Shown: positions 1-64,000 of the stretch, piece by piece
Layout of the letters: every line of letters starts with the position of its first letter
Numbering within the stretch: the stretch's first letter is position 1
NCBI GenBank assembly: GCA_032622095.1
Contig: CP136069.1
Span: 83,474,958 to 83,538,957 of the forward strand
Direction of reading: 5' to 3'
Length of the DNA: 64,000 bases
Source of the DNA: Siphonodentalium dalli
Lineage: Eukaryota > Mollusca > Scaphopoda > Gadilida > Siphonodentaliidae
The notes under the pieces: model-generated
What the model was told of the DNA's origin: nothing
Databases searched by the model: none
What the model saw: the letters and a program-made list of their open reading frames with translations, nothing else
Translations under genes and position numbers: made by a program

Positions 1-77
1 ACATTCCTTATCACTCCACTGACTGTAATGTCTGACATTTTCCCCTTTCCAAGTTGAATTAGAGTGTCATTGACACT
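1..77 (-). mobile_element. 5' end of Helitron-like repeat element, reverse orientation
   Basis: The reverse complement matches the left end of the elements at 24071 and 41449. It has the small hairpin AGTGTCA-A-TGACACT followed by a CAACTTGGAAAGGG-like stretch and a TTACAGTCA(A/G)TGGAG block. Only the end lies in the window, and the rest runs off the left edge. Confidence 0.6.
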
Positions 78-369
78 ATTATTTCCCAAATCTGAAATTT
101 ACTGTTTGATTTCAATAAACCGAACCTTGAAATTTGCTTTAAATTTTGACAATTTCAAATTAGCTGATGTGTTATTAAAGTACACATCACATCACTAAAC
201 AAATTGGTTTTAATATCTTTTACTGACTGTTGTTATAACAAAGCACTTTTTTATGTTTTTCAGTGACTCAACTGTTTGAGTATTCCAAATTTGTCTCCCA
301 TTGCGTTAATTTTTCCCCAATAGCAGGGGCCAGGGACCCCTTCCCAATTAGAGTAGGATAATTCCTGTT
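78..369. other. No feature recognised
   Basis: AT-rich sequence with no convincing ORF, hairpin or repeat. It could be intron of the + strand gene whose last exon is at 3326. Confidence 0.5.
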
Positions 370-512
370 AGAGTTAACCCTGCCCTGGTGCAGCATTAAC
401 GATCATATGCCAGTGCATTCTCTTATATATGTGAGTCTCTCATCGGGAGCCTCGCATATATAAGAGAATGCACTTGCTTACAAGTTCAAGGTAAATATTG
501 TTAGGCCAATGT
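370..512. mobile_element. TTAA-family A MITE, partial
   Basis: It shows TTAACCCTG, then a GGTGCAGCATTAA block, then the palindromic module GCATTCTCTTATATATG ... CATATATAAGAGAATGC, then the internal block ending TATTGTTAGGCC. These parts recur in order in the full family A copies, for example at 10138 and 31572. The far terminus is missing. Confidence 0.6.
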
Positions 513-529
513 ATTATTTATTTACCTAT

Positions 530-765
530 TAAATAACTCATAGCTGGCACCAATGATGAAACGCTGGTAAATTCCATCCCAGTTGCCGACTACGAGTTAT
601 CTTGTGGTAGCCATATGACAAGTATCGGCATCATATAACCCGATATTGGTCGAACTATCACTCCTACATCCGTCAAATATCAACTACTATTGGCAAAACA
701 TGCAATACCATTTTGGCATATGGGATGGAATTACCCACAAGTTTTCGGCAGTGAATCAATAATGT
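530..765. mobile_element. Family G dispersed repeat
   Basis: About 235 bp closely matched at 47555-47765. Shared stretches include TAGCTGGCACCAATGATGAA, ATATTGGTCGAAC and TATTGGCAAAACATGCAAT. A related piece with GGCACCTGAGACGGAATTTA lies at 47325-47400. No clear terminal repeats were identified, so the class is unknown. Confidence 0.6.
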
Positions 766-1139
766 TGCAATATTCTAAAAATGGCTAACTTTTTATGTCC
801 CAATTCATATTATCTCACGTTGACTGATCTCTATGGCTCAAACTTGTTACTTTATATCTCCGAATCTATACAGAAAGTTCAGGAAAGATACGCACAATCT
901 TTAAAGGCCCACTTAATTTTCGAGTCGCCAATTTTTTTTTTATAGTGCTGTGTTGTATATGGTTTTAATAACAATCTATGCCATAAAATATGATTAAAAT
1001 ACTATAATTCCTCACCATTTGTAACATTTGTATCTCAGAAAATGCCCACAGAGAAATAGAAAACAGCTGAAATCATGGAATGATTCCCCACATTTTGGCT
1101 CCCAGAATGCAGCAGAATTCAAACGAAAGATGTATGTTT

Positions 1140-1192
1140 AATGGAAGGGGAATAACTCTATCTTTAAGATATAGAGTTATTCCCCCTCCATT
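1140..1192. repeat. 53-bp near-perfect palindrome
   Basis: Arms AATGGAAGGGGAATAACTC and GAGTTATTCCCCCTCCATT pair with one mismatch around a short AT centre. It is probably the core of a small MITE. The rest of 766-1270 shows nothing recognisable. Confidence 0.7.
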
Positions 1193-1345
1193 GAAAATAA
1201 TACACTTTTTACTGCGAGCTAGATGACAAAAATATGTCGGTAACTCAACAAAAACAACATGTTCACAAGTGTATTACACCGGATAAGTTGATAATACAAT
1301 GTTTTGGAGCTTCCTCTTTGAAATGGTATATAATATGGCATATCT

Positions 1346-2400
1346 CATATATATTTTGAAGACCTCTGTCTGTCTGTCTGTCTGTCTGTATGTTTGTATG
1401 TTTGTCATTAATACAAATCTACGATTCTCGACCGATCGGGACGAAACTTGGTGCGTGTGTGTAGTTTGACCAGGCGGTGGACGTTGTCGTATTGGCGAGC
1501 CCGTGCGGCGCCCGCTTCGCGCATGCGCAGACGAGATCTCGGAAACGGGTGGAGCTATCGACTTGAAATTTGCTATGTGAATGTATCTTGCCCCGGATAC
1601 GAATTTTATCGGGTCCCCGAGCCCGTGCGACGCCAGCTTCGCGCATGCGCAGACGAGATCTCGGAAACGGGTGGAGCTATCGACTTGAAATTTCGTACGT
1701 GAATGTATCTTGCCCCGGATACGAATTTTATCGGGTCGCCGAGCCCGTTCGACGCCAACTTCGCGCATGCGCAGACCAGATCTCGGAAACGGGTAGAGCT
1801 ATCGACTTGAAATTTCGGGCTGGGTAGAGCTATCGACTTGAAATTTGGTTTTTGAATAGCCCGGACAACGTCGGGCTCATCGGCTAGTCTCATATATATT
1901 TTGAAGACCTCTGTCTGTCTGTCTGTCTATCTGTCTGTCCTTAATACAAATCTACGATTCTCGACCGATCAGGACGAAACTTGGTACGTGTGTGTAGTTT
2001 GACCAAGCGGTGGTCGTTGTCGTATTGGCGAGCCCGTGCGACGCCCGTGCAGCGCATGCGCAGACGAGATCTCGGAAACGGGTGGAGCTATCGACTTGAA
2101 ATTTGGTATGTGAATGTATCTTGCCCCGAGTATGAATTTTATCGGGTCGCCGAGCCCATGCGACGCCAGCTTCGCGCATGCGCAGACGAGATCTCGGAAA
2201 CGGGTGGAGCTATCGACTTGAAATTTGCTATGTGAATGTATCTTGCCCCGGATACGAATTTTATCGGGTCGCCGAGCCCATGCGACGCCAGCTTCGCGCA
2301 TGCGCAGACGAGATCTCGGAAACGGGTGGAGCTATCGACTTGAAATTTGCTATGTGAATGTATCTTGCCCCGGATACGAATTTTATCGGGTCGCCGAGCC
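1346..2400. repeat. 122-bp GC-rich tandem repeat in two blocks, with NRF1-type sites
   Basis: Two blocks (about 1346-1890 and 1891-2400) each begin with the same TTTTGAAGACCTCTGTCTG stretch, a TCTG microsatellite and CTACGATTCTCGACCGATC. Each then carries three monomers spaced 122-123 bp apart. A monomer includes GAGATCTCGGAAACGGGTGG and GGATACGAATTTTATCGGGT. Five of the six monomers contain CGCGCATGCGCA, a match to the NRF1 consensus YGCGCAYGCGCR, and the sixth has A at the first base. The block is much richer in GC and CpG than its surroundings. Open frames across it are produced by the repeat and are not genes. Confidence 0.85.
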
Positions 2401-2655
2401 TGTAATTCGTAAAATGATATATGTTTTAGCTCTAAAACATCTATAAATCCTCAGAACAAGGTCTGCTTATAATAAATGTAAAAATGCCAACGAACTATTT
2501 CGCTCTAAGCTGCACTCCGGTTTTCCCACGTCATGAATGCTAATTGTTTGCTTGACCTAATAAATGTAATGGCGTCATCAAAGTAACGAATGTAAAACTG
2601 AGGAAAATGACAGATTTACCTCACAAAAGGCAAGTTTTGTGCGATGGATAAATAA

Positions 2656-2801
2656 AATATGTAGCTAATGTCGTCGCTTAAACTGTTTATGTCCGCTCGG
2701 GGGATTTGGCATATATTGGACTCGGCAGAGCCTCGCCCAATAGATGCTCAAATCCCCCTCACGGACATAAACAATTTAAGCGACGACATTAGCTACATAT
2801 T
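2656..2801. mobile_element. Palindromic MITE, about 60-bp arms
   Basis: The left arm AATATGTAGCTAATGTCGTC pairs with the right arm GACGACATTAGCTACATATT. Pairing continues inward through TTTATGTCCG / CGGACATAAA and GGGGGATTTG / CAAATCCCCC. It abuts the 130-bp repeat that follows. Confidence 0.75.
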
Positions 2802-2814
2802 CTATATATATGTG

Positions 2815-3235
2815 TGTGTGTGTCCGTTATAGACTCGAAAACGGCCCTACTGATTGAGTTCAAACTTGCTACCTAGGGTAACTTTTGTGCGGGAACTCTC
2901 ATGGACCAGTCAAATTGTGACCCCGACCTGTCCTTGACCTTCAAAATGGTCAATTCAAGGTCAAATCAGGTAAAATGGATGGATTTCAACGAAATTTGAT
3001 ACCTAGGGATACTTTTGTTCAGGGAGTGTTTTGGATGGGTCAAATCGTCACCCCAACATGACCTTGACCTTCAAAATGGTCAATTAAAGGTCAAATCAGG
3101 TAAAACAGATGGATTTCGACGAAATTTGATACCTAGGGATACTTTTGTCCGGGGATTCTTTTGGACGGTCAAATCGTGACTCCAACCTGACCTTGACCTT
3201 CAAAATGGTAAATTCAAGGTCAAAGCCCGGATGAA
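2815..3235. repeat. 130-bp tandem repeat, three copies, with TCAAGGTCA-type sites
   Basis: Copies are spaced 129-130 bp apart. Each has a CCTTGACCTTCAAAATGGT core followed by AAGGTCAAA, and ACGAAATTTGATACCTAGGG in the later part. Copies 2 and 3 contain TGACCTTGA, the reverse complement of TCAAGGTCA, the extended half-site used by ERR and NR5A nuclear receptors. Copies 1 and 3 also have TCAAGGTCA directly. The array lies just upstream of the exon at 3326, probably in its intron. Confidence 0.8.
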
Positions 3236-3325
3236 GTCGGGTCTTCTGCTAGTATTTTATATATGTGATCTGGGGGTTCGAAAATTAAGTGGGCCTTTAA
3301 ATAACATACTATTTTTGTGTTCTAG

Positions 3326-3668
3326 TTACGTCATTCAGCCGAGTACAATGTTCGCTGTTCCGAGTAGACGACGGTGGAATGTTCAAAAAGGAAGGCCTCG
3401 ACAATCTATGCCCTACTCACGGAGCAAGTCATACTCCAGCGCATCAACAAATAATAAGAGACAGTCTCATTCTCATAGTATCTCTGTGCCACCAGATCAT
3501 TTCAGACAGACATTGGACAAACTAAATGCACAAGAATCAACCGATGGCATGAAGTCTGCGCTTACAAAAGGACTTTCCAATGGCAGCACTCCAAGTCGTG
3601 TTCGTTCTGTATCGGAAAACGAGGCAAATTTAACTGAAGTGCAAATAGAGAAACACCCAAGTGCATGA
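3326..3668 (+). CDS. Last coding exon of an unrecognised protein, Ser/Arg-rich C-terminal tail
   Basis: A pyrimidine-rich acceptor ending TTTGTGTTCTAG stands just before 3326. The exon then stays open for 113 codons to TGA at 3666-3668. Its first base completes a split codon, so the upstream exon ends in phase 2. The peptide begins YVIQPSTMFAVPSRRRW and continues with Ser/Arg/Lys-rich low-complexity sequence (SRSKSYSSASTNNKRQ, SHSHSISVPP), a short amphipathic part (DHFRQTLDKLNAQ) and an acidic end. This resembles the cytoplasmic tail of a membrane or signalling protein, but I do not recognise the family. Codon use and GC are clearly unlike the flanking repeats. An in-frame upstream ATG at 3231 sits in repeat-derived sequence and is unlikely to be a start. 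The gene converges on the - strand NKAIN gene about 37 kb away. Confidence 0.6.
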
Positions 3669-4080
3669 TATGTGGTTGTGTTGTGTGTGTATATGTACAG
3701 TGATATCACCGTGCTACTTTTCAGATCTGTAAGCTACATTCTATCATATTTATATCCCCTCAGACAAAGTAAATGCCTGGTATTGTGGGATTACATGGGT
3801 CCAGTATATCTGTCTGTCCATTGGTTGTCTGATCTCAATGAAATGTGTGGTACAGATTTTCACATTCACGAGGGCTTCAAAATGAATGTCAATTGGTGTT
3901 TTTCATATAGAATTATTTTTAAATTATCTGGAAATAATCAATCAGGTGTGCTTTAATTTGTTCTATACTAAATACTCATTGACGAGTGGTTCCCTTAGGC
4001 AGATTTTGTGAAAATAAGTAAGAATACATTCAGAATAAATCATCAAAATGCTATATAAATACATGTATAAGAAAGTAATT
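3669..4080 (+). other. Probable 3' UTR
   Basis: Non-repetitive AT-rich sequence after the stop at 3668. The first good AATAAA polyadenylation signal is at 4034-4039, about 365 bp downstream. A TAAATACTCATTGACGAGTG motif at 3968 recurs near 50834, so the distal UTR may include repeat sequence. Confidence 0.4.
4034..4039 (+). terminator. Candidate polyadenylation signal AATAAA
   Basis: A canonical hexamer inside CAGAATAAATC, 366 bp after the stop codon of the + strand exon. Assignment rests on position only. Confidence 0.35.
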
Positions 4081-4082
4081 TA

Positions 4083-4193
4083 GTGGGTGTGTGTGTTATT
4101 GGGGGATATGGCTCTGTGGTCGTTCGGGGCACATTTAGTGAGAACTGCTTTGCGGTTCACACAATGTCCCCCATATCCCCCAATAACACACAA
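4083..4193. mobile_element. Palindromic MITE (GTGTGTTATTGGGGGATA family)
   Basis: The left arm TGTGTTATTGGGGGATATGG pairs with the right arm CCATATCCCCCAATAACACA around a centre with CGTTCGGGGCACATTTAG. A single left half recurs at 34350-34410. Confidence 0.75.
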
Positions 4194-4343
4194 CACACAC
4201 CAACTACATTCATTTCTTAATTATACATGTATAATAATAGTTATATTATCTAAAATGCTGAGTTTCTGTCCGTCTACACTCTTAGCCGTGTGTTATTATT
4301 GTAGGGATTTGATCTATGCCTCTTATTTGCTGTACATGGAATA

Positions 4344-4560
4344 TACAGTAATGCTCTAATTAATCGACCTCTTATCGACGGCAGAATTATGGGTAACTTT
4401 TCAGGATTTAGTCGGAAATATGGCTTGTTGCCATTCATCGGAAAGCTCTCGGCGAGAGCTTTCCGATGAATGGCAACAAGCCATATTTCCGACTAAATCC
4501 CGAAATGTTACCCATAATTCTGCCGTCGTTAAGAAGTCAATCAATTAGAGCATTACTGTA
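4344..4560. mobile_element. Family C palindromic MITE, pogo/mariner-like
   Basis: TA target followed by CAGTAATGCTCTAATTAATC and, at the far end, GATTGACTTCTTAACGAC inverted, closing in GCATTACTG-TA. The long inner arms TCGGAAATATGGCTTGTTGC and GCAACAAGCCATATTTCCGA pair. TA duplications with ends beginning CAGT are typical of the Tc1/mariner/pogo group. Other copies are at 8533, 10611, 35740, 42248, 52288, 57690, 57921 and 59909. Confidence 0.8.
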
Positions 4561-4745
4561 GTTGCAATTATTCTACTTTATCACATAATTAGCCCATAAA
4601 AGCGGCCTCACATATTTTTTATAAGAAATATGTGCATTATCGATGCACAGTGACTTAAGAGTTTAACGCAATGAATTTGATGTCAATGCCAGAACTTTAT
4701 TATTATGTTAAATAGAATATGATTATGTGTTGTGTTATTTAGTGG
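4561..4745. mobile_element. Family H dispersed repeat
   Basis: TATCACATAATTAGCCCATA, GATGTCAATGCCAGAACTTT and TTATTATGTTAAATAGAATA recur in order at 10545-10880 and 27650-27835. No long hairpin or coding capacity was seen. It lies directly next to a family C element here. Confidence 0.6.
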
Positions 4746-5320
4746 TAACTGTGAGATAAACATGGGTGATAAGGGTGGTTGAACAATTTTGTCAACATAA
4801 AAAAACACATTTAAAATGGAACTATATCATGAAGGTGTCTTTACTTCCTCTTTGGTTGTGATAAAGAAATCAATATTAATTTTGTTTAGCCCCAACTGTT
4901 TCGAAATCGTTTCTCCTTGCTAAAATGTGATTATATGATAAAATGGATCTCAAATTTGTCGCAATTTTATACAAAATTTATTAACTTTGTCCACTTAATT
5001 TGATTCAAGCATAACTAAAGCTTGGTTCGAATTACATTTATAGTTCACTCGGTTAATAATTTTATATAGAATTGCGACTCATTGGTGTTCTGTACAACTC
5101 TATATTGATAAACATTACGAGGGAAAATAGCTAAATACGAAAAATTAGATAGAATTTATTCTTATCTTTATTATTGATAACTCTCCAGTGACTAAATTTC
5201 AAATGTTGAAACCGTTGTTATGTAAACATTACTGTTACAGTGAAAGTCATTTTTTAATAACAAACAGTGGAAAATGTAATTGCAAGTGACATGTTTATGT
5301 TGAAAATCTGTGTTTTCTTG
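4746..5320. other. No feature recognised
   Basis: Very AT-rich sequence without a convincing ORF. One weak inverted pair (AACATTACTGTTACAGTG near 5226 and CACTGTAACAATAATGTT near 5494) spans the 28-bp repeat that follows. Confidence 0.5.
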
Positions 5321-5321
5321 A

Positions 5322-5410
5322 ATGAATATTTATCATTATGAATATTAATGAATATTTATCATTATGAATATTAATGAATATTTATCATTATGAATATGAA
5401 TGAATATTTT
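5322..5410. repeat. 28-bp AT-rich tandem repeat, about three copies
   Basis: The monomer contains AATGAATATTTATCATTATG, repeated directly three times with a degenerate fourth copy. Confidence 0.85.
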
Positions 5411-5646
5411 TCATTGTGCTCATCTTTTGTGATGTAGACAATAATTATTTGATTATAATATGCTGAACTGTTTTTTAATAAAATGGCTTGATCGCACTGT
5501 AACAATAATGTTCACATAACAAAAGTTTTAACATGTGATGTCTCGTTTATATTGAAGAGTTATCAAAATTAAATATGAGAACAATCAATGTCTATCTATT
5601 TCTCCATGTTTTTATAAGTGATGATGGTTGTACAAAACTTTAATGA

Positions 5647-6181
5647 TTTTTCACATGTACCTTCTGTGAGTGCCTTAAAGGTACTCAATCCGATCAGACG
5701 CTCCTAAATTACTATTTCTTTGGCTCTGGGGGGGGGGGGGGGGGGGGGGGGGGGGGTAATAAATATTTGATTCGAGTCGAGGAACCCACCCATCAAAGCT
5801 CAGCGTAATTAGATATCGATGTTTGAACTTTGCGGTTTCTATTGTTTATGGGCTACAAACTGATTGAAGCACGAGGGTCAAACGGACAGTCTTGCAGATT
5901 AAGATGATAACTCTAATATCAAGTGGTAATAATAACCACTTGATTTTAGAGTTATCCATCTTTATCTGCTAGACCGTCCGTTTGACCCTCGTGCTTCAAT
6001 CAGTTTGTGGACCACAAACAATAGAAACCGCAAATTTCAAACATCGATATCTAATCACTCTGAGCTTTGATGGGTGGGTTCCTCAACTCGAATCAAATAT
6101 TTTTTACCCCTGAAGCCAAAGAAATAGTAATTTAGGAGCGTCTGATCGGATTGAGTACCTTTAAAGGTACATGTGAAAAAG
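5647..6181. mobile_element. Family E palindromic element with TTAA ends and internal poly-G
   Basis: TTAA-AGGTACTCAATCCGATCA at 5675 mirrors TGATCGGATTGAGTACCT-TTAA ending at 6164. Outer arms TTTTTCACATGTACCTT and AAGGTACATGTGAAAAA extend the pairing. A long inner hairpin (ACTCTAATATCAAGTGGT / ACCACTTGATTTTAGAGT) forms the centre. A run of 29 G at 5728-5756 replaces the short G stretch of other copies. Other copies are at 9640, 12923 and 43965. Confidence 0.8.
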
Positions 6182-6429
6182 CATAAAAATATGTCAATTT
6201 AAATCGCTGAATCAGCAGCAAAATTCTTTATTAACTTCAATGCCATGCAATGTCAATTTCCTATTACTCAGGCAAATTTTCTTTTTTGAAAGGCATGTTA
6301 CCTATTTAATTATTTGTATTATTTCTGAGCCATATGCAACAAAGCTTTCCATCTCTGCATCTGCTATTTCTGGGTTTTATAGTAAATTTAATTGTCCCCC
6401 GGAAAAAAATTCAGGAGACTATTAAAATA
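6182..6429. other. No feature recognised
   Basis: AT-rich. A 61-codon open frame at 6240-6425 shows no recognisable domain and is treated as chance. Confidence 0.45.
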
Positions 6430-6935
6430 GCCGGTGTCCGTCCGTCTGTCCGGAAATGGTTTCCGGATGATAACTTTAGTTTCGGTTATTAGATCAAAAG
6501 CAAATTTCATAGGTGAGTTTATCAGACCAGAATACAGGTCAAGTTCGAATATGGGTTTGCTCCGCCCATTTTTGTGAGAGTTATGGCCCTTTTTTTACTT
6601 AGAATCTTGTAATTTTCTGGTTTCCGGATGATAACTTCAGTTTGTGTGATCATATTTGAACCAAATTTGGTATGTGAGTTTATCAGCCCTATGTACAGGT
6701 CAAGTTCAAATATGAGTATGCTCCGCCCATTTTTGCGAGAGTTGTGGCCCTTTTTCGACTTGTTTTACTTAGAAAATTTCTCACATTTTCGGTTTGGATT
6801 CTTTAATTGCAAATACCGTTTTTATGTGGATCAGTCATATCAATATACAGGTCAAGTTCGAGTTTGATTCGATGATTTTTCTCAGAGTTATGGGGTTTTC
6901 GACTTAGAAAATTCAATTTTTCTTGTAATTTTCTT
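6430..6935. repeat. About 161-bp degenerate tandem repeat
   Basis: GGTTTCCGGATGATAACTT occurs at about 6459 and 6619, and a decayed third copy starts near 6790. Each copy carries ACAGGTCAAGTTCRAAT, CTCCGCCCATTTTTG and GAGAGTTRTGGCCC. Confidence 0.75.
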
Positions 6936-7192
6936 CATTTTGTGCCAATTTGAGGTTATATTTTTTCTTTATGAGTTTTTTTAAGATTTGGTTATTTGTA
7001 TGCATGTCAGTAATGAGACAATGCACAAGTGTCTTATCCATATAGTATACTTCTACAAAGCCTCCGCTCCAAATGAAGCCACCGGTTCGGGGGACACTGT
7101 GGCCGAGCAGCCTTTTATTTCAGTTGCCTGCAGTTGCCTCAGGCCATTATTACCCGAACAGATGTTCATAATGGGAATTTGACTTTGCATGG

Positions 7193-7476
7193 CCTAACCT
7201 CAAGTCTTGAAATAGTGTGTCTGTCATTTGCAGAATGAGGTCCTCAGAGGGTGAATTTAGTGATGCTACCCTGCACAGCAGGCTAGCAACACTAACTTGG
7301 AAACTTCCATCTGATCCCAGGTCTCCCATAGCAGTTGTGGCCTCAGCAGAAAGAGGTTCCCAGAGGGTGAATTTTGTGACTCTAGCCCGCCGTGCAGGAT
7401 ATTGTCACTAAATTCACCCTCTGGGGGTCCTCATTCTGCAAATAATAGACACACTATTTCAAGGCTTGCCTAACCT
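7193..7476. mobile_element. Family D MITE, hAT-like, with 8-bp target duplication
   Basis: The element at 7201-7468 begins CAAGTCTTGAAATAGTGTGT and ends ACACACTATTTCAAGGCTTG inverted. It is flanked by CCTAACCT on both sides (7193-7200 and 7469-7476). Inside are the family hallmarks GCAGAATGAGGTCCTCAGAG and TTCACCCTCTGGGGGTCCTC. Eight-base duplications suit the hAT superfamily. Confidence 0.85.
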
Positions 7477-7751
7477 GGATAAATTAGTATCCAAAACCAT
7501 GATATAATAACGAATTCAGCTGTAATGTGGGAGAAATTCTCTATTCTTCAGGAAACCTCTTCTGATTTTCTAGCCACAGAAGTGAATACCTGACTTGTAT
7601 CTAAATTCACGCATGTGCTATTAATTGGGGGGTGTGAATTTAAAACTGAGCGAAAAATAATACTGCGCAAATTTAAATTTGAGAAATTAAGGTATACAAT
7701 TTTAGCCTGTCTGTAAAAAATCTGTCCTGTCATTATAATTATGCTCAAAGG

Positions 7752-7942
7752 GGAACTGTACACTAAATCCGGCCATTTATGGGACCATTTCCTATTATTC
7801 TCAACAGAATATTTGTTTTACATCATTCATAAAGTAAATGAGTGTATTTTGCACTCATCCATGGCTCAAATTTATTCATTTGTTGTATATATTCTGTTGA
7901 GGATAATAATGGCCTGATTTAGTGTACAGTCCCTCTTTAAGA
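7752..7942. mobile_element. Family F palindromic MITE
   Basis: AGGGGAACTGTACACTAAAT pairs with ATTTAGTGTACAGTCCCTCT, and inner arms around ATTCTCAACAGAATAT and ATTCTGTTGAGGATAAT also pair. A larger copy with TTAA flanks is at 55757-56291. Confidence 0.75.
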
Positions 7943-8014
7943 AGATATTTAATTTCATTCTTGTCAACTACAAAACTTTGTCCATATTTTCGACAATTTT
8001 TTTATGAGAATGCA

Positions 8015-8240
8015 TAGGCAGAACACAATGTGCTTCTTAATCAAGAGTCTTTTATCGAATGAGTTGCGGATGGCGCAATGATATATTTCATGAGAGCGTT
8101 GCTATACGCCATCCGCAACGAGTTCAATAAAATGATCGCGATTATGATGCAAGTTGTGTTCTGTATTTATTCTACACCCTATATTCTATATTTATTCTGT
8201 GTCAGATATGTTCAATAAATTTTCATCTTCATTGATACTG
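8015..8240. mobile_element. Palindromic MITE around GAGTTGCGGATGGCG
   Basis: GAGTTGCGGATGGCG at about 8060 pairs with CGCCATCCGCAACGAGTT at about 8107. The outer parts TTATCGAATGAG and CAATAAAATGAT are weaker. The flank with AGAACACAATGTGCTTCTTA and TTCTACACCCTATATTCT is related to 43270-43440. Confidence 0.6.
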
Positions 8241-8532
8241 TAGCAACCTTTATTGTAAATTTAATCAGATGAATAACCAGTAATGATCAGAGCATCACCA
8301 GAAGCAGATCGTTAATGTAATGTACGTCATCTTTCTTGGTGATACCATCAACAAGAATAGTTCCGGCTTGTATTCCACTAGAGGTATACACTAATATGTA
8401 TTCACTGGCTGGGATTACATTGAATACATGTACATCGGGTCATTGGGTGTGGAATAAATATATAAGTTACATTCATGCTGATCTAATGTCCAGAGACTGA
8501 ATATGAACAATTGTGCAGCCGGTAGGCCTCAA

Positions 8533-8725
8533 TACAGTAATGCCCGAAGAATTATAGGAAATTTTTCAGGATTTAGTCAGAAATATGGCTTGTTGCCATT
8601 CATCGGAAAGCTCTCACCAAGAGCTTTCCGATGAATGGCAGCAAGCCATATTTCCGAGTAAATCCTGAAAAATTTCCCATAATTCTGCTGTGGTTTAGGG
8701 ATCGATTATTTAGGACAATACTGTA
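8533..8725. mobile_element. Family C palindromic MITE
   Basis: TACAGTAATGCCCGAAGAAT at the left and CAATACTGTA at the right. The inner arms CTTGTTGCCATTCATCGGAA and TTCCGATGAATGGCAGCAAG meet at a GAGCTTT centre. Confidence 0.75.
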
Positions 8726-8737
8726 TATGGTGCCGGA

Positions 8738-8875
8738 CATTTGCAGAATGAGGTTCCCAAAATGTGAATTTAGTAATTCTACCCTGCACAGCAGACTAGT
8801 ATCACTACATTCACCTTCTGCGGACCTCATTCTGCTCAGGTCTCATCTCCTCTGGAAAGTATCTTTATTACCAAA
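8738..8875. mobile_element. Family D MITE, partial
   Basis: ATTTGCAGAATGAGGTTCCC, then ACCCTGCACAGCAGACTAG, then the inverted TTCACCTTCTGCGGACCTCA. The outer termini with duplications are absent. Confidence 0.65.
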
Positions 8876-8879
8876 TTAA

Positions 8880-9400
8880 CTCTATAGGTTGTTCTGTTAA
8901 AACTACCTCGCAATCTCCCCACCTATAAATAGCCACCACCGACGCTGTATGCCTCAGCGATATGCCAAGTACACTATACTATTTCCCCCAACGCTTTTCT
9001 GGCTATGGTAGTGGAGAGTTTTTCTCTCTGCTTCTATATTGAAATTGTATATGAAGTCTGTTGATGTGACAGTATCACGGGTGCATAATGATTGTGTCTA
9101 TGCATACAAGTCGTAAATTAAGACAATCACAATAAAATGTTGCTGTTTAGATAATTTTGCAGCCATGTCCAATATTTCGAGATGATACAAATTCGGCCAA
9201 GCACGACCTCCAAGAACTATAAACACAGCAAGTGTCATATGCGATACCGACGATGCCACTTTCATTATATTATTATTAGATTAGCAAATCACAAGTCAAC
9301 ATACCCGGCGTGTTCACAACTAGCAGCCACCCAGTACACATGGATGAATTCATTAATAGAGCATTCTGGCTCATATTGCGACAATTTGGGGTGCCAATGA
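8880..9400. other. No feature recognised
   Basis: A 72-codon frame at 9182-9400 has no family features and overlaps an antisense frame of similar length, so I do not call it. Confidence 0.45.
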
Positions 9401-9404
9401 GGAG

Positions 9405-9570
9405 AACTGGCATCTGGGAACTTAAATCTGAGCTTAGGTCTCGCATAGCAGATGAGACCATGCAGAGTGAGGTCCCCAGATGATGAATTTGGTGATGCTA
9501 GCCCATTATTTGGGGTAACGTAACTAAATTCACCCTCTGGGGTCTTCATTCTGCAAATATCCAGGTGTAA
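9405..9570. mobile_element. Family D MITE, partial
   Basis: GAGGTCCCCAGATGATGAATTT and the inverted ATTCACCCTCTGGGGTCTTC flank a short centre. The outer module with CATCTGGGAACTTAAATCTG is shared with 33060, 34935 and 60130. Confidence 0.65.
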
Positions 9571-9639
9571 ATTTATGTGAGGCATGTGCGCAGGACGTAC
9601 AAACATACATCAATGCACTCGTGTATTATCAGCCATCAG

Positions 9640-10067
9640 TTAAAGTTACTCAATCCGATCAGATGCTCCTAAATTACTGTATCTTTGGCTTCCCCCATCA
9701 AAGTTCAGAGTGATCATATATAAATTTTTGAAGATTTTTATTTCTCGAGATGTGTGATAATATGTGGCCCAGAAACACGTGGTCAAATGGAGGGTCACGG
9801 TCAAAATTGCGGATGAAGATGGATAATTCTAAAATCAAGTGGTAATACGGTCAACTTTCGTGATACTTTAATGATAATATGGCCATATTTTGTTGAACAA
9901 AATGTTGATAAATAACAAGTTTCGGGAAATTTGATACCATAGTTGACAGTGGTTTGCATTATTTTGTTGCAATAAATCGATTCTGATAACTAAAGCATAT
10001 TTTGAAGAAATTTTGTTGTTGTATCTTGATGGTATGGGGACTGCCTGATCGGATTGAGTACCTTTAA
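9640..10067. mobile_element. Family E element with TTAA ends
   Basis: TTAA-AGTTACTCAATCCGATCA on the left and TGATCGGATTGAGTACCT-TTAA on the right. The long centre, including TTCGTGATACTTTAATGATA and AACAAGTTTCGGGAAATT, is shared in inverted form with 44010-44140. Confidence 0.8.
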
Positions 10068-10137
10068 CAAAACAAGATCATAGACAGAAGAAAACATTCT
10101 GAAGCATTGCAATCATATACCTTTCATTCATTATATC

Positions 10138-10304
10138 TTAACCCTTCCATGACTGGAGATTCTTGAACTTTTGTGAAAACCATGTGCCAAGGCATTCTCT
10201 TATATATGCGAGTCTCCCTATGGGAGACTCGCATATATAAGAGAATGCTCTGGCACAGGACCTTTAATGCTGCACCAGCGCAGCTCCCGTCATGATAGGG
10301 TTAA
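10138..10304. mobile_element. Family A MITE, complete, TTAA target
   Basis: TTAA-CCCTTCCATGAC at the left and GTCATGATAGGG-TTAA at the right. One copy of the TTATATATGCGAGTCTCCC palindrome is in the middle, followed by GGCACAGGACCTTTAATGC and TGCACCAGCGCAG. TTAA duplication with ends starting CCC fits piggyBac-type mobilisation. Confidence 0.85.
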
Positions 10305-10395
10305 TAAATCTCATAATAATGATATCAGTTTATATCAAATCGTATTATCCAACTTGCATTTTAAACAGCATTTACCTTGTACAATTTATAGAGAC

Positions 10396-10530
10396 TAATC
10401 AATTATTTTCGATGATTATGTGGGCATAATGCACAAGGTGAATCGGGCCTAGTAAATCCTGAGTGAGTGCAGCAGTAGGTACGACTACCAAAGTGAATTA
10501 TGCCACGTAATCATCGAAACCAATTGATTA
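10396..10530. mobile_element. Palindromic MITE
   Basis: TAATCAATTATTTTCGATGA pairs with TCATCGAAACCAATTGATTA. Inner stretches GTGGGCATAAT and ATTATGCCAC also pair. Confidence 0.7.
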
Positions 10531-10544
10531 TTCTGTTTATTACA

Positions 10545-10880
10545 AAATTTCCATCATTATAATTCATAATTTTGTTTATCACATAATTAACCCCAAATCC
10601 GGCCTCATACACTAATTCCCTAAATAATCGACTCCTTAACCACAACAGAATTATGGGTAACTTTTCAGCATTTTATAGTCGGAAATATGGCTTGTTGTCA
10701 TTCATCGGAAAGTGTTCACCAACCCTGAAATTTTTTCCATAATTCTGCTGTGGTTTAGGGGTCGATTATTTAGGACATTACTGTAAGTTTTAGTAAGACA
10801 CACGTGTATTGTCAGCACGTGCAGTGACGTAAGAGCTTAGCGCAATGATATTGATGTCAATGCCGGAACTTTATTATGTT
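10545..10880. mobile_element. Family H repeat split by a family C element
   Basis: TTATCACATAATTAACCCC at the left and GATGTCAATGCCGGAACTTT at the right are the two halves of family H (compare 4561-4745). Between them at 10611-10785 is a family C copy (TAAATAATCGACTCCTTAAC ... GGACATTACTGTA). Confidence 0.7.
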
Positions 10881-12346
10881 AGAATATAATACAGACTGGG
10901 TCCACCCTGGTCCAAAATGTTCTTTTGCCAAAAATGAAAATATATTTGCTGAGTTCTCAAAGTCAAATGACATCACTCTTATGTATCTTAAAACCAATAT
11001 TAGTTGTGAAAACATTATCATCGCACACAAGCTCCTAATAATCTCACATACAATGAGATCAACAACCTGTTAATTTACCAAAGCGGCTACGATGAGAATG
11101 TGACATGGGGCTTTCTTCACATGGATGCTTTTATGTCTAAAAACAGTTTTTGTACTTGATATTGTGGTATCAAGATATTGTGGTATCAAGATGAAAGACT
11201 TGCCAAATGAAAAGAGTTTTTGCCAAATGTGAATTATTTTTGCATTTGACAAGTAGCAGCACTCGCGTTATATAGTCTTCCATATTGGATAGTTACTCAA
11301 CTAAGAGCCATGATGTTACCCTTGGATTTCTTATTGCTAGAATTACAAGGCGCCAATATGTCACACTCGGGAGGATTAGATTGAACAAAACTTCTAACTT
11401 CGCCTCAATAATAGCAGAAAATAATTCTCTGTATCCGAGGTGGGAAAGTATAATCCAGCAGTCAGCTATGTCCTGTTCCCAAATGTAGTCCATGCGACAG
11501 AACAGACAACAATTTTGTTAATGGTCAATATACGAGACATGGCATATACTAAAGACAGCATTAAAAGATCGCTACTTGTGCATAACAATTTATTGTGCAG
11601 AGTTTATGAACAGATTGTAGTTGCTCCACAATTGGCCACAATCTCCCGCCGACCGTGACAAATGGTCTTCCCTCCACTGAATAAATGATGACAAATCACC
11701 TTTTGCATATTAGCAGCACGGGCAGGCTCTAGCTTTGTTCATGTTCATATTTACAGACAAGACCTGACCTCCAACAATTTGACATAATATATCCCCAGTT
11801 GCGACAGCAGACAAGCTGGACAGAAAACAAATGCCTTCCGACTTGTTTTATATTTTTGAAGGTGGAAATCTGTGAACCAGCCAAACGGGTCCGAACTCTG
11901 TCTACAGGGAAGGCGGTGGTTCTCACCTTTTACATTACATGGTATGTGAGAAATGTTCAATGTCTGAACTCAAACATTCATACTTAGAAACAGATTTTCA
12001 TAACGTAGTTTCGCACAAATTATAAAACCTTTATGAAGAATATACTGTAAAACATATATCGAATTTTAGAAACATCATAAGCCGACCGCTGTATGCTCAA
12101 TAGTGACGGCCTCGCCCTGAACATATGACACGCATAATCAGAAACTCATCTCTGATTGGCCATCACTGTCCCGTGTTCGATAAACAACTCTACTCGCCCA
12201 GCCAATCTATTAACCAGACTATCGTACAAGACAAATGTTTTTTGCTATACTGCGAAACTTGAAAAACTATTATTATAGTCTAATATTTCTTGACTGCTGA
12301 AGAGAGAAGTGTTCACTCTAAACCTCCCCATTATTTATTGTTGAGT
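10881..12346. other. No gene or repeat recognised
   Basis: The longest stretch on this side without identifiable repeats. Short frames at 10876-11073, 11285-11493 and 11729-11987 occur on both strands at once, lack family features and have no matching splice or start context. A direct repeat of ATATTGTGGTATCAAG occurs at 11158-11190. Confidence 0.4.
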
Positions 12347-12922
12347 TTAACCCTTCCATGACATAGGGAGCCTCGCATATATAAGAGAATAGATTGGCCT
12401 AACAATATTTACCTTGACCTTGTAAGCTAGTGCATTCTGTTATATATGCAAGGCTCCCTGTGAGAGACTCACATATATATACACAGAACGACTCGAGTGT
12501 GTTAATGGGTTTGTTGACACGGCACGTGTGTTAGCGCGGAGAGGAGAAGCCTTGAGTTATATCCTTCGCGATGGCACAAGTGCCATATCAACAAACCCGT
12601 TAACACACTTGTAGTTCTGTGTTTATTACATGTCACCCGTCCTAGAATCTGTGTGTTAAAAATACATGCTTACAAGGTTTTATTAGGCACATACATTGTT
12701 TGTTTTGTCATGTGTGATGATGCTTTTATTTTATAGTTCCGTTTTCATGGTTGAGGTGAATGTCATGTACGTCAATTGACGTCAGCGAGATGGAATATGG
12801 AATATAAGCAGCAATAACACTGTATTTCTAGGAACAACAGTGTAATAAATACAAGTAAGATAATGTACTGGCACATGATCTTTAATGCTGCACCAGTGCA
12901 CCTCCCATCATGAAAGGGTTAA
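12347..12922. mobile_element. Family A MITE split by a nested palindromic element
   Basis: TTAA-CCCTTCCATGAC opens at 12347 and CATCATGAAAGGG-TTAA closes at 12922. The internal sequence is interrupted at about 12479-12857. The insert opens with ACACAGAACGACTCGAGTGT and GGGTTTGTTGA, mirrored by TCAACAAACCCGTTAACACA and GTTCTGTGT near 12580-12612. It ends with GTGTAATAAATACAAGT, a weaker echo of the same end. Confidence 0.75.
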
Positions 12923-13411
12923 CTTAAAGGTACTCAATCCGAACAGAGGGTCCCCATCTCAACAGATTCCAACAACAACAATCCGATCAGAGGGTCCTAT
13001 ATTACTATTTCTTTGGCTTTGGGGGTACAAAATATTTGATTCGAGTCGAGGAACCCATCAAACAAAGCTCAGAGTTATTAGATATTGATTTTTGAAATTT
13101 GTTATTTACTCGAGATGAGTACTAATAATTGCCTTCAACTGCCGTAATCTGCTCTGGATGTGTACTCCAAAATCTATTCAAACAGACAAGGATGGATAAC
13201 TCTAAAATCAAGTGGTAATAACAGCGCAATTTTGACTGAGTTCTGGGCCAGATAATATTCCCGATAATGAAAAATAATAGATTTCTAAAATCGATATCTA
13301 ACAAATCTGAGCTTTGATGGGTGACTTCCTCGACTCGAATCAAATATTTTTGACCCCCGAAGCCATTGAAATAGTAATTGAGAGGAGTTTTATCGGATTG
13401 AGTACCTTTAA
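12923..13411. mobile_element. Family E element with TTAA ends
   Basis: It starts two bases after the preceding family A copy. TTAA-AGGTACTCAATCCGAACA at the left and ATCGGATTGAGTACCT-TTAA at the right. A second CAATCCGATCAGAGGGTCC inside the left arm indicates a local duplication of the end. Confidence 0.75.
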
Positions 13412-13451
13412 CACATGTTTTCGTGTTTTGTAGATACAGCATTATTCTATC

Positions 13452-13506
13452 ATCTGGTCATTTATTCATGTACTCATTTATTCATGTACTCATTTATTCA
13501 TGTATT
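13452..13506. repeat. 16-bp tandem repeat
   Basis: CATTTATTCATGTACT is repeated directly about three times. Confidence 0.85.
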
Positions 13507-13551
13507 CACTACCATAAGCCTTTCATTGTTGTTGTATCTTGTTGAACTTTA

Positions 13552-13871
13552 AGATGACCAAGATTCAATCATAAGTGGAAGGATTTCCATCGTAGGAACT
13601 AAGCAGTAGGACTCTGCATGCTCACGTCAATATTGCAAGTAAAAAAATAAGCACTGTTTGATTCTAGATTCGAAATCGTGGCGTATCCTTGTATATCTCC
13701 ACTTGCGACCTAATCGTTAAAATCGTAGCTGGAAAGATCGTAGGGTAGTCAATCACATGCTTATGAACAACCTACGATATCATGTACAACAACATCACAA
13801 TCGTGTGAACAAAAAATCCATGATTTTTTTCGGACCTGATTTCTCCACTTACGATTGAATAGTGGTCATCT
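13552..13871. mobile_element. Palindromic MITE, about 28-bp termini
   Basis: AGATGACCAAGATTCAATCA and AAGTGGA at the left pair with TCCACTT and GATTGAATAGTGGTCATCT at the right. The inner parts GAAATCGTGGCG, ATCTCCACTTGCGACC and ATCGTAG form weaker pairs. Confidence 0.65.
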
Positions 13872-14807
13872 GAATGTTCACTTAATGATGTAAATTATTT
13901 TCAAAGATAAATAAAAAATCATGCTAATTTGTTGATTTCTGTCATTAGTTCTTTCTTTCACTTCTAAATACTCACTGGTGAGAAGTAACCTCAGGAAATG
14001 TCCAGCTAATAAGTTAAAGATGGTTTATCTCTTCCTAAATATGTTTCATATAGTCTCTGGGTTATAAATTAATAATTATGAGTTAATATATTAATTAATA
14101 TAGATTTTATATCGATATTTCTATTATTACATAGCTAGTGATTAAATTCATTCCCAGCCACTTAATTCTACCATGTGAACATGCCATATTCAGCGGTAAT
14201 GGGTCACCCTTCCCGACATCACTCTCATCAGGCTGGTCTGGTCTGATATCACCGGTGTGATATTACTCGATACAGACCAGTTGTCATGGAAAACCCCAGG
14301 GAGATCATGTGATAATTACGTCACCTTCCGTGTTCGCCTTGTTGTTTGTTTGCTCTTATTTCTTAGCATGAAATTCCATTAACAATGTTAATTTGAGAAT
14401 CTAGATACTTCCCAGAACAGGCCTGAGCAGAATGAGGTTCTCAGAGGGTGAATTTGGTGATGCAAAGGACAGACACTATTTGCAGGACTGCCACCAGTTT
14501 TGATTCATTAAACTAAACATTCTTACGGACATGGCTTGTTCGAACCTCAAAATTATGAATCCATAATTTGTTTAGAGGTATCTCAAAATATACTTGTAGG
14601 GAAGATATCCGAAAGATTTGTCGATATAGAGCCGAAAATGCGTTTTGTTTTTATTATATTTTTCAATAAATTTTAGATCACTTCGTTTGTGCTTCATTTG
14701 TTAAATTTTTTTGTCAGCGGATGTAATGAGTGGACAATGTGTTCGTCAGAGGGTTTAATAACCCACCCTGCCTGATAGCAGTATAATGAGGGCGTCACCT
14801 CCCTGGA
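13872..14807. other. Mostly unannotated; one family D fragment
   Basis: A short family D piece, CAGAATGAGGTTCTCAGAGG with TGAATTTGGTGATGC, is at 14429-14465. The motif TAAATACTCACTGGTGAG at 13966 is shared with the + gene UTR region and 50834. Nothing else is recognised up to the edge of the satellite. Confidence 0.5.
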
Positions 14808-16697
14808 TGCTCAATACCAGTTAACAGATGGGGTGAATCCTCAATACCAGTTAACAGATGGGGTGAATCCTCAATACCAGTTAACAGAGGGGTGAATCCT
14901 CAATACCAGTTAACAGATGGGGTGAATCCTCACTACCAGTTAACAGATGGGGTGAATCCTCAATACCAGTTTAATAACAGATGGGGTGAATCCTCAATAC
15001 CAGTTAACAGATGGGGTGAATCCTCAATACCAGTTAACAGATGGGGTGAATCCTCAATACCAGTTAACAGATGGGGTGAATCCTCAATACCAGTTAACAG
15101 ATGGGGTGAATCCTCAATACCAGTTAACAGATGGGGTGAATCCTCAATACCAGTTAACAGATGGGGTGAATCCTCAATACCAGTTTAATAACAGATGGGG
15201 TGAATCCTCACTACCAGTTAACAGATGGGGTGAATCCTCAATACCAGTTAACAGATGGGGTGAATCCTCAATACCAGTTTAATAACAGATGGGGTGAATC
15301 CTCACTACCAGTTAACAGATGGGGTGAATCCTCAATACCAGTTAACAGATGGGGTGAATCCTCAATACCAGTTTAATAACAGATGGGGTGAATCCTCACT
15401 ACCAGTTAACAGATGGGGTGAATCCTCAATACCAGTTAACAGATGGGGTGAATCCTCACTACCAGTTAACAGATGGGGTGAATCCTCAATACCAGTTAAC
15501 AGATGGGGTGAATCATCACTACCAGTTAACAGATGGGGTGAATCCTCACTACCAGTTAACAGATGGGGTGAATCCTCACTACCAGTTAACAGATGGGGTG
15601 AATCCTCAATACCAGTTAACAGATGGGGTGAATCCTCACTACCAGTTAACAGATGGGGTGAATCCTCACTACCAGTTAACAGATGGGGTGAATCCTCAAT
15701 ACCAGTTAACAGATGGGGTGAATCCTCAATACCAGTTAACAGATGGGGTGAATCCTCACTACCAGTTTAATAACAGATGGGGTGAATCCTCACTACCAGT
15801 TAACAGATGGGGTGAATCCTCACTACCAGTTTAATAACAGATGGGGTGAATCCTCAATACCAGTTAACAGATGGGGTGAATCCTCACTACCAGTTAACAG
15901 ATGGGGTGAATCCTCAATACCAGTTAACAGATGGGGTGAATCCTCACTACCAGTTAACAGATGGGGTGAATCCTCACTACCAGTTAACAGATGGGGTGAA
16001 TCCTCAATACCAGTTAACAGATGGGGTGAATCCTCAATATCAGTTAACAGATGGGGTGAATCCTCAATACCAGTTAACAGATGGGGTGAATCCTCAATAC
16101 CAGTTAACAGATGGGGTGAATCCTCAATACCAGTTAACAGATGGGGTGAATCCTCAATACCAGTTAACAGATGGGGTGAATCCTCAATATCAGTTAACAG
16201 ATGGGGTGAATCCTCAATACCAGTTAACAGATGGGGTGAATCCTCACTACCAGTTAACAGATGGGGTGAATCCTCAATACCAGTTAACAGATGGGGTGAA
16301 TCCTCACTACCAGTTAACAGATGGGGTGAATCCTCACTACCAGTTAACAGATGGGGTGAATCCTCAATACCAGTTAACAGATGGGGTGAATCCTCAATAC
16401 CAGTTAACAGATGGGGTGAATCCTCAATACCAGTTAACAGATGGGGTGAATCCTCAATACCAGTTAACAGATGGGGTGAATCATCAATACCAGTTAACAG
16501 ATGGGGTGAATCCTCACTACCAGTTAACAGATGGGGTGAATCCTCAATACCAGTTAACAGATGGGGTGAATCCTCAATACCAGTTAACAGATGGGGTGAA
16601 TCCTCAATATCAGTTAACAGATGGGGTGAATCCTCACTACCAGTTAACAGATGGGGTGAATCCTCAATACCAGTTAACAGATGGGGGGGGGGGGGGG
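14808..16697. repeat. Satellite A array 1, 30-bp monomer, about 62 copies
   Basis: The monomer begins TTAACAGATGGGGTGAATCC and ends TCAATACCAG. Its main variants are TCACTACCAG, TCAATATCAG and AATCATCA. Six monomers are 34 bp long because CAGTTAACAG is replaced by CAGTTTAATAACAG (near 14968, 15183, 15277, 15371, 15765 and 15829). Both the NPQYQLTDGV and NRWGESSIPV frames stay open because the unit length is a multiple of three and has no stop in these frames. This is not evidence of a protein. The array ends in a run of 15 G and then GCGATTCTCCAG. Confidence 0.97.
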
Positions 16698-17185
16698 CGA
16701 TTCTCCAGGTGTTGTACGGGACATTTATACTCTTATATGGCCCCTATTTTATTCAGGAAATTAAACTTGCGATATATAATATACTCTGGCAATGCTGCTA
16801 GGCACATATAACAAGCACAATAGAACTTGATTGTTCATAGAGATCTAATTTTTTTTAAATAGTAAAAAATATGCGGTGTTGTACGGGACATAATTTGGGA
16901 ACTGGTTTTGTGGTCAATGACTTTCAACGACATATTCAATCCAATGATGAAAGTACTTGTCAGGATTTGTCCTTTGTGTGCTCAGAAAGTTAACCCTTTT
17001 GCAAAGTTGACATAACTATTGTAATGGGGTTCATTTACATTCAAGATATTGTTGAAAAATACTGGTGTTGTACGGGACAACTGGAAAAGTGTTGTACGGG
17101 ACATAATTTTCCATCAGAGATTATTATTGTATAATTTAATGAAATGGTTCAAAGCTACATATTTTTCACTTAAGTATCATACCCA
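16698..17185. repeat. Linker a, unit 1, with four direct 15-bp motifs
   Basis: GTGTTGTACGGGACA occurs at 16709, 16876, 17065 and 17089. The rest is AT-rich and unrecognised. It is nearly identical to 21390-21890, with about one clear substitution (GATGAAAGTACTTG versus GATGAAGGTACTTG). Confidence 0.9.
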
Positions 17186-18892
17186 TTGATATTACATACA
17201 TACGATCATGAGTATGTAGGGGCACCTGCGGCGCATAAGATACTATACGTGGCGGGATGGGGTGGTGGTGGCTGGTGGGTACTTGCATACATACGATCAT
17301 GAGTATGTAGGGGCACCTGCGGCGCATAAGATAGTATGGGTGGCGCGATGGGGTGGTGGGTTGTTTACTTACATACATACGATCATGAGTATGTAGGGGC
17401 GCCTGCGGCGCATAAGATACTATGGGTGGCAGGATGGGGTGGTGGGTTGTTTACTTACATACATACGATCATGAGTATGTAGGGGCGCATAAGATACTAT
17501 GGGTAGCAGGATGGGGTGGTGGGTGGGTCACTTACATACATACGATCATGAGTATGTAGTGGCGCCTGCAGCGCTTAAGATACTATGGGTGGCGGGATGG
17601 GGTGGTGGGTGGGTACTTACATACATACGATCAGGGTATGTAGGGGAGCCTGTGGTGCATAAGATACTATGGATGGCGGGATTGGGTGGTGGGTGGGTAC
17701 TTACATACATACGATCATGAGTATGTAGTGGCGCCTGCGGCGCATAAGATACTATGGTTGGCGGGATGGGGTGGTGGGTGGGTACTTACATACAATCATG
17801 ATAATGTAGTGGCGCCTGCGACGCATGAGATACTATGCATGGCAGGATGGGGTGGTGGGTGGGTACTTACATACATACGATCATGGGTATGTAGGGGCGC
17901 CTGCGGCGATTAAGATACTATGGATGGCGGGATTGATGGTGTGTGGGTACTTACATACATACGATCATGAGTATGTAGACGCGGTTGCGACGCATAAGAT
18001 ACTATGGGTGGCGGGATGGGGTGGTGGGTGGGTCACTTACATACATATGATCATGAGTATGTAGTGGCGCATAAGATACTATGGATGGCGGGATTGGGTG
18101 GTGGGTGGGTACTTACATACATACGATCATGAGTGTGTAGTGGCGCCTGCAGCGCATAAGATACTATGGGTGGCGGGATGGGGTGGTGGGTTGTTTACTT
18201 ACATACATACGATCATGAGTATGTAGCCTGGGCGCATAAAATACTATGGATGGCGGGATTGGGTGGTGGGTGGGTACTTACATACGATCATGAGTATGTA
18301 GTGGCGCCTGCAGCGCATAAGATACTATGGGTGGCGGGATGGGTTGGTGGGTGGGTACTTACATACGATCATGAGTATGTAGTGGCGTATGAGATACTAT
18401 GCATGGCGGGATGGGGTGGTAGGTGGGTCACTTACATACATACGATCATGAGTATGTAGTGGCGCCTGCGGCGCATTAGATACCATGAATGGCGGGATTG
18501 GGTGGTGGGTGGGTACTTACACACATACGATCATGAGTATGTAGTGGCGCCTGCGGCGCATTAGATACCATGAATGGCGGGATTGGGTGGTGGGTGGGTA
18601 CTTACATACGATCATGAGTGTGTAGTGGCGCCTGCGGCGCATTAGATACCATGAATGGCGGGATTGGGTGGTGGGTGGGTACTTACATACATACGATCAT
18701 GAGTATTTAGTGGCACCTGCGGCGCATAAGATACTATGAGTGGCGGGATGGGGTGGTGGGTGGGTCACTTACATACAAACGATCATGAGTAAGTAGTGGC
18801 GCCTGCAGCGCATAAGATACTATGGATGGCGGGATTGGGTGGTGGGTGGGTACTTACATACGATCATGGGGTGGTGGGTGTGTACTTTAGTG
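17186..18892. repeat. Satellite B array 1, roughly 90-bp monomers, about 18 copies
   Basis: The monomer contains ACATACGATCATGAGTATGT, GGCGCCTGCGGCGCATAAGA, TACTATGGRTGGCGGGAT and GGGGTGGTGGGTGGGTACTT. It includes two small palindromes, CATACGATCATGAGTATG (imperfect) and GGCGCC. Monomer length varies through repeated loss of a 9-base segment at the GGCGC direct repeats. Open frames across the array are repeat artefacts. Confidence 0.95.
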
Positions 18893-19737
18893 TACGGTAT
18901 CGATATTCCAACAAAAGTAGAGTTATTTGAATGTCCGGTATATGCAGGACATGGCCACACAGGGTGGTACAAGGGACATAGTCTGTACGTATTATTCTAA
19001 AAAATAGTATGCTTACTACCCAAGAGTATATTTATAGTAATATAGACAATATAATTGTGTAACAATTATAAATGTAACTACACGGTATATGTGTGTTTTA
19101 GTAATAAATGTCAACCAAATGCAATATATTGAACTTTATAAGAGCAGTAAAATTCATCAGTCAAATAGTGTTGTACGGGACATGTCCCGTACAACACCCC
19201 AAAGTGTTGTACGGGACAATATCAATTTGAGTACTGAGAAAGGACAATGAGTTAGGTCTCATTTCTTGCTTGATGGCTTATATACAGAGGCATTGAAACT
19301 GAAATATGGGTGATCATATGGCAAGTTGGTCTTTCTGGGACAGAAAAATGGTTTAAAAAGTGTTGTACGGGACATTGATAAAGGGCCAAATTTTGGGATT
19401 GAAAAAATGCGTTTATCGGATATATAGTATAATTATTTCATTTCTATTCCATAAAATGTGTTCCCAGGTTACATTTACATAATAACATTGCCAATCTTAA
19501 TGTTTAAACAGTGCTTAATATGCAGGGTATACAATACAGGAAAAAAGAGAGTTATGTTTGGATTTTCACGTAGGAGATATATGTCGATAAAAATCACACA
19601 AACAATCACATTTCAACCAAAACTATTTGAATGTTATTAGCCTTATATCAATACCTTAACTAAATGCCAACTGCTTTAGTCTAAAATACCTTTTCAATTT
19701 TCGGATATTTGCCTCTTATCTGGAGAATCGCCCTGCC
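18893..19737. repeat. Linker b, unit 1, with 30-bp perfect palindrome
   Basis: GTGTTGTACGGGACA at 19168-19182 is followed without a gap by its reverse complement at 19183-19197. Further direct copies are at 19204 and 19360. The linker ends CTGGAGAATCGCCC next to satellite A array 2, the exact inverse of the GGGCGATTCTCCAG after each array. Unit 1 contains the uninterrupted CTGGGACAGAAAAATGG that is split in unit 2. Confidence 0.93.
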
Positions 19738-21389
19738 CAGGGTGAATCCTCAATACCAGTTAACAGATGGGGTGAATCATCAATACCAGTTAACAGATGG
19801 GGTGAATCCTCAATACCAGTTTAATAACAGATGGGGTGAATCCTCAATACCAGTTAACAGATGGGGTGAATCCTCAATACCAGTTAACAGATGGGGTGAA
19901 TCCTCAATACCAGTTAACAGATGGGGTGAATCCTCACTACCAGTTTAATAACAGATGGGGTGAATCCTCAATACCAATTAACAGATGGGGTGAATCCTCA
20001 ATACCAGTTTAATAACAGATGGGGTGAATCCTCAATACCAGTTAACAGATGGGGTGAATCCTCAATACCAGTTAACAGATGGGGTGAATCCTCAATACCA
20101 GTTAACAGATGGGGTGAATCCTCAATACCAGTTAACAGATGGGGTGAATCCTCAATACCAGTTAACAGATGGGGTGAATCCTCAATACCAGTTTAATAAC
20201 AGATGGGGTGAATCCTCAATACCAGTTAACAGATGGGGTGAATCCTCACTACCAGTTAACAGATGGGGTGAATCCTCAATACCAGTTAACAGATGGGGTG
20301 AATCCTCACTACCAGTTTAATAACAGATGGGGTGAATCCTCACTACCAGTTAACAGATGGGGTGAATCCTCAATACCAGTTAACAGATGGGGTGAATCCT
20401 CACTACCAGTTAACAGATGGGGTGAATCCTCAATACCAGTTAACAGATGGGGTGAATCCTCACTACCAGTTAACAGATGGGGTGAATCCTCAATACCAGT
20501 TAACAGATGGGGTGAATCCTCAATATCAGTTAACAGATGGGGTGAATCCTCAATACCAGTTAACAGATGGGGTGAATCCTCAATACCAGTTAACAGATGG
20601 GGTGAATCCTCAATACCAGTTAACGGATGGGGTGAATCCTCAATACCAGTTAACAGATGGGGTGAATCCTCAATACCAGTTAACAGATGGGGTGAATCCT
20701 CAATACCAGTTTAATAACAGATGGGGTGAATCCTCACTACCAGTTAACAGATGGGGTGAATCCTCAATACCAGTTAACAGATGGGGTGAATCCTCAATAC
20801 CAGTTTAATAACAGATGGGGTGAATCCTCAATACCAGTTAACAGATGGGGTGAATCCTCACTACCAGTTAACAGATGGGGTGAATTCTCAATACCAGTTA
20901 ACAGATGGGGTGAATCCTCACTACCAGTTAACAGATGGGGTGAATCCTCAATACCAGTTAACAGATGGGGTGAATCCTCACTACCAGTTAACAGATGGGG
21001 TGAATCCTCAATACCAGTTAACAGATGGGGTGAATCCTCACTACCAGTTAACAGATGGGGTGAATCCTCACTACCAGTTAACAGATGGGGTGAATCCTCA
21101 ATACCAGTTAACAGATGGGGTGAATCCTCAATACCAGTTAACAGATGGGGTGAATCATCAATACCAGTTAACAGATGTGGTGAATACTCACTACCAGTTA
21201 ACAGATGGGGTGAATCCTCAATACCAGTTAACAGATGGGGTGAATCATCACCACCAGTTAACAGATGGGGTGAATCCTCAATACCAGTTAACAGATGGGG
21301 TGAATCCTCAATATCAGTTAACAGATGGGGTGAATCCTCACTACCAGTTAACAGATGGGGTGAATCCTCAATACCAGTTAACAGATGGG
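19738..21389. repeat. Satellite A array 2, 30-bp monomer, about 54 copies
   Basis: Same monomer and variants as array 1. Seven 34-bp monomers lie near 19819, 19943, 20007, 20191, 20315, 20709 and 20803. The 394-bp gap between 20315 and 20709 equals the gap between 15371 and 15765 in array 1. The right end has only six G before CGATTCTCCAG. Confidence 0.97.
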
Positions 21390-21890
21390 GGGCGATTCTC
21401 CAGGTGTTGTACGGGACATTTATACTCTTATATGGCCCCTATTTTATTCAGGAAATTAAACTTGCGATATATAATATACTCTGGCAATGCTGCTAGGCAC
21501 ATATAACAAGCACAATAGAACTTGATTGTTCATAGAGATCTAATTTTTTTTAAATAGTAAAAAATATGCGGTGTTGTACGGGACATAATTTGGGAACTGG
21601 TTTTGTGGTCAATGACTTTCAACGACATATTCAATCCAATGATGAAGGTACTTGTCAGGATTTGTCCTTTGTGTGCTCAGAAAGTTAACCCTTTTGCAAA
21701 GTTGACATAACTATTGTAATGGGGTTCATTTACATTCAAGATATTGTTGAAAAATACTGGTGTTGTACGGGACAACTGGAAAAGTGTTGTACGGGACATA
21801 ATTTTCCATCAGAGATTATTATTGTATAATTTAATGAAATGGTTCAAAGCTACATATTTTTCACTTAAGTATCATACCCATTGATATTAC
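21390..21890. repeat. Linker a, unit 2
   Basis: Near-identical copy of 16698-17185 with four GTGTTGTACGGGACA motifs (about 21404, 21571, 21760 and 21784). Confidence 0.93.
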
Positions 21891-23607
21891 ATACATACGA
21901 TCATGAGTATGTAGGGGCGCCTGCGGCGCATAAGATACTATACGTGGCGGGATGGGGTGGTGGTGGCTGGTGGGTACATGCATACATACGATCATGAGTA
22001 TGTAGGGGCACCTGCGGCGCATAAGATAGTATGGGTGGCGCGATGGGGTGGTGGGTTGTAAACTTACATACATACGATCATGAGTATGTAGGGGCGCCTG
22101 CGGCGCATAAGATACTATGGGTGGCAGGATGGGGTGGTGGGTTGTTTACTTACATACATACGATCATGAGTATGTAGGGGCGCATAAGATACTATGGGTA
22201 GCAGGATGGGGTGGTTGGTGGGTCACTTACATACATACGATCATGAGTATGTAGTGGCGCCTGCAGCGCTTAAGATACTATGGGTGGCGGGATGGGGTGG
22301 TGGGTGGGTACTTACATACATACGATCATGGGTATGTAGGGGAGCCTGTGGTGCATAAGATACTATGGATGGCGGGATTGGGTGGTGGGTGGGTACTTAC
22401 ATACATACGATCATGAGTATGTAGTGGCGCCTGCGGCGCATAAGATACTATGGTTGGCGGGATGGGGTGGTGGGTGGGTACTTACATACAATCATGATAA
22501 TGTAGTGGCGCCTGCGACGCATGAGATACTATGCATGGCAGGATGGGGTGGTGGGTGGGTACTTACATACATACGATCATGGGTATGTAGGGGCGCCTGC
22601 GGCGATTAAGATACTATGGATGGCGGGATTGATGGTGTGTGGGTACTTACATACATACGATCATGAGTATGTAGACGCGGTTGCGACGCATAAGATACTA
22701 TGGGTGGCGGGATGGGGTGGTGGGTGGGTCACTTACATACATATGATCATGAGTATGTAGTGGCGCCTGTGGCGCATAAGATACTATGGATGGCGGGATT
22801 GGGTGGTGGGTGGGTACTTACATACATACGATCATGAGTGTGTAGTGGCACCTGCAGCGCATAAGATACTATGGGTGGCGGGATGGGGTGGTGGGTTGTT
22901 TACTTACATACATACATACGATCATGAGTATGTAGCCTGGGCGCCTGCGGCGCATAAAATACTATGGATGGCGGGATTGGGTGGTGGATGGGTACTTACA
23001 TACAATCATGAGTATGTAGTGGCGCCTGCGGCGCATAAGATACTATGGGTGGCGGGATGGGTTGGTGGGTGGGTACTTACATACGATCATGAGTATGTAG
23101 TGGCGCCTGCGGCGTATGAGATACTATGCATGGCGGGATGGGGTGGTAGGTGGGTCACTTACATACATACGATCATGAGTATGTAGTGGCGCCTGCGGCG
23201 CATTAGATACCATGAATGGCGGGATTGGGTGGTGGGTGGGTACTTACACACATACGATCATGAGTATGTAGTGGCGCCTGCGGCGCATTAGATACCATGA
23301 ATGGCGGGATTGGGTGGTGGGTGGGTACTTACATACGATCATGAGTGTGTAGTGGCGCCTGCGGCGCATTAGATACCATGAATGGCGGGATTGGGTGGTG
23401 GGTGGGTACTTACATACATACGATCATGAGTATGTAGTGGCACCTGCGGCGCATAAGATACTATGAGTGGCGGGATGGGGTGGTGGGTGGGTCACTTACA
23501 TACAAACGATCATGAGTAAGTAGTGGCGCCTGCGGCGCATAAGATACTATGGATGGCGGGATTGGGTGGTGGGTGGGTACTTACATACGATCATGGGGTG
23601 GTGGGTG
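21891..23607. repeat. Satellite B array 2
   Basis: Monomer by monomer collinear with array 1. It keeps the GGCGCCTGYGGCGC segment at three places where array 1 has only one GGCGC or GGCG (18063, 18228 and 18384 in array 1). Confidence 0.95.
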
Positions 23608-24070
23608 GGTACTTTAGTGTACGGTATCGATATTCCAACAAAAGTAGAGTTATTTGAATGTCCGGTATATGCAGGACATGGGCACACAGGGTGGTACAAG
23701 GGACATAGTCTGTACGTATTATTCTAAAAAATAGTATGCTTACTACCCAAGAGTATATTTATAGTAATATAGACAATATAATTGTGTAACAATTATAAAT
23801 GTAACTACACGGTATATGTGTGTTTTAGTAATAAATGTCAACCAAATGCAATATATTGAACTTTATAAGAGCAGTAAAATTCATCAGTCAAATAGTGTTG
23901 TACGGGACATGTCCCGTACAACACCCCAAAGTGTTGTACGGGACAATATCAATTTGAGTACTGAGAAAGGACAATGAGTTAGGTCTCATTTCTTGCTTGA
24001 TGGCTTATATACAGAGGCATTGAAACTGAAATATGGGTGATCATATGGCAAGTTGGTCTTTCTGGGACAG
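23608..24070. repeat. Linker b, unit 2, left part
   Basis: Matches 18893-19345, including the 30-bp palindrome near 23896 and the direct motif near 23931. It stops at CTGGGACAGAA, where the Helitron-like element is inserted. Confidence 0.93.
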
Positions 24071-26463
24071 AATGAAAGTGTCAATGACACTGTAGCTCAA
24101 CTTGGAAAGGGAATAATTTAATGTATTACAGTCAATGGAGCGATTAGGAATGTGGAAAGTTGAATGTCTAATACTAGTTTATAGACATGAAGAGAAAAGT
24201 AAAATCCAAGATGGCTGCTGGCGGCCATGTTTTCGGCCGAATGACCCCAAAATGATTGTATCCCATCTACATGTCATCGTTAACATCCATGACAAATTTT
24301 ATGACGATCAGACTAAAGGTACGACCTGTAGCCTATGCTAAAGAATTTAGTCATACAAAGAGTAAAATCCAATATTAACAACCATGACAAATTTCATGAT
24401 GATCAGACGAACAGTACGACCTGTGGCCCATGCTAATGGATTAAATTTTGAAATCCAAGATGGCCACTGGCGGCCATGTTTTTTGTCCGAATGACCCCAA
24501 AATGACTCGTTCCCATTTACATTCCAATTTCAACAGCCATGACAAATTTTATGATGATCAGACTAAATGTACGACCTGTAGCCCGTGCTAAAGGATTTAG
24601 TCATACAAAGAGTAAAATCAAAGATGGCTGCTGGCGGCCATGTTTTTCTGCCGAATGACCCCAAAATGACTCGTTCCCATTTACATTCCAATTTCAACAG
24701 CCATGACAAATTTTATGATGATCAGACTAAAGGTACGACCTGTAGCCCGTGCTAAAGGATTTAGTCATACAAAGAGTAAAATCAAAGATGGCTGCTGGCG
24801 GCCATGTTTTTCTGCCGAATGACCCCAAAATGACTCGTTCCCATCTACATGTCATTATTAACATTCACGACAAATTTTATGATGATCAGACTAAAGGTAC
24901 AACCTGTAGCCCGTGCTAAAGGATTTAGTCATACAAAGAGTAAAATCCAAGATGGCTGCTGGCGACCATGTTTTTTGGCCGAATGACCCCAAAATTACTC
25001 GTTCCCATCTACATGTCATTATTAACATTCACGACAAATTTTATGATGATCAGACGAACAGTACGACCTGTGGCCCGTGCTAATGGATTAAATTTTGAAA
25101 TCCAAGATGGCCACTGGCGGCCATGTTTATTGGCCGAATGACCCCAAAATTACTCGTTCCCATCTACATTCCAATTTCAACAGCCATGACAAATTTTATG
25201 ATGATCAGACTAAAGGTACGTCCTGTAGCCCGTGCTAAAGGATTTAGTCATACAAAGAGTAAAATCCAAGATGGCTGCTGGCGGCCATGTTTTTTGGCCG
25301 ATTGACCCCAAAATGACTCGTTCCCATCTACATGTCATTATTAACATTCTTGACAAATTTTTTGATGATCAGACTAAAAGTAGGACCTGTAGCCCGTGCT
25401 AAAGGATTTAGTCATACAAAGAGTAAAATCCAAGATGGCTGCTGGCGGCCATGTTTTTTGGCCGAATGACCCCAAAATTACTCGTTCCCATCTACATGTC
25501 AATATTAACATCCATGACAAATTTGATGATGATCAGACTAAAGGTACGACCTGTAGCCCGTGCTAAAGAATTTAGTCATACAAAGAGTAAAATCCAAGAA
25601 GGCTGCTGGCCGCCATGTTTTTTGGCCGAATGACCCCAAAATTACTCGTTCCCATCTACATGTCAATATTAACATCCATGACAAATTTCATGATGATCAG
25701 ACGAACAGTACGACCTGTGGCCCGTGCTAATGGATTGAATTTTGAAATCCAAGATGGCCGCTGGCGGCCGTGTTTTTTGTCCGAATGACCCCAAAATGAC
25801 TCGTTCCCATCTACATTCCAATTTCAACAGCCATGACAAATTTTATGATGATCGGACTAAAGGTACGACCTGTAGCCCGTGCTAAAGGATTTAGTCATAC
25901 AAAGAGTGAAATCAAAGATGCCTGCTGGCGGCCATGTTTTTTGGCCGAATGACCCCAAAATGACTCGTTCCCATCTACATGTCATTATTAACATTCTTGA
26001 CAAATTTTATGATGATCAGACTAAAAGTACGACCTGTAGCCCGTGCTAAAGAATTTAGTCATACAAAGAGTAAAATCCAAGATGGCTGCTGGCGGCCATG
26101 TTTTTGGGCCGAATGACCCCAAAATTACTCGTTCCCATCTACATGTCAATATTAACATCCATGACAAATTTCATGACGATCAGACAAACAGTACGCCCTG
26201 TAGCCCGTGCTAATGGATTGAATTTTGAAATGCAAGATGGCCACTGGCGGCCATGTTTTTTTACCGAATGACCCCAAAATTAATCATTCTGGTCTAAATG
26301 TTGATGTCAACAGCTATTACAAATTTCATAATGATCCGACCAAAGGTACGACCTGTAGACTGCATTGTTGACGCCTTACGTACACACGTACACACGCACA
26401 CACGGATGACGGACGACAAAGCCATGGCAATAGCTCAAACTTTACAAAGTAAAGTTGAGCTAA
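24071..26463 (+). mobile_element. Helitron-like non-autonomous element with internal 155-164-bp tandem array
   Basis: The left end TGAAAGTGTCAATGACACTG contains a hairpin and is followed by TAGCTCAACTTGG. The right end CAAACTTTACAAAGTAAAGT (hairpin ACTTTAC-AAA-GTAAAGT) is followed by TGAGCTA. Between them are about 13 monomers with AAGATGGCTGCTGGCGGCCA, GAATGACCCCAAAATGACTC and TACGACCTGTAGCCCGTGCT. They alternate between an ATTTAGTCATACAAAGAG subtype and a shorter ATTAAATTTTGAAATCCAAG subtype. A hairpin just before a CTA(A) end, internal tandem repeats and no clear target duplication resemble molluscan Helitron-derived repeats, but no Rep/helicase is present to prove the class. TAGCTCAACTT near the left end mirrors AAGTTGAGCTA at the right end. 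Confidence 0.7.
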
Positions 26464-26857
26464 AAATGGTTTAAAAAGTGTTGTACGGGACATTGATAAA
26501 GGGCCAAATTTTGGGATTGAAAAAATGCGTTTATCGGATATATAGTATAATTATTTCATTTCTATTCCATGAAATGTGTTCCCAGGTTACATTTACATAA
26601 TAACATTGCCAATCTTAATGTTTAAACAGTGCTTAATATGCAGGGTATACAATACAGGAAAAAAGAGAGTTATGTTTGGATTTTCACGTAGGAGATATAT
26701 GTCGATAAAAATCACACAAACAATCACATTTCAACCAAAACTATTTGAATGTTATTAGCCTTATATCAATACCTTAACTAAATGCCAACTGCTTTAGTCT
26801 AAAATACCTTTTCAATTTTCGGATATTTGCCTCTTATCTGGAGAATCGCCCTGCCCA
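26464..26857. repeat. Linker b, unit 2, right part
   Basis: Continues exactly where the insertion interrupted the unit (AAAATGGTTTAAAAAGTG). It has one GTGTTGTACGGGACA near 26478 and ends CTGGAGAATCGCCC. Confidence 0.93.
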
Positions 26858-27045
26858 GGGTGAATCCTCAATACCAGTTAACAGATGGGGTGAATCATCA
26901 ATACCAGTTAACAGATGGGGTGAATCCTCAATACCAGTTTAATAACAGATGGGGTGAATCCTCAATACCAGTTAACAGATGGGGTGAATCCTCACTACCA
27001 GTTAACAGATGGGGTGAATCCTCAATACCAGTTAACAGAGGGGGT
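26858..27045. repeat. Satellite A array 3, truncated, about six copies
   Basis: It opens exactly like array 2, including an AATCATCAATACC monomer second and a 34-bp monomer third. It then breaks off at AACAGAGGGGGTGAATGG. This is the start of a third unit. Confidence 0.93.
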
Positions 27046-27312
27046 GAATGGGGTCACTCCTTAGGGAGCCTTGCATATATAAGAGAATGAATCCACTGGC
27101 TTACAAGGTCAAGGTAAATATTGTTAGGCCAATGTATTCTCATATAATGCGAGGCACCCTATGGGAGCCACACATATATAGGAGACTGCACTGACCTACA
27201 AGGCAAGGCCAATGTCTTCTCTTATCTATGGGAGACTCACATATATAAGAGAATGCATTGGCACAGGGTTTTTCGCAAAATTTCAGGAAGCTCCAGTCAT
27301 GGAAGGATAACC
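27046..27312. mobile_element. Family A MITE, 5' end missing
   Basis: Two to three palindromic modules (GCATATATAAGAGAATG, CTCATATAATGCGAGGC, TATATAAGAGAATGCATTGG), the AATATTGTTAGGCCAATG block and the end AGCTCCAGTCATGGAAGG-ATAA. Confidence 0.7.
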
Positions 27313-27649
27313 GAAACTTACACTGAAAGTCAAGAGTTATTTTTAGTGGCATGAGATGTCAAAAACGTGAATGTTACATGAAGCACATCTGTGACACTCG
27401 AAAACGACATCAGTATTTAAAGTGACATTACATTGAAAGTAACAAAGTGGGCCAACTGCAGGTGGTTTGAAACTTGGGGAAACTTGTATATGAAATCTGT
27501 GCTTTGGTGATCAGTGGATAGCAGGGGTGTTTGATATAACCATGATAAAGTGGGGAGGGGGTAGATAGTTCATAATAGTGCAAGGTTTTTTAGTCACTTG
27601 AATAGCATATATTTCATTTACAACACTATTAAACAGGACAATATAACAG
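27313..27649. other. No feature recognised
   Basis: AT-rich, no convincing ORF or palindrome. Confidence 0.5.
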
Positions 27650-27837
27650 TTCTGTTTATCACATAATTAGTCCCTAAATCCAGCTCCATATTTATTAGCA
27701 AGACACACGTGTATTATTGGCACGATTGGTGATGTAAGATCTTTATAGCGAAATGATATCGATCAATATTATTATTATGTTAATTAGAATATAATTATGA
27801 TATTCAATTTGTGTTGCTTTATTTTAATTTAGTGTTG
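27650..27837. mobile_element. Family H dispersed repeat
   Basis: TTATCACATAATTAGTCCC, AAGACACACGTGTATTATTG and ATTATTATGTTAATTAGAAT in the same order as at 4561 and 10545. Confidence 0.6.
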
Positions 27838-29086
27838 ACCAAAGGATTTAGTCATGCAAAGAGTAAAATCCAAGATGGCTGCTGGTGGCCATGTTTTTTG
27901 GCCGAATGACCCCAAAATAACTCGTTCCCATCTACATGTCAATGTCAACAGCTGTAACGAATTTCATAATGATCTGACCAAAGGTACGACCTGTAGCCCG
28001 TGCCAAAGGATTTAGTCATGCAAAGAGTAAAATCCAAGATGGCTGCTGGTGGCCATGTTTTTTGGCCGAACGACCCAAAAATACATCGTTCCCATCTTCA
28101 TGTCAATATTAACATCCATGACAAATTTCATGATGATCAGACGAATAGTACGACCTGTAGCCCGTGCTAATGGATTTAATTTTGAAATCAAAGATGGCCG
28201 CTGGCGGCCATGTTTTTTTGCCGAATGACCCCAAAATGACTCGTTCCCATCTACATAACATTGTTAACATCCATGACATATTTCATGAAGATCCGACCAA
28301 AGGTACGACCTGTAGCCCGTGCCCAAGGATTTAGTCATGCAAAGAGTAAAATCCAAGATGGCTGCTGGCCCCAAAATGACTCGTTCCCATCTACATGTCA
28401 ATATTAACATCCATGACAAATTTCATGATAATCAGACGAAGAGTACGACATGTAGCCTGTGCTAATGGATTGGATTTTGAAATTCAAGATGGACGCTGGC
28501 GGCCATGTTTTTTTGCCGAATGACCCCAAAATGACTCGTTCCCATCTACATGTCAATGTCAACAGCCATGACAAATCTCATAATGATCCGACCAAAGGTA
28601 CGATCTGTAGCCCGTGCCAAAGGATTTAGTCATGCAAAGAGTAAAATCCAAGATGGCTGCTGGTGGCCATGTTTTTTGGCCAAATGACCCCAAAATGACT
28701 CGTTCCCATCTACATGACATTGTTAACATCCATGAAAATTTCATGAAGATCCGACCAAAGGTACGACCTGTAGCCCGTGCCAAAGGATTTAGTCATGCAA
28801 AGAGTAAAATCCAAGATGGCTGCTGGCCCTAAAATGACTCGTTCCCATCTACATGTCAATATTAACATCCATGACAAATTTCATGATAATCAAACGAAGA
28901 GTACGACCTGTAGCCTATGCTAATGGATTGGATTTTGAAATTCAAGATGGACGCTGGCGGCCATGTTTTTTTGCCGAATGACCCCAAAATGACTCGTTCC
29001 CATCTACATGTCAATGTCAACAGCCATGACAAATTTCATAATGATCCATGGCAATAGCTCAAACTTTACAAAGGAAAGTTGAGCTA
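27838..29086 (+). mobile_element. Second Helitron-like element array, 5'-truncated
   Basis: About eight monomers of the same 155-164-bp repeat (here ATTTAGTCATGCAAAGAG and AAGATGGCTGCTGGTGGCC), ending with CAATAGCTCAAACTTTACAA and AGTTGAGCTA at 29086. The left end is absent. Two internal units lack the segment between GGCTGCTGGCC and CCAAAATGACTC, and the same shortened form occurs twice, which shows local block duplication. Confidence 0.75.
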
Positions 29087-29768
29087 TAAAGGGATGGGAC
29101 TAAACATTTTCCCTCCAAGTCACATACAAGCGTCTCTTTCACTGAAACTATTTCCGCTGTGGAATTTACCTTTTTTTTTCTTCACAAAATGGATTCTCCC
29201 ATCAACTATAAAAGTATACCCAAAATCATTCAAATCTTATTTGGATGACAGAGATACAGGACACAAATATCCAGTGAATATGTAAATGACCTTCGATAAT
29301 TTTTGACAAAACTTCCCAATGGAAGAAGACAAATTTGTAGAAAAATTGTTTTATTTTATATATCTATACACAAAAAATTTATTTATTCACAAATAATTTC
29401 AAACCTAACAATAAATAACATATTCACAACACGAGCCACATATCTCGCTGTCTCATAAAAATTTCACCTGAAGAATGACTAAATGATAAATAATGATGAA
29501 ATAGTCATTGTCATATCGTTGCGTGTGTTAGGTTACTCCGGAGTACCTGTCCAGGAAACTGTACTATGGGGTACCTAATTTGGATAGTATGCACATGGAG
29601 TTTGGTTTGATCGTGGTTAGTGTTGTGAATGTTGTCTGATAGAGATTTAGTTATTACTTGATACATTGTATGCTAGTGAACATCTTTGAAAAAACGATGA
29701 TCACCATAAAATTAAAACGATTTAATGATAAGTATAAATTTCAATACTTGTGATCCCCTTCTGTCAAG
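29087..29768. other. No gene recognised
   Basis: Contains an AAATGGATTCTCCCATCAAC piece near 29187 related to the AAATGGATTCTCCCACTCAG family at 59190. The rest is AT-rich without features. Confidence 0.45.
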
Positions 29769-30084
29769 CAACACACCAAGCCTGCAAAAAGTGTGTCTGT
29801 CATTTGCAGAATGATGTCCCCAAAGGGTGAATGGGAGACCTAGGATCAGATTGAAGTTCCCCAGTTGAAGTAGGTGATGTTCACCCATGAGCCACCTCGA
29901 TTATGCATTTTATCTTCTGCAAATTAGGGGATATAGAAATTTCCCAGAAAGGAAAAAACTAACTAAAGAAATTTGTTGAGACCATACATACTTCTCAAAA
30001 GACAACGCATAAGCATCACTAAATTCACCCTTTGGGGACCTCATTCTACAAATAATACACATTATTTGCAAGCTTACAACACAC
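29769..30084. mobile_element. Family D MITE with 8-bp target duplication
   Basis: CAACACAC flanks both sides (29769-29776 and 30077-30084). The termini are CAAGCCTGCAAAAAGTGTGT and ACACATTATTTGCAAGCTTA. Outer-module sequence ATCTTCTGCAAATTAGGGGA is inside. Confidence 0.85.
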
Positions 30085-30254
30085 ACAACCTTGTTATACA
30101 CATTAATGTAGCATTACTGTTTGTAAGATGATTCGGGTGATAGAAAATAAAATATACTGATGATATGCACATGTTCACAAGCGTGTTCTCGCAGTTAAAA
30201 CATAACCACACTGAAATAAGATTTTATGTTATCAACACCATCAATATTTATTAA

Positions 30255-30490
30255 CAATTTCATGAGCTGAGCTGGTGCAGCATTAAAGATCCTGTGCTAG
30301 TTCAATCTCTTATATATGAGAGTCACACATATATAAGAGAATTCACTGGCTTACAAGTTTAAGGTAAATATTGTTAGGCCTTAGCAGAACGAGGTCCCCA
30401 GAGGGTGAATTTAGTGATACTAGCCCGTTATGCAGGATTCATTTCACTAAATTCACCCTCTGGGGACCTCATTCTGCAAATGACAGGCAC
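30255..30490. mobile_element. Family A fragment joined to a family D fragment
   Basis: Family A sequence (GCTGGTGCAGCATTAAAGAT, TTATATATGAGAGTCACAC, TATTGTTAGGCC) runs to about 30382. It passes directly into family D (GCAGAACGAGGTCCCCAGAG ... CTCTGGGGACCTCATTCTGC). Confidence 0.65.
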
Positions 30491-30644
30491 ATTAAATTCA
30501 GAATTGGTTTTAGGAACAATTGCCTCAGTAGCATCGTAACACTATGTAGAAATCAGTATTAGGAGCATGTACATATTGACATATAACTGAAAAAAGCGAA
30601 TCGCAGATAACTTTCTTTCATCTTGTTGAACTTGCATGAATGAT

Positions 30645-31043
30645 TTAACCCTTTACCCAACAGAAGGGCCATGTGCCAATGCATTCTCTTATATATGCGA
30701 GTCGACCATAGGTCGCCTCGCATATATAAGAGAATGCATTGGCTTGACACATTAAAAATTATAAAATTGTTAAAGAATGTAAGAAAAAATGGTAAAAAGT
30801 GTTAAAAAAAGATTTTTTTTAGGCCAATGCATTCTCTTATATATGCGAGGCGACCTATGGTCGACTCGCATATATAAGAGAATGCATTGGCACAGGGCTA
30901 ACTGTAACTATCACAATGTGGTCAAGGAGCCGGTTCCAATGATATCCATATTTGTATGGTTCTATTGAGACAGACCGAAGATATTTTAGGCTGTTGAAGC
31001 TTTATTTGGCCGGTTTTGGCCGGTTTGTTGGGTAAAGGGTTAA
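30645..31043 (+). mobile_element. Family B MITE, TTAA target, complete
   Basis: TTAA-CCCTTTACCCAACA at the left and TGTTGGGTAAAGGG-TTAA at the right are perfect inverse termini. Two palindromic modules (TATATATGCGAGTCGACCAT and its mirror form) enclose a TTAAAAATTATAAAATTG spacer. The right part has CAAGGAGCCGGTTCCAATGA and GGCTGTTGAAGCTTTATTTG. Copies are at 43513 (same orientation) and 46210 (inverted). Confidence 0.88.
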
Positions 31044-31571
31044 ACACATAAAATCAAACGATAAAATTTCACGATCTTTTTGTTCAATATTGGCTTATAT
31101 CATCCGCTGATCTCATCACTAATTTCTAATGTCTAACTTCAACTCAAACTTCATATGTATCTAAGTACTACAGTTTAATTTTATTTAAAGGTGCTTATAT
31201 CCTCCTAAACACGTTTTATATAGTTTCCGAGGTATAAAATAATAGATCTATATGAGTCGAAGACACATGTCCAGAAACGATTCTAGCAATTATTTATTTT
31301 ATTCTTACATAAAGCGATAATGAAGTGGGACATTTTTTTCGTTACCAGTTTTAGAATGAGCTATCGCACATAGACGAATGCGAGCAGTAAAATCTCCCAA
31401 ATTGATTGTATGTATATTATATCAGAAAATTTTAATTAAAATCAATATTAATTGGTAGCACCGTTTCCAGACAGGGGACTTCGATTCATATTTATCATTT
31501 ATATATCCAGGGAACTATATAAAACTTGTTATAAGAAGAGATAGACAATCTTTAACACAAATGAAACCTAT
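31044..31571. other. No feature recognised
   Basis: AT-rich. CCTAAACACGTTTTATATAG near 31204 resembles CCTAAATATGTTTCATATAG near 14034, so an old dispersed repeat may be present. Confidence 0.45.
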
Positions 31572-31827
31572 TTAACCCTTCCATGACTGTAGTTTCTTGA
31601 AAATTTGCGAAAACCATGTGCCAATGCATTGTCATATATATATATATATATGCGAGTCTCCCATTGGTAGCCTCGCATATATGAGAATACATTGGCCCAA
31701 CAATATTTACCTTGACCTTGTAAGCCAGTGCATTCTCTTATATATGCAAGGCTCCCTGTGGGAGATTTGCATATATAAGAGAATGCACAGGCACAGGAAC
31801 TTTAATGCCGCATCATGTAAGGTTTAA
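31572..31827. mobile_element. Family A MITE, complete
   Basis: TTAA-CCCTTCCATGAC at the left and GCATCATGTAAGG-TTTAA at the right. Two palindromic modules are separated by CCTAACAATATTTACCTTGA. Confidence 0.8.
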
Positions 31828-32305
31828 TATATTTCTGCTATTGAAATTAAAAGTAAAAGCATAACCTGCTTCTCTATCTGGTGTGCACATATTTCAAGTG
31901 GACGAAACCTGAATAACAGAAACAATGTTAGAATATTAACAATAACTGATAAATCAACTCAAAGATTTTAGACCAAATTTCTGCTATCATAATAAACCTT
32001 TAATAATGATGGTCCCTGCGTGTTCTTATATGCAGCAATATACACACAACTCTCTAAAACAAATATTTTTAGATCTTGAAATAAAAACTATCGAAACTTG
32101 TCACAAAATAATCTTAAACTTCATTTGGTCTGAATCATGAAATTACTATGGTGGTTTCCATGCCAATATTAAGCATGTAAACTGTTCATACCCCTTTGAT
32201 TGTATGTTTTGCTGGTGTAATTGACTGTAAATTCAGCAGTCGGTGAACATAGCCCGATGCAAACATATTTGAATTTAAAGATGTATTCAGATTTCCAGGC
32301 ACGGC
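31828..32305. other. No feature recognised
   Basis: AT-rich; no convincing gene. The open frame on the - strand at 32169-32561 is largely family D sequence. Confidence 0.45.
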
Positions 32306-32592
32306 TCAAAATATCATGCCGGACATTTGCAGAATGAGGTTCCCAGAGTGTGAATTTAGTGACGCTACCCCACACAATGCATAATTGAGGTAACCAATGG
32401 GTGCACATAACCATCTTGAAACTCAAATCTGAGACGGTCTCCCATAGCCGATGAGGCCTAAGCAGAATGAGGTCCCGAGAGGATGAATTTGGTGTCAGCA
32501 GAATGAGGTCCCCAAAGGATGAATTTGGTGACGGTAGCCCACCGGGGACCTCATTCTGCAAATGTCAAGCACCATATTTTGAGGTCTGGTTG
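32306..32592. mobile_element. Family D MITE
   Basis: GGACATTTGCAGAATGAGGT at the left and ACCTCATTCTGCAAATGTCA at the right, with an internal tandem doubling of CAGCAGAATGAGGTCC near 32460-32510. Confidence 0.75.
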
Positions 32593-32859
32593 CAGGTAAA
32601 TATATTTATTTTTTTTAGATTCTTGTGTATAAAATGAATCTTCTGATATTTCATTTGAAATTGAATTTTCTATGGATTTATTTCAAATTGTTTTGATGTT
32701 TTAGAGGACAACAAAAATTAAGGACAAGATATTCTTTGCTATTTTGGTGTATATAGGTCTAATTTATTTGTCATATTTGGTTTTCAACAGAACAAAGCAG
32801 AAAATGACAAATGAGAATTTGTTATAAGTTGTTGTTCAAGTCTGAGTTTAGTGTGCATG

Positions 32860-33245
32860 TCATAGCGGACTAGCATACTAAATTCGCCCTCTGGGGACCT
32901 CATTCTGATTTATAATAGGCCTCATCTTCTCTGGAAAGTTTCTTTGTTATAAAATTTCTATAGAAACTTCTTCACATAGATTCTATTTCTTTTTTAGTTT
33001 AGTTTCTCTATATCCCCAAATTGGCAGACGACACATTGCATAATCGAGGTTCCCAATGGGTGTACATCACAATATTCACCATTTGGGAAATTCAATCTGA
33101 GTCTATGTCTTCCGTAGTAGATGAGGCCATGCAGAGTGAGGTCCCCAGAGGGTGAATTTAGTGATGATAGCCCGCTATGCGGGATAGCGTCACTAAAGTC
33201 ACCCTCTGTGGACCTCATTCTGCAAACTACAGGCACACTAAACTC
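32860..33245. mobile_element. Family D elements, one fragment and one near-complete
   Basis: A right half (AAATTCGCCCTCTGGGGACC) is at 32879. A copy with outer module TATATCCCCAAATTGGCAGA and core GAGGTCCCCAGAGGGTGAAT ... TGTGGACCTCATTCTGCAAA spans 33000-33240. Confidence 0.7.
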
Positions 33246-33439
33246 AGGCATGTTGTTGTTATAACTGGAAGTCTGGCACCCTGAATGCATCTTTAAGATT
33301 AAAAATTGAACCATTTCATCATGTGGTTGCACAAAAATTCCCAAATAATGAGTGAAAGACATGAAGCTGTCAATAAGCACTTTAGCTATGAAAGCTACTG
33401 TTTGGCACAGAAAGTGTCATATATGTACAACGCCAGAGA

Positions 33440-33556
33440 TATAGCCATACGCCTCCGTAGATATAGCCAAACACAGCCATAAATATAGCCATATGCAGCT
33501 GTAAATACAGCCATACACAGCCGTAAATATAACCATACACAGCCATAGATATATAA
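33440..33556. repeat. About 24-bp tandem repeat
   Basis: The unit ATAGCCATACACAGCCATAA occurs about five times with substitutions (GCCGTAAATATA, GCAGCTGTAAATAC). Confidence 0.75.
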
Positions 33557-33977
33557 CTACGCCATGACATATTTAGTTTTGATTTTTCCACAATGGCAGC
33601 AGCACTCAGTTTGACCATGAGGACCTCCTATTGCCAGAAACGTATCCTAGGCAGGTGTTGGGTATATATTAACAGGTTTAGAATTAGGGTTTTCCCAAAA
33701 TTTTACGAGTAGGCTCAATGATTCGAAAATTTCAGTTGAAATTCAGAGAATAGCACGAGCAACGTCCGTTAGGGCTATAGAGGATGGGAACAAGTTTCTC
33801 ATCAGTCATAGCGATGCATATGTTATATACTGTGTAGGTTACCATATGCATACACACACATTCCAATTCATAATTATAAAGATACACAGAAAACTGTTTA
33901 CCAGTATATGACTTCAAGATTGTGTGTATCATCATCAAATAACTTCGAAATAACCTGAATGATATCACAGAGTAGAT

Positions 33978-34193
33978 TTAACCCTTTCAGTGCCAAGTCC
34001 GATTTTGGTATCAACCCATATTTCATTGATCTTTTTTTCAAATTTATTGATTATAATAATGTGATACATTGATGGAAAGAGCTCTAAGAGCTCTTTCCAT
34101 CAATGTATCACATTATTATAATCAATAAATTTGAAAAATGATCTAGGAAATATGGTTTGATACAAAAATCGGACTTGGCACTGAAAGGGTTAA
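33978..34193. mobile_element. Family J palindromic MITE, TTAA target
   Basis: TTAA-CCCTTTCAGTGCCAAGTCCG at the left and CGGACTTGGCACTGAAAGGG-TTAA at the right. The inner arms TTATAATAATGTGATACATT and AATGTATCACATTATTATAA meet at AGAGCTCTAAGAGCTCT. The whole 216 bp is one long nearly perfect hairpin. Confidence 0.88.
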
Positions 34194-34204
34194 AACTCAC
34201 ACAG

Positions 34205-34410
34205 GCCTCAAAATATGGTGCTGGACAATAACAGTATGAGGTCCCCCAGAGGACACAGCAGGATAGCATCACTAAATTCACCCTCTGGGGACCTCATTCT
34301 GCTTTCAAATCTTCTCTGGAAAGTTTCATTATTTGAGAAATGGATGTAGTGGGAGTGTGTGTTATTGGGGGATACGGCGCTGTGGTCGTTGGGGGCACAT
34401 TTAGAGAGAA
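34205..34410. mobile_element. Family D partial copy and half of the GTGTGTTATTGGGGGATA palindrome
   Basis: GTATGAGGTCCCCCAGAGGA and TTCACCCTCTGGGGACCTCA at 34232-34302. GTGTGTTATTGGGGGATACG at 34358 matches the left arm of 4083-4193. Confidence 0.65.
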
Positions 34411-34879
34411 CCATTTTATTATGGGCATAAAATCATCAAAAAGCTATATAAATATCAGAAATGAATGTACTGGCTGTGTGTGTTATATTTCTTATTTATT
34501 TTCACAAAATCTGCAGAGACTAGCCCACGCAGCACAACATTGAAGTCAGCCCAAATTAAGATTTCCAAGAACTTAGCAATGATAACATGATCGATATAAA
34601 TAACTGGCTTCAGATGCAAAATTTGGCTGAACTTTGAAAAGCATGCCCAATTATTCTGTTGACCACTTTTAGTGAATATGTCAGATTAGGTCAACAATTT
34701 GTGACTACGGTCTGTGTGTTATTTGGGTATGAAATGGTTGGCCCATATAGCACTTGACCAATCACCGAGCAGGATTTAGTGTAACATATGCGGGCTATGT
34801 AAATTTTTATCAAATTAATTTTTTAGTTTCTTTATCTTTAGATAGTGTCTTTCTTTTTTAGTTAAAATATTCTCTATAT

Positions 34880-35600
34880 CCCCAAATTGTAAGACGAAAC
34901 AATGCATTTGAGGTGCCCAATGAGTGCACATCACCATCTGGGAACTTAAACCTATGTCTAGGTCTCCCATGCAGATGAGGCCATGCAGAATGAGGTCCTC
35001 AGAGGATGAATTTGATGATGCTAGCCAACTGTGTCCAGCACCATATTTTTAGGACTGGACTCACAGCTATATTTATGGCACCATGTCCATTATCATAGGC
35101 TATCAGCAACAGAGGAAATATGGTCAAACTCTATCTCATAAACAAGCCTGGGTATAAGGTGCCTGTCATTTGCAGAATGATGTCCCCAGAGGGAGAATTT
35201 AGTGATGCTATCACGCATAGCAGGCTAGCATCACTAAATTCACCCTCTGGGGACATCATTCCGCTTAGGCCTCATCTTCTCTAGAAAGTTTCTTTATTAT
35301 CAAATTTCTATAGAAACTTCATCACATAGATCTATTTCTTCTTTAGTTTAGTTTCTCTATACTCCCAAATTGCCAGACGACACATTGCATAATCAAGGTT
35401 CCCAATGGGTGTACATCACAATATTCACCATTTGGGAACTTCAATCTACGTCTATGTCCCCCATAGCAGATGAGGCCTCATCAGAATGAGGTCCTCAGAG
35501 GGTGAATTTGGTGATGCTAGTCCGCTATTTGAGATAGCATCACTAAATTCACCCTCTGGGGACCTCATTTTGCAAATGACAGGCACACTAAACTCAGGCT
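34880..35600. mobile_element. Cluster of three family D elements
   Basis: Cores at 34985-35045, 35165-35275 and 35475-35585. Each has GCAGAATGAGGTCC-type and GGGGACCTCATT-type arms. The outer module CCCAAATTGCCAGACGACAC is present at 34880 and 35370. The segment at 35330-35600 is a close duplicate of 32960-33240. Confidence 0.75.
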
Positions 35601-35739
35601 TGCTGTCAGAAACATGAGGAAATATGGTCAAACTCTATCTCATAAAGACAAACTAACCAAATCATACATAAATTAATTGTCACACGTATTACGCTTCAAC
35701 AAAACACTCACACCAAGTTCAAAATATAAAAAATACAGG

Positions 35740-35949
35740 TACCGCAATGCCCTAAATAATCGACTCTTAACCACAGAGAATTATGGGTAATTCTTCAGGA
35801 TTTAGTCGGAAATATGGCTTGTATTCATCGGAAAACTCTCAGTTAGAGCATTCCGATGAATGGCAACAAGCCATATTTCCAACTAAATCCTGAAAAATTA
35901 CCCATAATTCTCTGTGTTTAAGGAGTCGATTATTTAGTGCATTACTGTA
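35740..35949. mobile_element. Family C palindromic MITE
   Basis: GCAATGCCCTAAATAATCGA ... TCGATTATTTAGTGCATTACTG with inner arms TCGGAAATATGGCTTGTATT and AACAAGCCATATTTCCAACT. Confidence 0.75.
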
Positions 35950-36029
35950 TTTATTCTTGGAATTCTCTACTAAAATGCCATAATCAATGAATGAGCAACT
36001 GTTATAGGGAATAACAAAATCTCAGTTTG

Positions 36030-36275
36030 TTAACCTTTCCACGACTGGATGATCCTAAAATTTTGCAAAAATCCTGTGCCAGTGCATTCTCTTATATATG
36101 CTAGTCACCCCTAGGCAGCCTCCCATATATAAGAGAATACATTGGCCTAACAATATTTACCTTGACCCTGTAAACCAGTGCATTCTCTTATATATCTAAA
36201 TCTCCCTATGGGAGACTCGCATATATGAGAATGCACTGACACAGGATCTTTAATGCTGCACCAGTCAAGAGTTAA
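36030..36275. mobile_element. Family A MITE, complete
   Basis: TTAA-CCTTTCCACGACTGGAT at the left and GCACCAGTCAAGAG-TTAA at the right, with two palindromic modules. Confidence 0.78.
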
Positions 36276-36419
36276 TTTCGAAAAAACTTTCACACGATAA
36301 AAATTTCACACGAAATAGTGTATTATATTTTCACACACAAAGGACATTCCAGTAATAGCTGGGTTAATTATGTGTTCCAAAGAGATAACCAATCTTCTCC
36401 AACTAATCACTTTTTTTAC

Positions 36420-36551
36420 ATTGACCTTGAAAGCAAGTGCATTCTCTTATACATGCGATGCTCCCAATGGGAGACTCACATATATAAGAGAAAGCACTGG
36501 CACAGGATCTTTAATGCTGCACCAGCACAACTCCCATCATGAAAGGGTTAA
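36420..36551. mobile_element. Family A MITE, right half
   Basis: TTGACCTTGAAAGCAAGTGC, one module, then GGATCTTTAATGCTGCACCA and CATCATGAAAGGG-TTAA. Confidence 0.75.
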
Positions 36552-36769
36552 CTGTATAAAAGTCAATGATTGGTACGGCAGTTACTTGATTCCCATTATT
36601 CATTTGTATGATTCTCAACTAATAATTCAATAAACATCCTTACTCTTATCTTATTTAAGCATCCCTACAAATGAAAGAATGGGAATTCATAAGGTCAGTC
36701 GTCAGTTTATGTTCTTTGAACATCCAAGAAAATGAAAAATAGATCATCCATGTATACAGGTCAGTCTCT

Positions 36770-37013
36770 TTAACCCTCTCATGACGGAAGATGCGCTGGT
36801 AAAGCTTTAAAGATTCTATGACAGTGCATTCTATTATATATGCGAGTCTCCCATTATAAAGCCTCGCATATAAAAGTGAATGCACTGGCTTACGGGATCA
36901 AGGTAAATATTGTTAGGCCAATGTATTATCTTAGGATGCCTCGCATATATAAGAGAATGCATTGGCTGAGTTTTCAAAAAAAATTAGGAAGCTCAAGTCA
37001 TGGAAGGGTGAAG
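36770..37013. mobile_element. Family A MITE, complete, opposite orientation
   Basis: TTAA-CCCTCTCATGACGGAAGA at the left and AGCTCAAGTCATGGAAGGGT at the right. The order of the internal blocks is reversed relative to 10138. Confidence 0.75.
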
Positions 37014-37260
37014 AACCCTTTCTTCACTAAATGGATTCTCTCATTTAGTTATAAAAGTATACATTGGAATGGTCTATTATTCATTTGGAGGGATGATCAG
37101 GAAATAAAATCAGACAATAGACAGACAAAAAGATAATATACTAGTGAGTGTAGAAGGTTTAATATTCTTTGGTGCAGAAATGTTCATATAATAAGTTCAA
37201 CGGTCATTTGTTGAACTTATTTTCTGAACATTTCCTGAGGGAACTACTCAGAAAAGTTTA
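37014..37260. mobile_element. Fragment of the AAATGGATTCTC / AATAAGTTCAAC repeat
   Basis: CTAAATGGATTCTCTCATTT and a hairpin AATAAGTTCAACGGTCATTT / TTGTTGAACTTATT. The same pieces occur at 50870-51065, 55540-55750 and 62290-62400. Confidence 0.55.
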
Positions 37261-37739
37261 TTTAGTGATGTGACACACATTCAAGACATTTACAAGATAA
37301 ATCACATTGTTCTGGGTATGTAGCTAAGGAAAATTGGCAGTTTTACGTAATTTCAGAATAGCATATTCCGGTCATCTATATTTATGATTTATCTAATAAT
37401 TGTTGTTTAATGTATAAACAATGTAAACATCTTTGTGAAATGAAATGAAAGATGTTATGTTGGCTATATGAAAAGATAAATTTTGCAGTTGAAATACTGA
37501 GTATTTCGTATAGAAAGGGTTAAAAAGCCGACAATAATCTTATTATATATACATCTCAAGAGTTCCTATCCACATCCTATTTCTAGGATGGGGCATTCCC
37601 CAAGAAGTAATAAATTGCTTCCAAATACGGAGTGCATGCCTGGTGTAGTAAATGTTTGTGAGAAGTTTGCAGTAGCAGTTATTGATGCAACAGGATGCTA
37701 ATGAATAATCTATACTGATAACACTCAATTTTGTTTGTT

Positions 37740-38295
37740 AGTTCATTTGTTTGTTTGTCTGCTTATAGGCGACCATCAGAGCTTAAAATTTGTATAATGG
37801 GGTAATTTGACCCGATGAGTGTGATAAGATAGGCCCCGCCCCGTTGACCTCAGAGGGGCACTAATAAATTTTTTTTATATATATTTTGGCTCTGGGCGAC
37901 CAAATGGCTCGACACTCAGAGATGAATTTTTTTACATATGGGTAAATTGACCCAGGGAATATTATTAGATAGGTCCTGTCTCACATGTCTTAAAAGGGCA
38001 CTAATAACTAATTTAATTAAAAATTAATTATATACCAGAAATAGTTGCAATCTGGCTGGTGAAAATTGGAACATGTGAGATAAATTGACCCATGGAGTGT
38101 CATCGGATAGGCACCTTTCACCTCTGACTTAAAGGGGGGCTAATAAATTGTATGAACAATAAAGAGCGGCCAAGAAGAAATGTGGGAAAATTGCTGCACA
38201 AAAGTAAAATGATGCGGGGAATGTCATGGGTTAGGTGTTATTGACCTCAAACGAGTTAAAGAGGCACAAATAATTAGCAATAAAGAGCATTTATT
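37740..38295. repeat. Degenerate tandem repeat, about four copies of 120-180 bp
   Basis: Copies share a pattern of TTGACCC(G/A)(T/G)GRG, AT(A/C)(A/G)GATAGG and RGGGGCACTAATAA. They have drifted strongly. Confidence 0.55.
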
Positions 38296-39050
38296 ATCAA
38301 CTTAAAAGATAGATGTAACTCTATATAGAGTCTCAGTCATGAAATAGGTGTTGTTTACCCCAGATGACTGTTAATTCCCAATAGTTATCAAGTGGCATTT
38401 GCAATTTGCATGTCACCAGCTTTTTAATTAAAGAGACTGGATTGCGCCTTACAATGAGCTGATTACATCACCAATCAATGAAATAGCACCCAGTCTGAGA
38501 CACGACCAATGGAATGAATGGAATTCATCAATACATAAATCAGATCTGAATCGCAATTCTAGACGTAAACTTTATAAGATTATTGTCGGGTTTTTAGAGA
38601 GACTATATACTGGTACTAGTATTCTCAGATCTGAACAAGAGAACACATTCAAAATTAAATGGGTTAACATGTAATCACATTAAACGATTACACACATGTT
38701 TTATAAACAAAAAAAGATAACAATTTAGATTCTACAAATTAAGTTCAATTGCTTCATAATCCCAGTTTTTCTAGAAAAATCCAACTCAACTATTCTTGAT
38801 AGACAGTTGTCGTTTTTCATCATAGGACACTATGTGTTCTTCACAGTAACAGTAACATAGTATTGTTGTCTTAATTTCGAAAAAATTAAAAGAAGATCAC
38901 AAGAGATCATCCTTAATTATCACAAACAATTGACTGAGCGCAATGTCTATCATATCACTGTCACATATACCAGTGCAAATCATACAATGTTTCCTCTGAC
39001 AAAAACGACAAAACTATCTGTCAGACAACTGAGTTGAGTTGTTTTGCGAG
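38296..39050. other. No feature recognised
   Basis: AT-rich intergenic sequence without supported ORFs. Confidence 0.45.
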
Positions 39051-39056
39051 AAAGAT

Positions 39057-39075
39057 GGGGGGGGGGGGGGGGGGG
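39057..39075 (+). repeat. Run of 19 G
   Basis: Uninterrupted poly-G preceded by GCGAGAAAGAT and followed by TGAGGAAAAC. Open frames across it are accidental. Confidence 0.9.
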
Positions 39076-39349
39076 TGAGGAAAACAATTCTGGAGACTAC
39101 GCGCAATTATTTTTTTCGCCCACTGGGTACCCACCACCCCCATATTTTTATTTTTTCAGATTCTGGGATAGGGACCCACTCCCTCCAAACTGCTTCAAAT
39201 CACTATTTTACTCAGTTTTCCTTATCTTTAATTGTTCTATGTTCCGTATCATGATTATAGAAGCATTCCTACTTTTTATTTACCAACAAGACTGTAAAGT
39301 TTCCAAACAATTCTCCAATAAATGTGGGCTGTATGGTGTGCTGATGGAT

Positions 39350-39560
39350 TGACATTTGAATTTTGGTGATGATCAGATGAGGGATAAGCTCTGTAGGGTG
39401 TGTTAAATGATTTAGTGATGCAAAGAATAAAATTCAAGATGGCTGCCGGTGGCCAAGTTTTTCATTGAAAATCATTCAAATTTGATAGCTCCCATCTAGA
39501 GGTGATCCTAGACCCATATACCAAATATTGAAAGCGGTCAAAGTTTGTTTTAACACCTTA
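39350..39560 (+). mobile_element. Fragment of the Helitron-like element
   Basis: AAATGATTTAGTGATGCAAAG, AATTCAAGATGGCTGCCGGT and TTGATAGCTCCCATCTAGAG match the 41449-42115 copy without either end. Confidence 0.65.
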
Positions 39561-39934
39561 GTTTTATTTTATTATGGTTTTTTGAATAGTCTATTATTAT
39601 TTGAAGAGTTTACATTTAACTATTTAAATCTGAGCCTTTGCATGTAAATGTGCATTGATAGATCCTTGATGAAAAAATTTAGCAAGCTGACCTTTTTTAT
39701 TACCCATTGGTGTCATCCCTCATTATTAACTGATGGTGAACTCAAACCCCCTACCAAGAGTTAGGTGCACACCTATTACATAATAGAAGCATTCTTAAAA
39801 ACTTTTGTCCCATTATTTTGAAGTAAAATGACTCCAGGAAAAATTGTGTAAGCCGGGCTGCTGAACCACCAATCCACCCCCGCCTGGTGTTCATGGCTTG
39901 TTTATTACAGAAGGTCAAACAGAATTACCTTTGC

Positions 39935-40387
39935 ATTATTCCCAAGCCGGCAAATAGCGTGTCTGTCATTTGCAGAATGAGGTCCCCAGAGGGTGAATTT
40001 ACTGATGCTATCCCACATAGCGGGCTAGCATCACCAAATTCACCTCTGGTGACCTCATTCTGCTTAGGCCTCATCTTCTGGGAAGTATATATAGTATCAA
40101 ATTAACATAGTTACATTTCCCTTCTAGGAAGTTTCTATATCCCCTAATTTGCAGAAGATAAAATTCATAATTGAGGTGCCCAATGGGTGAACATCACCAA
40201 CTTCAACTGGGGAAAGTCAATCTGATCCTAGGTCTGCCATAGCAGTTGAGGGCCTTAGCAGAATGAGGTTCCCAGAGGGTGAATTTAGTGATGCTATCCC
40301 GCATAGCGGGATAGCGTCACTAAATTCACCCTCTGGGGACCTCATTCTGCAAATGACAGACACGCTATTTGCAGGCTTGATTATTCC
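39935..40387. mobile_element. Family D MITE, complete, 8-bp target duplication
   Basis: The element at about 39943-40380 runs from CAAGCCGGCAAATAGCGTGT to ACACGCTATTTGCAGGCTTG with ATTATTCC on both sides. Two cores and two copies of the outer module lie in mirror order. It sits 37 bp downstream of the NKAIN polyadenylation signal. Confidence 0.85.
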
Positions 40388-40416
40388 CCTTATGTAAAGG
40401 ACTGGTTCATATGAAA

Positions 40417-40422
40417 TTTATT
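40417..40422 (-). terminator. Candidate NKAIN polyadenylation signal AATAAA
   Basis: The hexamer on the - strand lies about 105 bp after the stop codon at 40527, before the family D element. Confidence 0.5.
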
Positions 40423-40526
40423 TTGAACAATGAACATGAATAGCACTCGTCATTCAATTCTGCATGCATTCAAACAGCTGATCTCGAACAAACAGCACAG
40501 TCAAACACTATAATTATACAGTATAC

Positions 40527-41029
40527 CTATACATCATTGTATCTGTAGTTAAGATGTGAAGACTGTGACTCAAAAGTCCCAGTAGATGGCGCTATGTGAA
40601 CCCACGGTAATTCCTGACGCCGCTCATAGTCATTATTGCGAGCATTATTAGACTTTGTTTTGTGAGAACGTGTGGATTTGGAAGATTTGTTGCTTGCTTT
40701 GCTACGTGTACTCCTCGCACTCCGCGTGCTCTGCCGGGCTGTAGCACCACGACTAGAGCTCCTTGGCTTCTCGTCGTAGCCATAGTCATCACTGAATGGT
40801 GGCATAGTCTGATTTATGGCACAGTCGTAGCTTGGTGGTCCCTCCAGAGAAATGGGACTGTTAGAAGGGGGGTAATCCGTGAAAGAAGGGTTATCGTGGT
40901 AACGATTATTGTTTTTAGCGTTCCGTCGAATGCTTGCAGTGTTCGTGCTGTGATTCATATGGTTAATTGGTAATGGTGAAGGAGCAGTCTCCATTTTCAC
41001 AAATTCAAGAACTTCATTGGCTGGTGTCG
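40527..41029 (-). CDS. NKAIN: NKAIN terminal exon B: long PPxY- and Ser/Arg-rich cytoplasmic tail
   Basis: The acceptor CCTACTTTCAG precedes 41029. The exon begins with two bases that complete the split codon left by exon 5 (T plus CG gives Ser), then runs open for 166 codons to the stop at 40527. The tail starts TPANEVLEFVKMETAPSP and holds a Pro-rich part with GPPSYDCA, a PPxY motif that WW domains such as those of NEDD4-type ligases bind. An acidic patch (DDYGYDEK) is followed by a basic Ser/Arg/Lys region (STRSARSTRSKASNKSSKS) and ends YRYNDV. Vertebrate NKAIN tails are much shorter, so this is a lineage-specific extension. Joining by phase is strong evidence. Function of the tail is unknown. 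If the exon at 48758-48845 is spliced in first, this exon would be read in another frame and stop after five residues. Confidence 0.82.
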
Positions 41030-41448
41030 CTGAAAGTAGGAAAAAAATTAATTTAACTTTTTTTTACCCGATTTATTTATACAAAACATGCGAAGTGATT
41101 AAGAAAAACTATCAGTACAAAAAAAAGTGGAATTTGTTGAGATTAATTAAATATGCCATACGGTTTGCAAACCTCAAAGTTACAACATTATAGATTAAAC
41201 ACAATTCAGTATTATACATGGCTCATGTCATAAAAATATTTTAAATATATGCTGCACACAATCATTGTTGGACTAACGGTTATCTGGCAGATGTTTTAAT
41301 GAATATCTAACTTTCCTGTAACATTGAAATAAATTTATATAAAGATTGATATGAACAAAAAATTATTAAATGAATGGGAAAACCCATCCAGATATAAGAG
41401 ATCCCGGGCTTATATCAAAAGCAAGCTAAATTAATATAAAAATGAAAG

Positions 41449-42115
41449 TGTCAATGACACTGTAGCTCAACTTGGGAAGGAATTTATTTTTTGCTAAGCA
41501 ATGAATAGAATGATAAAGAAGAAGGAAAGCCAAAAAGTTACAGTAAAGGTCTGGTATTGTGTAGATGAAATTATTTTCATTTCAAACATTTCACCAATAA
41601 ATGTGGGGTGCAGATGGATTCAAATTTGAAATCCAAGATGACTGCTGTTTTTAAAAAAAAATTGGTGACAATTGGAAGAGGGATGTGGTCTGTAGGGTGT
41701 GCCAAAGGATTTAGTCATGCAAAGAGTAAAATCCAAGATGGCTGCCGATGGCCATGTTTTTCATAGAAAATCGCTCAAATTTGATAGCTCCCATCTAGAG
41801 GTGATCCTAGACATGCCTGTAAATTTTCAAAACATTTCTCCAATAAATACGGGCTGCAGGGTGTGCCGATGGATACAAATTTGAAATACAAAATAGCTGC
41901 TGGCGGCCATTTTTTAAAACAAATTTCGGAAAAAATTGATGGCTCCCATCTGGAGGTCACCCCGAAGATCTTAATGAAGTTTGATGATGATCGGATGAGG
42001 AATGTGGCCTGTAGGTTGAGCCAAAGGAAATTGTTGATGGGCAGACACAAGGATGCATGGATGACAGACACCAACCCATGGCAATAGCTCAAACTTTACA
42101 AAGTAAAGTTGAGCT
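41449..42115 (+). mobile_element. Helitron-like element, complete short copy, in NKAIN intron
   Basis: The left end ATGAAAGTGTCAATGACACT and TAGCTCAACTTGGG, and the right end CAAACTTTACAAAGTAAAGT with TGAGCTA, match the 24071 element. The interior has only about three degenerate monomers (AAGATGGCTGCCGATGGCC, TAGCTGCTGGCGGCCAT). It is the short form against which the expanded array can be compared. Confidence 0.75.
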
Positions 42116-42247
42116 AATAAGTACATGTAGTATATTCTGCAAAATAATACTAACAACCTGGCATAAAAAACAAGAAAATGTATTGATTGTCATTCCTGAA
42201 AATAAGGCACAATTTAAGAGGACAGATGTCTCCCACAAATAATCAAC

Positions 42248-42463
42248 TACAGTAATGCTCTAAATAATCGACCCCTTAACCACAGCATAATTATGGATAA
42301 CTTTTCAGGATTTAGTCGGAAATATGGCTTGTTACCATTCATCGGAAAGCGTTCGTGGAAAGCTTTCCGATGAATGGCAATAAGCCATATTTCCGACTAA
42401 ATCCTGAAAGTTACCCATAATTCTGCTGTGGTTAAGGGGTCGATTATTTAGGGCATTACTGTA
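42248..42463. mobile_element. Family C palindromic MITE
   Basis: TA-CAGTAATGCTCTAAATAATC at the left and GATTATTTAGGGCATTACTG-TA at the right, with long inner arms. Confidence 0.8.
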
Positions 42464-42497
42464 TTTGTTTACCCAAGCTTCAATGCAATCATTTGCC

Positions 42498-42731
42498 TTA
42501 ACCCTTCCATGACTGGAGCTTCCTGAAATTTGCGAAAACCCTGTGCCAATGCATTGTCTTATATATGCGAGTTTCCCATATGGAGCCTCGCATATAAGAA
42601 AATACATTGGCCTAACAATATTTACCTTATATATGCGAGTCTCCCAAAGTGAGCCAAGGCATATATAAGAGAATGCACTGGCACACGATCATTAATGTTG
42701 CCCCAGCGCAGCTCCCGTCATGAAAGGGTTA
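42498..42731. mobile_element. Family A MITE
   Basis: TTAA-CCCTTCCATGAC at the left and CGTCATGAAAGGG-TTAC at the right (last target base changed), with two palindromic modules. Confidence 0.78.
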
Positions 42732-43512
42732 CGGCCACAGAAGAGTCCAGTATTTGCGGAACTTTGTAAAAAAAAGAATTTGGAGTTTTAAATAATTATT
42801 CTGACATAAAACTATTGGAATACAAGCTGAATTCATTCATGTTGACAACGATGCCAATTCCCTAAAATTAGCCCTAAAATAGTGTCAATGGCCACACAGT
42901 TGGAATTTTGTAGGGATGTGGTCTCCAATTTTCTGTGTTTGAGAAGTTTTCAATTTGCGAATCCGCTGCATAGCTGCCGCTTTTGCAGTATAGTGCCACA
43001 ACCCTTCATAATTATATTTAGACAAGATTGCCATAAATACCGATAGTTTCGTAATCTTCGTAACTGTGTGTCCAATTTTTTTTTTTATATCTGAAGGTGA
43101 TATTATTATATATAAATACAAAATTCATGTGCATTATGTAACCCCAAGACAGTTCACATTGGCTGCTGACGGCATAATCACTCATATTTGCATCAAATTG
43201 AATTCAAACTTTTAACTACCATACTGGATGATAAGAAAGGTAATTCAAAGTAAATTGTGTTACCATATTTCCAGAAGGGTGTAGAATAAATACAGAATAC
43301 ATGCATCAGAAAAGATGAACTATTATCAAACTCATTGTGAATGGCATTATTAAAGTCACATATCATTCAAACTTTCTTGTGAAATATATATCCCTTTGGG
43401 CATTTTCAATTTGTTCAATAAAAGCTTCTTGCTTCAGATACACAGTTTGTCTATACAGTATGTACGTGTAGCTTAAAATACAATAAACTACCAGGTGTTG
43501 TTTGAAATTTGA
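42732..43512 (-). other. NKAIN intron sequence, little recognised
   Basis: Around 43270-43440 there is a region related to 8015-8240 (GGGTGTAGAATAAATACAGA, AAACTCATTGTGAATGGC). The rest is AT-rich. Confidence 0.45.
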
Positions 43513-43873
43513 TTAACCCTTTACCCAACAGAAGGGCCCTGTGCCAATGCATTCTCTTATATATGCGAGTCGACAATAGGTCGCCTCGCATATATAAGAG
43601 AATGCATTGGCTTAACACATTAAAAATTATAAAATTGTTAAAGAATGTAAGGCCAATGCATTCTCTTATATATGCTAGGCGACCTATGGTCGACTCGCAT
43701 ATATAAGAGAATGCATTGGCACAGGGCATAACTGTAACTATCACAATGTGGTCAAGGAGCCGGTTCCAATGATATCCATATTTGTATGGTTCTATTGAGA
43801 CAGACCGAAGATATTTTAGGCTGTTGAAGCTTTATTTGGGCGGTTTTGGCCGGTTTGTTGGGTAAAGGGTTAA
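43513..43873 (+). mobile_element. Family B MITE, TTAA target
   Basis: TTAA-CCCTTTACCCAACA and TGTTGGGTAAAGGG-TTAA. It is shorter than the 30645 copy because the spacer between modules lacks the GAAAAAATGGTAAAAAGTG stretch. Confidence 0.88.
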
Positions 43874-43964
43874 ATTGTAAGTTTTCTGGCAAGAAGAGAC
43901 CACAATTCATTTTACTAAAAATGTCCCAAACTCTAATTTATAGCAGAAAAACTCCATTATTATG

Positions 43965-44395
43965 TTAAAGGTACTCAATCCGATTCGACGGTCCTCATAT
44001 AATCAGCTTCCAACAACAACATTTTTAGAAATGCCGCTTCAGTTATCAGAATCGATTAATTGCCCAAAAATATTGCTAACCACTGTCAACTATAGTATAA
44101 AATTGCCCGAAACGTGTCATTTATCAACATGTTGTTCGATGAAATTTGGCCTTGTTATCAACAGAAAGCCTCTTGATTTTAGAGTTATCCATCTTCATCC
44201 GAAATTTGGAACGAGACCATCGGCTCTGTCGACTGTTTACTGGGCCATTAATAATTCTCGATGGTGAAAAATAATAGATTTCAATAATCGATATCTAATA
44301 GGTATCTGATAGGTGGGTTACTCGACTCGAATCAAATATTTTTTTTACACCAAATCAAAATAAATAGTAAGTGAGGGGCGCTTAATCGGATTATT
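43965..44395. mobile_element. Family E element
   Basis: TTAA-AGGTACTCAATCCGATTC at the left. The right end GCTTAATCGGATTATTCATC is degenerate. The interior is shared with 9640-10067. Confidence 0.7.
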
Positions 44396-46209
44396 CATCT
44401 CTATTAAACTAATTCATATAAAAAAAAAGAAGCAAACACTTCAAATAATGACAAAGTAGAGTAAATGAAATTAAAACGGTCCAACAAAAGCTCAACAAAA
44501 CAGAGAAGAATGTCATTCGTAGTGGATTAAAAGTGACAAGATTTTATTTCAGAATGTTGAAAAGCAGGTCTCAATTCTAAGAAAGATAACATTTAGTAGT
44601 TGTTTGTCAAGTTAATTGACACATGCTGAGCACTTTTGTGAAAACTAGTTCATAAAAAAGTTAATTAGAAGAAATCGTAGTAATTAAAGTGATGTTAAAC
44701 ACTCCGGTAGGGTGATCCAATACAAATGGAGAATAATCTTGCTCAAAGTTGTTCTTTTTACGAATATTAATACAAATTGCCAACACACACTGTCATTCTG
44801 ATATATATTCATTAAATGCACTGAGTGTGGATGGTGAATTAATTTGTATTTGTTTGTCGCCGATTGTTGCGTCCCGAATCCAGATGTAAATATTTACAAT
44901 TGAGCAGTTTTGACAATGTTTTCTATTGAGTGGTATGGTCGATTTCTTTGAAATTTTCAGCGATCTTTGTAGAATGCTAGGCCTGAATACTGAAGTATCA
45001 GTTTCACGAATTCGAACAAGTCCATAATATGTCTTTAAAGTGGTGGAATCACTCTGCTTAGATGTTAAAATTAATAGTCTTGCTAAATATGTAACGGTTA
45101 ATTTTCACGAACCGTAATCCATTAATAATTGACGCAACATCTGTCAGTTTAAAATTTTTACAATGACACTCAGCGACAATGACAAACATTGACGAAAGTA
45201 TGCCTATCAATGATTAATGTTTCTACTGTCCACTTAGATCCACTTTTTTTCCCGTAAATGTTACTGCCAATTCCACTGTAATAGGTGAATTTAACGATCT
45301 TCAATTTTAACGATTCCTGTAATAGGTGAATTTGACGATCTTCGATTTTAACAATCTTTGTCATCATTCTGCAGTGCATTGGGTAAAATCCTGCTAATAG
45401 TGTGTATGTCATTTGCAGAATGAGGTCCCCAGAGGGTGAATTTCGTGATGCTATCCCGCACAGCAGGCTAGCATCACTAAATTCCCCTCTAGGAACCTCA
45501 TTCTAGTCCAGCAGCCAAATCGGTATTTTTTGCTAATGCGTGTTTTCGGATATAAAGTTTTTTATTCTTTATGGATTCCGGTCATTTTGGGTAATATCTG
45601 CGGAATTCACCGGCGGACCCACCAGCAGCCCTGAAGATATTTGAGAAATTTGCGTCAAATTAAAAAAATGATGTCGTTGCCACAAGGAGACTGGTTCTAC
45701 TGGGAAAGAACCGGAAAAATATAGCTCTTGCACAATAATATATGTTTTTAAAATCTCATTAGCGATCTCATTGTGTTATTTTGTCCGAATTTGTGATGAT
45801 TGTCTCAAAGAAGGCTGTCAAGATGATGGATTGAAATCGTGAATATCTTAGTTTTGACATAATTACGAACAAAAGCCTTCAGTAGCGGTAGAAATGAATT
45901 CCTAATGGCCAGAAATTAGTATTTGTCAAAATGTGGTTCAGTCCAGCAACAATATAGCCGTCGAATGGGAACATGGATTAAATAGGATGAAGAACATATG
46001 GTGACCGATAATTTTAGAGTTTGATATCATGGCAAGTATTGGTCATACGCGACACTACAGTGGACAGAAAGATAACTTTTAAACTATTGGTTCATTCTGT
46101 CATAATTAAGCCATAAAAACCTTATTCAGGCGTATCTAAAATGCTGAATCATCTGATGATCAGCACTTTACATACTAAAATGCTGATCAGCAGATTTCCC
46201 GACCTCACT
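44396..46209 (-). other. NKAIN intron, mostly unannotated
   Basis: A two-copy direct repeat of about 43 bp (CTGTAATAGGTGAATTT with ACGATCTTC) lies at 45275-45355. A family D copy (CATTTGCAGAATGAGGTCCC ... AGGAACCTCATTCTAG) lies at 45405-45510. Nothing else is recognised. Confidence 0.5.
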
Positions 46210-46600
46210 TTAACCCTTTACCCAACAAAACGGCCAAATAAAGCTTCAATAGCCTAAAATATCTTCGGTCTGTCTCAATAGAACCATACAAATATGGATA
46301 TCATTGGAACCGGCTCCTTGACCACATTGTGATAGTTACAGTTATGCCCTGTGCCAATGCATTCTCTTATATATGCGAGTCGACCATAGGTCGCCTCGCA
46401 TATATAAGAGAATGCATTGGCCTAAAAAAAAATCTTTTTTTAACACTTTTTACCATTTTTTCTTACATTCTTTAACAATTTTTTAATTTTTAATGTGTTA
46501 AGCCAATGCATTCTCTTATATATGCGAGGCGACCTATGGTCGACTCGCATATATAAGAGAATGCATTGGCACAGGGCCCTTCTATTGGGTAAAGGGTTAA
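46210..46600 (-). mobile_element. Family B MITE, inverted
   Basis: TTAA-CCCTTTACCCAACA at the left and ATTGGGTAAAGGG-TTAA at the right. The interior block order is inverse to 30645 and 43513. Confidence 0.88.
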
Positions 46601-47130
46601 CTCATTTATAACGAAGAGAGTCTGTTGTAGGTTGTGTAAATGAAAGGTAATCTATATGGGTTATTTCCAAGTACAAGGAGGGGACACCATTTTCATAGCC
46701 ATGTTTAAAATCATGTTAAGCAGTTAATCAGCTACAATTCTGAAGTGAAGATTCTCCCGAACAGTTTAACTCAATTATAACGAAGATATTAAGTTAGCTG
46801 TTGGGCAAATGACTTGAAATTGGTGGGGTATACCTAAATACAGAGAGGGAAGACCATTTGACCGCCCTCCATCCCAGTTCAGCAGTTCAAAATCATATTC
46901 GTTCATTGGCTACAGTTCAGCAGATTCTCCCGAACAGTTTAACTCAACTATAAAGAAGATATAAGATTATATGTTGGGCATATGACTTGTAATCAATTGG
47001 GTATAACTAAATACATAGAGAGGAATCCATTTAACCGATGGCCATGCCCATTCAGCAGTTCTAACTCCCGTTCAGCAGTTCTTCGAATGCAGTTCAGCAG
47101 ATTCTCCCGAACACAGTTTATCTCAATTAT
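46601..47130. repeat. About 170-bp degenerate tandem repeat, three copies
   Basis: CAGATTCTCCCGAACAGTTT, AACTCAATTATAACGAAGAT and a later CAGTTC(A)GCAGTTC block recur at roughly 46740, 46920 and 47095. Confidence 0.65.
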
Positions 47131-47319
47131 AACGGTGTAGACTAGCCCTACATCAAGTATAAGCATACGCGATTATCAGTGGCTTGTTCACCCATGCCAT
47201 GCATGGAAGTTCAGTTCCCTGACAATGAGTGTACAAGTTTGTATATATATGTCTTATCCAAATATTTAGTCGACCAAAATCGGATTATATGATGCTGAAA
47301 CGTGTTATAGAGCTACTAC

Positions 47320-47765
47320 GAGATAACTCATAGTCGGCACCTGAGACGGAATTTACCAGTGTCTATCGCTGATGCCAGCTACGAGTTATCTTGTAGGTAG
47401 ATCAAAATTACTTTTGCGATGTCTTAGATGATGAACAGTTTACTAATGTTTATATATAAATTCATTTACAGTGTCTTATAAACAATATGCTTACACTTGT
47501 GTATTACTCCATCATCTATATCGTAGAAAATGTAATTTTATTTACCTGCGATATAACTCGTAGCTGGCACCAGTGATGAAACACTGGTAATTCCCATCGC
47601 AGTTTCTGACTATGAGAATATCTCGTAGTAGACTTGTGACATGTTTCAGCATCATATAACCCAATATTGGTCGAACCATCACTCATAAATACATCAAATA
47701 TCAACTGCTATCGGCAAAACATGCAATCTCGTGTTGGCAGACAGGATGGAATTAATTACCCATTG
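47320..47765. mobile_element. Family G dispersed repeat
   Basis: GAGATAACTCATAGTCGGCA at 47325 and TAGCTGGCACCAGTGATGAA at 47560, then ATATTGGTCGAACCATCACT, in the order seen at 530-765. Confidence 0.6.
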
Positions 47766-47770
47766 GTTTA

Positions 47771-48231
47771 TGGCAGTCAAGCCTGCAAATAGCGTGTCTG
47801 TCATTTGCAGAATGAGGTCCCCAGAGGGTGAAGTTAGTGATGCTATCCCGCATTGCGGGCTAGCATCACTAAATTCACCCTCTGGGGACCTCATTCTGCT
47901 TAAGGCCCTCAACTGCTATGGCAGACCTAGGATCAGATTGAAGTTCCCCAGTTGCAGTTGGTGATGTTCAACCATTAGTCACCTCGATTATGCATTTTAT
48001 CTTCTGCAAATTAGGGGATATAGAAACTTCCTAGAAGGGAAATGTAACTAAAAACAATGTTAATTTAATACTATAGATACTTCCCAGAAGATGAGGCCTA
48101 AGCAGAATGAGGTCTCCAGGTGGTGAATTTAGTAATGCTAGCCCGCTATGCGGGATAGCATCACTAAATTCACCCTCTGGGGACCTCATTCTACAAATGA
48201 CAGACACCCTATTTGCAGGCTTGATGGCAGT
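47771..48231. mobile_element. Family D MITE, complete, 8-bp target duplication
   Basis: The element at 47779-48223 runs from CAAGCCTGCAAATAGCGTGT to ACACCCTATTTGCAGGCTTG. ATGGCAGT lies directly on both sides. It has two cores and two outer modules in mirror order. Confidence 0.85.
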
Positions 48232-48654
48232 GAACATGTTAACCCAAATTCCTCAAGGTTCCAGCTTGTCAGCTGGTGGGTTCTTCAGAATGATACTCTA
48301 GACCACCGGAATCGACTGAGAAAAAACTTTATTTTGTGAATTGACAGCCGGACCATGTCATTTTCTAATACGATTTTGCCAAGGTGGGTACTCAAGAACA
48401 ATAAAATTCAAGGCGGGTACCAAACACACCTTTTGTTTAGAACTGGGTACCTATAGTGCAAAACAGAATGATGACAATGACCTCATTAGGCTACTAGCAA
48501 CTGAAACACCGAGTTAAGCATACAATATGGTTTCTAAAAAAGATAAAACTGATCTAAACTTCAGTAGATCTGTAATTTATTATTATTTCATATATATTTT
48601 TTTTTTGCAAGCAGACTAAATACTAAAACAGAAACATGTTGTGTTACAATGGAT
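48232..48654 (-). other. NKAIN intron or 3' UTR of exon A
   Basis: If exon A is terminal, this is its UTR. A TTTATT (AATAAA on the - strand) occurs at about 48330. No other feature is seen. Confidence 0.4.
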
Positions 48655-48845
48655 TCATCCAAACATTACTCCTCTGTTACTTAAAATGAACAGAAACAGA
48701 ACAGAATTATAAGTTAGTGAAGACGAGTTGCCTTTTGCGCCATGCAGTCTTACATACTGAAAATACAGTGGCTGCAGCTGCATATGCGATGAACGAAGGA
48801 GACGGTGGGATGATTCTCTCTCCAACGGATCTTTGAGAAAATTCA
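48655..48845 (-). CDS. NKAIN: NKAIN alternative exon A with conserved family C-terminus
   Basis: The acceptor TCTTTTATTGTAG precedes 48845. Two bases complete the split codon left by exon 5 (T plus TG gives Leu), giving EDDS-L-NFLKDPLERE in the position where vertebrate NKAINs have EEDSFDFIGGF. The exon then encodes SSHMQLQPLYF, matching the HLQLQPLY end of vertebrate NKAIN1-3, and stays open to TGA at 48655 (62 further residues). A donor-like GTATGTAAG at 48757-48749 directly after LQPLYF suggests the exon may instead end at 48758. The conserved tail makes this the ancestral C-terminus. Whether the 34 residues after LQPLYF are translated is uncertain. Confidence 0.78.
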
Positions 48846-50830
48846 CTACAATAAAAGAGGCCATCCTAAAAATTACATGTTATCATGTGCCATAATTAAA
48901 AGCATATCACCAGTGAAACAATATTGAAACTAAGAAGATAATCCGACAGCCAATTTGAATAACACATAACTTGAGTCTAATAAAAAAATCAAGAAATTTA
49001 TTCACATGTTATTTTGTCCAGAATTCTTCATTTGAAGCAGAAAATTTCAATTCAGTTTAGACTATTTGAACCATAATTAGCAAATATTGGATTCAAAAGC
49101 AGTGTAATTTTTTCTTTGAATAATCAATTTGAATAGAAAACTGATATTTTCATTTAAACTGACATTGGGTAAGGAATGCTTCTTACATGATAATAATCAA
49201 AGATGCAATATATATCAAATTGATAAGTACTCCCAAACTCATGTGATAGGGCAATAGTCTACACAAATTAAACAGCAATAATAATAAAAAGATAAACTAA
49301 TTGGATGAGGAAATCTAGAGAACGATGCAGTAAATTATTTCTTCAGTTGTGCTTAGGATTGATTTAAATTAACTTTTTGTTAGAAATCAAATTTGAATAA
49401 ACTTTTTGAAAAAATAATTAAACAAAAATATTCAAGTCTCAAAACATAATACATATTGGAATTTTGAGAACAATTTGAAGTAGAGAAAGTTCATGTAGAA
49501 AACAGCATACAGGAACCAGAAACTGTTTATATGGAAGCGTGCACAAATCATGAATAAATTTGGACCTATAACACAAAATTATATACAAAATATAATTTAG
49601 TAATTAACTCAATGGAATTCAATAACTAAACCATGAATAAAACTTTAAGTGAATTTCTGAGTTGTCAAATTATAACTTGATGCCGAGCTAGGATTTGTTA
49701 TCAATATATGATTTTCAACATATGAAGTAATATATCACCATATATGCCAAACAGAACAAGAAAAGTGATGAGAAATCTAAAAGAAGAAAGCTAATTCTAA
49801 TATCTAAGCTAATTTATAGACATGCACAATATCAAATCTAAATCCATCAGTGATTTACCAACCAGTTCAAATATGACCAGACAGAGTGCAATCGTAAACC
49901 TTCCTACTGAAACTATAGAGCATAACGGATGTTAATTTTTGTATGATCTATATACAAATATAAAAGAGTAATTTAGGACAAGCTTAGGAAAAGCTTAGGA
50001 GAAGGAATGTATGTCTGTTCGTGTTTTTCTCCAAGACTCCTGGACAGATTTCAAAATATTATGTGTGTTGACTCGGGGTACCCAGGTGGAAGTTATAACG
50101 GTGTTAGTTTTTCAAAATTTTTATTTAAAAAATTTAATATATTTAAAAAAAAAATTGAAATTGAGCAAGGAGTTCAATCTAAAAATCAATAAAACAAAAA
50201 AGATATTTAAAAAAAAATAATTTGATTACTAAAAGTTTTTATTTTTTTTTAATAAAAAAGTTCACAGAATCAAAATGGGCCATCGCTGAACAAGGACCAT
50301 AGCCTCCCCTATAATGCACAAAGGGTTATGTGGCCCTTTGTGCAGGGGCTGCACACCCCTCTGATGCTGAATAAAGGCTCTCAAAGGTGTTTCAGCTAGT
50401 GTTTTTATAAATGTCAAAATCATACCATCAGATTTCTAGGGTTTTGACGAGTGAGTGTGATTATTTGTCCTGAAGTCCGGGATCACACAGAAAAGGCAGG
50501 GTCTTATCCTTGTTTTCTGTATTTCAAGTTAATTAAAATGCACATGTATTAAACTGTAATACCTCAGTATGTGTGGAACACAGGACAGCCATTAACATCA
50601 ACACCCAGCTTAATAGTGACTCCCTAGCACCAACCTGCATACATCACTAAAGGGAAGTCATTCCCACATGGCGATGGTCTATCCAGAGACAGCAAACTCA
50701 TAGCAGATTCAAAGTCAAGCAGACATTATCATGGGAATGTTTCCACTTCACTGTATATCCTTGGATAGTTAAGTTAACTCAGCTGATCCATCATCAACCA
50801 TTTTATACAAACCCAAATAAGCCTTTCTTT
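48846..50830 (-). other. NKAIN intron, AT-rich
   Basis: Long A/T-rich stretches (50100-50230 is almost only A and T). A short hairpin CACAAAGGG / CCCTTTGTG lies near 50317-50342. The 69-codon frame near 50011 is low-complexity Lys/Asn/Phe and not a gene. Confidence 0.5.
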
Positions 50831-51110
50831 ACTAAATACTCATTGATGAGTGAGTTCCATTTGAAAATTCTTAGACAATAAGTTCAACAAATGACCATAT
50901 ATCATTTGTTGAACTTATTATCTTAATATTTCCCTCCAATAAATAGAAATCCTTCTGCATTTTTATTATCTGTTGTCCAGTGTGTTGTCTGCTTATTTTT
51001 CCTGAACACCCCTCCAAAATAGATTGTTCCAATGTATACTTTTATAACTGAATGGGAGAATCCATTCAGTATAGAATTCAAAATGAACTAACAGATAGTC
51101 AATGGAAATA
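50831..51110. mobile_element. Copy of the AATAAGTTCAAC / AAATGGATTCTC repeat
   Basis: CTAAATACTCATTGATGAGT, a hairpin AATAAGTTCAACAAATGACC / TCATTTGTTGAACTTATT, and TTATAACTGAATGGGAGAAT recur in the same order at 55540-55750. Confidence 0.6.
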
Positions 51111-51278
51111 TATGTGAGGTATCAATTGAGACAGTAGCTCGTACATTAAAATGTTGAAACAGAACCTTCAATTTTCCAGGGCTTAAAATATCCATTGGAA
51201 GCGAGGAGAATCAAAATCAATTTGGATTCTTTTGATAGTTAAGAATAAAAATATCAGCATGATGTGCCAAAGTCAGAT

Positions 51279-51304
51279 GGGGGGGGGGGGGGGGGGGGGG
51301 GGGG
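51279..51304 (+). repeat. Run of 26 G
   Basis: Uninterrupted poly-G flanked by AAGTCAGAT and AATCACTTTTGATTC, in the NKAIN intron. On the transcribed - strand it is poly-C. Confidence 0.9.
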
Positions 51305-52287
51305 AATCACTTTTGATTCTCGCCAGTGTTTGTCATGTGAATCTTTATGCGAATTGATTCAGTGATTTGCATGGAAACTTAAGCTTTGCCTTTCATGAAT
51401 CATTATTGGAGAAGTCCCGACAAAGAGCAATTCAGCATTAAGTTTTCACACTGCACATATTATGGGACATTCGATTGAAATATCAGTGAAAAGTGTAAAT
51501 CAAATATAAAAAATATCTGGATAGATGTGTAAAAAAGACTAACTAGAGCCACCCTAGCCTTAATCAGGGTTTCCGCTAGGGGTTGGGGGAATTGGACCCC
51601 TAAAGACGCTTGGAAAAAATCCAAATTCATGAAACCAACTGCAAATATCGGGTAGTATATGTATCATCAAATGAGGCTATGGTTTAATCAAATCCGACAA
51701 AACAATTTTAACAGAAATATTTAGTTTTTATTGGGACTACTTAAATTTTTGTACTGCCAACAATAATGACAGGGGTATTTTTTAATGAACTGTTAGAATT
51801 AATTTATATATCCGACTTTCACTAAATTCATGCTAACATTGTTATGCCATGAAATATTCATGATAAACATTCGCCTGGTCTTCATCATCAAAACAATTTG
51901 TACAAATTACAAATGGAGGATAGCAGCATATTTTATTTTAAAACATAACCATGACATAACAAGACGGAACCAAATGCATGGCATATAACTATCTATTACA
52001 TGATCCTACCCTTATTCCATGCAATAAACCCATTCTATAAATTGTGATATGAAACGTTTGTTGCATAATAGGAAATAGTGCCAGGTGACCTTTGATTACT
52101 TGTTTATTGTTTATTTACATTCAGTACACTACCTCGCAAAATACTATGCTTTCTAATATTTTTCCAACAAACTAATGAAGGAAGAAAAAGTTATTTCATT
52201 AAATATATGCCATTAAATATGTCAAAGAGTCTTTATTTATCTGGGACTATTTCTTTACGCAGGCAAACAACACATAGTTACTAGACT
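51305..52287 (-). other. NKAIN intron, nothing recognised
   Basis: AT-rich, without supported ORFs or repeats. Confidence 0.45.
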
Positions 52288-52398
52288 TACAGTAATGCCC
52301 TAAATAATCGACTCCTTAACCACAACAGAATTAAGGGTAATTTTTGAGGATTTAGTCGGAAATATGGCTTGTTGCCATTCATCGGAAAACTCTCACTG
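52288..52398. mobile_element. Family C element, left half only
   Basis: TACAGTAATGCCCTAAATAA through TCGGAAATATGGCTTGTTGC, stopping at the palindrome centre CTCTCACT. The right half is missing. Confidence 0.7.
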
Positions 52399-52898
52399 GT
52401 ACGTGAAAAGTCATTCACTGTCATTGCAGGCCTTATAGAAGCCGATGTTAGTTTCACATGCCATTTGTTGAGTTACGTATGTTTTATTCAGGTTTTGGAT
52501 CATGTAATAAATAGATAGATTTTGCTGGCCATTTATGACAATGGATCAATGGTGGGTTTATACACAGGTGATTTATGCAGGAATTATCTATTGATTGGGG
52601 GCTGGGGAAAGGAACCTTGGAAGGGACCCCACTACCCATCTAGCGGAAACCCTGCCTTAATAGTGACTAGCCACGCAGTATATAGCTGGTCCTCCCAAAA
52701 GGATGTAAGCCTGGTTGAATATTAAGAAATGAAACAGGATGAAACACTGCTTTGTTGTTAGAGATATGATTTAAATAATTTTGGTCGAGTAACTCAATTG
52801 GATATAGACTGACTTCCTCCAAGTCTGAATTTAGTGTATTTTTACACTAGGTTCAATAAGTGGTTTCTTGAACATATTATCTGAACATTTCCCACCAA

Positions 52899-53007
52899 TT
52901 AACCCTTCTATGACTGGACCTTCCTGAAATTTTGCGAAAACCCTGTGCCAATACATTGTTATATATGCGAGTCTCCCATTGCCCAGCTCCCATCATAAAA
53001 GGGTTAA
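52899..53007. mobile_element. Family A MITE, minimal 109-bp form
   Basis: TTAA-CCCTTCTATGACTGGACC at the left and CCCATCATAAAAGGG-TTAA at the right. One half-module is left, formed by an internal deletion that starts after GCGAGTCTCCCATT. Confidence 0.8.
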
Positions 53008-53235
53008 TAGAATTAATTTGATGTGTCTGAGACTCCAGGCGGTGCCACAGGTGAAACAGTTATTTAAATTTTGCTCATAATTGTGAATTGTGACAGAGTT
53101 TTCAGGTGTTAAATATTACTCATAAATTTCTATGCATATATGACCCCTGCAACATCCGTTCGGGAAAGGACCAGCATTCTTCCATGAGATTAAGAAGTGC
53201 ATGTAATTTACACACCTAGGACTGCACATTGTGAC

Positions 53236-53420
53236 TTAGCAATTGGAAGACAGTGCTCTCGATGACGCCGTTTTCACTGAGCCATTCCACGAATCTGGTG
53301 CTTCCGTGTATGACACGTAGGTTGGTAGCGCCCAACTGTCTCGCACCTGAACTGGTTGGTACTTGGGCAGACACTGATCCCGAGGTACACTATAAGTGCT
53401 AGTGTTGGTTATATACTTAC
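53236..53420 (-). CDS. NKAIN: Possible read-through extension of NKAIN exon 5 (third C-terminus)
   Basis: If the donor at 53420 is not used, translation continues in frame from CKYITNTSTYSVP through PVQVRDSWALPTYVSYTEAP to SRALSSNC and a stop at 53236. Base composition is close to 50 percent GC with codon-like use, unlike the surrounding AT-rich intron. This supports a retained coding extension. I do not recognise the peptide in known NKAINs, so it may still be chance. Confidence 0.45.
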
Positions 53421-53478
53421 AACTGTCATCTTCTGTGTATACATAAATTGTTACACAAGCAAACACAAAACCAACCAA
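53421..53478 (-). CDS. NKAIN: NKAIN exon 5: end of TM4 and start of cytoplasmic tail
   Basis: The acceptor TTTCCATTTCAG precedes 53478, and a strong donor GTAAGT follows 53421. The 58 bp encode LVGFVFACVTIYVYTEDDS plus one base, so the exon ends in phase 1. LVGFVFAC and the acidic EDDS match the fourth membrane segment and juxtamembrane acidic patch of NKAINs. Both downstream exons (48845 and 41029) begin with two bases that fit this phase. The frame also continues past the donor for 60 further codons to 53236 in sequence that is richer in GC than the intron. Confidence 0.88.
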
Positions 53479-53499
53479 CTGAAATGGAAATAGGTGCAA

Positions 53500-55270
53500 A
53501 GTATAATAATAAATAACCCTAATATGTACTGAATGAAATGTACAAAACCCCCACAAAACTAGATGTGTGACTGTCCCATTACCAGTACTGTCCCAATGGG
53601 ACTAAGGATACCCCCTGCAGTGTACATGTGCTAAAAAAAGGCAGCCACACAACTAATCTTGTAATTGCCGGTGCACAGGTTACCTTGTTTGTAAATATCT
53701 GTGTCAAGCAGACCTGTTTACTTTTAAAATTGGAAAAGGGAGATTTGTCGTCAGAAATAGGGAGATTTAGTGAAAAATAGGGAGATTTTTTTCAATGTGT
53801 CAGTATCATGGGAAAATCTTAATATTTTTCATTTAAATGTCATGTGGACTGTTTGTTGCATTGGGTTTGTGTCTGCTATTTAACGGCCTTGATCTGTTGA
53901 CAAGGAGTTTCTCACTGAACCATTGGGAATAGATTACGATTTTCTGGTTACGGATTACTTTTTATTTCGAACAAGGCAATACAATGATTAAAACTATATT
54001 TGTATACTATAAAATGGTGCTCTTGGATAATTTGATCGGCAAATATATTCAGTAACATCAGGTAGCATCGGTGAATTTAAAGAGAGTACACACTGTTGAT
54101 AATATTTTAGATTCGCGTTCTGTTATTGCGTATACAAAACACGGAATACCAACAAGACGGAAACAGAACTTTCACTGAAACAATATAATAATATGAGACG
54201 GCGGTTTTAAAAGCAGTCGGTCGGGACGAGCAGAAACATACACTTTATTAAGTGTTGCCAAAAAGGAAGGCTTCTTGTTTGATATATTATAATCCTTGAC
54301 TGGACATTGAAAACCGTATTTACTTACTTTAACAAAAGAGAGTCAACATTGTGTTAACATTTTGTCACTGTTTGACTCGCAGGCGATATATTACTAATGA
54401 TATAGAGTGCATGGTTTATCGCTTGCTACAGCCGTCGGCTAATTTTGGTTTTATCTTTTGAATAGCACAGGAGAAATGACACAAAATCGGGAGACACCCA
54501 CCGAAATCGGGAAAGTAAACAGGTCTGGTGCCAAGTTGAAATTGACCAGGAAACGAAGGAGTAGAAGTATCAGTCCTTCCCAGGAGATGGGAGCGATTGC
54601 TCTCGCATCTGTACACACGCAATTTTCAATTCACAGGTGCTAAAATGTGCACTCGTCCCTCTTGTCAAAATGATTATGGTGACTGTAATCGTTCAATATT
54701 GAACAATTTGATTTGAAGGTTTATTTTGATCCTTTTCTGTTTCAATTCAATTATGGGTATGTGAAAGTGTGACCAAATGAAGACAGACATGTAGGTGTAT
54801 GTCCCATTATGACATCTTGTTTGAGAAACACTCAACTTATTATATTACAGGGTGGAATTACACCCGTCTTATGAATTGCGTGAGCAAATAAGTGCTCTTG
54901 TTGTGTTTTTCTCCTGGGAAGGACTGAAGTACACGCTTCCACAAAATGACAAAATTATGTGCGTAGCTAAACATTTCTAAGTCGTAAGGGGAATAACTAA
55001 AGTAAAAAATCTCAGATGGATCTCATAATAGGAGGTATACAGGTTCCGATGATGATCAATAATTGTGCCAAGTTAAAAAAACATTTGACTAAAAAATGAA
55101 GCAATATAAGTTGCATCAAATGGACTAACATACAGACTGCCAAGCTGATTTTATACCCCTCACTTCTAACTTCAGAAGCTTCTGTTGAATTGTATCAACT
55201 CAAAATTAATATTTTATACTTTGAAATCTAACAAAAAGTTCAGGAAAAAGAGATTATAAATCAAGTTCCC
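53500..55270 (-). other. NKAIN intron, nothing firmly recognised
   Basis: TAGGGAGATTTAGTGAAAAA and a CATCAGGTAGCATCGGTG stretch near 54058 have weak echoes at 61380-61540 (ATTGGGAATAGGGCC, CACCTGATGCTACCC), so an old repeat may be shared. Short frames near 54416-54643 occur on both strands and lack family features. Confidence 0.4.
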
Positions 55271-55532
55271 TTAAACCTTTCATGATGGGAGATGTGCTGG
55301 TGCAGCATTAAAGATCCTGTGCCAGTGCATTCTCTTATATATGCGAGTCTCCCATAGGGAGCCTCCCATATATCAGAGAATGTACTGACTTACAAGGTCA
55401 AGGTGAATATTGTTAGGCCAATGTATTCTCTTATCTATACGAGGCTCCCTATGGGGGACTCAGATATAAGAGAATGCATTGGCACATGTTTTTCGTAAAA
55501 ATTCATGAAAGCTCTAGTCATCGAAGGGTTAA
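55271..55532. mobile_element. Family A MITE, opposite orientation
   Basis: TTAA-ACCTTTCATGATGGGAGA at the left and GCTCTAGTCATCGAAGGG-TTAA at the right, with two palindromic modules. Confidence 0.78.
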
Positions 55533-55539
55533 AAAATGT

Positions 55540-55756
55540 TCAGATAATAACAAATGACTATATCCAAAGGCCATTTGTTAAACTTATTATCAGAATAGTT
55601 CCCACCAATGAATAGGAATCCTTCTGCTCTTGTATTAACGGTTGTCTGTCTGTCGTCTGCTTATATTTCCTGAACAGAACATCCTTCCAAATGTATCGAC
55701 TATTCCAATATATACTTTTATAACTGAGTGGGAGAATGCATTCAGTAATGAAATGG
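55540..55756. mobile_element. Copy of the AATAAGTTCAAC / AAATGGATTCTC repeat
   Basis: AATAACAAATGACTATATCC, GGCCATTTGTTAAACTTATT and TATACTTTTATAACTGAGTG in the order of 50870-51065. Confidence 0.55.
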
Positions 55757-56291
55757 TTAAAGGGGGACTGTACACTAAATCCGGCCATTGATGGGACCAT
55801 CTCCTTTTATGCTCAACAGAATATATGCAACAAATGAATGAATTTGAGCCATGGATTAGTGCAAAATACACTCATGCGGTCTATGAACGATGCAAACAAC
55901 ATGGTAATTATACTCTCAGGTGCCTAGTAATTGTGATGGCCTAATAATAGTGATTGGTAGGGATTTAGGCTGAAATTAATAATAGTGATAGTAATTTCAC
56001 TCTATGTCTCAATGCCAAATATTAGTGATCGTTCGGATTTGTCTCCCTTAGTTAATAATCATGCTGACACTATTATTGGGCACCTGAGAGTAATGTAAAG
56101 ATGTTTATGACTTGAGCCATAAACTCATTTTCATTATAATTACCATGTTGTTGTACATCGTTCATAAAGTAAATGAGTGTATTTTGCACTAATCCACGGC
56201 TCAAATACATTTATTTGTTGCATACATTCTGTTGAGCATAAAAGGAGATGGTCCCATAAATGGCCAGATTAAGTGTGCAGTACCCCTTTAA
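55757..56291. mobile_element. Family F long palindrome, TTAA ends, with nested palindrome
   Basis: TTAA-AGGGGGACTGTACACTAAAT at the left and ATTAAGTGTGCAGTACCCCT-TTAA at the right. The second layer AACATGGTAATTATACTCTC pairs with GTAATTACCATGTTGTTG and CACCTGAGAGTAATG, enclosing AATAGTGAT repeats. The right edge is 8 bp from the splice donor of NKAIN exon 4. Confidence 0.82.
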
Positions 56292-56304
56292 ACTGAATAC
56301 TTAC

Positions 56305-56514
56305 AGATAAGAGACACTGCACTGCAGCATGGATAACTTCTACATAATAATAATCGAGGACGCAGCCCTCGACAAATTTTTCAGGTGGATATTCCCTGCT
56401 TCTATCATAATCTGTTGATATCCAACTGTTATTGGTTACTTTACAGCCGACACCGTGCTCTAACCACCAACTCTTTGTTTTTGTTCCTATTGTTAAAATA
56501 TACAGATCTTTGTT
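56305..56514 (-). CDS. NKAIN: NKAIN exon 4: extracellular loop and start of TM4
   Basis: The acceptor TTCTTCTTTTGCAG precedes 56514 and the donor GTAAGT follows 56305. The 210 bp encode 70 residues in phase 0: NKDLYILTIGTKTKSWWLEH, then GVGCKV, GCVLDYYYVEVIHAAVQ and CLLS. The SWW-E-GxGC pattern and the GC(V/I)LDYxYxE pattern are the most diagnostic parts of the NKAIN extracellular loop. The two loop cysteines are present. An N-glycosylation sequon NNS sits between them. The start of the fourth membrane segment closes the exon. Confidence 0.93.
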
Positions 56515-57559
56515 CTGCAAAAGAAGAAGAAAAAATAAAATAATGCACAATGATTATTAGTGATGTGCAGTTTTGAAATTTCATTTTTTTGGATTCGGTA
56601 TGGTTTTTGTAGAAAAACCAGGTTTTGGTTTTGGGCGGACAAGTGCATTTCAAGGTGAGATATTAGAACTCTCGACAATAAAATCATCTTCAAAGATAGA
56701 CATTATGCAAAACAGCACTGGGTAGTGAGTACATCTGAGCACGCACTCTTCTGTTAGTTTAATGATAATTTGCATTACTTCAAGATTTTCCTGCCGAAAA
56801 TGAATCATGTGACTTCTCCCATTACTTGGTATTTCCGGGTAAATAAATAGTATTCTAAACATGATTTAGCATCAGCGGAATATAATAAGGGGGAGGGGCT
56901 GGATTCAACTAAGGTGATGAATGCAAGTGCCCACATAAATGTAACAATGTAACATACATGCATGTATGTGCGAACAAGCGGGCACGCGAGACACAAATTG
57001 TTCACTCTCAAGAAATTCCAATTTTTAATCGAAATAAATTTTCTCAAGTTAATTCCCAGATGACAAGCATCAGTTGCAGTCAACCAATCAGCGACCGAAA
57101 TGAAATGTAAATTACGTCAAGCCACCTAACTAAGTGCATACGGTGCCTCATAATGAGGTCACGCATCTGAACTACATGAGTGCATGTCAAACTTGCTCCA
57201 AGTACCATACCGTTACCAAGTTAAAATTTTTTTTTTTTACAGATACCGGTAAACAGATTGAAATTTCAATACCATCCAGCTCTATCTGATGGCAAACAAA
57301 AGGCTATCTAGAAATGTGTGGAATAGCTAAACATGCCATGTATATTATACATGTACAAAGGAATAACAGAATGGCTTAAAATGCCTGCATGTACCGTATA
57401 TACATGTACAAAGCAATAACAGAGAGATTTAGATTGAACAAACTTCTCCGCATCAAAAATCAACAGGCTACGCGTAGAGCATTCCATAAATGAGACGGGG
57501 AAAATATGGTATGTTCAATGGTAGCCCAGTGGCTAAGACATTCTGGAATAATAACTTAC

Positions 57560-57640
57560 TCTGTTCAAAATACCGACTTCTAAATAAAGGCAGATAACAA
57601 ATATGTTCCATCCTAGCCACAGCACACTCCAAGTGAGATA
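57560..57640 (-). CDS. NKAIN: NKAIN exon 3: third membrane segment
   Basis: The acceptor TCACTGTTTCAG precedes 57640, and the donor GTAAGT follows 57560. The 81 bp encode 27 residues, YLTWSVLWLGWNIFVICLYL then EVGILNR, in phase 0. The pattern W-N-x-F-(I/V)-I-C-x-Y-L-E-V-G is shared across NKAINs. No stop or frame break is present. Confidence 0.93.
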
Positions 57641-57689
57641 CTGAAACAGTGAGAAGATATATTAGTATGTAGAACCGAAATCATGTGCA

Positions 57690-57833
57690 TACAGTAATGC
57701 CCTAATTAATCGACTCCTTAACCACAGCAGAATTATGTGTAATGTGCCTATGGGAGACTCGCATATATAAGGGAATGCATTGGCACAGGGTTTTTTGCAA
57801 AATTTAAGGAAGCTCCAGTCATCGAAGGGTTAA
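57690..57833. mobile_element. Chimera of family C left half and family A right half
   Basis: TACAGTAATGCCCTAATTAA through GAATTATGTGTAATG is family C. The next bases CCTATGGGAGACTCGCATAT through CAGTCATCGAAGGG-TTAA are family A. Neither element has its other half. Confidence 0.65.
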
Positions 57834-57920
57834 TAATTACTTGGCAAGAGCATTCACTAGAGTATTCCTACAATGATTTAAATCTCAAGGGTTTTCCCTG
57901 CCATTAAATATTTACACATA

Positions 57921-58137
57921 TACAGTAATGCTCTAAGTAATCGACTCCTTAACCACAGCAGAATTATGAGTAACTTTTCAGGATTTAGTCGGAAATATGG
58001 CTTGTTGCCATTCATCAGAAAGTTCTCAGTGAGAGCTTTCCGATGAATGGCAACAAGCCATATTTCCGACTAAATCCTGAAAAATTACCCATAATTCTGC
58101 TGTGGTTAAGGAGTCGATTAATTAGGACATTACTGTA
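57921..58137. mobile_element. Family C palindromic MITE, complete
   Basis: TA-CAGTAATGCTCTAAGTAATC at the left, GATTAATTAGGACATTACTG-TA at the right, long inner arms meeting at TCTCAGTGAGAG. Confidence 0.82.
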
Positions 58138-58315
58138 CATGTTAGTTCTGGGTAAACCTGACTTGAATAGCTATGCATACTATGTCTGGAGAAAATGTCC
58201 ATGTTTTCTATTACCAAATATATGTAGCTCAATGTTCCTATAAATAACTTATCATGCAGTATGAAGCCATCAACGAAAGTGGGGTAAGAAATGTGAACAC
58301 GAGTTAAGGAATTTT

Positions 58316-58563
58316 TACCCTTCTATGACTGGAGCTTCCTGAAATTTTGTGAAAACCATGTACCAATGCATTCTCTTATATATGCAAGTCTCTCATAGGG
58401 AGCCTCGCATATGTAAGAGAATAGATTGGCCTAACAATATTTACCTTGACATTGTAAGCCAGTACATTCTCTCCTTATTTGAGACTCGCATTCATATAAG
58501 AGAATGCAGTGGCACAGGATCTTTAATGCTGCACCAGCTCATCTCCCATCATGAAAGGGTTAA
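58316..58563. mobile_element. Family A MITE
   Basis: TTAC-CCTTCTATGACTGGAGC at the left and CCATCATGAAAGGG-TTAA at the right, two palindromic modules. Confidence 0.78.
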
Positions 58564-58779
58564 TTTAATGTATCCAGCAAGCGACTAAATGTGTCTCTTG
58601 TGCTACATGTATTGTCACACATGGGTTTGGTTTGCAATCTTAAAATGTTTTCAATATTTTCAATGACCAGTATATTTGCTTGATCGGCGAGAAAGACATA
58701 TACATGTACCGTTAGATACATAGAAAGATAAAAGCAGCAAGGTAGACTTAAATTTCAGTTATTCTAATAGACATTGTAA

Positions 58780-58921
58780 ATCATTTCATGATGGGAGCTG
58801 TGCTGGAGCAGCATCAAAGATCCTGTGCAAGTGCATTCTCTTATATTTTGCATATATAAGAGAATGCATTGGCACAGAGTTTTCACAAAATTTCAGGAAG
58901 CTCCAGTCATGAAAGGGTTAA
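58780..58921. mobile_element. Family A MITE, opposite orientation, one module
   Basis: ATTTCATGATGGGAGCTGTG at the left and GCTCCAGTCATGAAAGGG-TTAA at the right. Confidence 0.72.
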
Positions 58922-59174
58922 ATTTATGTGTTTAAAATTTGGTTTTTCTTTTGTATAACTTTTATAGAACTTTATTTTAAGACTACTCAATAAAAACCAA
59001 AATAAAATGTTTTTCTAATCCACAGCCAAGGAGAGCTCAAAAAGCAGTCAACTGCGAATTAAATCTTTGGCAATCCCTTTGCAAAGGTCACTGAACACAG
59101 ATATTGGCATAAACTTTACTTGTCATATAAACAAGAAAACCATAAAATACAAAGACAAATTTATTTCATTGAAA

Positions 59175-59352
59175 CCTTTCTACCGTATACTAAATGGATT
59201 CTCCCACTCAGTTATAAACCTTTCTACCGTATACTAAATGGATTCTCCCACTCAGTTATAAACCTTTCTAGTGTATACTAAATGGATTCTCCCACTCAGT
59301 TATAAACCGTTCTACCGTATACTAAATGGATTCTCCCACTCAGTTATAAAAC
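59175..59352. repeat. 42-46-bp tandem repeat, four copies
   Basis: CTTTCTACCGTATACTAAAT with GGATTCTCCCACTCAGTTAT is repeated four times with few differences. The unit is a piece of the dispersed AAATGGATTCTC repeat. Confidence 0.9.
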
Positions 59353-59692
59353 TTCAGGTTAATTATATCATGCATGATGTAGAAATATAATATTAATCTA
59401 AATGGTGTCTTTTGTAAATTCCGACCAACACCAATGCTCCAACTACTAGTACATGTACCATAGTTCAAATTTCCAGACAATGCTACTATAAAACACAACA
59501 TAATCTGACCCGTCTCCTCTATATTCTCAAAGCTCTTTCAAATAAAGACATTTGTATATACGTAATCTGGATGATTTAAAATTTTCACTGATCAATGGTG
59601 TGTTTAACCAGTTTTGAAGCACACCCCATAACACGAGATCAGATCTATTAAACACTCAATGAGTGACTTATACAACTACAAATAATACTTAC

Positions 59693-59830
59693 AAATATGA
59701 TAAATTTAGGTTTGGACTGATGTGCTCCGAATACTCCCAGAATACCACATATCAGCTGGAAAAAGTTACCGATAATAGGTGCCCACATATAACCTAGAAA
59801 GTCAAATACTTGCTTCTCTAATGTAGCAAT
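59693..59830 (-). CDS. NKAIN: NKAIN exon 2: first loop and second membrane segment
   Basis: The acceptor TTTTATTTCAG precedes 59830, and the donor GTAAGT follows 59693. The 138 bp encode 46 residues in phase 0: IATLEKQVFDFLGYMWAP, IIGNFFQLICGILGVFGA and HQSKPKFIIF. The pattern LE(R/K)Q(V/I)FDFLGYxWAPI is the hallmark of NKAIN proteins, which bind the beta subunit of the Na+/K+-ATPase at the plasma membrane. The first exon, expected to encode a short Cys-containing N-terminus ending in LQL, was not found up to 64000, so the gene is 5' partial here. Confidence 0.95.
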
Positions 59831-59908
59831 CTGAAATAAAATGGAAATCAATATCAAATTTGAGGTCTGATTGATTGATTTATTTATCAATGGAAGTTCT
59901 TTATATGT

Positions 59909-60059
59909 TCTCAGTAATGCCCTAAATAATCGACTCCTTAACCACAGCAAGTGAGAGCTTTCCAACGAATGGCAACAAGCCAAATTTCCGACTAAATCCT
60001 GAAAAATTATCCATAATTCTGCTGTGGTTAAGGAGTCGATTATTTAGGGCATTACTGTA
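59909..60059. mobile_element. Family C palindromic MITE, left arm shortened
   Basis: CAGTAATGCCCTAAATAATC at the left and GATTATTTAGGGCATTACTG at the right. The left inner arm is deleted between CTTAACCACAGCA and GTGAGAGCTTTCC. Confidence 0.78.
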
Positions 60060-60064
60060 GTTAC

Positions 60065-60575
60065 AAGACAATCAGCAAATTGGCAGACGACACAATGCAT
60101 AATCGATGTGCCCAATGGGTGCACATTACCATCTGGGAACTTAAATCTGTGTCTTTGTCTCCCATAGCGGATTAGGCCATGCAGAATGAGGACCACAAAT
60201 GATGAATTTGGTGATACTAGCCTGCTGCAGGCTAGTATTGCCAAATTCACCCTCTGGGGACCTCATTCTGCTTAGACCTCATCTTCTGGGAAGTATCTAG
60301 ATAGTCTCAAATTAACATTGTTTTTAGTTACTTTTAACCTTCTGGGAAGTTTCTATATCCCCTAATTAGCAGAAGATAAAATGCATAATCGAGGTGAACA
60401 TCACCGGGAAATTCAATCTGATCTAGGTCTCCCATAGCAGTTGAGGCCTAAGCAGAATGAGGTTCCCAGGGGGGGGGGTGAATTTGATGGACAGTGTACT
60501 AAATTCACCCTCTAGGCTAGGGACCTCATTCTGCAAATGACAGACATACTATTTGCAGGCCTAACAATGGTATTC
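60065..60575. mobile_element. Family D composite MITE
   Basis: Two cores (60180-60275 and 60450-60540) and outer modules (GGCAGACGACACAATGCATA, TATATCCCCTAATTAGCAGA) ending AATGACAGACATACTATTTG. A short G run (GGGGGGGGG) sits in the second core. Confidence 0.72.
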
Positions 60576-62275
60576 TATAGTATCAGCTAATGCTGTATGG
60601 TTATGCTGTCGGTTTCTGTTATGTCTATTAACTGAAATGGTCATCATCACAAAAATAACTTTTGGTTATGGCATCGTGCATGCTTCAAACATAAAAACAT
60701 GGCTGAAAGCAATCAACCAACAGCGCCGTTTTGGGCATACCTTCAGTTCCCAGTCCAGTCATGTTAACCTCCAACCCCATACTAATATTTATTATTTTAA
60801 TCAATATTAATCATCAAACAGAACACTCGCCATTCATATTGAATACAGTTAATGTACATGTAGTGGGGAAGACAACTTTGCCAGAGACAACAATCACAAT
60901 TTATCTATTTGTAAGCTACATGTACATGTATAATAGTCTCTTTAGAACATGCACAATGAGGCCACGCACATGGTGGTCTTGGCGATTATGTTCCATATGG
61001 GGACTATTAAATTCATGTCAATTTATCTACAGGTATATGCTGTCATGTTGTGCACAACTGCATATAGTTATTTAAAATTAGTCAGGGATAATCCTGGGTA
61101 TTCTTGGAAAGAGTCCGGGGCCCTGCAATTTGGTAAAATATATACCGTAGCGGGGTAAAATGGGAACTTCTTCGAATTGAAATACACAAATCTAACACGA
61201 TGTGTCTCATAAGGTTTTTATTGATAGTGACTCGTCATTGAGTATATAGAATTACCTTCTTCCATTGCGATCTTCAAATTCACTGCTTAAATTTGCGGTT
61301 GAGAATAGTTTGGATATGCCATAATCATGTTATATAACATTTTGTTTTCTTGTTATAGCGATCGCTACCGCTGTCAATAAAGACGAAGGGCCCATTCAAC
61401 CAATGATTGACATAAAGTCAAGTTTGGAGAATGAGATTGGGAATTTTCAGACGGTAAATTGGGAGAAAAAAATGAGTCTATTTTGCATTGGGAATAGGGC
61501 CGAATATCGGCACCTGATGCTACCCAAGATTATCCCTGAATTAGTATCAACCTAATGCAGACAATTCATTGCAAAAACATTACAAATAATGGAAAGGTAT
61601 ACCATTACCTTTATATATTTTGTAATACAATGTGTATACCACATTCAAGTATTATCTAATGTCAGTTTATTTGGCTGTATATCATAATACATATATGTGG
61701 TTAAATAAAACAGAAAACTCAACTCTTCTATTAAAACCGAAACTGAACCGAAATGAAATTTCAAAACCGCACATCTCTAGTAATGAAATAGCCAACTTGT
61801 CATTTATATAGTCTATCATATGGACACAGATTGCACTTCAAAACACAGTATATGCACATTGTATAACTGTGTAAGTGGGTATAATATATGGCTATATAGA
61901 ACACATTAGTAAACTCATATACAATGTACTTGTATAGGTGAAGCAATTTGTTCAACATAGACAAGGAAATGAAGAAATAAATCAAAAGCTATTTAGGAGC
62001 ATAACGAGAATACCGCCTGGAGCTACAATACAAAACACCCATTGTAGTTGACCTATTGGCTCCAAGGCAAATATAACTTCATAATACTGGCCTCCAATAG
62101 CATTCATTCACACTAAAGCGACTTCTAAATCATTAAAATAGTTGCCTTACATGTTTGCTGATATCTCATGTTTTTATCAACTTTTATGTAGGGTAGCAGT
62201 TTGAGGGTAGTCAATAAAAAGACAGGCAATGACAGTTGGGATACTCAATACACTGGAGACTGATAAAATAATTCC
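60576..62275. other. Nothing firmly recognised
   Basis: No exon with NKAIN exon 1 features was found. Frames at 60731-61158 overlap each other and contain ACATGTACATGTA low complexity. The stretch 61380-61540 may share an old repeat with 53750-54070. Confidence 0.4.
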
Positions 62276-62400
62276 TTTCACCTTTTCTACTAAATGCATT
62301 CTCCAACTCAGTCACAAATTTTACATTGGAAGGGTCAATGATTTATCTGGAGGAATGTTTAAGAAATATGAGCAGACGACAGGCAATACATTTTATACCA
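62276..62400. mobile_element. Fragment of the AAATGGATTCTC repeat
   Basis: CTACTAAATGCATTCTCCAA and GAGGAATGTTTAAGAAATAT with GACGACAGGCAAT, as at 37030-37130. Confidence 0.5.
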
Positions 62401-62561
62401 GAAAATAATTGAAGAAGAATCTAGTCGGAGATGGAAAATCCCAGGGTTGGATCCCGAAAGTTGAGATGTATATATACATGTACATGTATCCCACCTTTTA
62501 GATACAATGAACATGTACATGTACTCTTATTGAATTTGCTATTAGATATAGCTTCTTCAGT

Positions 62562-62925
62562 AAGCCTGCAAATACTGTGTCTGTCTTTTGCAGATTGAGG
62601 TCCCCAGAGGGTGAATTCAGTTTTACGGTATCCCACATGGTGGGCTAGCATCACCACATTCACCCTCTAAGAACCTCATTCATTATGCTTAGGCTCAACT
62701 AATATGGGAGACCTAGGATTAGATTGAATTTCCCCAGTTGAAGTTAGTGATGTTCACCTATCAGTCACCCCGATTATGCATTTCATCTTCTGCAAATTAG
62801 ATGGGAAAAAGTAACTAAAACAATGTTAATTTGAGAATATAGACACTTTCCAGAAGATGAGGCCAAAGCAGAATGAGGTCCCCAGAGGGTGAATTTGGTG
62901 ATGCTAGCCCGCTGTGCGGGATATG
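62562..62925. mobile_element. Family D MITE, right end missing
   Basis: AAGCCTGCAAATACTGTGTC at the left, two cores, outer module ATCTTCTGCAAATTAGATGG, and a break after GCCCGCTGTGCGGGATA. Confidence 0.72.
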
Positions 62926-62954
62926 TCTGCTTCTATGACCAAATGTAGCTAGAT

Positions 62955-63170
62955 TTGAAGTACATGTAGTGCGTTTTCAACTTATTTTTGAAAGATGAAA
63001 ATGATAGGAGAGTCTTTCACAAATGACGGCAGGGAATTCCATACACTTCAAGTCATTCTTGGGATGACGAACTGTTTCTTTTTCTTTGACCTTAGGTTCA
63101 GTTGAGGTGTATATTTATCCAGAATACTATTTGTGTAGGTTGGGAGGGTGGTACATGGATCCATATATTG
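62955..63170 (-). pseudogene. Decayed C-terminal end of a LINE-type reverse transcriptase
   Basis: On the - strand a frame reads TNSILDKYTPQLNLRSKKKK, QFVIPRMT, a stop, then SVWNSLPSFVKDSPIIFIF, and in the next frame FKNKLKTHYM. The W-N-S-L-P, then S-P, then F-K-x-K-L-K pattern is typical of the very C-terminus of non-LTR retrotransposon polyproteins. One stop and one frame slip show that it is dead. No catalytic RT motif is present, so the clade cannot be assigned. Confidence 0.5.
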
Positions 63171-63670
63171 ATAGCTTATCAATCTGTATCCTCTGACCTA
63201 AATCAACCAGGAGGATTAAGGTATTTATCGGTGGTCTATATCTACCAAGTAAACTTTGTATGGGCACCCAAACCCGGGGCGCCCAAACACATTCAACGGG
63301 CCCAAAATTGGACTACCGGTAGATCAGTCCCTGGTCTTTTAGTAGATTTTTTTACGCCCTGTGTGGATATTTTCAGGTGATTCTATTAGTGGTTTGTTGG
63401 AAATCGCTGTCTTTGTACCAAAATTTTGTGTAGTATTCTAATACCCAAGAATCAGTATTTTGGTTATACTAGTATTAACAAAATGTACTGATTCAAAGTA
63501 CTGGAAATTGTCTATCCTTGAACATAATAGATATATTATAGGTAACTTTGTCTATTATTATAGATACAAGAGGTGGCATCAGAGATGCTGTGTCTCGTTT
63601 TTGGTGGCTTACCGCCGGTGGCTACCGCCAATTGGTGTGCATCAGTATCGGTAGACTAATTAATAGGTAA
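63171..63670. other. No feature recognised
   Basis: Possible further LINE remnants next to 63170, too decayed to call. No other repeat was seen. Confidence 0.4.
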
Positions 63671-64000
63671 AATCGAAAAATGACTAATTAAGGGCCATAA
63701 CTCCATCAAATTTTATCGGGCCAGGCTGGTTTTCGAACTCGTCCGAAATATTCTTGGCAAGTATGTCTATTCCAAATTTTAAACAAATCGGAGGACGTTT
63801 GTTGAAGTTATCGCGCTAACGAGCTAAAAATTCACGAAAAATGACTAATTAAGGGCCATAACTCTATCAAATTTTATTGGGCCAGGCTGGTTTTCGAACT
63901 CGTCCAGGATATTATTGGAAGACACTTATATACCAACTTTTAGTTGAATCGGATAACGTTTGTTGAAGTTATCGCGCTAACGAGCTCAAAATTCGTACAA
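63671..64000. repeat. 161-bp tandem repeat, two copies, running off the edge
   Basis: ATGACTAATTAAGGGCCATA at 63680 and again at 63841, and GTTGAAGTTATCGCGCTAAC at 63801 and 63962, each 161 bp apart. Confidence 0.88.

Follow-up and report, generated by a model that had tools for sequence, protein, structure and literature searches.

A nested origin followed by tandem duplication best explains, with a probability of roughly 0.55, the structure of a composite repeat within the 64,000-nucleotide stretch of Siphonodentalium dalli DNA that we analysed (contig CP136069.1; hereafter the window). A non-autonomous DNA transposon-like element of 3.0 kb, X, would have entered a 30-bp minisatellite, A. 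X ends in inverted repeats of 13/14 bp, both its flanks contain an iterated 15-bp motif (putative binding sites for the protein that moves X), and its centre is an 85-bp minisatellite, B. X would then have lain between A arrays of the same orientation, like an element between direct repeats, and an unequal exchange between A left of X on one chromatid and A right of X on another would have produced the order A-X-A-X-A. Afterwards, a Helentron of the HINE type would have entered the second X, while the A arrays would have gone on gaining and losing units. The locus pattern is best read as an ordinary route to a two-satellite appearance, that is, an arrangement of known kind and not a new repeat class.

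Results

Two copies of a four-part unit

Twice in succession, the window shows array A (30-bp units) followed by linker a, array B (85-bp units) and linker b, and the block is closed by about 6 further A units after the second A-a-B-b. The features, with positions in the window, are as follows.

14808-19739: unit 1, 4932 bp
19740-26857: unit 2, 4727 bp without a 2391-bp insert
14810-16686, plus strand: array A1, 30-bp minisatellite, 61 units, the last cut
16696-19732, plus strand: X copy 1 (X1), 3037 bp, uninterrupted
16696-16708, plus strand: left terminal inverted repeat of X1, GGCGATTCTCCAG, 13 bp (14 bp counting the preceding G)
16709-17191, plus strand: linker a of X1, 4 perfect motif copies (16709, 16876, 17065, 17089)
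17192-18869, plus strand: array B1, 85-bp G-rich central repeat, 13 G-quadruplex-type matches
18870-19719, plus strand: linker b of X1, 4 perfect motif copies (19168; 19183, minus strand; 19204; 19360)
19720-19732, minus strand: right terminal inverted repeat of X1
19740-21390, plus strand: array A2, 54 units, the last cut; putative exchange junction
21391-26850, plus strand: X copy 2 (X2), 5460 bp, or 3069 bp without the insert; inverted repeats as in copy 1
21404-21886, plus strand: linker a of X2
21887-23596, plus strand: array B2, 12 G-quadruplex-type matches
23597-24072, plus strand: left part of linker b of X2, motif at 23895, 23910 (minus strand) and 23931
24073-26463, minus strand: insert C, 2391 bp, resembling a HINE (non-autonomous Helentron), central repeats of 164 bp
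26464-26837, plus strand: right part of linker b of X2, a single motif copy (26478)
26838-26850, minus strand: right terminal inverted repeat of X2
26858-27052, plus strand: array A3, 6 units and part of a seventh, ending the block

These measurements bear out a preliminary description of the locus, which gave the same order with a unit of about 4.9 and then 4.7 kb, the start of a third unit (here A3), almost identical linkers and two unrelated satellites. The two unit copies align over 4388 columns with 96.5% identity, a length and an identity that exclude chance as their origin. The linkers of the two copies differ at 4 of 1366 sites (0.29%) and show no indels, with 1 substitution in the 496 columns of linker a, 2 in the 476 columns of the left part of linker b and 1 in the 394 columns of its right part; these alignments took in the terminal repeats and the 7 bases preceding A. 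BLAST gave no cross-hit between A and B, and no hit of A, B or the linkers in the window outside 14700-27100 (E 0.01). The further claim that array lengths differ was correct for A (61, 54 and 7 units, the last of each cut, counted by splitting at GGTGAAT) but not for B, where the copies are in register: over 1678 columns B1 and B2 differ by 11 substitutions and by 5 indels, each 1-9 bp long, and no whole unit was gained or lost. Both joints of the duplicated block fall within A, with no unique flank duplicated alongside, and the window is free of N. We rejected the idea that the unique flanks are remnants of a larger insertion, since the likeness score between the left and right flanks (14) was equalled by 72 of 300 random pairs. 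An NKAIN exon is also present in the window.

The a-B-b segment is bounded by inverted repeats

Linker a, B and linker b are best read, from their sequence, as one element (X), because inverted repeats lie at the outer ends of the linkers and a 15-bp motif is common to both linkers. Since the inverted repeats bound a-B-b, B would be the central minisatellite of X and A the sequence that hosts it. The junctions of X with A carry a perfect 14-bp inverted repeat, GGGCGATTCTCCAG, 13 bp of which recur nowhere in the window except at the ends of the 2 X copies (4 sites), even with 2 mismatches allowed. When the junction windows were shuffled 20000 times, no inverted match exceeded 13 bp; among 20000 random pairs of 60-bp windows, drawn from a sequence that contains real inverted repeats, 34 reached 14 bp. 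A run of 15 G (16683-16697) spans the A junction left of X1, and the candidate target-site duplication is at most GGG, inside this run; at the other end, 7 extra bases (CTGCCCA) separate the right inverted repeat from array A. Elements of the hAT superfamily start with CAGGG and have an 8-bp target-site duplication. Such an 8-bp duplication is not seen at X, where, by eye, the 8 bases right of CAGGGCGATTC (CCCAGGGT) are not repeated on the left.

The 15-bp motif GTGTTGTACGGGACA is present in 8 perfect copies per X, 4 on either side of B, with no change at any of the eight sites in either unit. All 16 perfect copies in the window are in the linkers; allowing 1-2 mismatches adds none, and 3 mismatches add one unrelated site. 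Counted on both strands, the commonest linker 9-mer was observed 16 times, compared to at most 10 times in 200 linker shuffles. The motif copies fall within 408 bp of the left end and 565 bp of the right end of X, and 7 of the 8 share one direction, so that the two ends of X are not mirror images. Linkers a and b share no sequence beyond this motif, and linker b of X1 also contains a 30-bp palindrome (19168-19197). By its sequence, X appears to be a non-autonomous DNA element that is as yet undescribed; it presumably moved by transposition, and the motif may bind the transposase.

Traced by its period, array B spans 17192-18861 and 21887-23588. The 13 G-quadruplex-type matches of B1 are on the plus strand in every case. 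Stable DNA hairpins were not convincing in the two units that were folded (z -1.38 and -1.85), and G-rich runs are a clearer feature of B than hairpin folding.

Unit variants of array A are consistent with an unequal exchange

Array A has a period of 30, with 34-bp variants, which can be followed in A3 over 26858-27049, and lies outside the inverted repeats of X on either side in the same phase. A stops at AACAGATGGGG and restarts at GGGTGAATCC across X, and its repeat phase is therefore continuous. The first 4 units of A2 are those of A3, a rare variant included (matched by 91 of 200000 shuffles of A2), and its last 3 units before the junction unit are those of A1 (matched by 721 of 200000 shuffles), both features having been chosen after the unit strings were seen. 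At the fifth unit A3 differs from A2. Unit-level alignment of A1 with A2 scored -4.2, only modestly above 60 shuffles (mean -11.5, best -5.1). That A2 starts like A3 and ends like A1 is what a single unequal exchange between the arrays of A on the two sides of X would give; this exchange may have been meiotic or between sister chromatids.

A HINE-like insertion interrupts the second copy

We compared the structure of insert C with excerpts of two accounts of HINEs, in which subterminal inverted repeats (subTIRs) of about 11-15 bp are a criterion (PMC7492417, PMC4067079). Judged from its sequence, C has the parts of a HINE, a non-autonomous Helentron, in their whole layout: a subTIR with an inverted partner, a GT-rich stretch, 164-bp repeats, a 3' subTIR, a palindrome and insertion between T and T without duplication. 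Read on the minus strand, the subTIR TAGCTCAACTT is near the 5' end, and its complement is 33 bp short of where the examined stretch ends. Close to the 5' subTIR, the inverted partner allows TAGCTCAACTTTAC...GTAAAGTTTGAGCTA to fold as a stem (z -3.70), which is followed by a CCGTGTGTGCGTGTGTACGTGTGT stretch, microsatellite-like and GT-rich by eye. The 3' palindrome AGTGTCATTGACACT comes after the subTIR and folds weakly alone (z -1.02). HINEs insert between T and T in T-rich DNA. In keeping with this, the unoccupied position in X1 consists of five consecutive A (T on the strand of C), and this one insertion shows no target duplication beyond that run. X1 carries the uninterrupted site GACAGAAAAATGG where X2 holds C, and C is thus most simply later than the duplication.

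Coding, RNA and database searches

Pfam was searched with all 34 stop-to-stop pieces of at least 30 aa overlapping the linkers of copy 1, together with one B2 frame. No linker piece matched a transposase, and 29 had no hit of any kind up to E 1; there were three weak matches below the cut-off, to CUB_M02D8_5_6th (E 0.043), PAGK (0.14) and zf-C3H1 (0.64). Two long frames of array A (15816-16808, plus strand; 15826-16743, minus strand) gave six whole-protein Pfam matches, three of them above the cut-off (Rep_fac_C, E 5.9e-17; Cytochrome_cB; ATPase_RavA_C). As no single stretch passes alone, we read these matches as sums over a 10-residue repeat and rejected the frames as genes. Rfam gave no match in the whole window at gathering scores, so that rDNA, 5S and ribozyme-bearing repeats are unsupported at those thresholds.

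Exact scans of IMG/VR, in which animal DNA is hardly expected, found no second locus of X: patterns for the repeat units of A, B and C, for the palindrome, for paired motif copies and for the motif combined with the inverted repeat gave 0 hits each. The 15-mer alone matched 24 stretches there, which we take as chance because the matches are single, one apiece, and unclustered. Two close motif copies were found once in GTDB genomes, as a 17-bp tandem duplication in bacterial DNA of Oceanibium sediminis (321 surrounding bases read); we judged this hit, with no control, to be chance, one tandem duplication of one 13-mer match being sufficient. The motif and inverted repeat, searched as letters in full-text literature, had one match, a mouse Trib1 paper with 12 motif letters once. 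Among the papers listed for composite or nested higher-order repeats, no title described such an arrangement.

Discussion

The preliminary description held that the two satellites are locked into one mobile or recombining unit and may be a new class of composite repeat. Recombination fits the data, as exchange between A arrays, while a mobile unit that includes A is unsupported here, the inverted repeats excluding A. A new class is not the simplest reading: a composite higher-order repeat of two satellites has no element boundary between its arrays, and here inverted repeats part A from a-B-b in both of the 2 copies at the locus. That all four parts belong to one composite unit that moves or amplifies, with A a genuine part of it, is, in our estimate, improbable. 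The order A-a-B-b is retained in both copies, and the A unit loosely resembles the inverted repeat (GGTGAATCCTCA versus GGCGATTCTCCA, 8 of 12 by eye, with no control), but A lies outside the inverted repeats in both copies and the block begins and ends within A, where no terminal structure was found, the flank likeness being at the level of random pairs.

Recent amplification, also proposed earlier, stands as a tandem duplication of A-a-B-b if the assembly is right, as we presume it to be. It is unlikely, though a good deal less so than a composite unit, that the duplication is an assembly artefact superimposed on a nested element of this type: two haplotypes of a single A-X-A locus, with and without the HINE, would have been joined through A, and each chromosome would have one X. 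The differences between the copies (0.29% in the linkers, the HINE in one only, minisatellite lengths) could be allelic, the join would fall in a long tandem array, and an assembly duplication would look identical; such errors are documented in assemblies, according to the part of PMC9516828 consulted. Against this, no unique flank is co-duplicated, with both joints inside A, and there is no N in the window, neither of which is decisive. Two independent insertions of X into one long A array appear very improbable. Mobile elements inserting in satellite arrays, also repeatedly, are reported in an excerpt of PMC5139131, which provides a precedent, but the A units flanking both X copies match, which argues against two insertions: both copies are at the same A phase, the first 4 units on the right and 3 whole units on the left are identical, and the linkers differ at only 4 of 1366 sites. 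Intergenic spacers of tandem gene arrays often contain several unrelated sub-repeat arrays, and the make-up of the locus would fit a spacer of this type, for example of rDNA. With no Rfam match in the window at gathering scores and an NKAIN exon in the same window, we regard this explanation as the most improbable of all.

X shares traits with several known systems. Bivalve HINEs and non-autonomous Helentrons with satellite-like central repeats include Cg_HINE, the pearl family, CvA and DTC84, and Cg_HINE_11_12 has two arrays "with unrelated monomers" (excerpt of PMC7492417). They are mobile elements with unique flanks and a central tandem array, a layout that X shares. X, however, carries inverted repeats at its extreme ends and an 85-bp repeat rich in G, and no palindrome was seen close to its right end; for these reasons we did not file it as a HINE. 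The soybean CACTA (En/Spm) element Tgmt* ends, in the portion of PMC2613891 consulted, in terminal inverted repeats of 13 bp, duplicates 3 bp of its target and repeats a partly palindromic subterminal motif unequally, with 4 copies at one end and 24 at the other; the TNPA protein of Spm/En recognises such repeats. X resembles it in its 13-bp terminal inverted repeats and in an iterated subterminal motif (8 perfect 15-bp copies) that is likewise asymmetric and partly palindromic, and differs in its ends (GGGCGATTCTCCAG, not CACTA), its few and perfect motif copies (4+4) and its central minisatellite; its candidate target duplication is at most GGG, inside a G run. Tetris, a foldback transposon of Drosophila virilis with internal 220-bp repeats, seeded satellite arrays (excerpt of PMC4079207). 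Like X, it combines terminal inverted repeats with tandem repeats, and it has been connected with the growth of satellites, but its repeats are inside its inverted repeats, whereas those of X are central between unique flanks and A is outside X. Compared to transposons nested in satellite arrays, element and array together seem to have been tandemly duplicated here, with traces of exchange in the array variants.

We tentatively suggest that X could be the first seen member of an unnamed animal family of non-autonomous DNA transposons, in which the mobilising protein would bind the perfectly kept, iterated 15-bp motif on both sides, and an 85-bp minisatellite rich in G-quadruplexes would occupy the centre. 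The A-X block would amplify by exchange within A, and the locus would be a satellite of transposons at copy number two. If the assembly holds, the locus would be a readable case of an element-carried repeat drawn into a larger tandem unit, in which array variants mark the site of exchange and a later insertion orders the events, and the 15-bp motif would offer a handle for finding the family of X and its mobilising protein.

Two tandem arrays repeated as one block

The preliminary description had proposed that array A, linker a, array B and linker b follow one another twice and close in a partial third unit. Tandem Repeats Finder and self-BLAST bear this out, since the arrays recur and 15014-19345 aligned to 19740-24072 over 4388 columns with 96.5% identity.

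Features of the repeated block and sequences related to its insert
14810-16686, 19740-21390, 26858-27049: array A (A1, A2, A3), 30-bp repeat (Tandem Repeats Finder)
17192-18861, 21887-23588: array B (B1, B2), 85-bp repeat (Tandem Repeats Finder)
16696-19732: putative element X, copy 1, 3037 bp, linker a + B + linker b
24073-26463: insert C, minus strand layout, in linker b of copy 2
27841-29086, 39359-39463, 41443-41489, 41608-42117, 1-77: pieces related to C (BLAST within the window)

The first unit is 4932 bp long and the second 4727 bp (insert 24073-26463 excluded), and the block ends in six A units and a partial seventh. BLAST gave no cross-match between A and B, and no match to A, B or the linkers elsewhere in the window.

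Linkers and array B as a transposon-like element

At the outer ends of the linkers lies a perfect inverted repeat (GGGCGATTCTCCAG at the left end, the complement at the right end), 13 bp of which occurred only at these four ends in the window, even with 2 mismatches allowed. Inverted repeats of 14 bp were absent from shuffled junction windows (0/20000, longest 13) and arose in 34/20000 random pairs of 60-bp windows, a control drawn from the window, which itself holds real inverted repeats. Both linkers also contain a 15-bp motif, GTGTTGTACGGGACA, with four copies in a and four in b; one of the latter has minus-strand orientation and, together with a neighbouring copy, makes up a 30-bp palindrome. 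All 16 of the 16 copies across the two units are perfect; in the window no site with one or two changes was found, and one unrelated site had three. When both strands were counted, the commonest 9-mer in the linkers was observed 16 times, compared with 10 at most in 200 linker shuffles. Beyond the motif and a few adjacent bases, linkers a and b had nothing in common among the best BLAST matches listed. This anatomy suggests that the two linkers and the B array between them belong to a single element, X. Within it, B is G-rich on one strand: of 29 plus-strand G-quadruplex-type matches in the window, 13 lie in B1 and 12 in B2, and the minus strand gave none.

Pfam detected no transposase in X among all 34 stop-to-stop pieces of at least 30 aa overlapping the copy-1 linkers and one B2 frame; three of the linker pieces had weak matches below the cut-off. 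Two array-A frames gave whole-protein Pfam matches, three above the cut-off, which we took as sums over a 10-residue repeat because no single stretch passes.

Left of X, array A breaks at AACAGATGGGG, and right of X, after seven bases (CTGCCCA), it restarts at GGGTGAATCC, which continues the same A unit. Array A thus appears to be the site where X sits. The seven extra bases would mean either decay at one X end or a terminal repeat that extends further but imperfectly. A GGG target duplication is possible, masked by a run of G that counts 15 where A meets the left end of X in copy 1 (16683-16697) versus 6 in copy 2 (21387-21392), a difference due to slippage or a sequencing artefact. Because the G run would hide any target duplication and one end has the seven extra bases, we infer transposition of X only from its anatomy.

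Origin of the doubling

Starting from X between two A arrays in the same orientation, exchange of the left A on one chromatid with the right A on another would yield A-X-A-X-A, in which the middle array would be expected to start as the right array and end as the left one. The first four units of A2 are identical to those of A3, a rare variant included (91/200000 A2 shuffles), and the last three whole units ahead of its junction are identical to those ending A1 (721/200000), although these features were picked with the unit strings already in view, which makes the shuffle figures somewhat too favourable. Against a perfect fit, A2 differs from A3 at unit five; aligned globally by unit, A1 and A2 scored -4.2, only modestly better than shuffles (mean -11.5, best -5.1, n = 60). 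An imperfect fit is as expected if the array continues to change. That X inserted twice, separately, is unlikely because the junction A units are identical at both copies. The main rival to unequal exchange is a false assembly join of two haplotypes through A, which would leave the same traces.

Comparison of the two copies shows 1 substitution in 496 columns for linker a, 2 in 476 for the left part of linker b and 1 in 394 for its right part, all without indels and with the terminal repeats included in the columns. B1 and B2 differ by 11 substitutions in 1678 columns and by five indels of 1-9 bp, copy 2 being longer in every case, with the unit number unchanged. The indels lie at 17634, 18064, 18200, 18231 and 18384 of B1, three of them being 9 bp and within a GTGGCGCCTGC stretch; they may reflect slippage at a G+C-rich hairpin, or read-consensus error. 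Unit counts in the A arrays are 61, 54 and 7, and many units have been gained or lost between them. The instability thus lies in A, whereas B has kept its unit number and has been a quiet passenger since the duplication.

Insert C and the surrounding sequence

Copy 1 retains the uninterrupted site of C, GACAGAAAAATGG, and most simply C inserted after the duplication. Read on the minus strand, C starts at its 5′ end with TAGCTCAACTTTAC and an inverted partner, followed by a GT-rich stretch, 164-bp repeats, a complementary AAGTTGAGCTA near the end and then a palindrome; it is flanked by T and T, without duplication. The same parts are given for HINE elements (non-autonomous Helentrons) in the sections consulted of PMC7492417 and PMC4067079, and all structural features tested against that layout were present in C. 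A second HINE-type copy, 789 bp past the end of A3 (27841-29086), has, on the minus strand, the 5′ subTIR with its inverted partner; its best alignment to C is 85.6% over 1241 columns. Matches go no further than position 2270 of 2393 positions compared, and no 3′ end was found. The remaining pieces (39359-39463, 41443-41489, 41608-42117 and 1-77) are further, diverged relatives of C, and such scatter is as expected of a dispersed element.

Elsewhere in the window, one of eight frames scanned with Pfam, 59648-60043 on the minus strand, matched NKAIN (PF05640, E 7e-18), which suggests that the window is animal DNA. The HINE-like insert with its 164-bp repeats would point to a mollusc, judging from what is published on bivalves. 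Judged by eye, frames 53236-53601 and 40527-41063, which had no Pfam match, may be further parts of this gene, giving a span of 40527-60043 on the minus strand. At 1496-2400 a 122-bp repeat forms two short arrays separated by a TCTG run, which may be a further element with a repeat at its centre, and an inverted repeat at 12979-13400 (129-bp arms, 81% complementary, spacing 164 bp) is possibly a MITE.

Comparison with known elements

In working plan X comes closest to CACTA elements, which, in the portion consulted of PMC2613891, have inverted repeats of 13 bp, a duplication of 3 bp, and subterminal motifs that are asymmetric and partly palindromic; TNPA recognises motifs of this kind in Spm/En. 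X is not filed under CACTA, however, because it has no CACTA terminus. Internal arrays that feed satellites are described, in the parts consulted, for Tetris (PMC4079207) and bivalve HINEs (PMC7492417), and oyster satellites are tied to transposons (PMC11136912); since such elements are already known, the arrangement at this locus would be a pattern of a known kind. What deserves most attention here is X, an element so far unnamed, whose iterated motif recurs in perfect copies.
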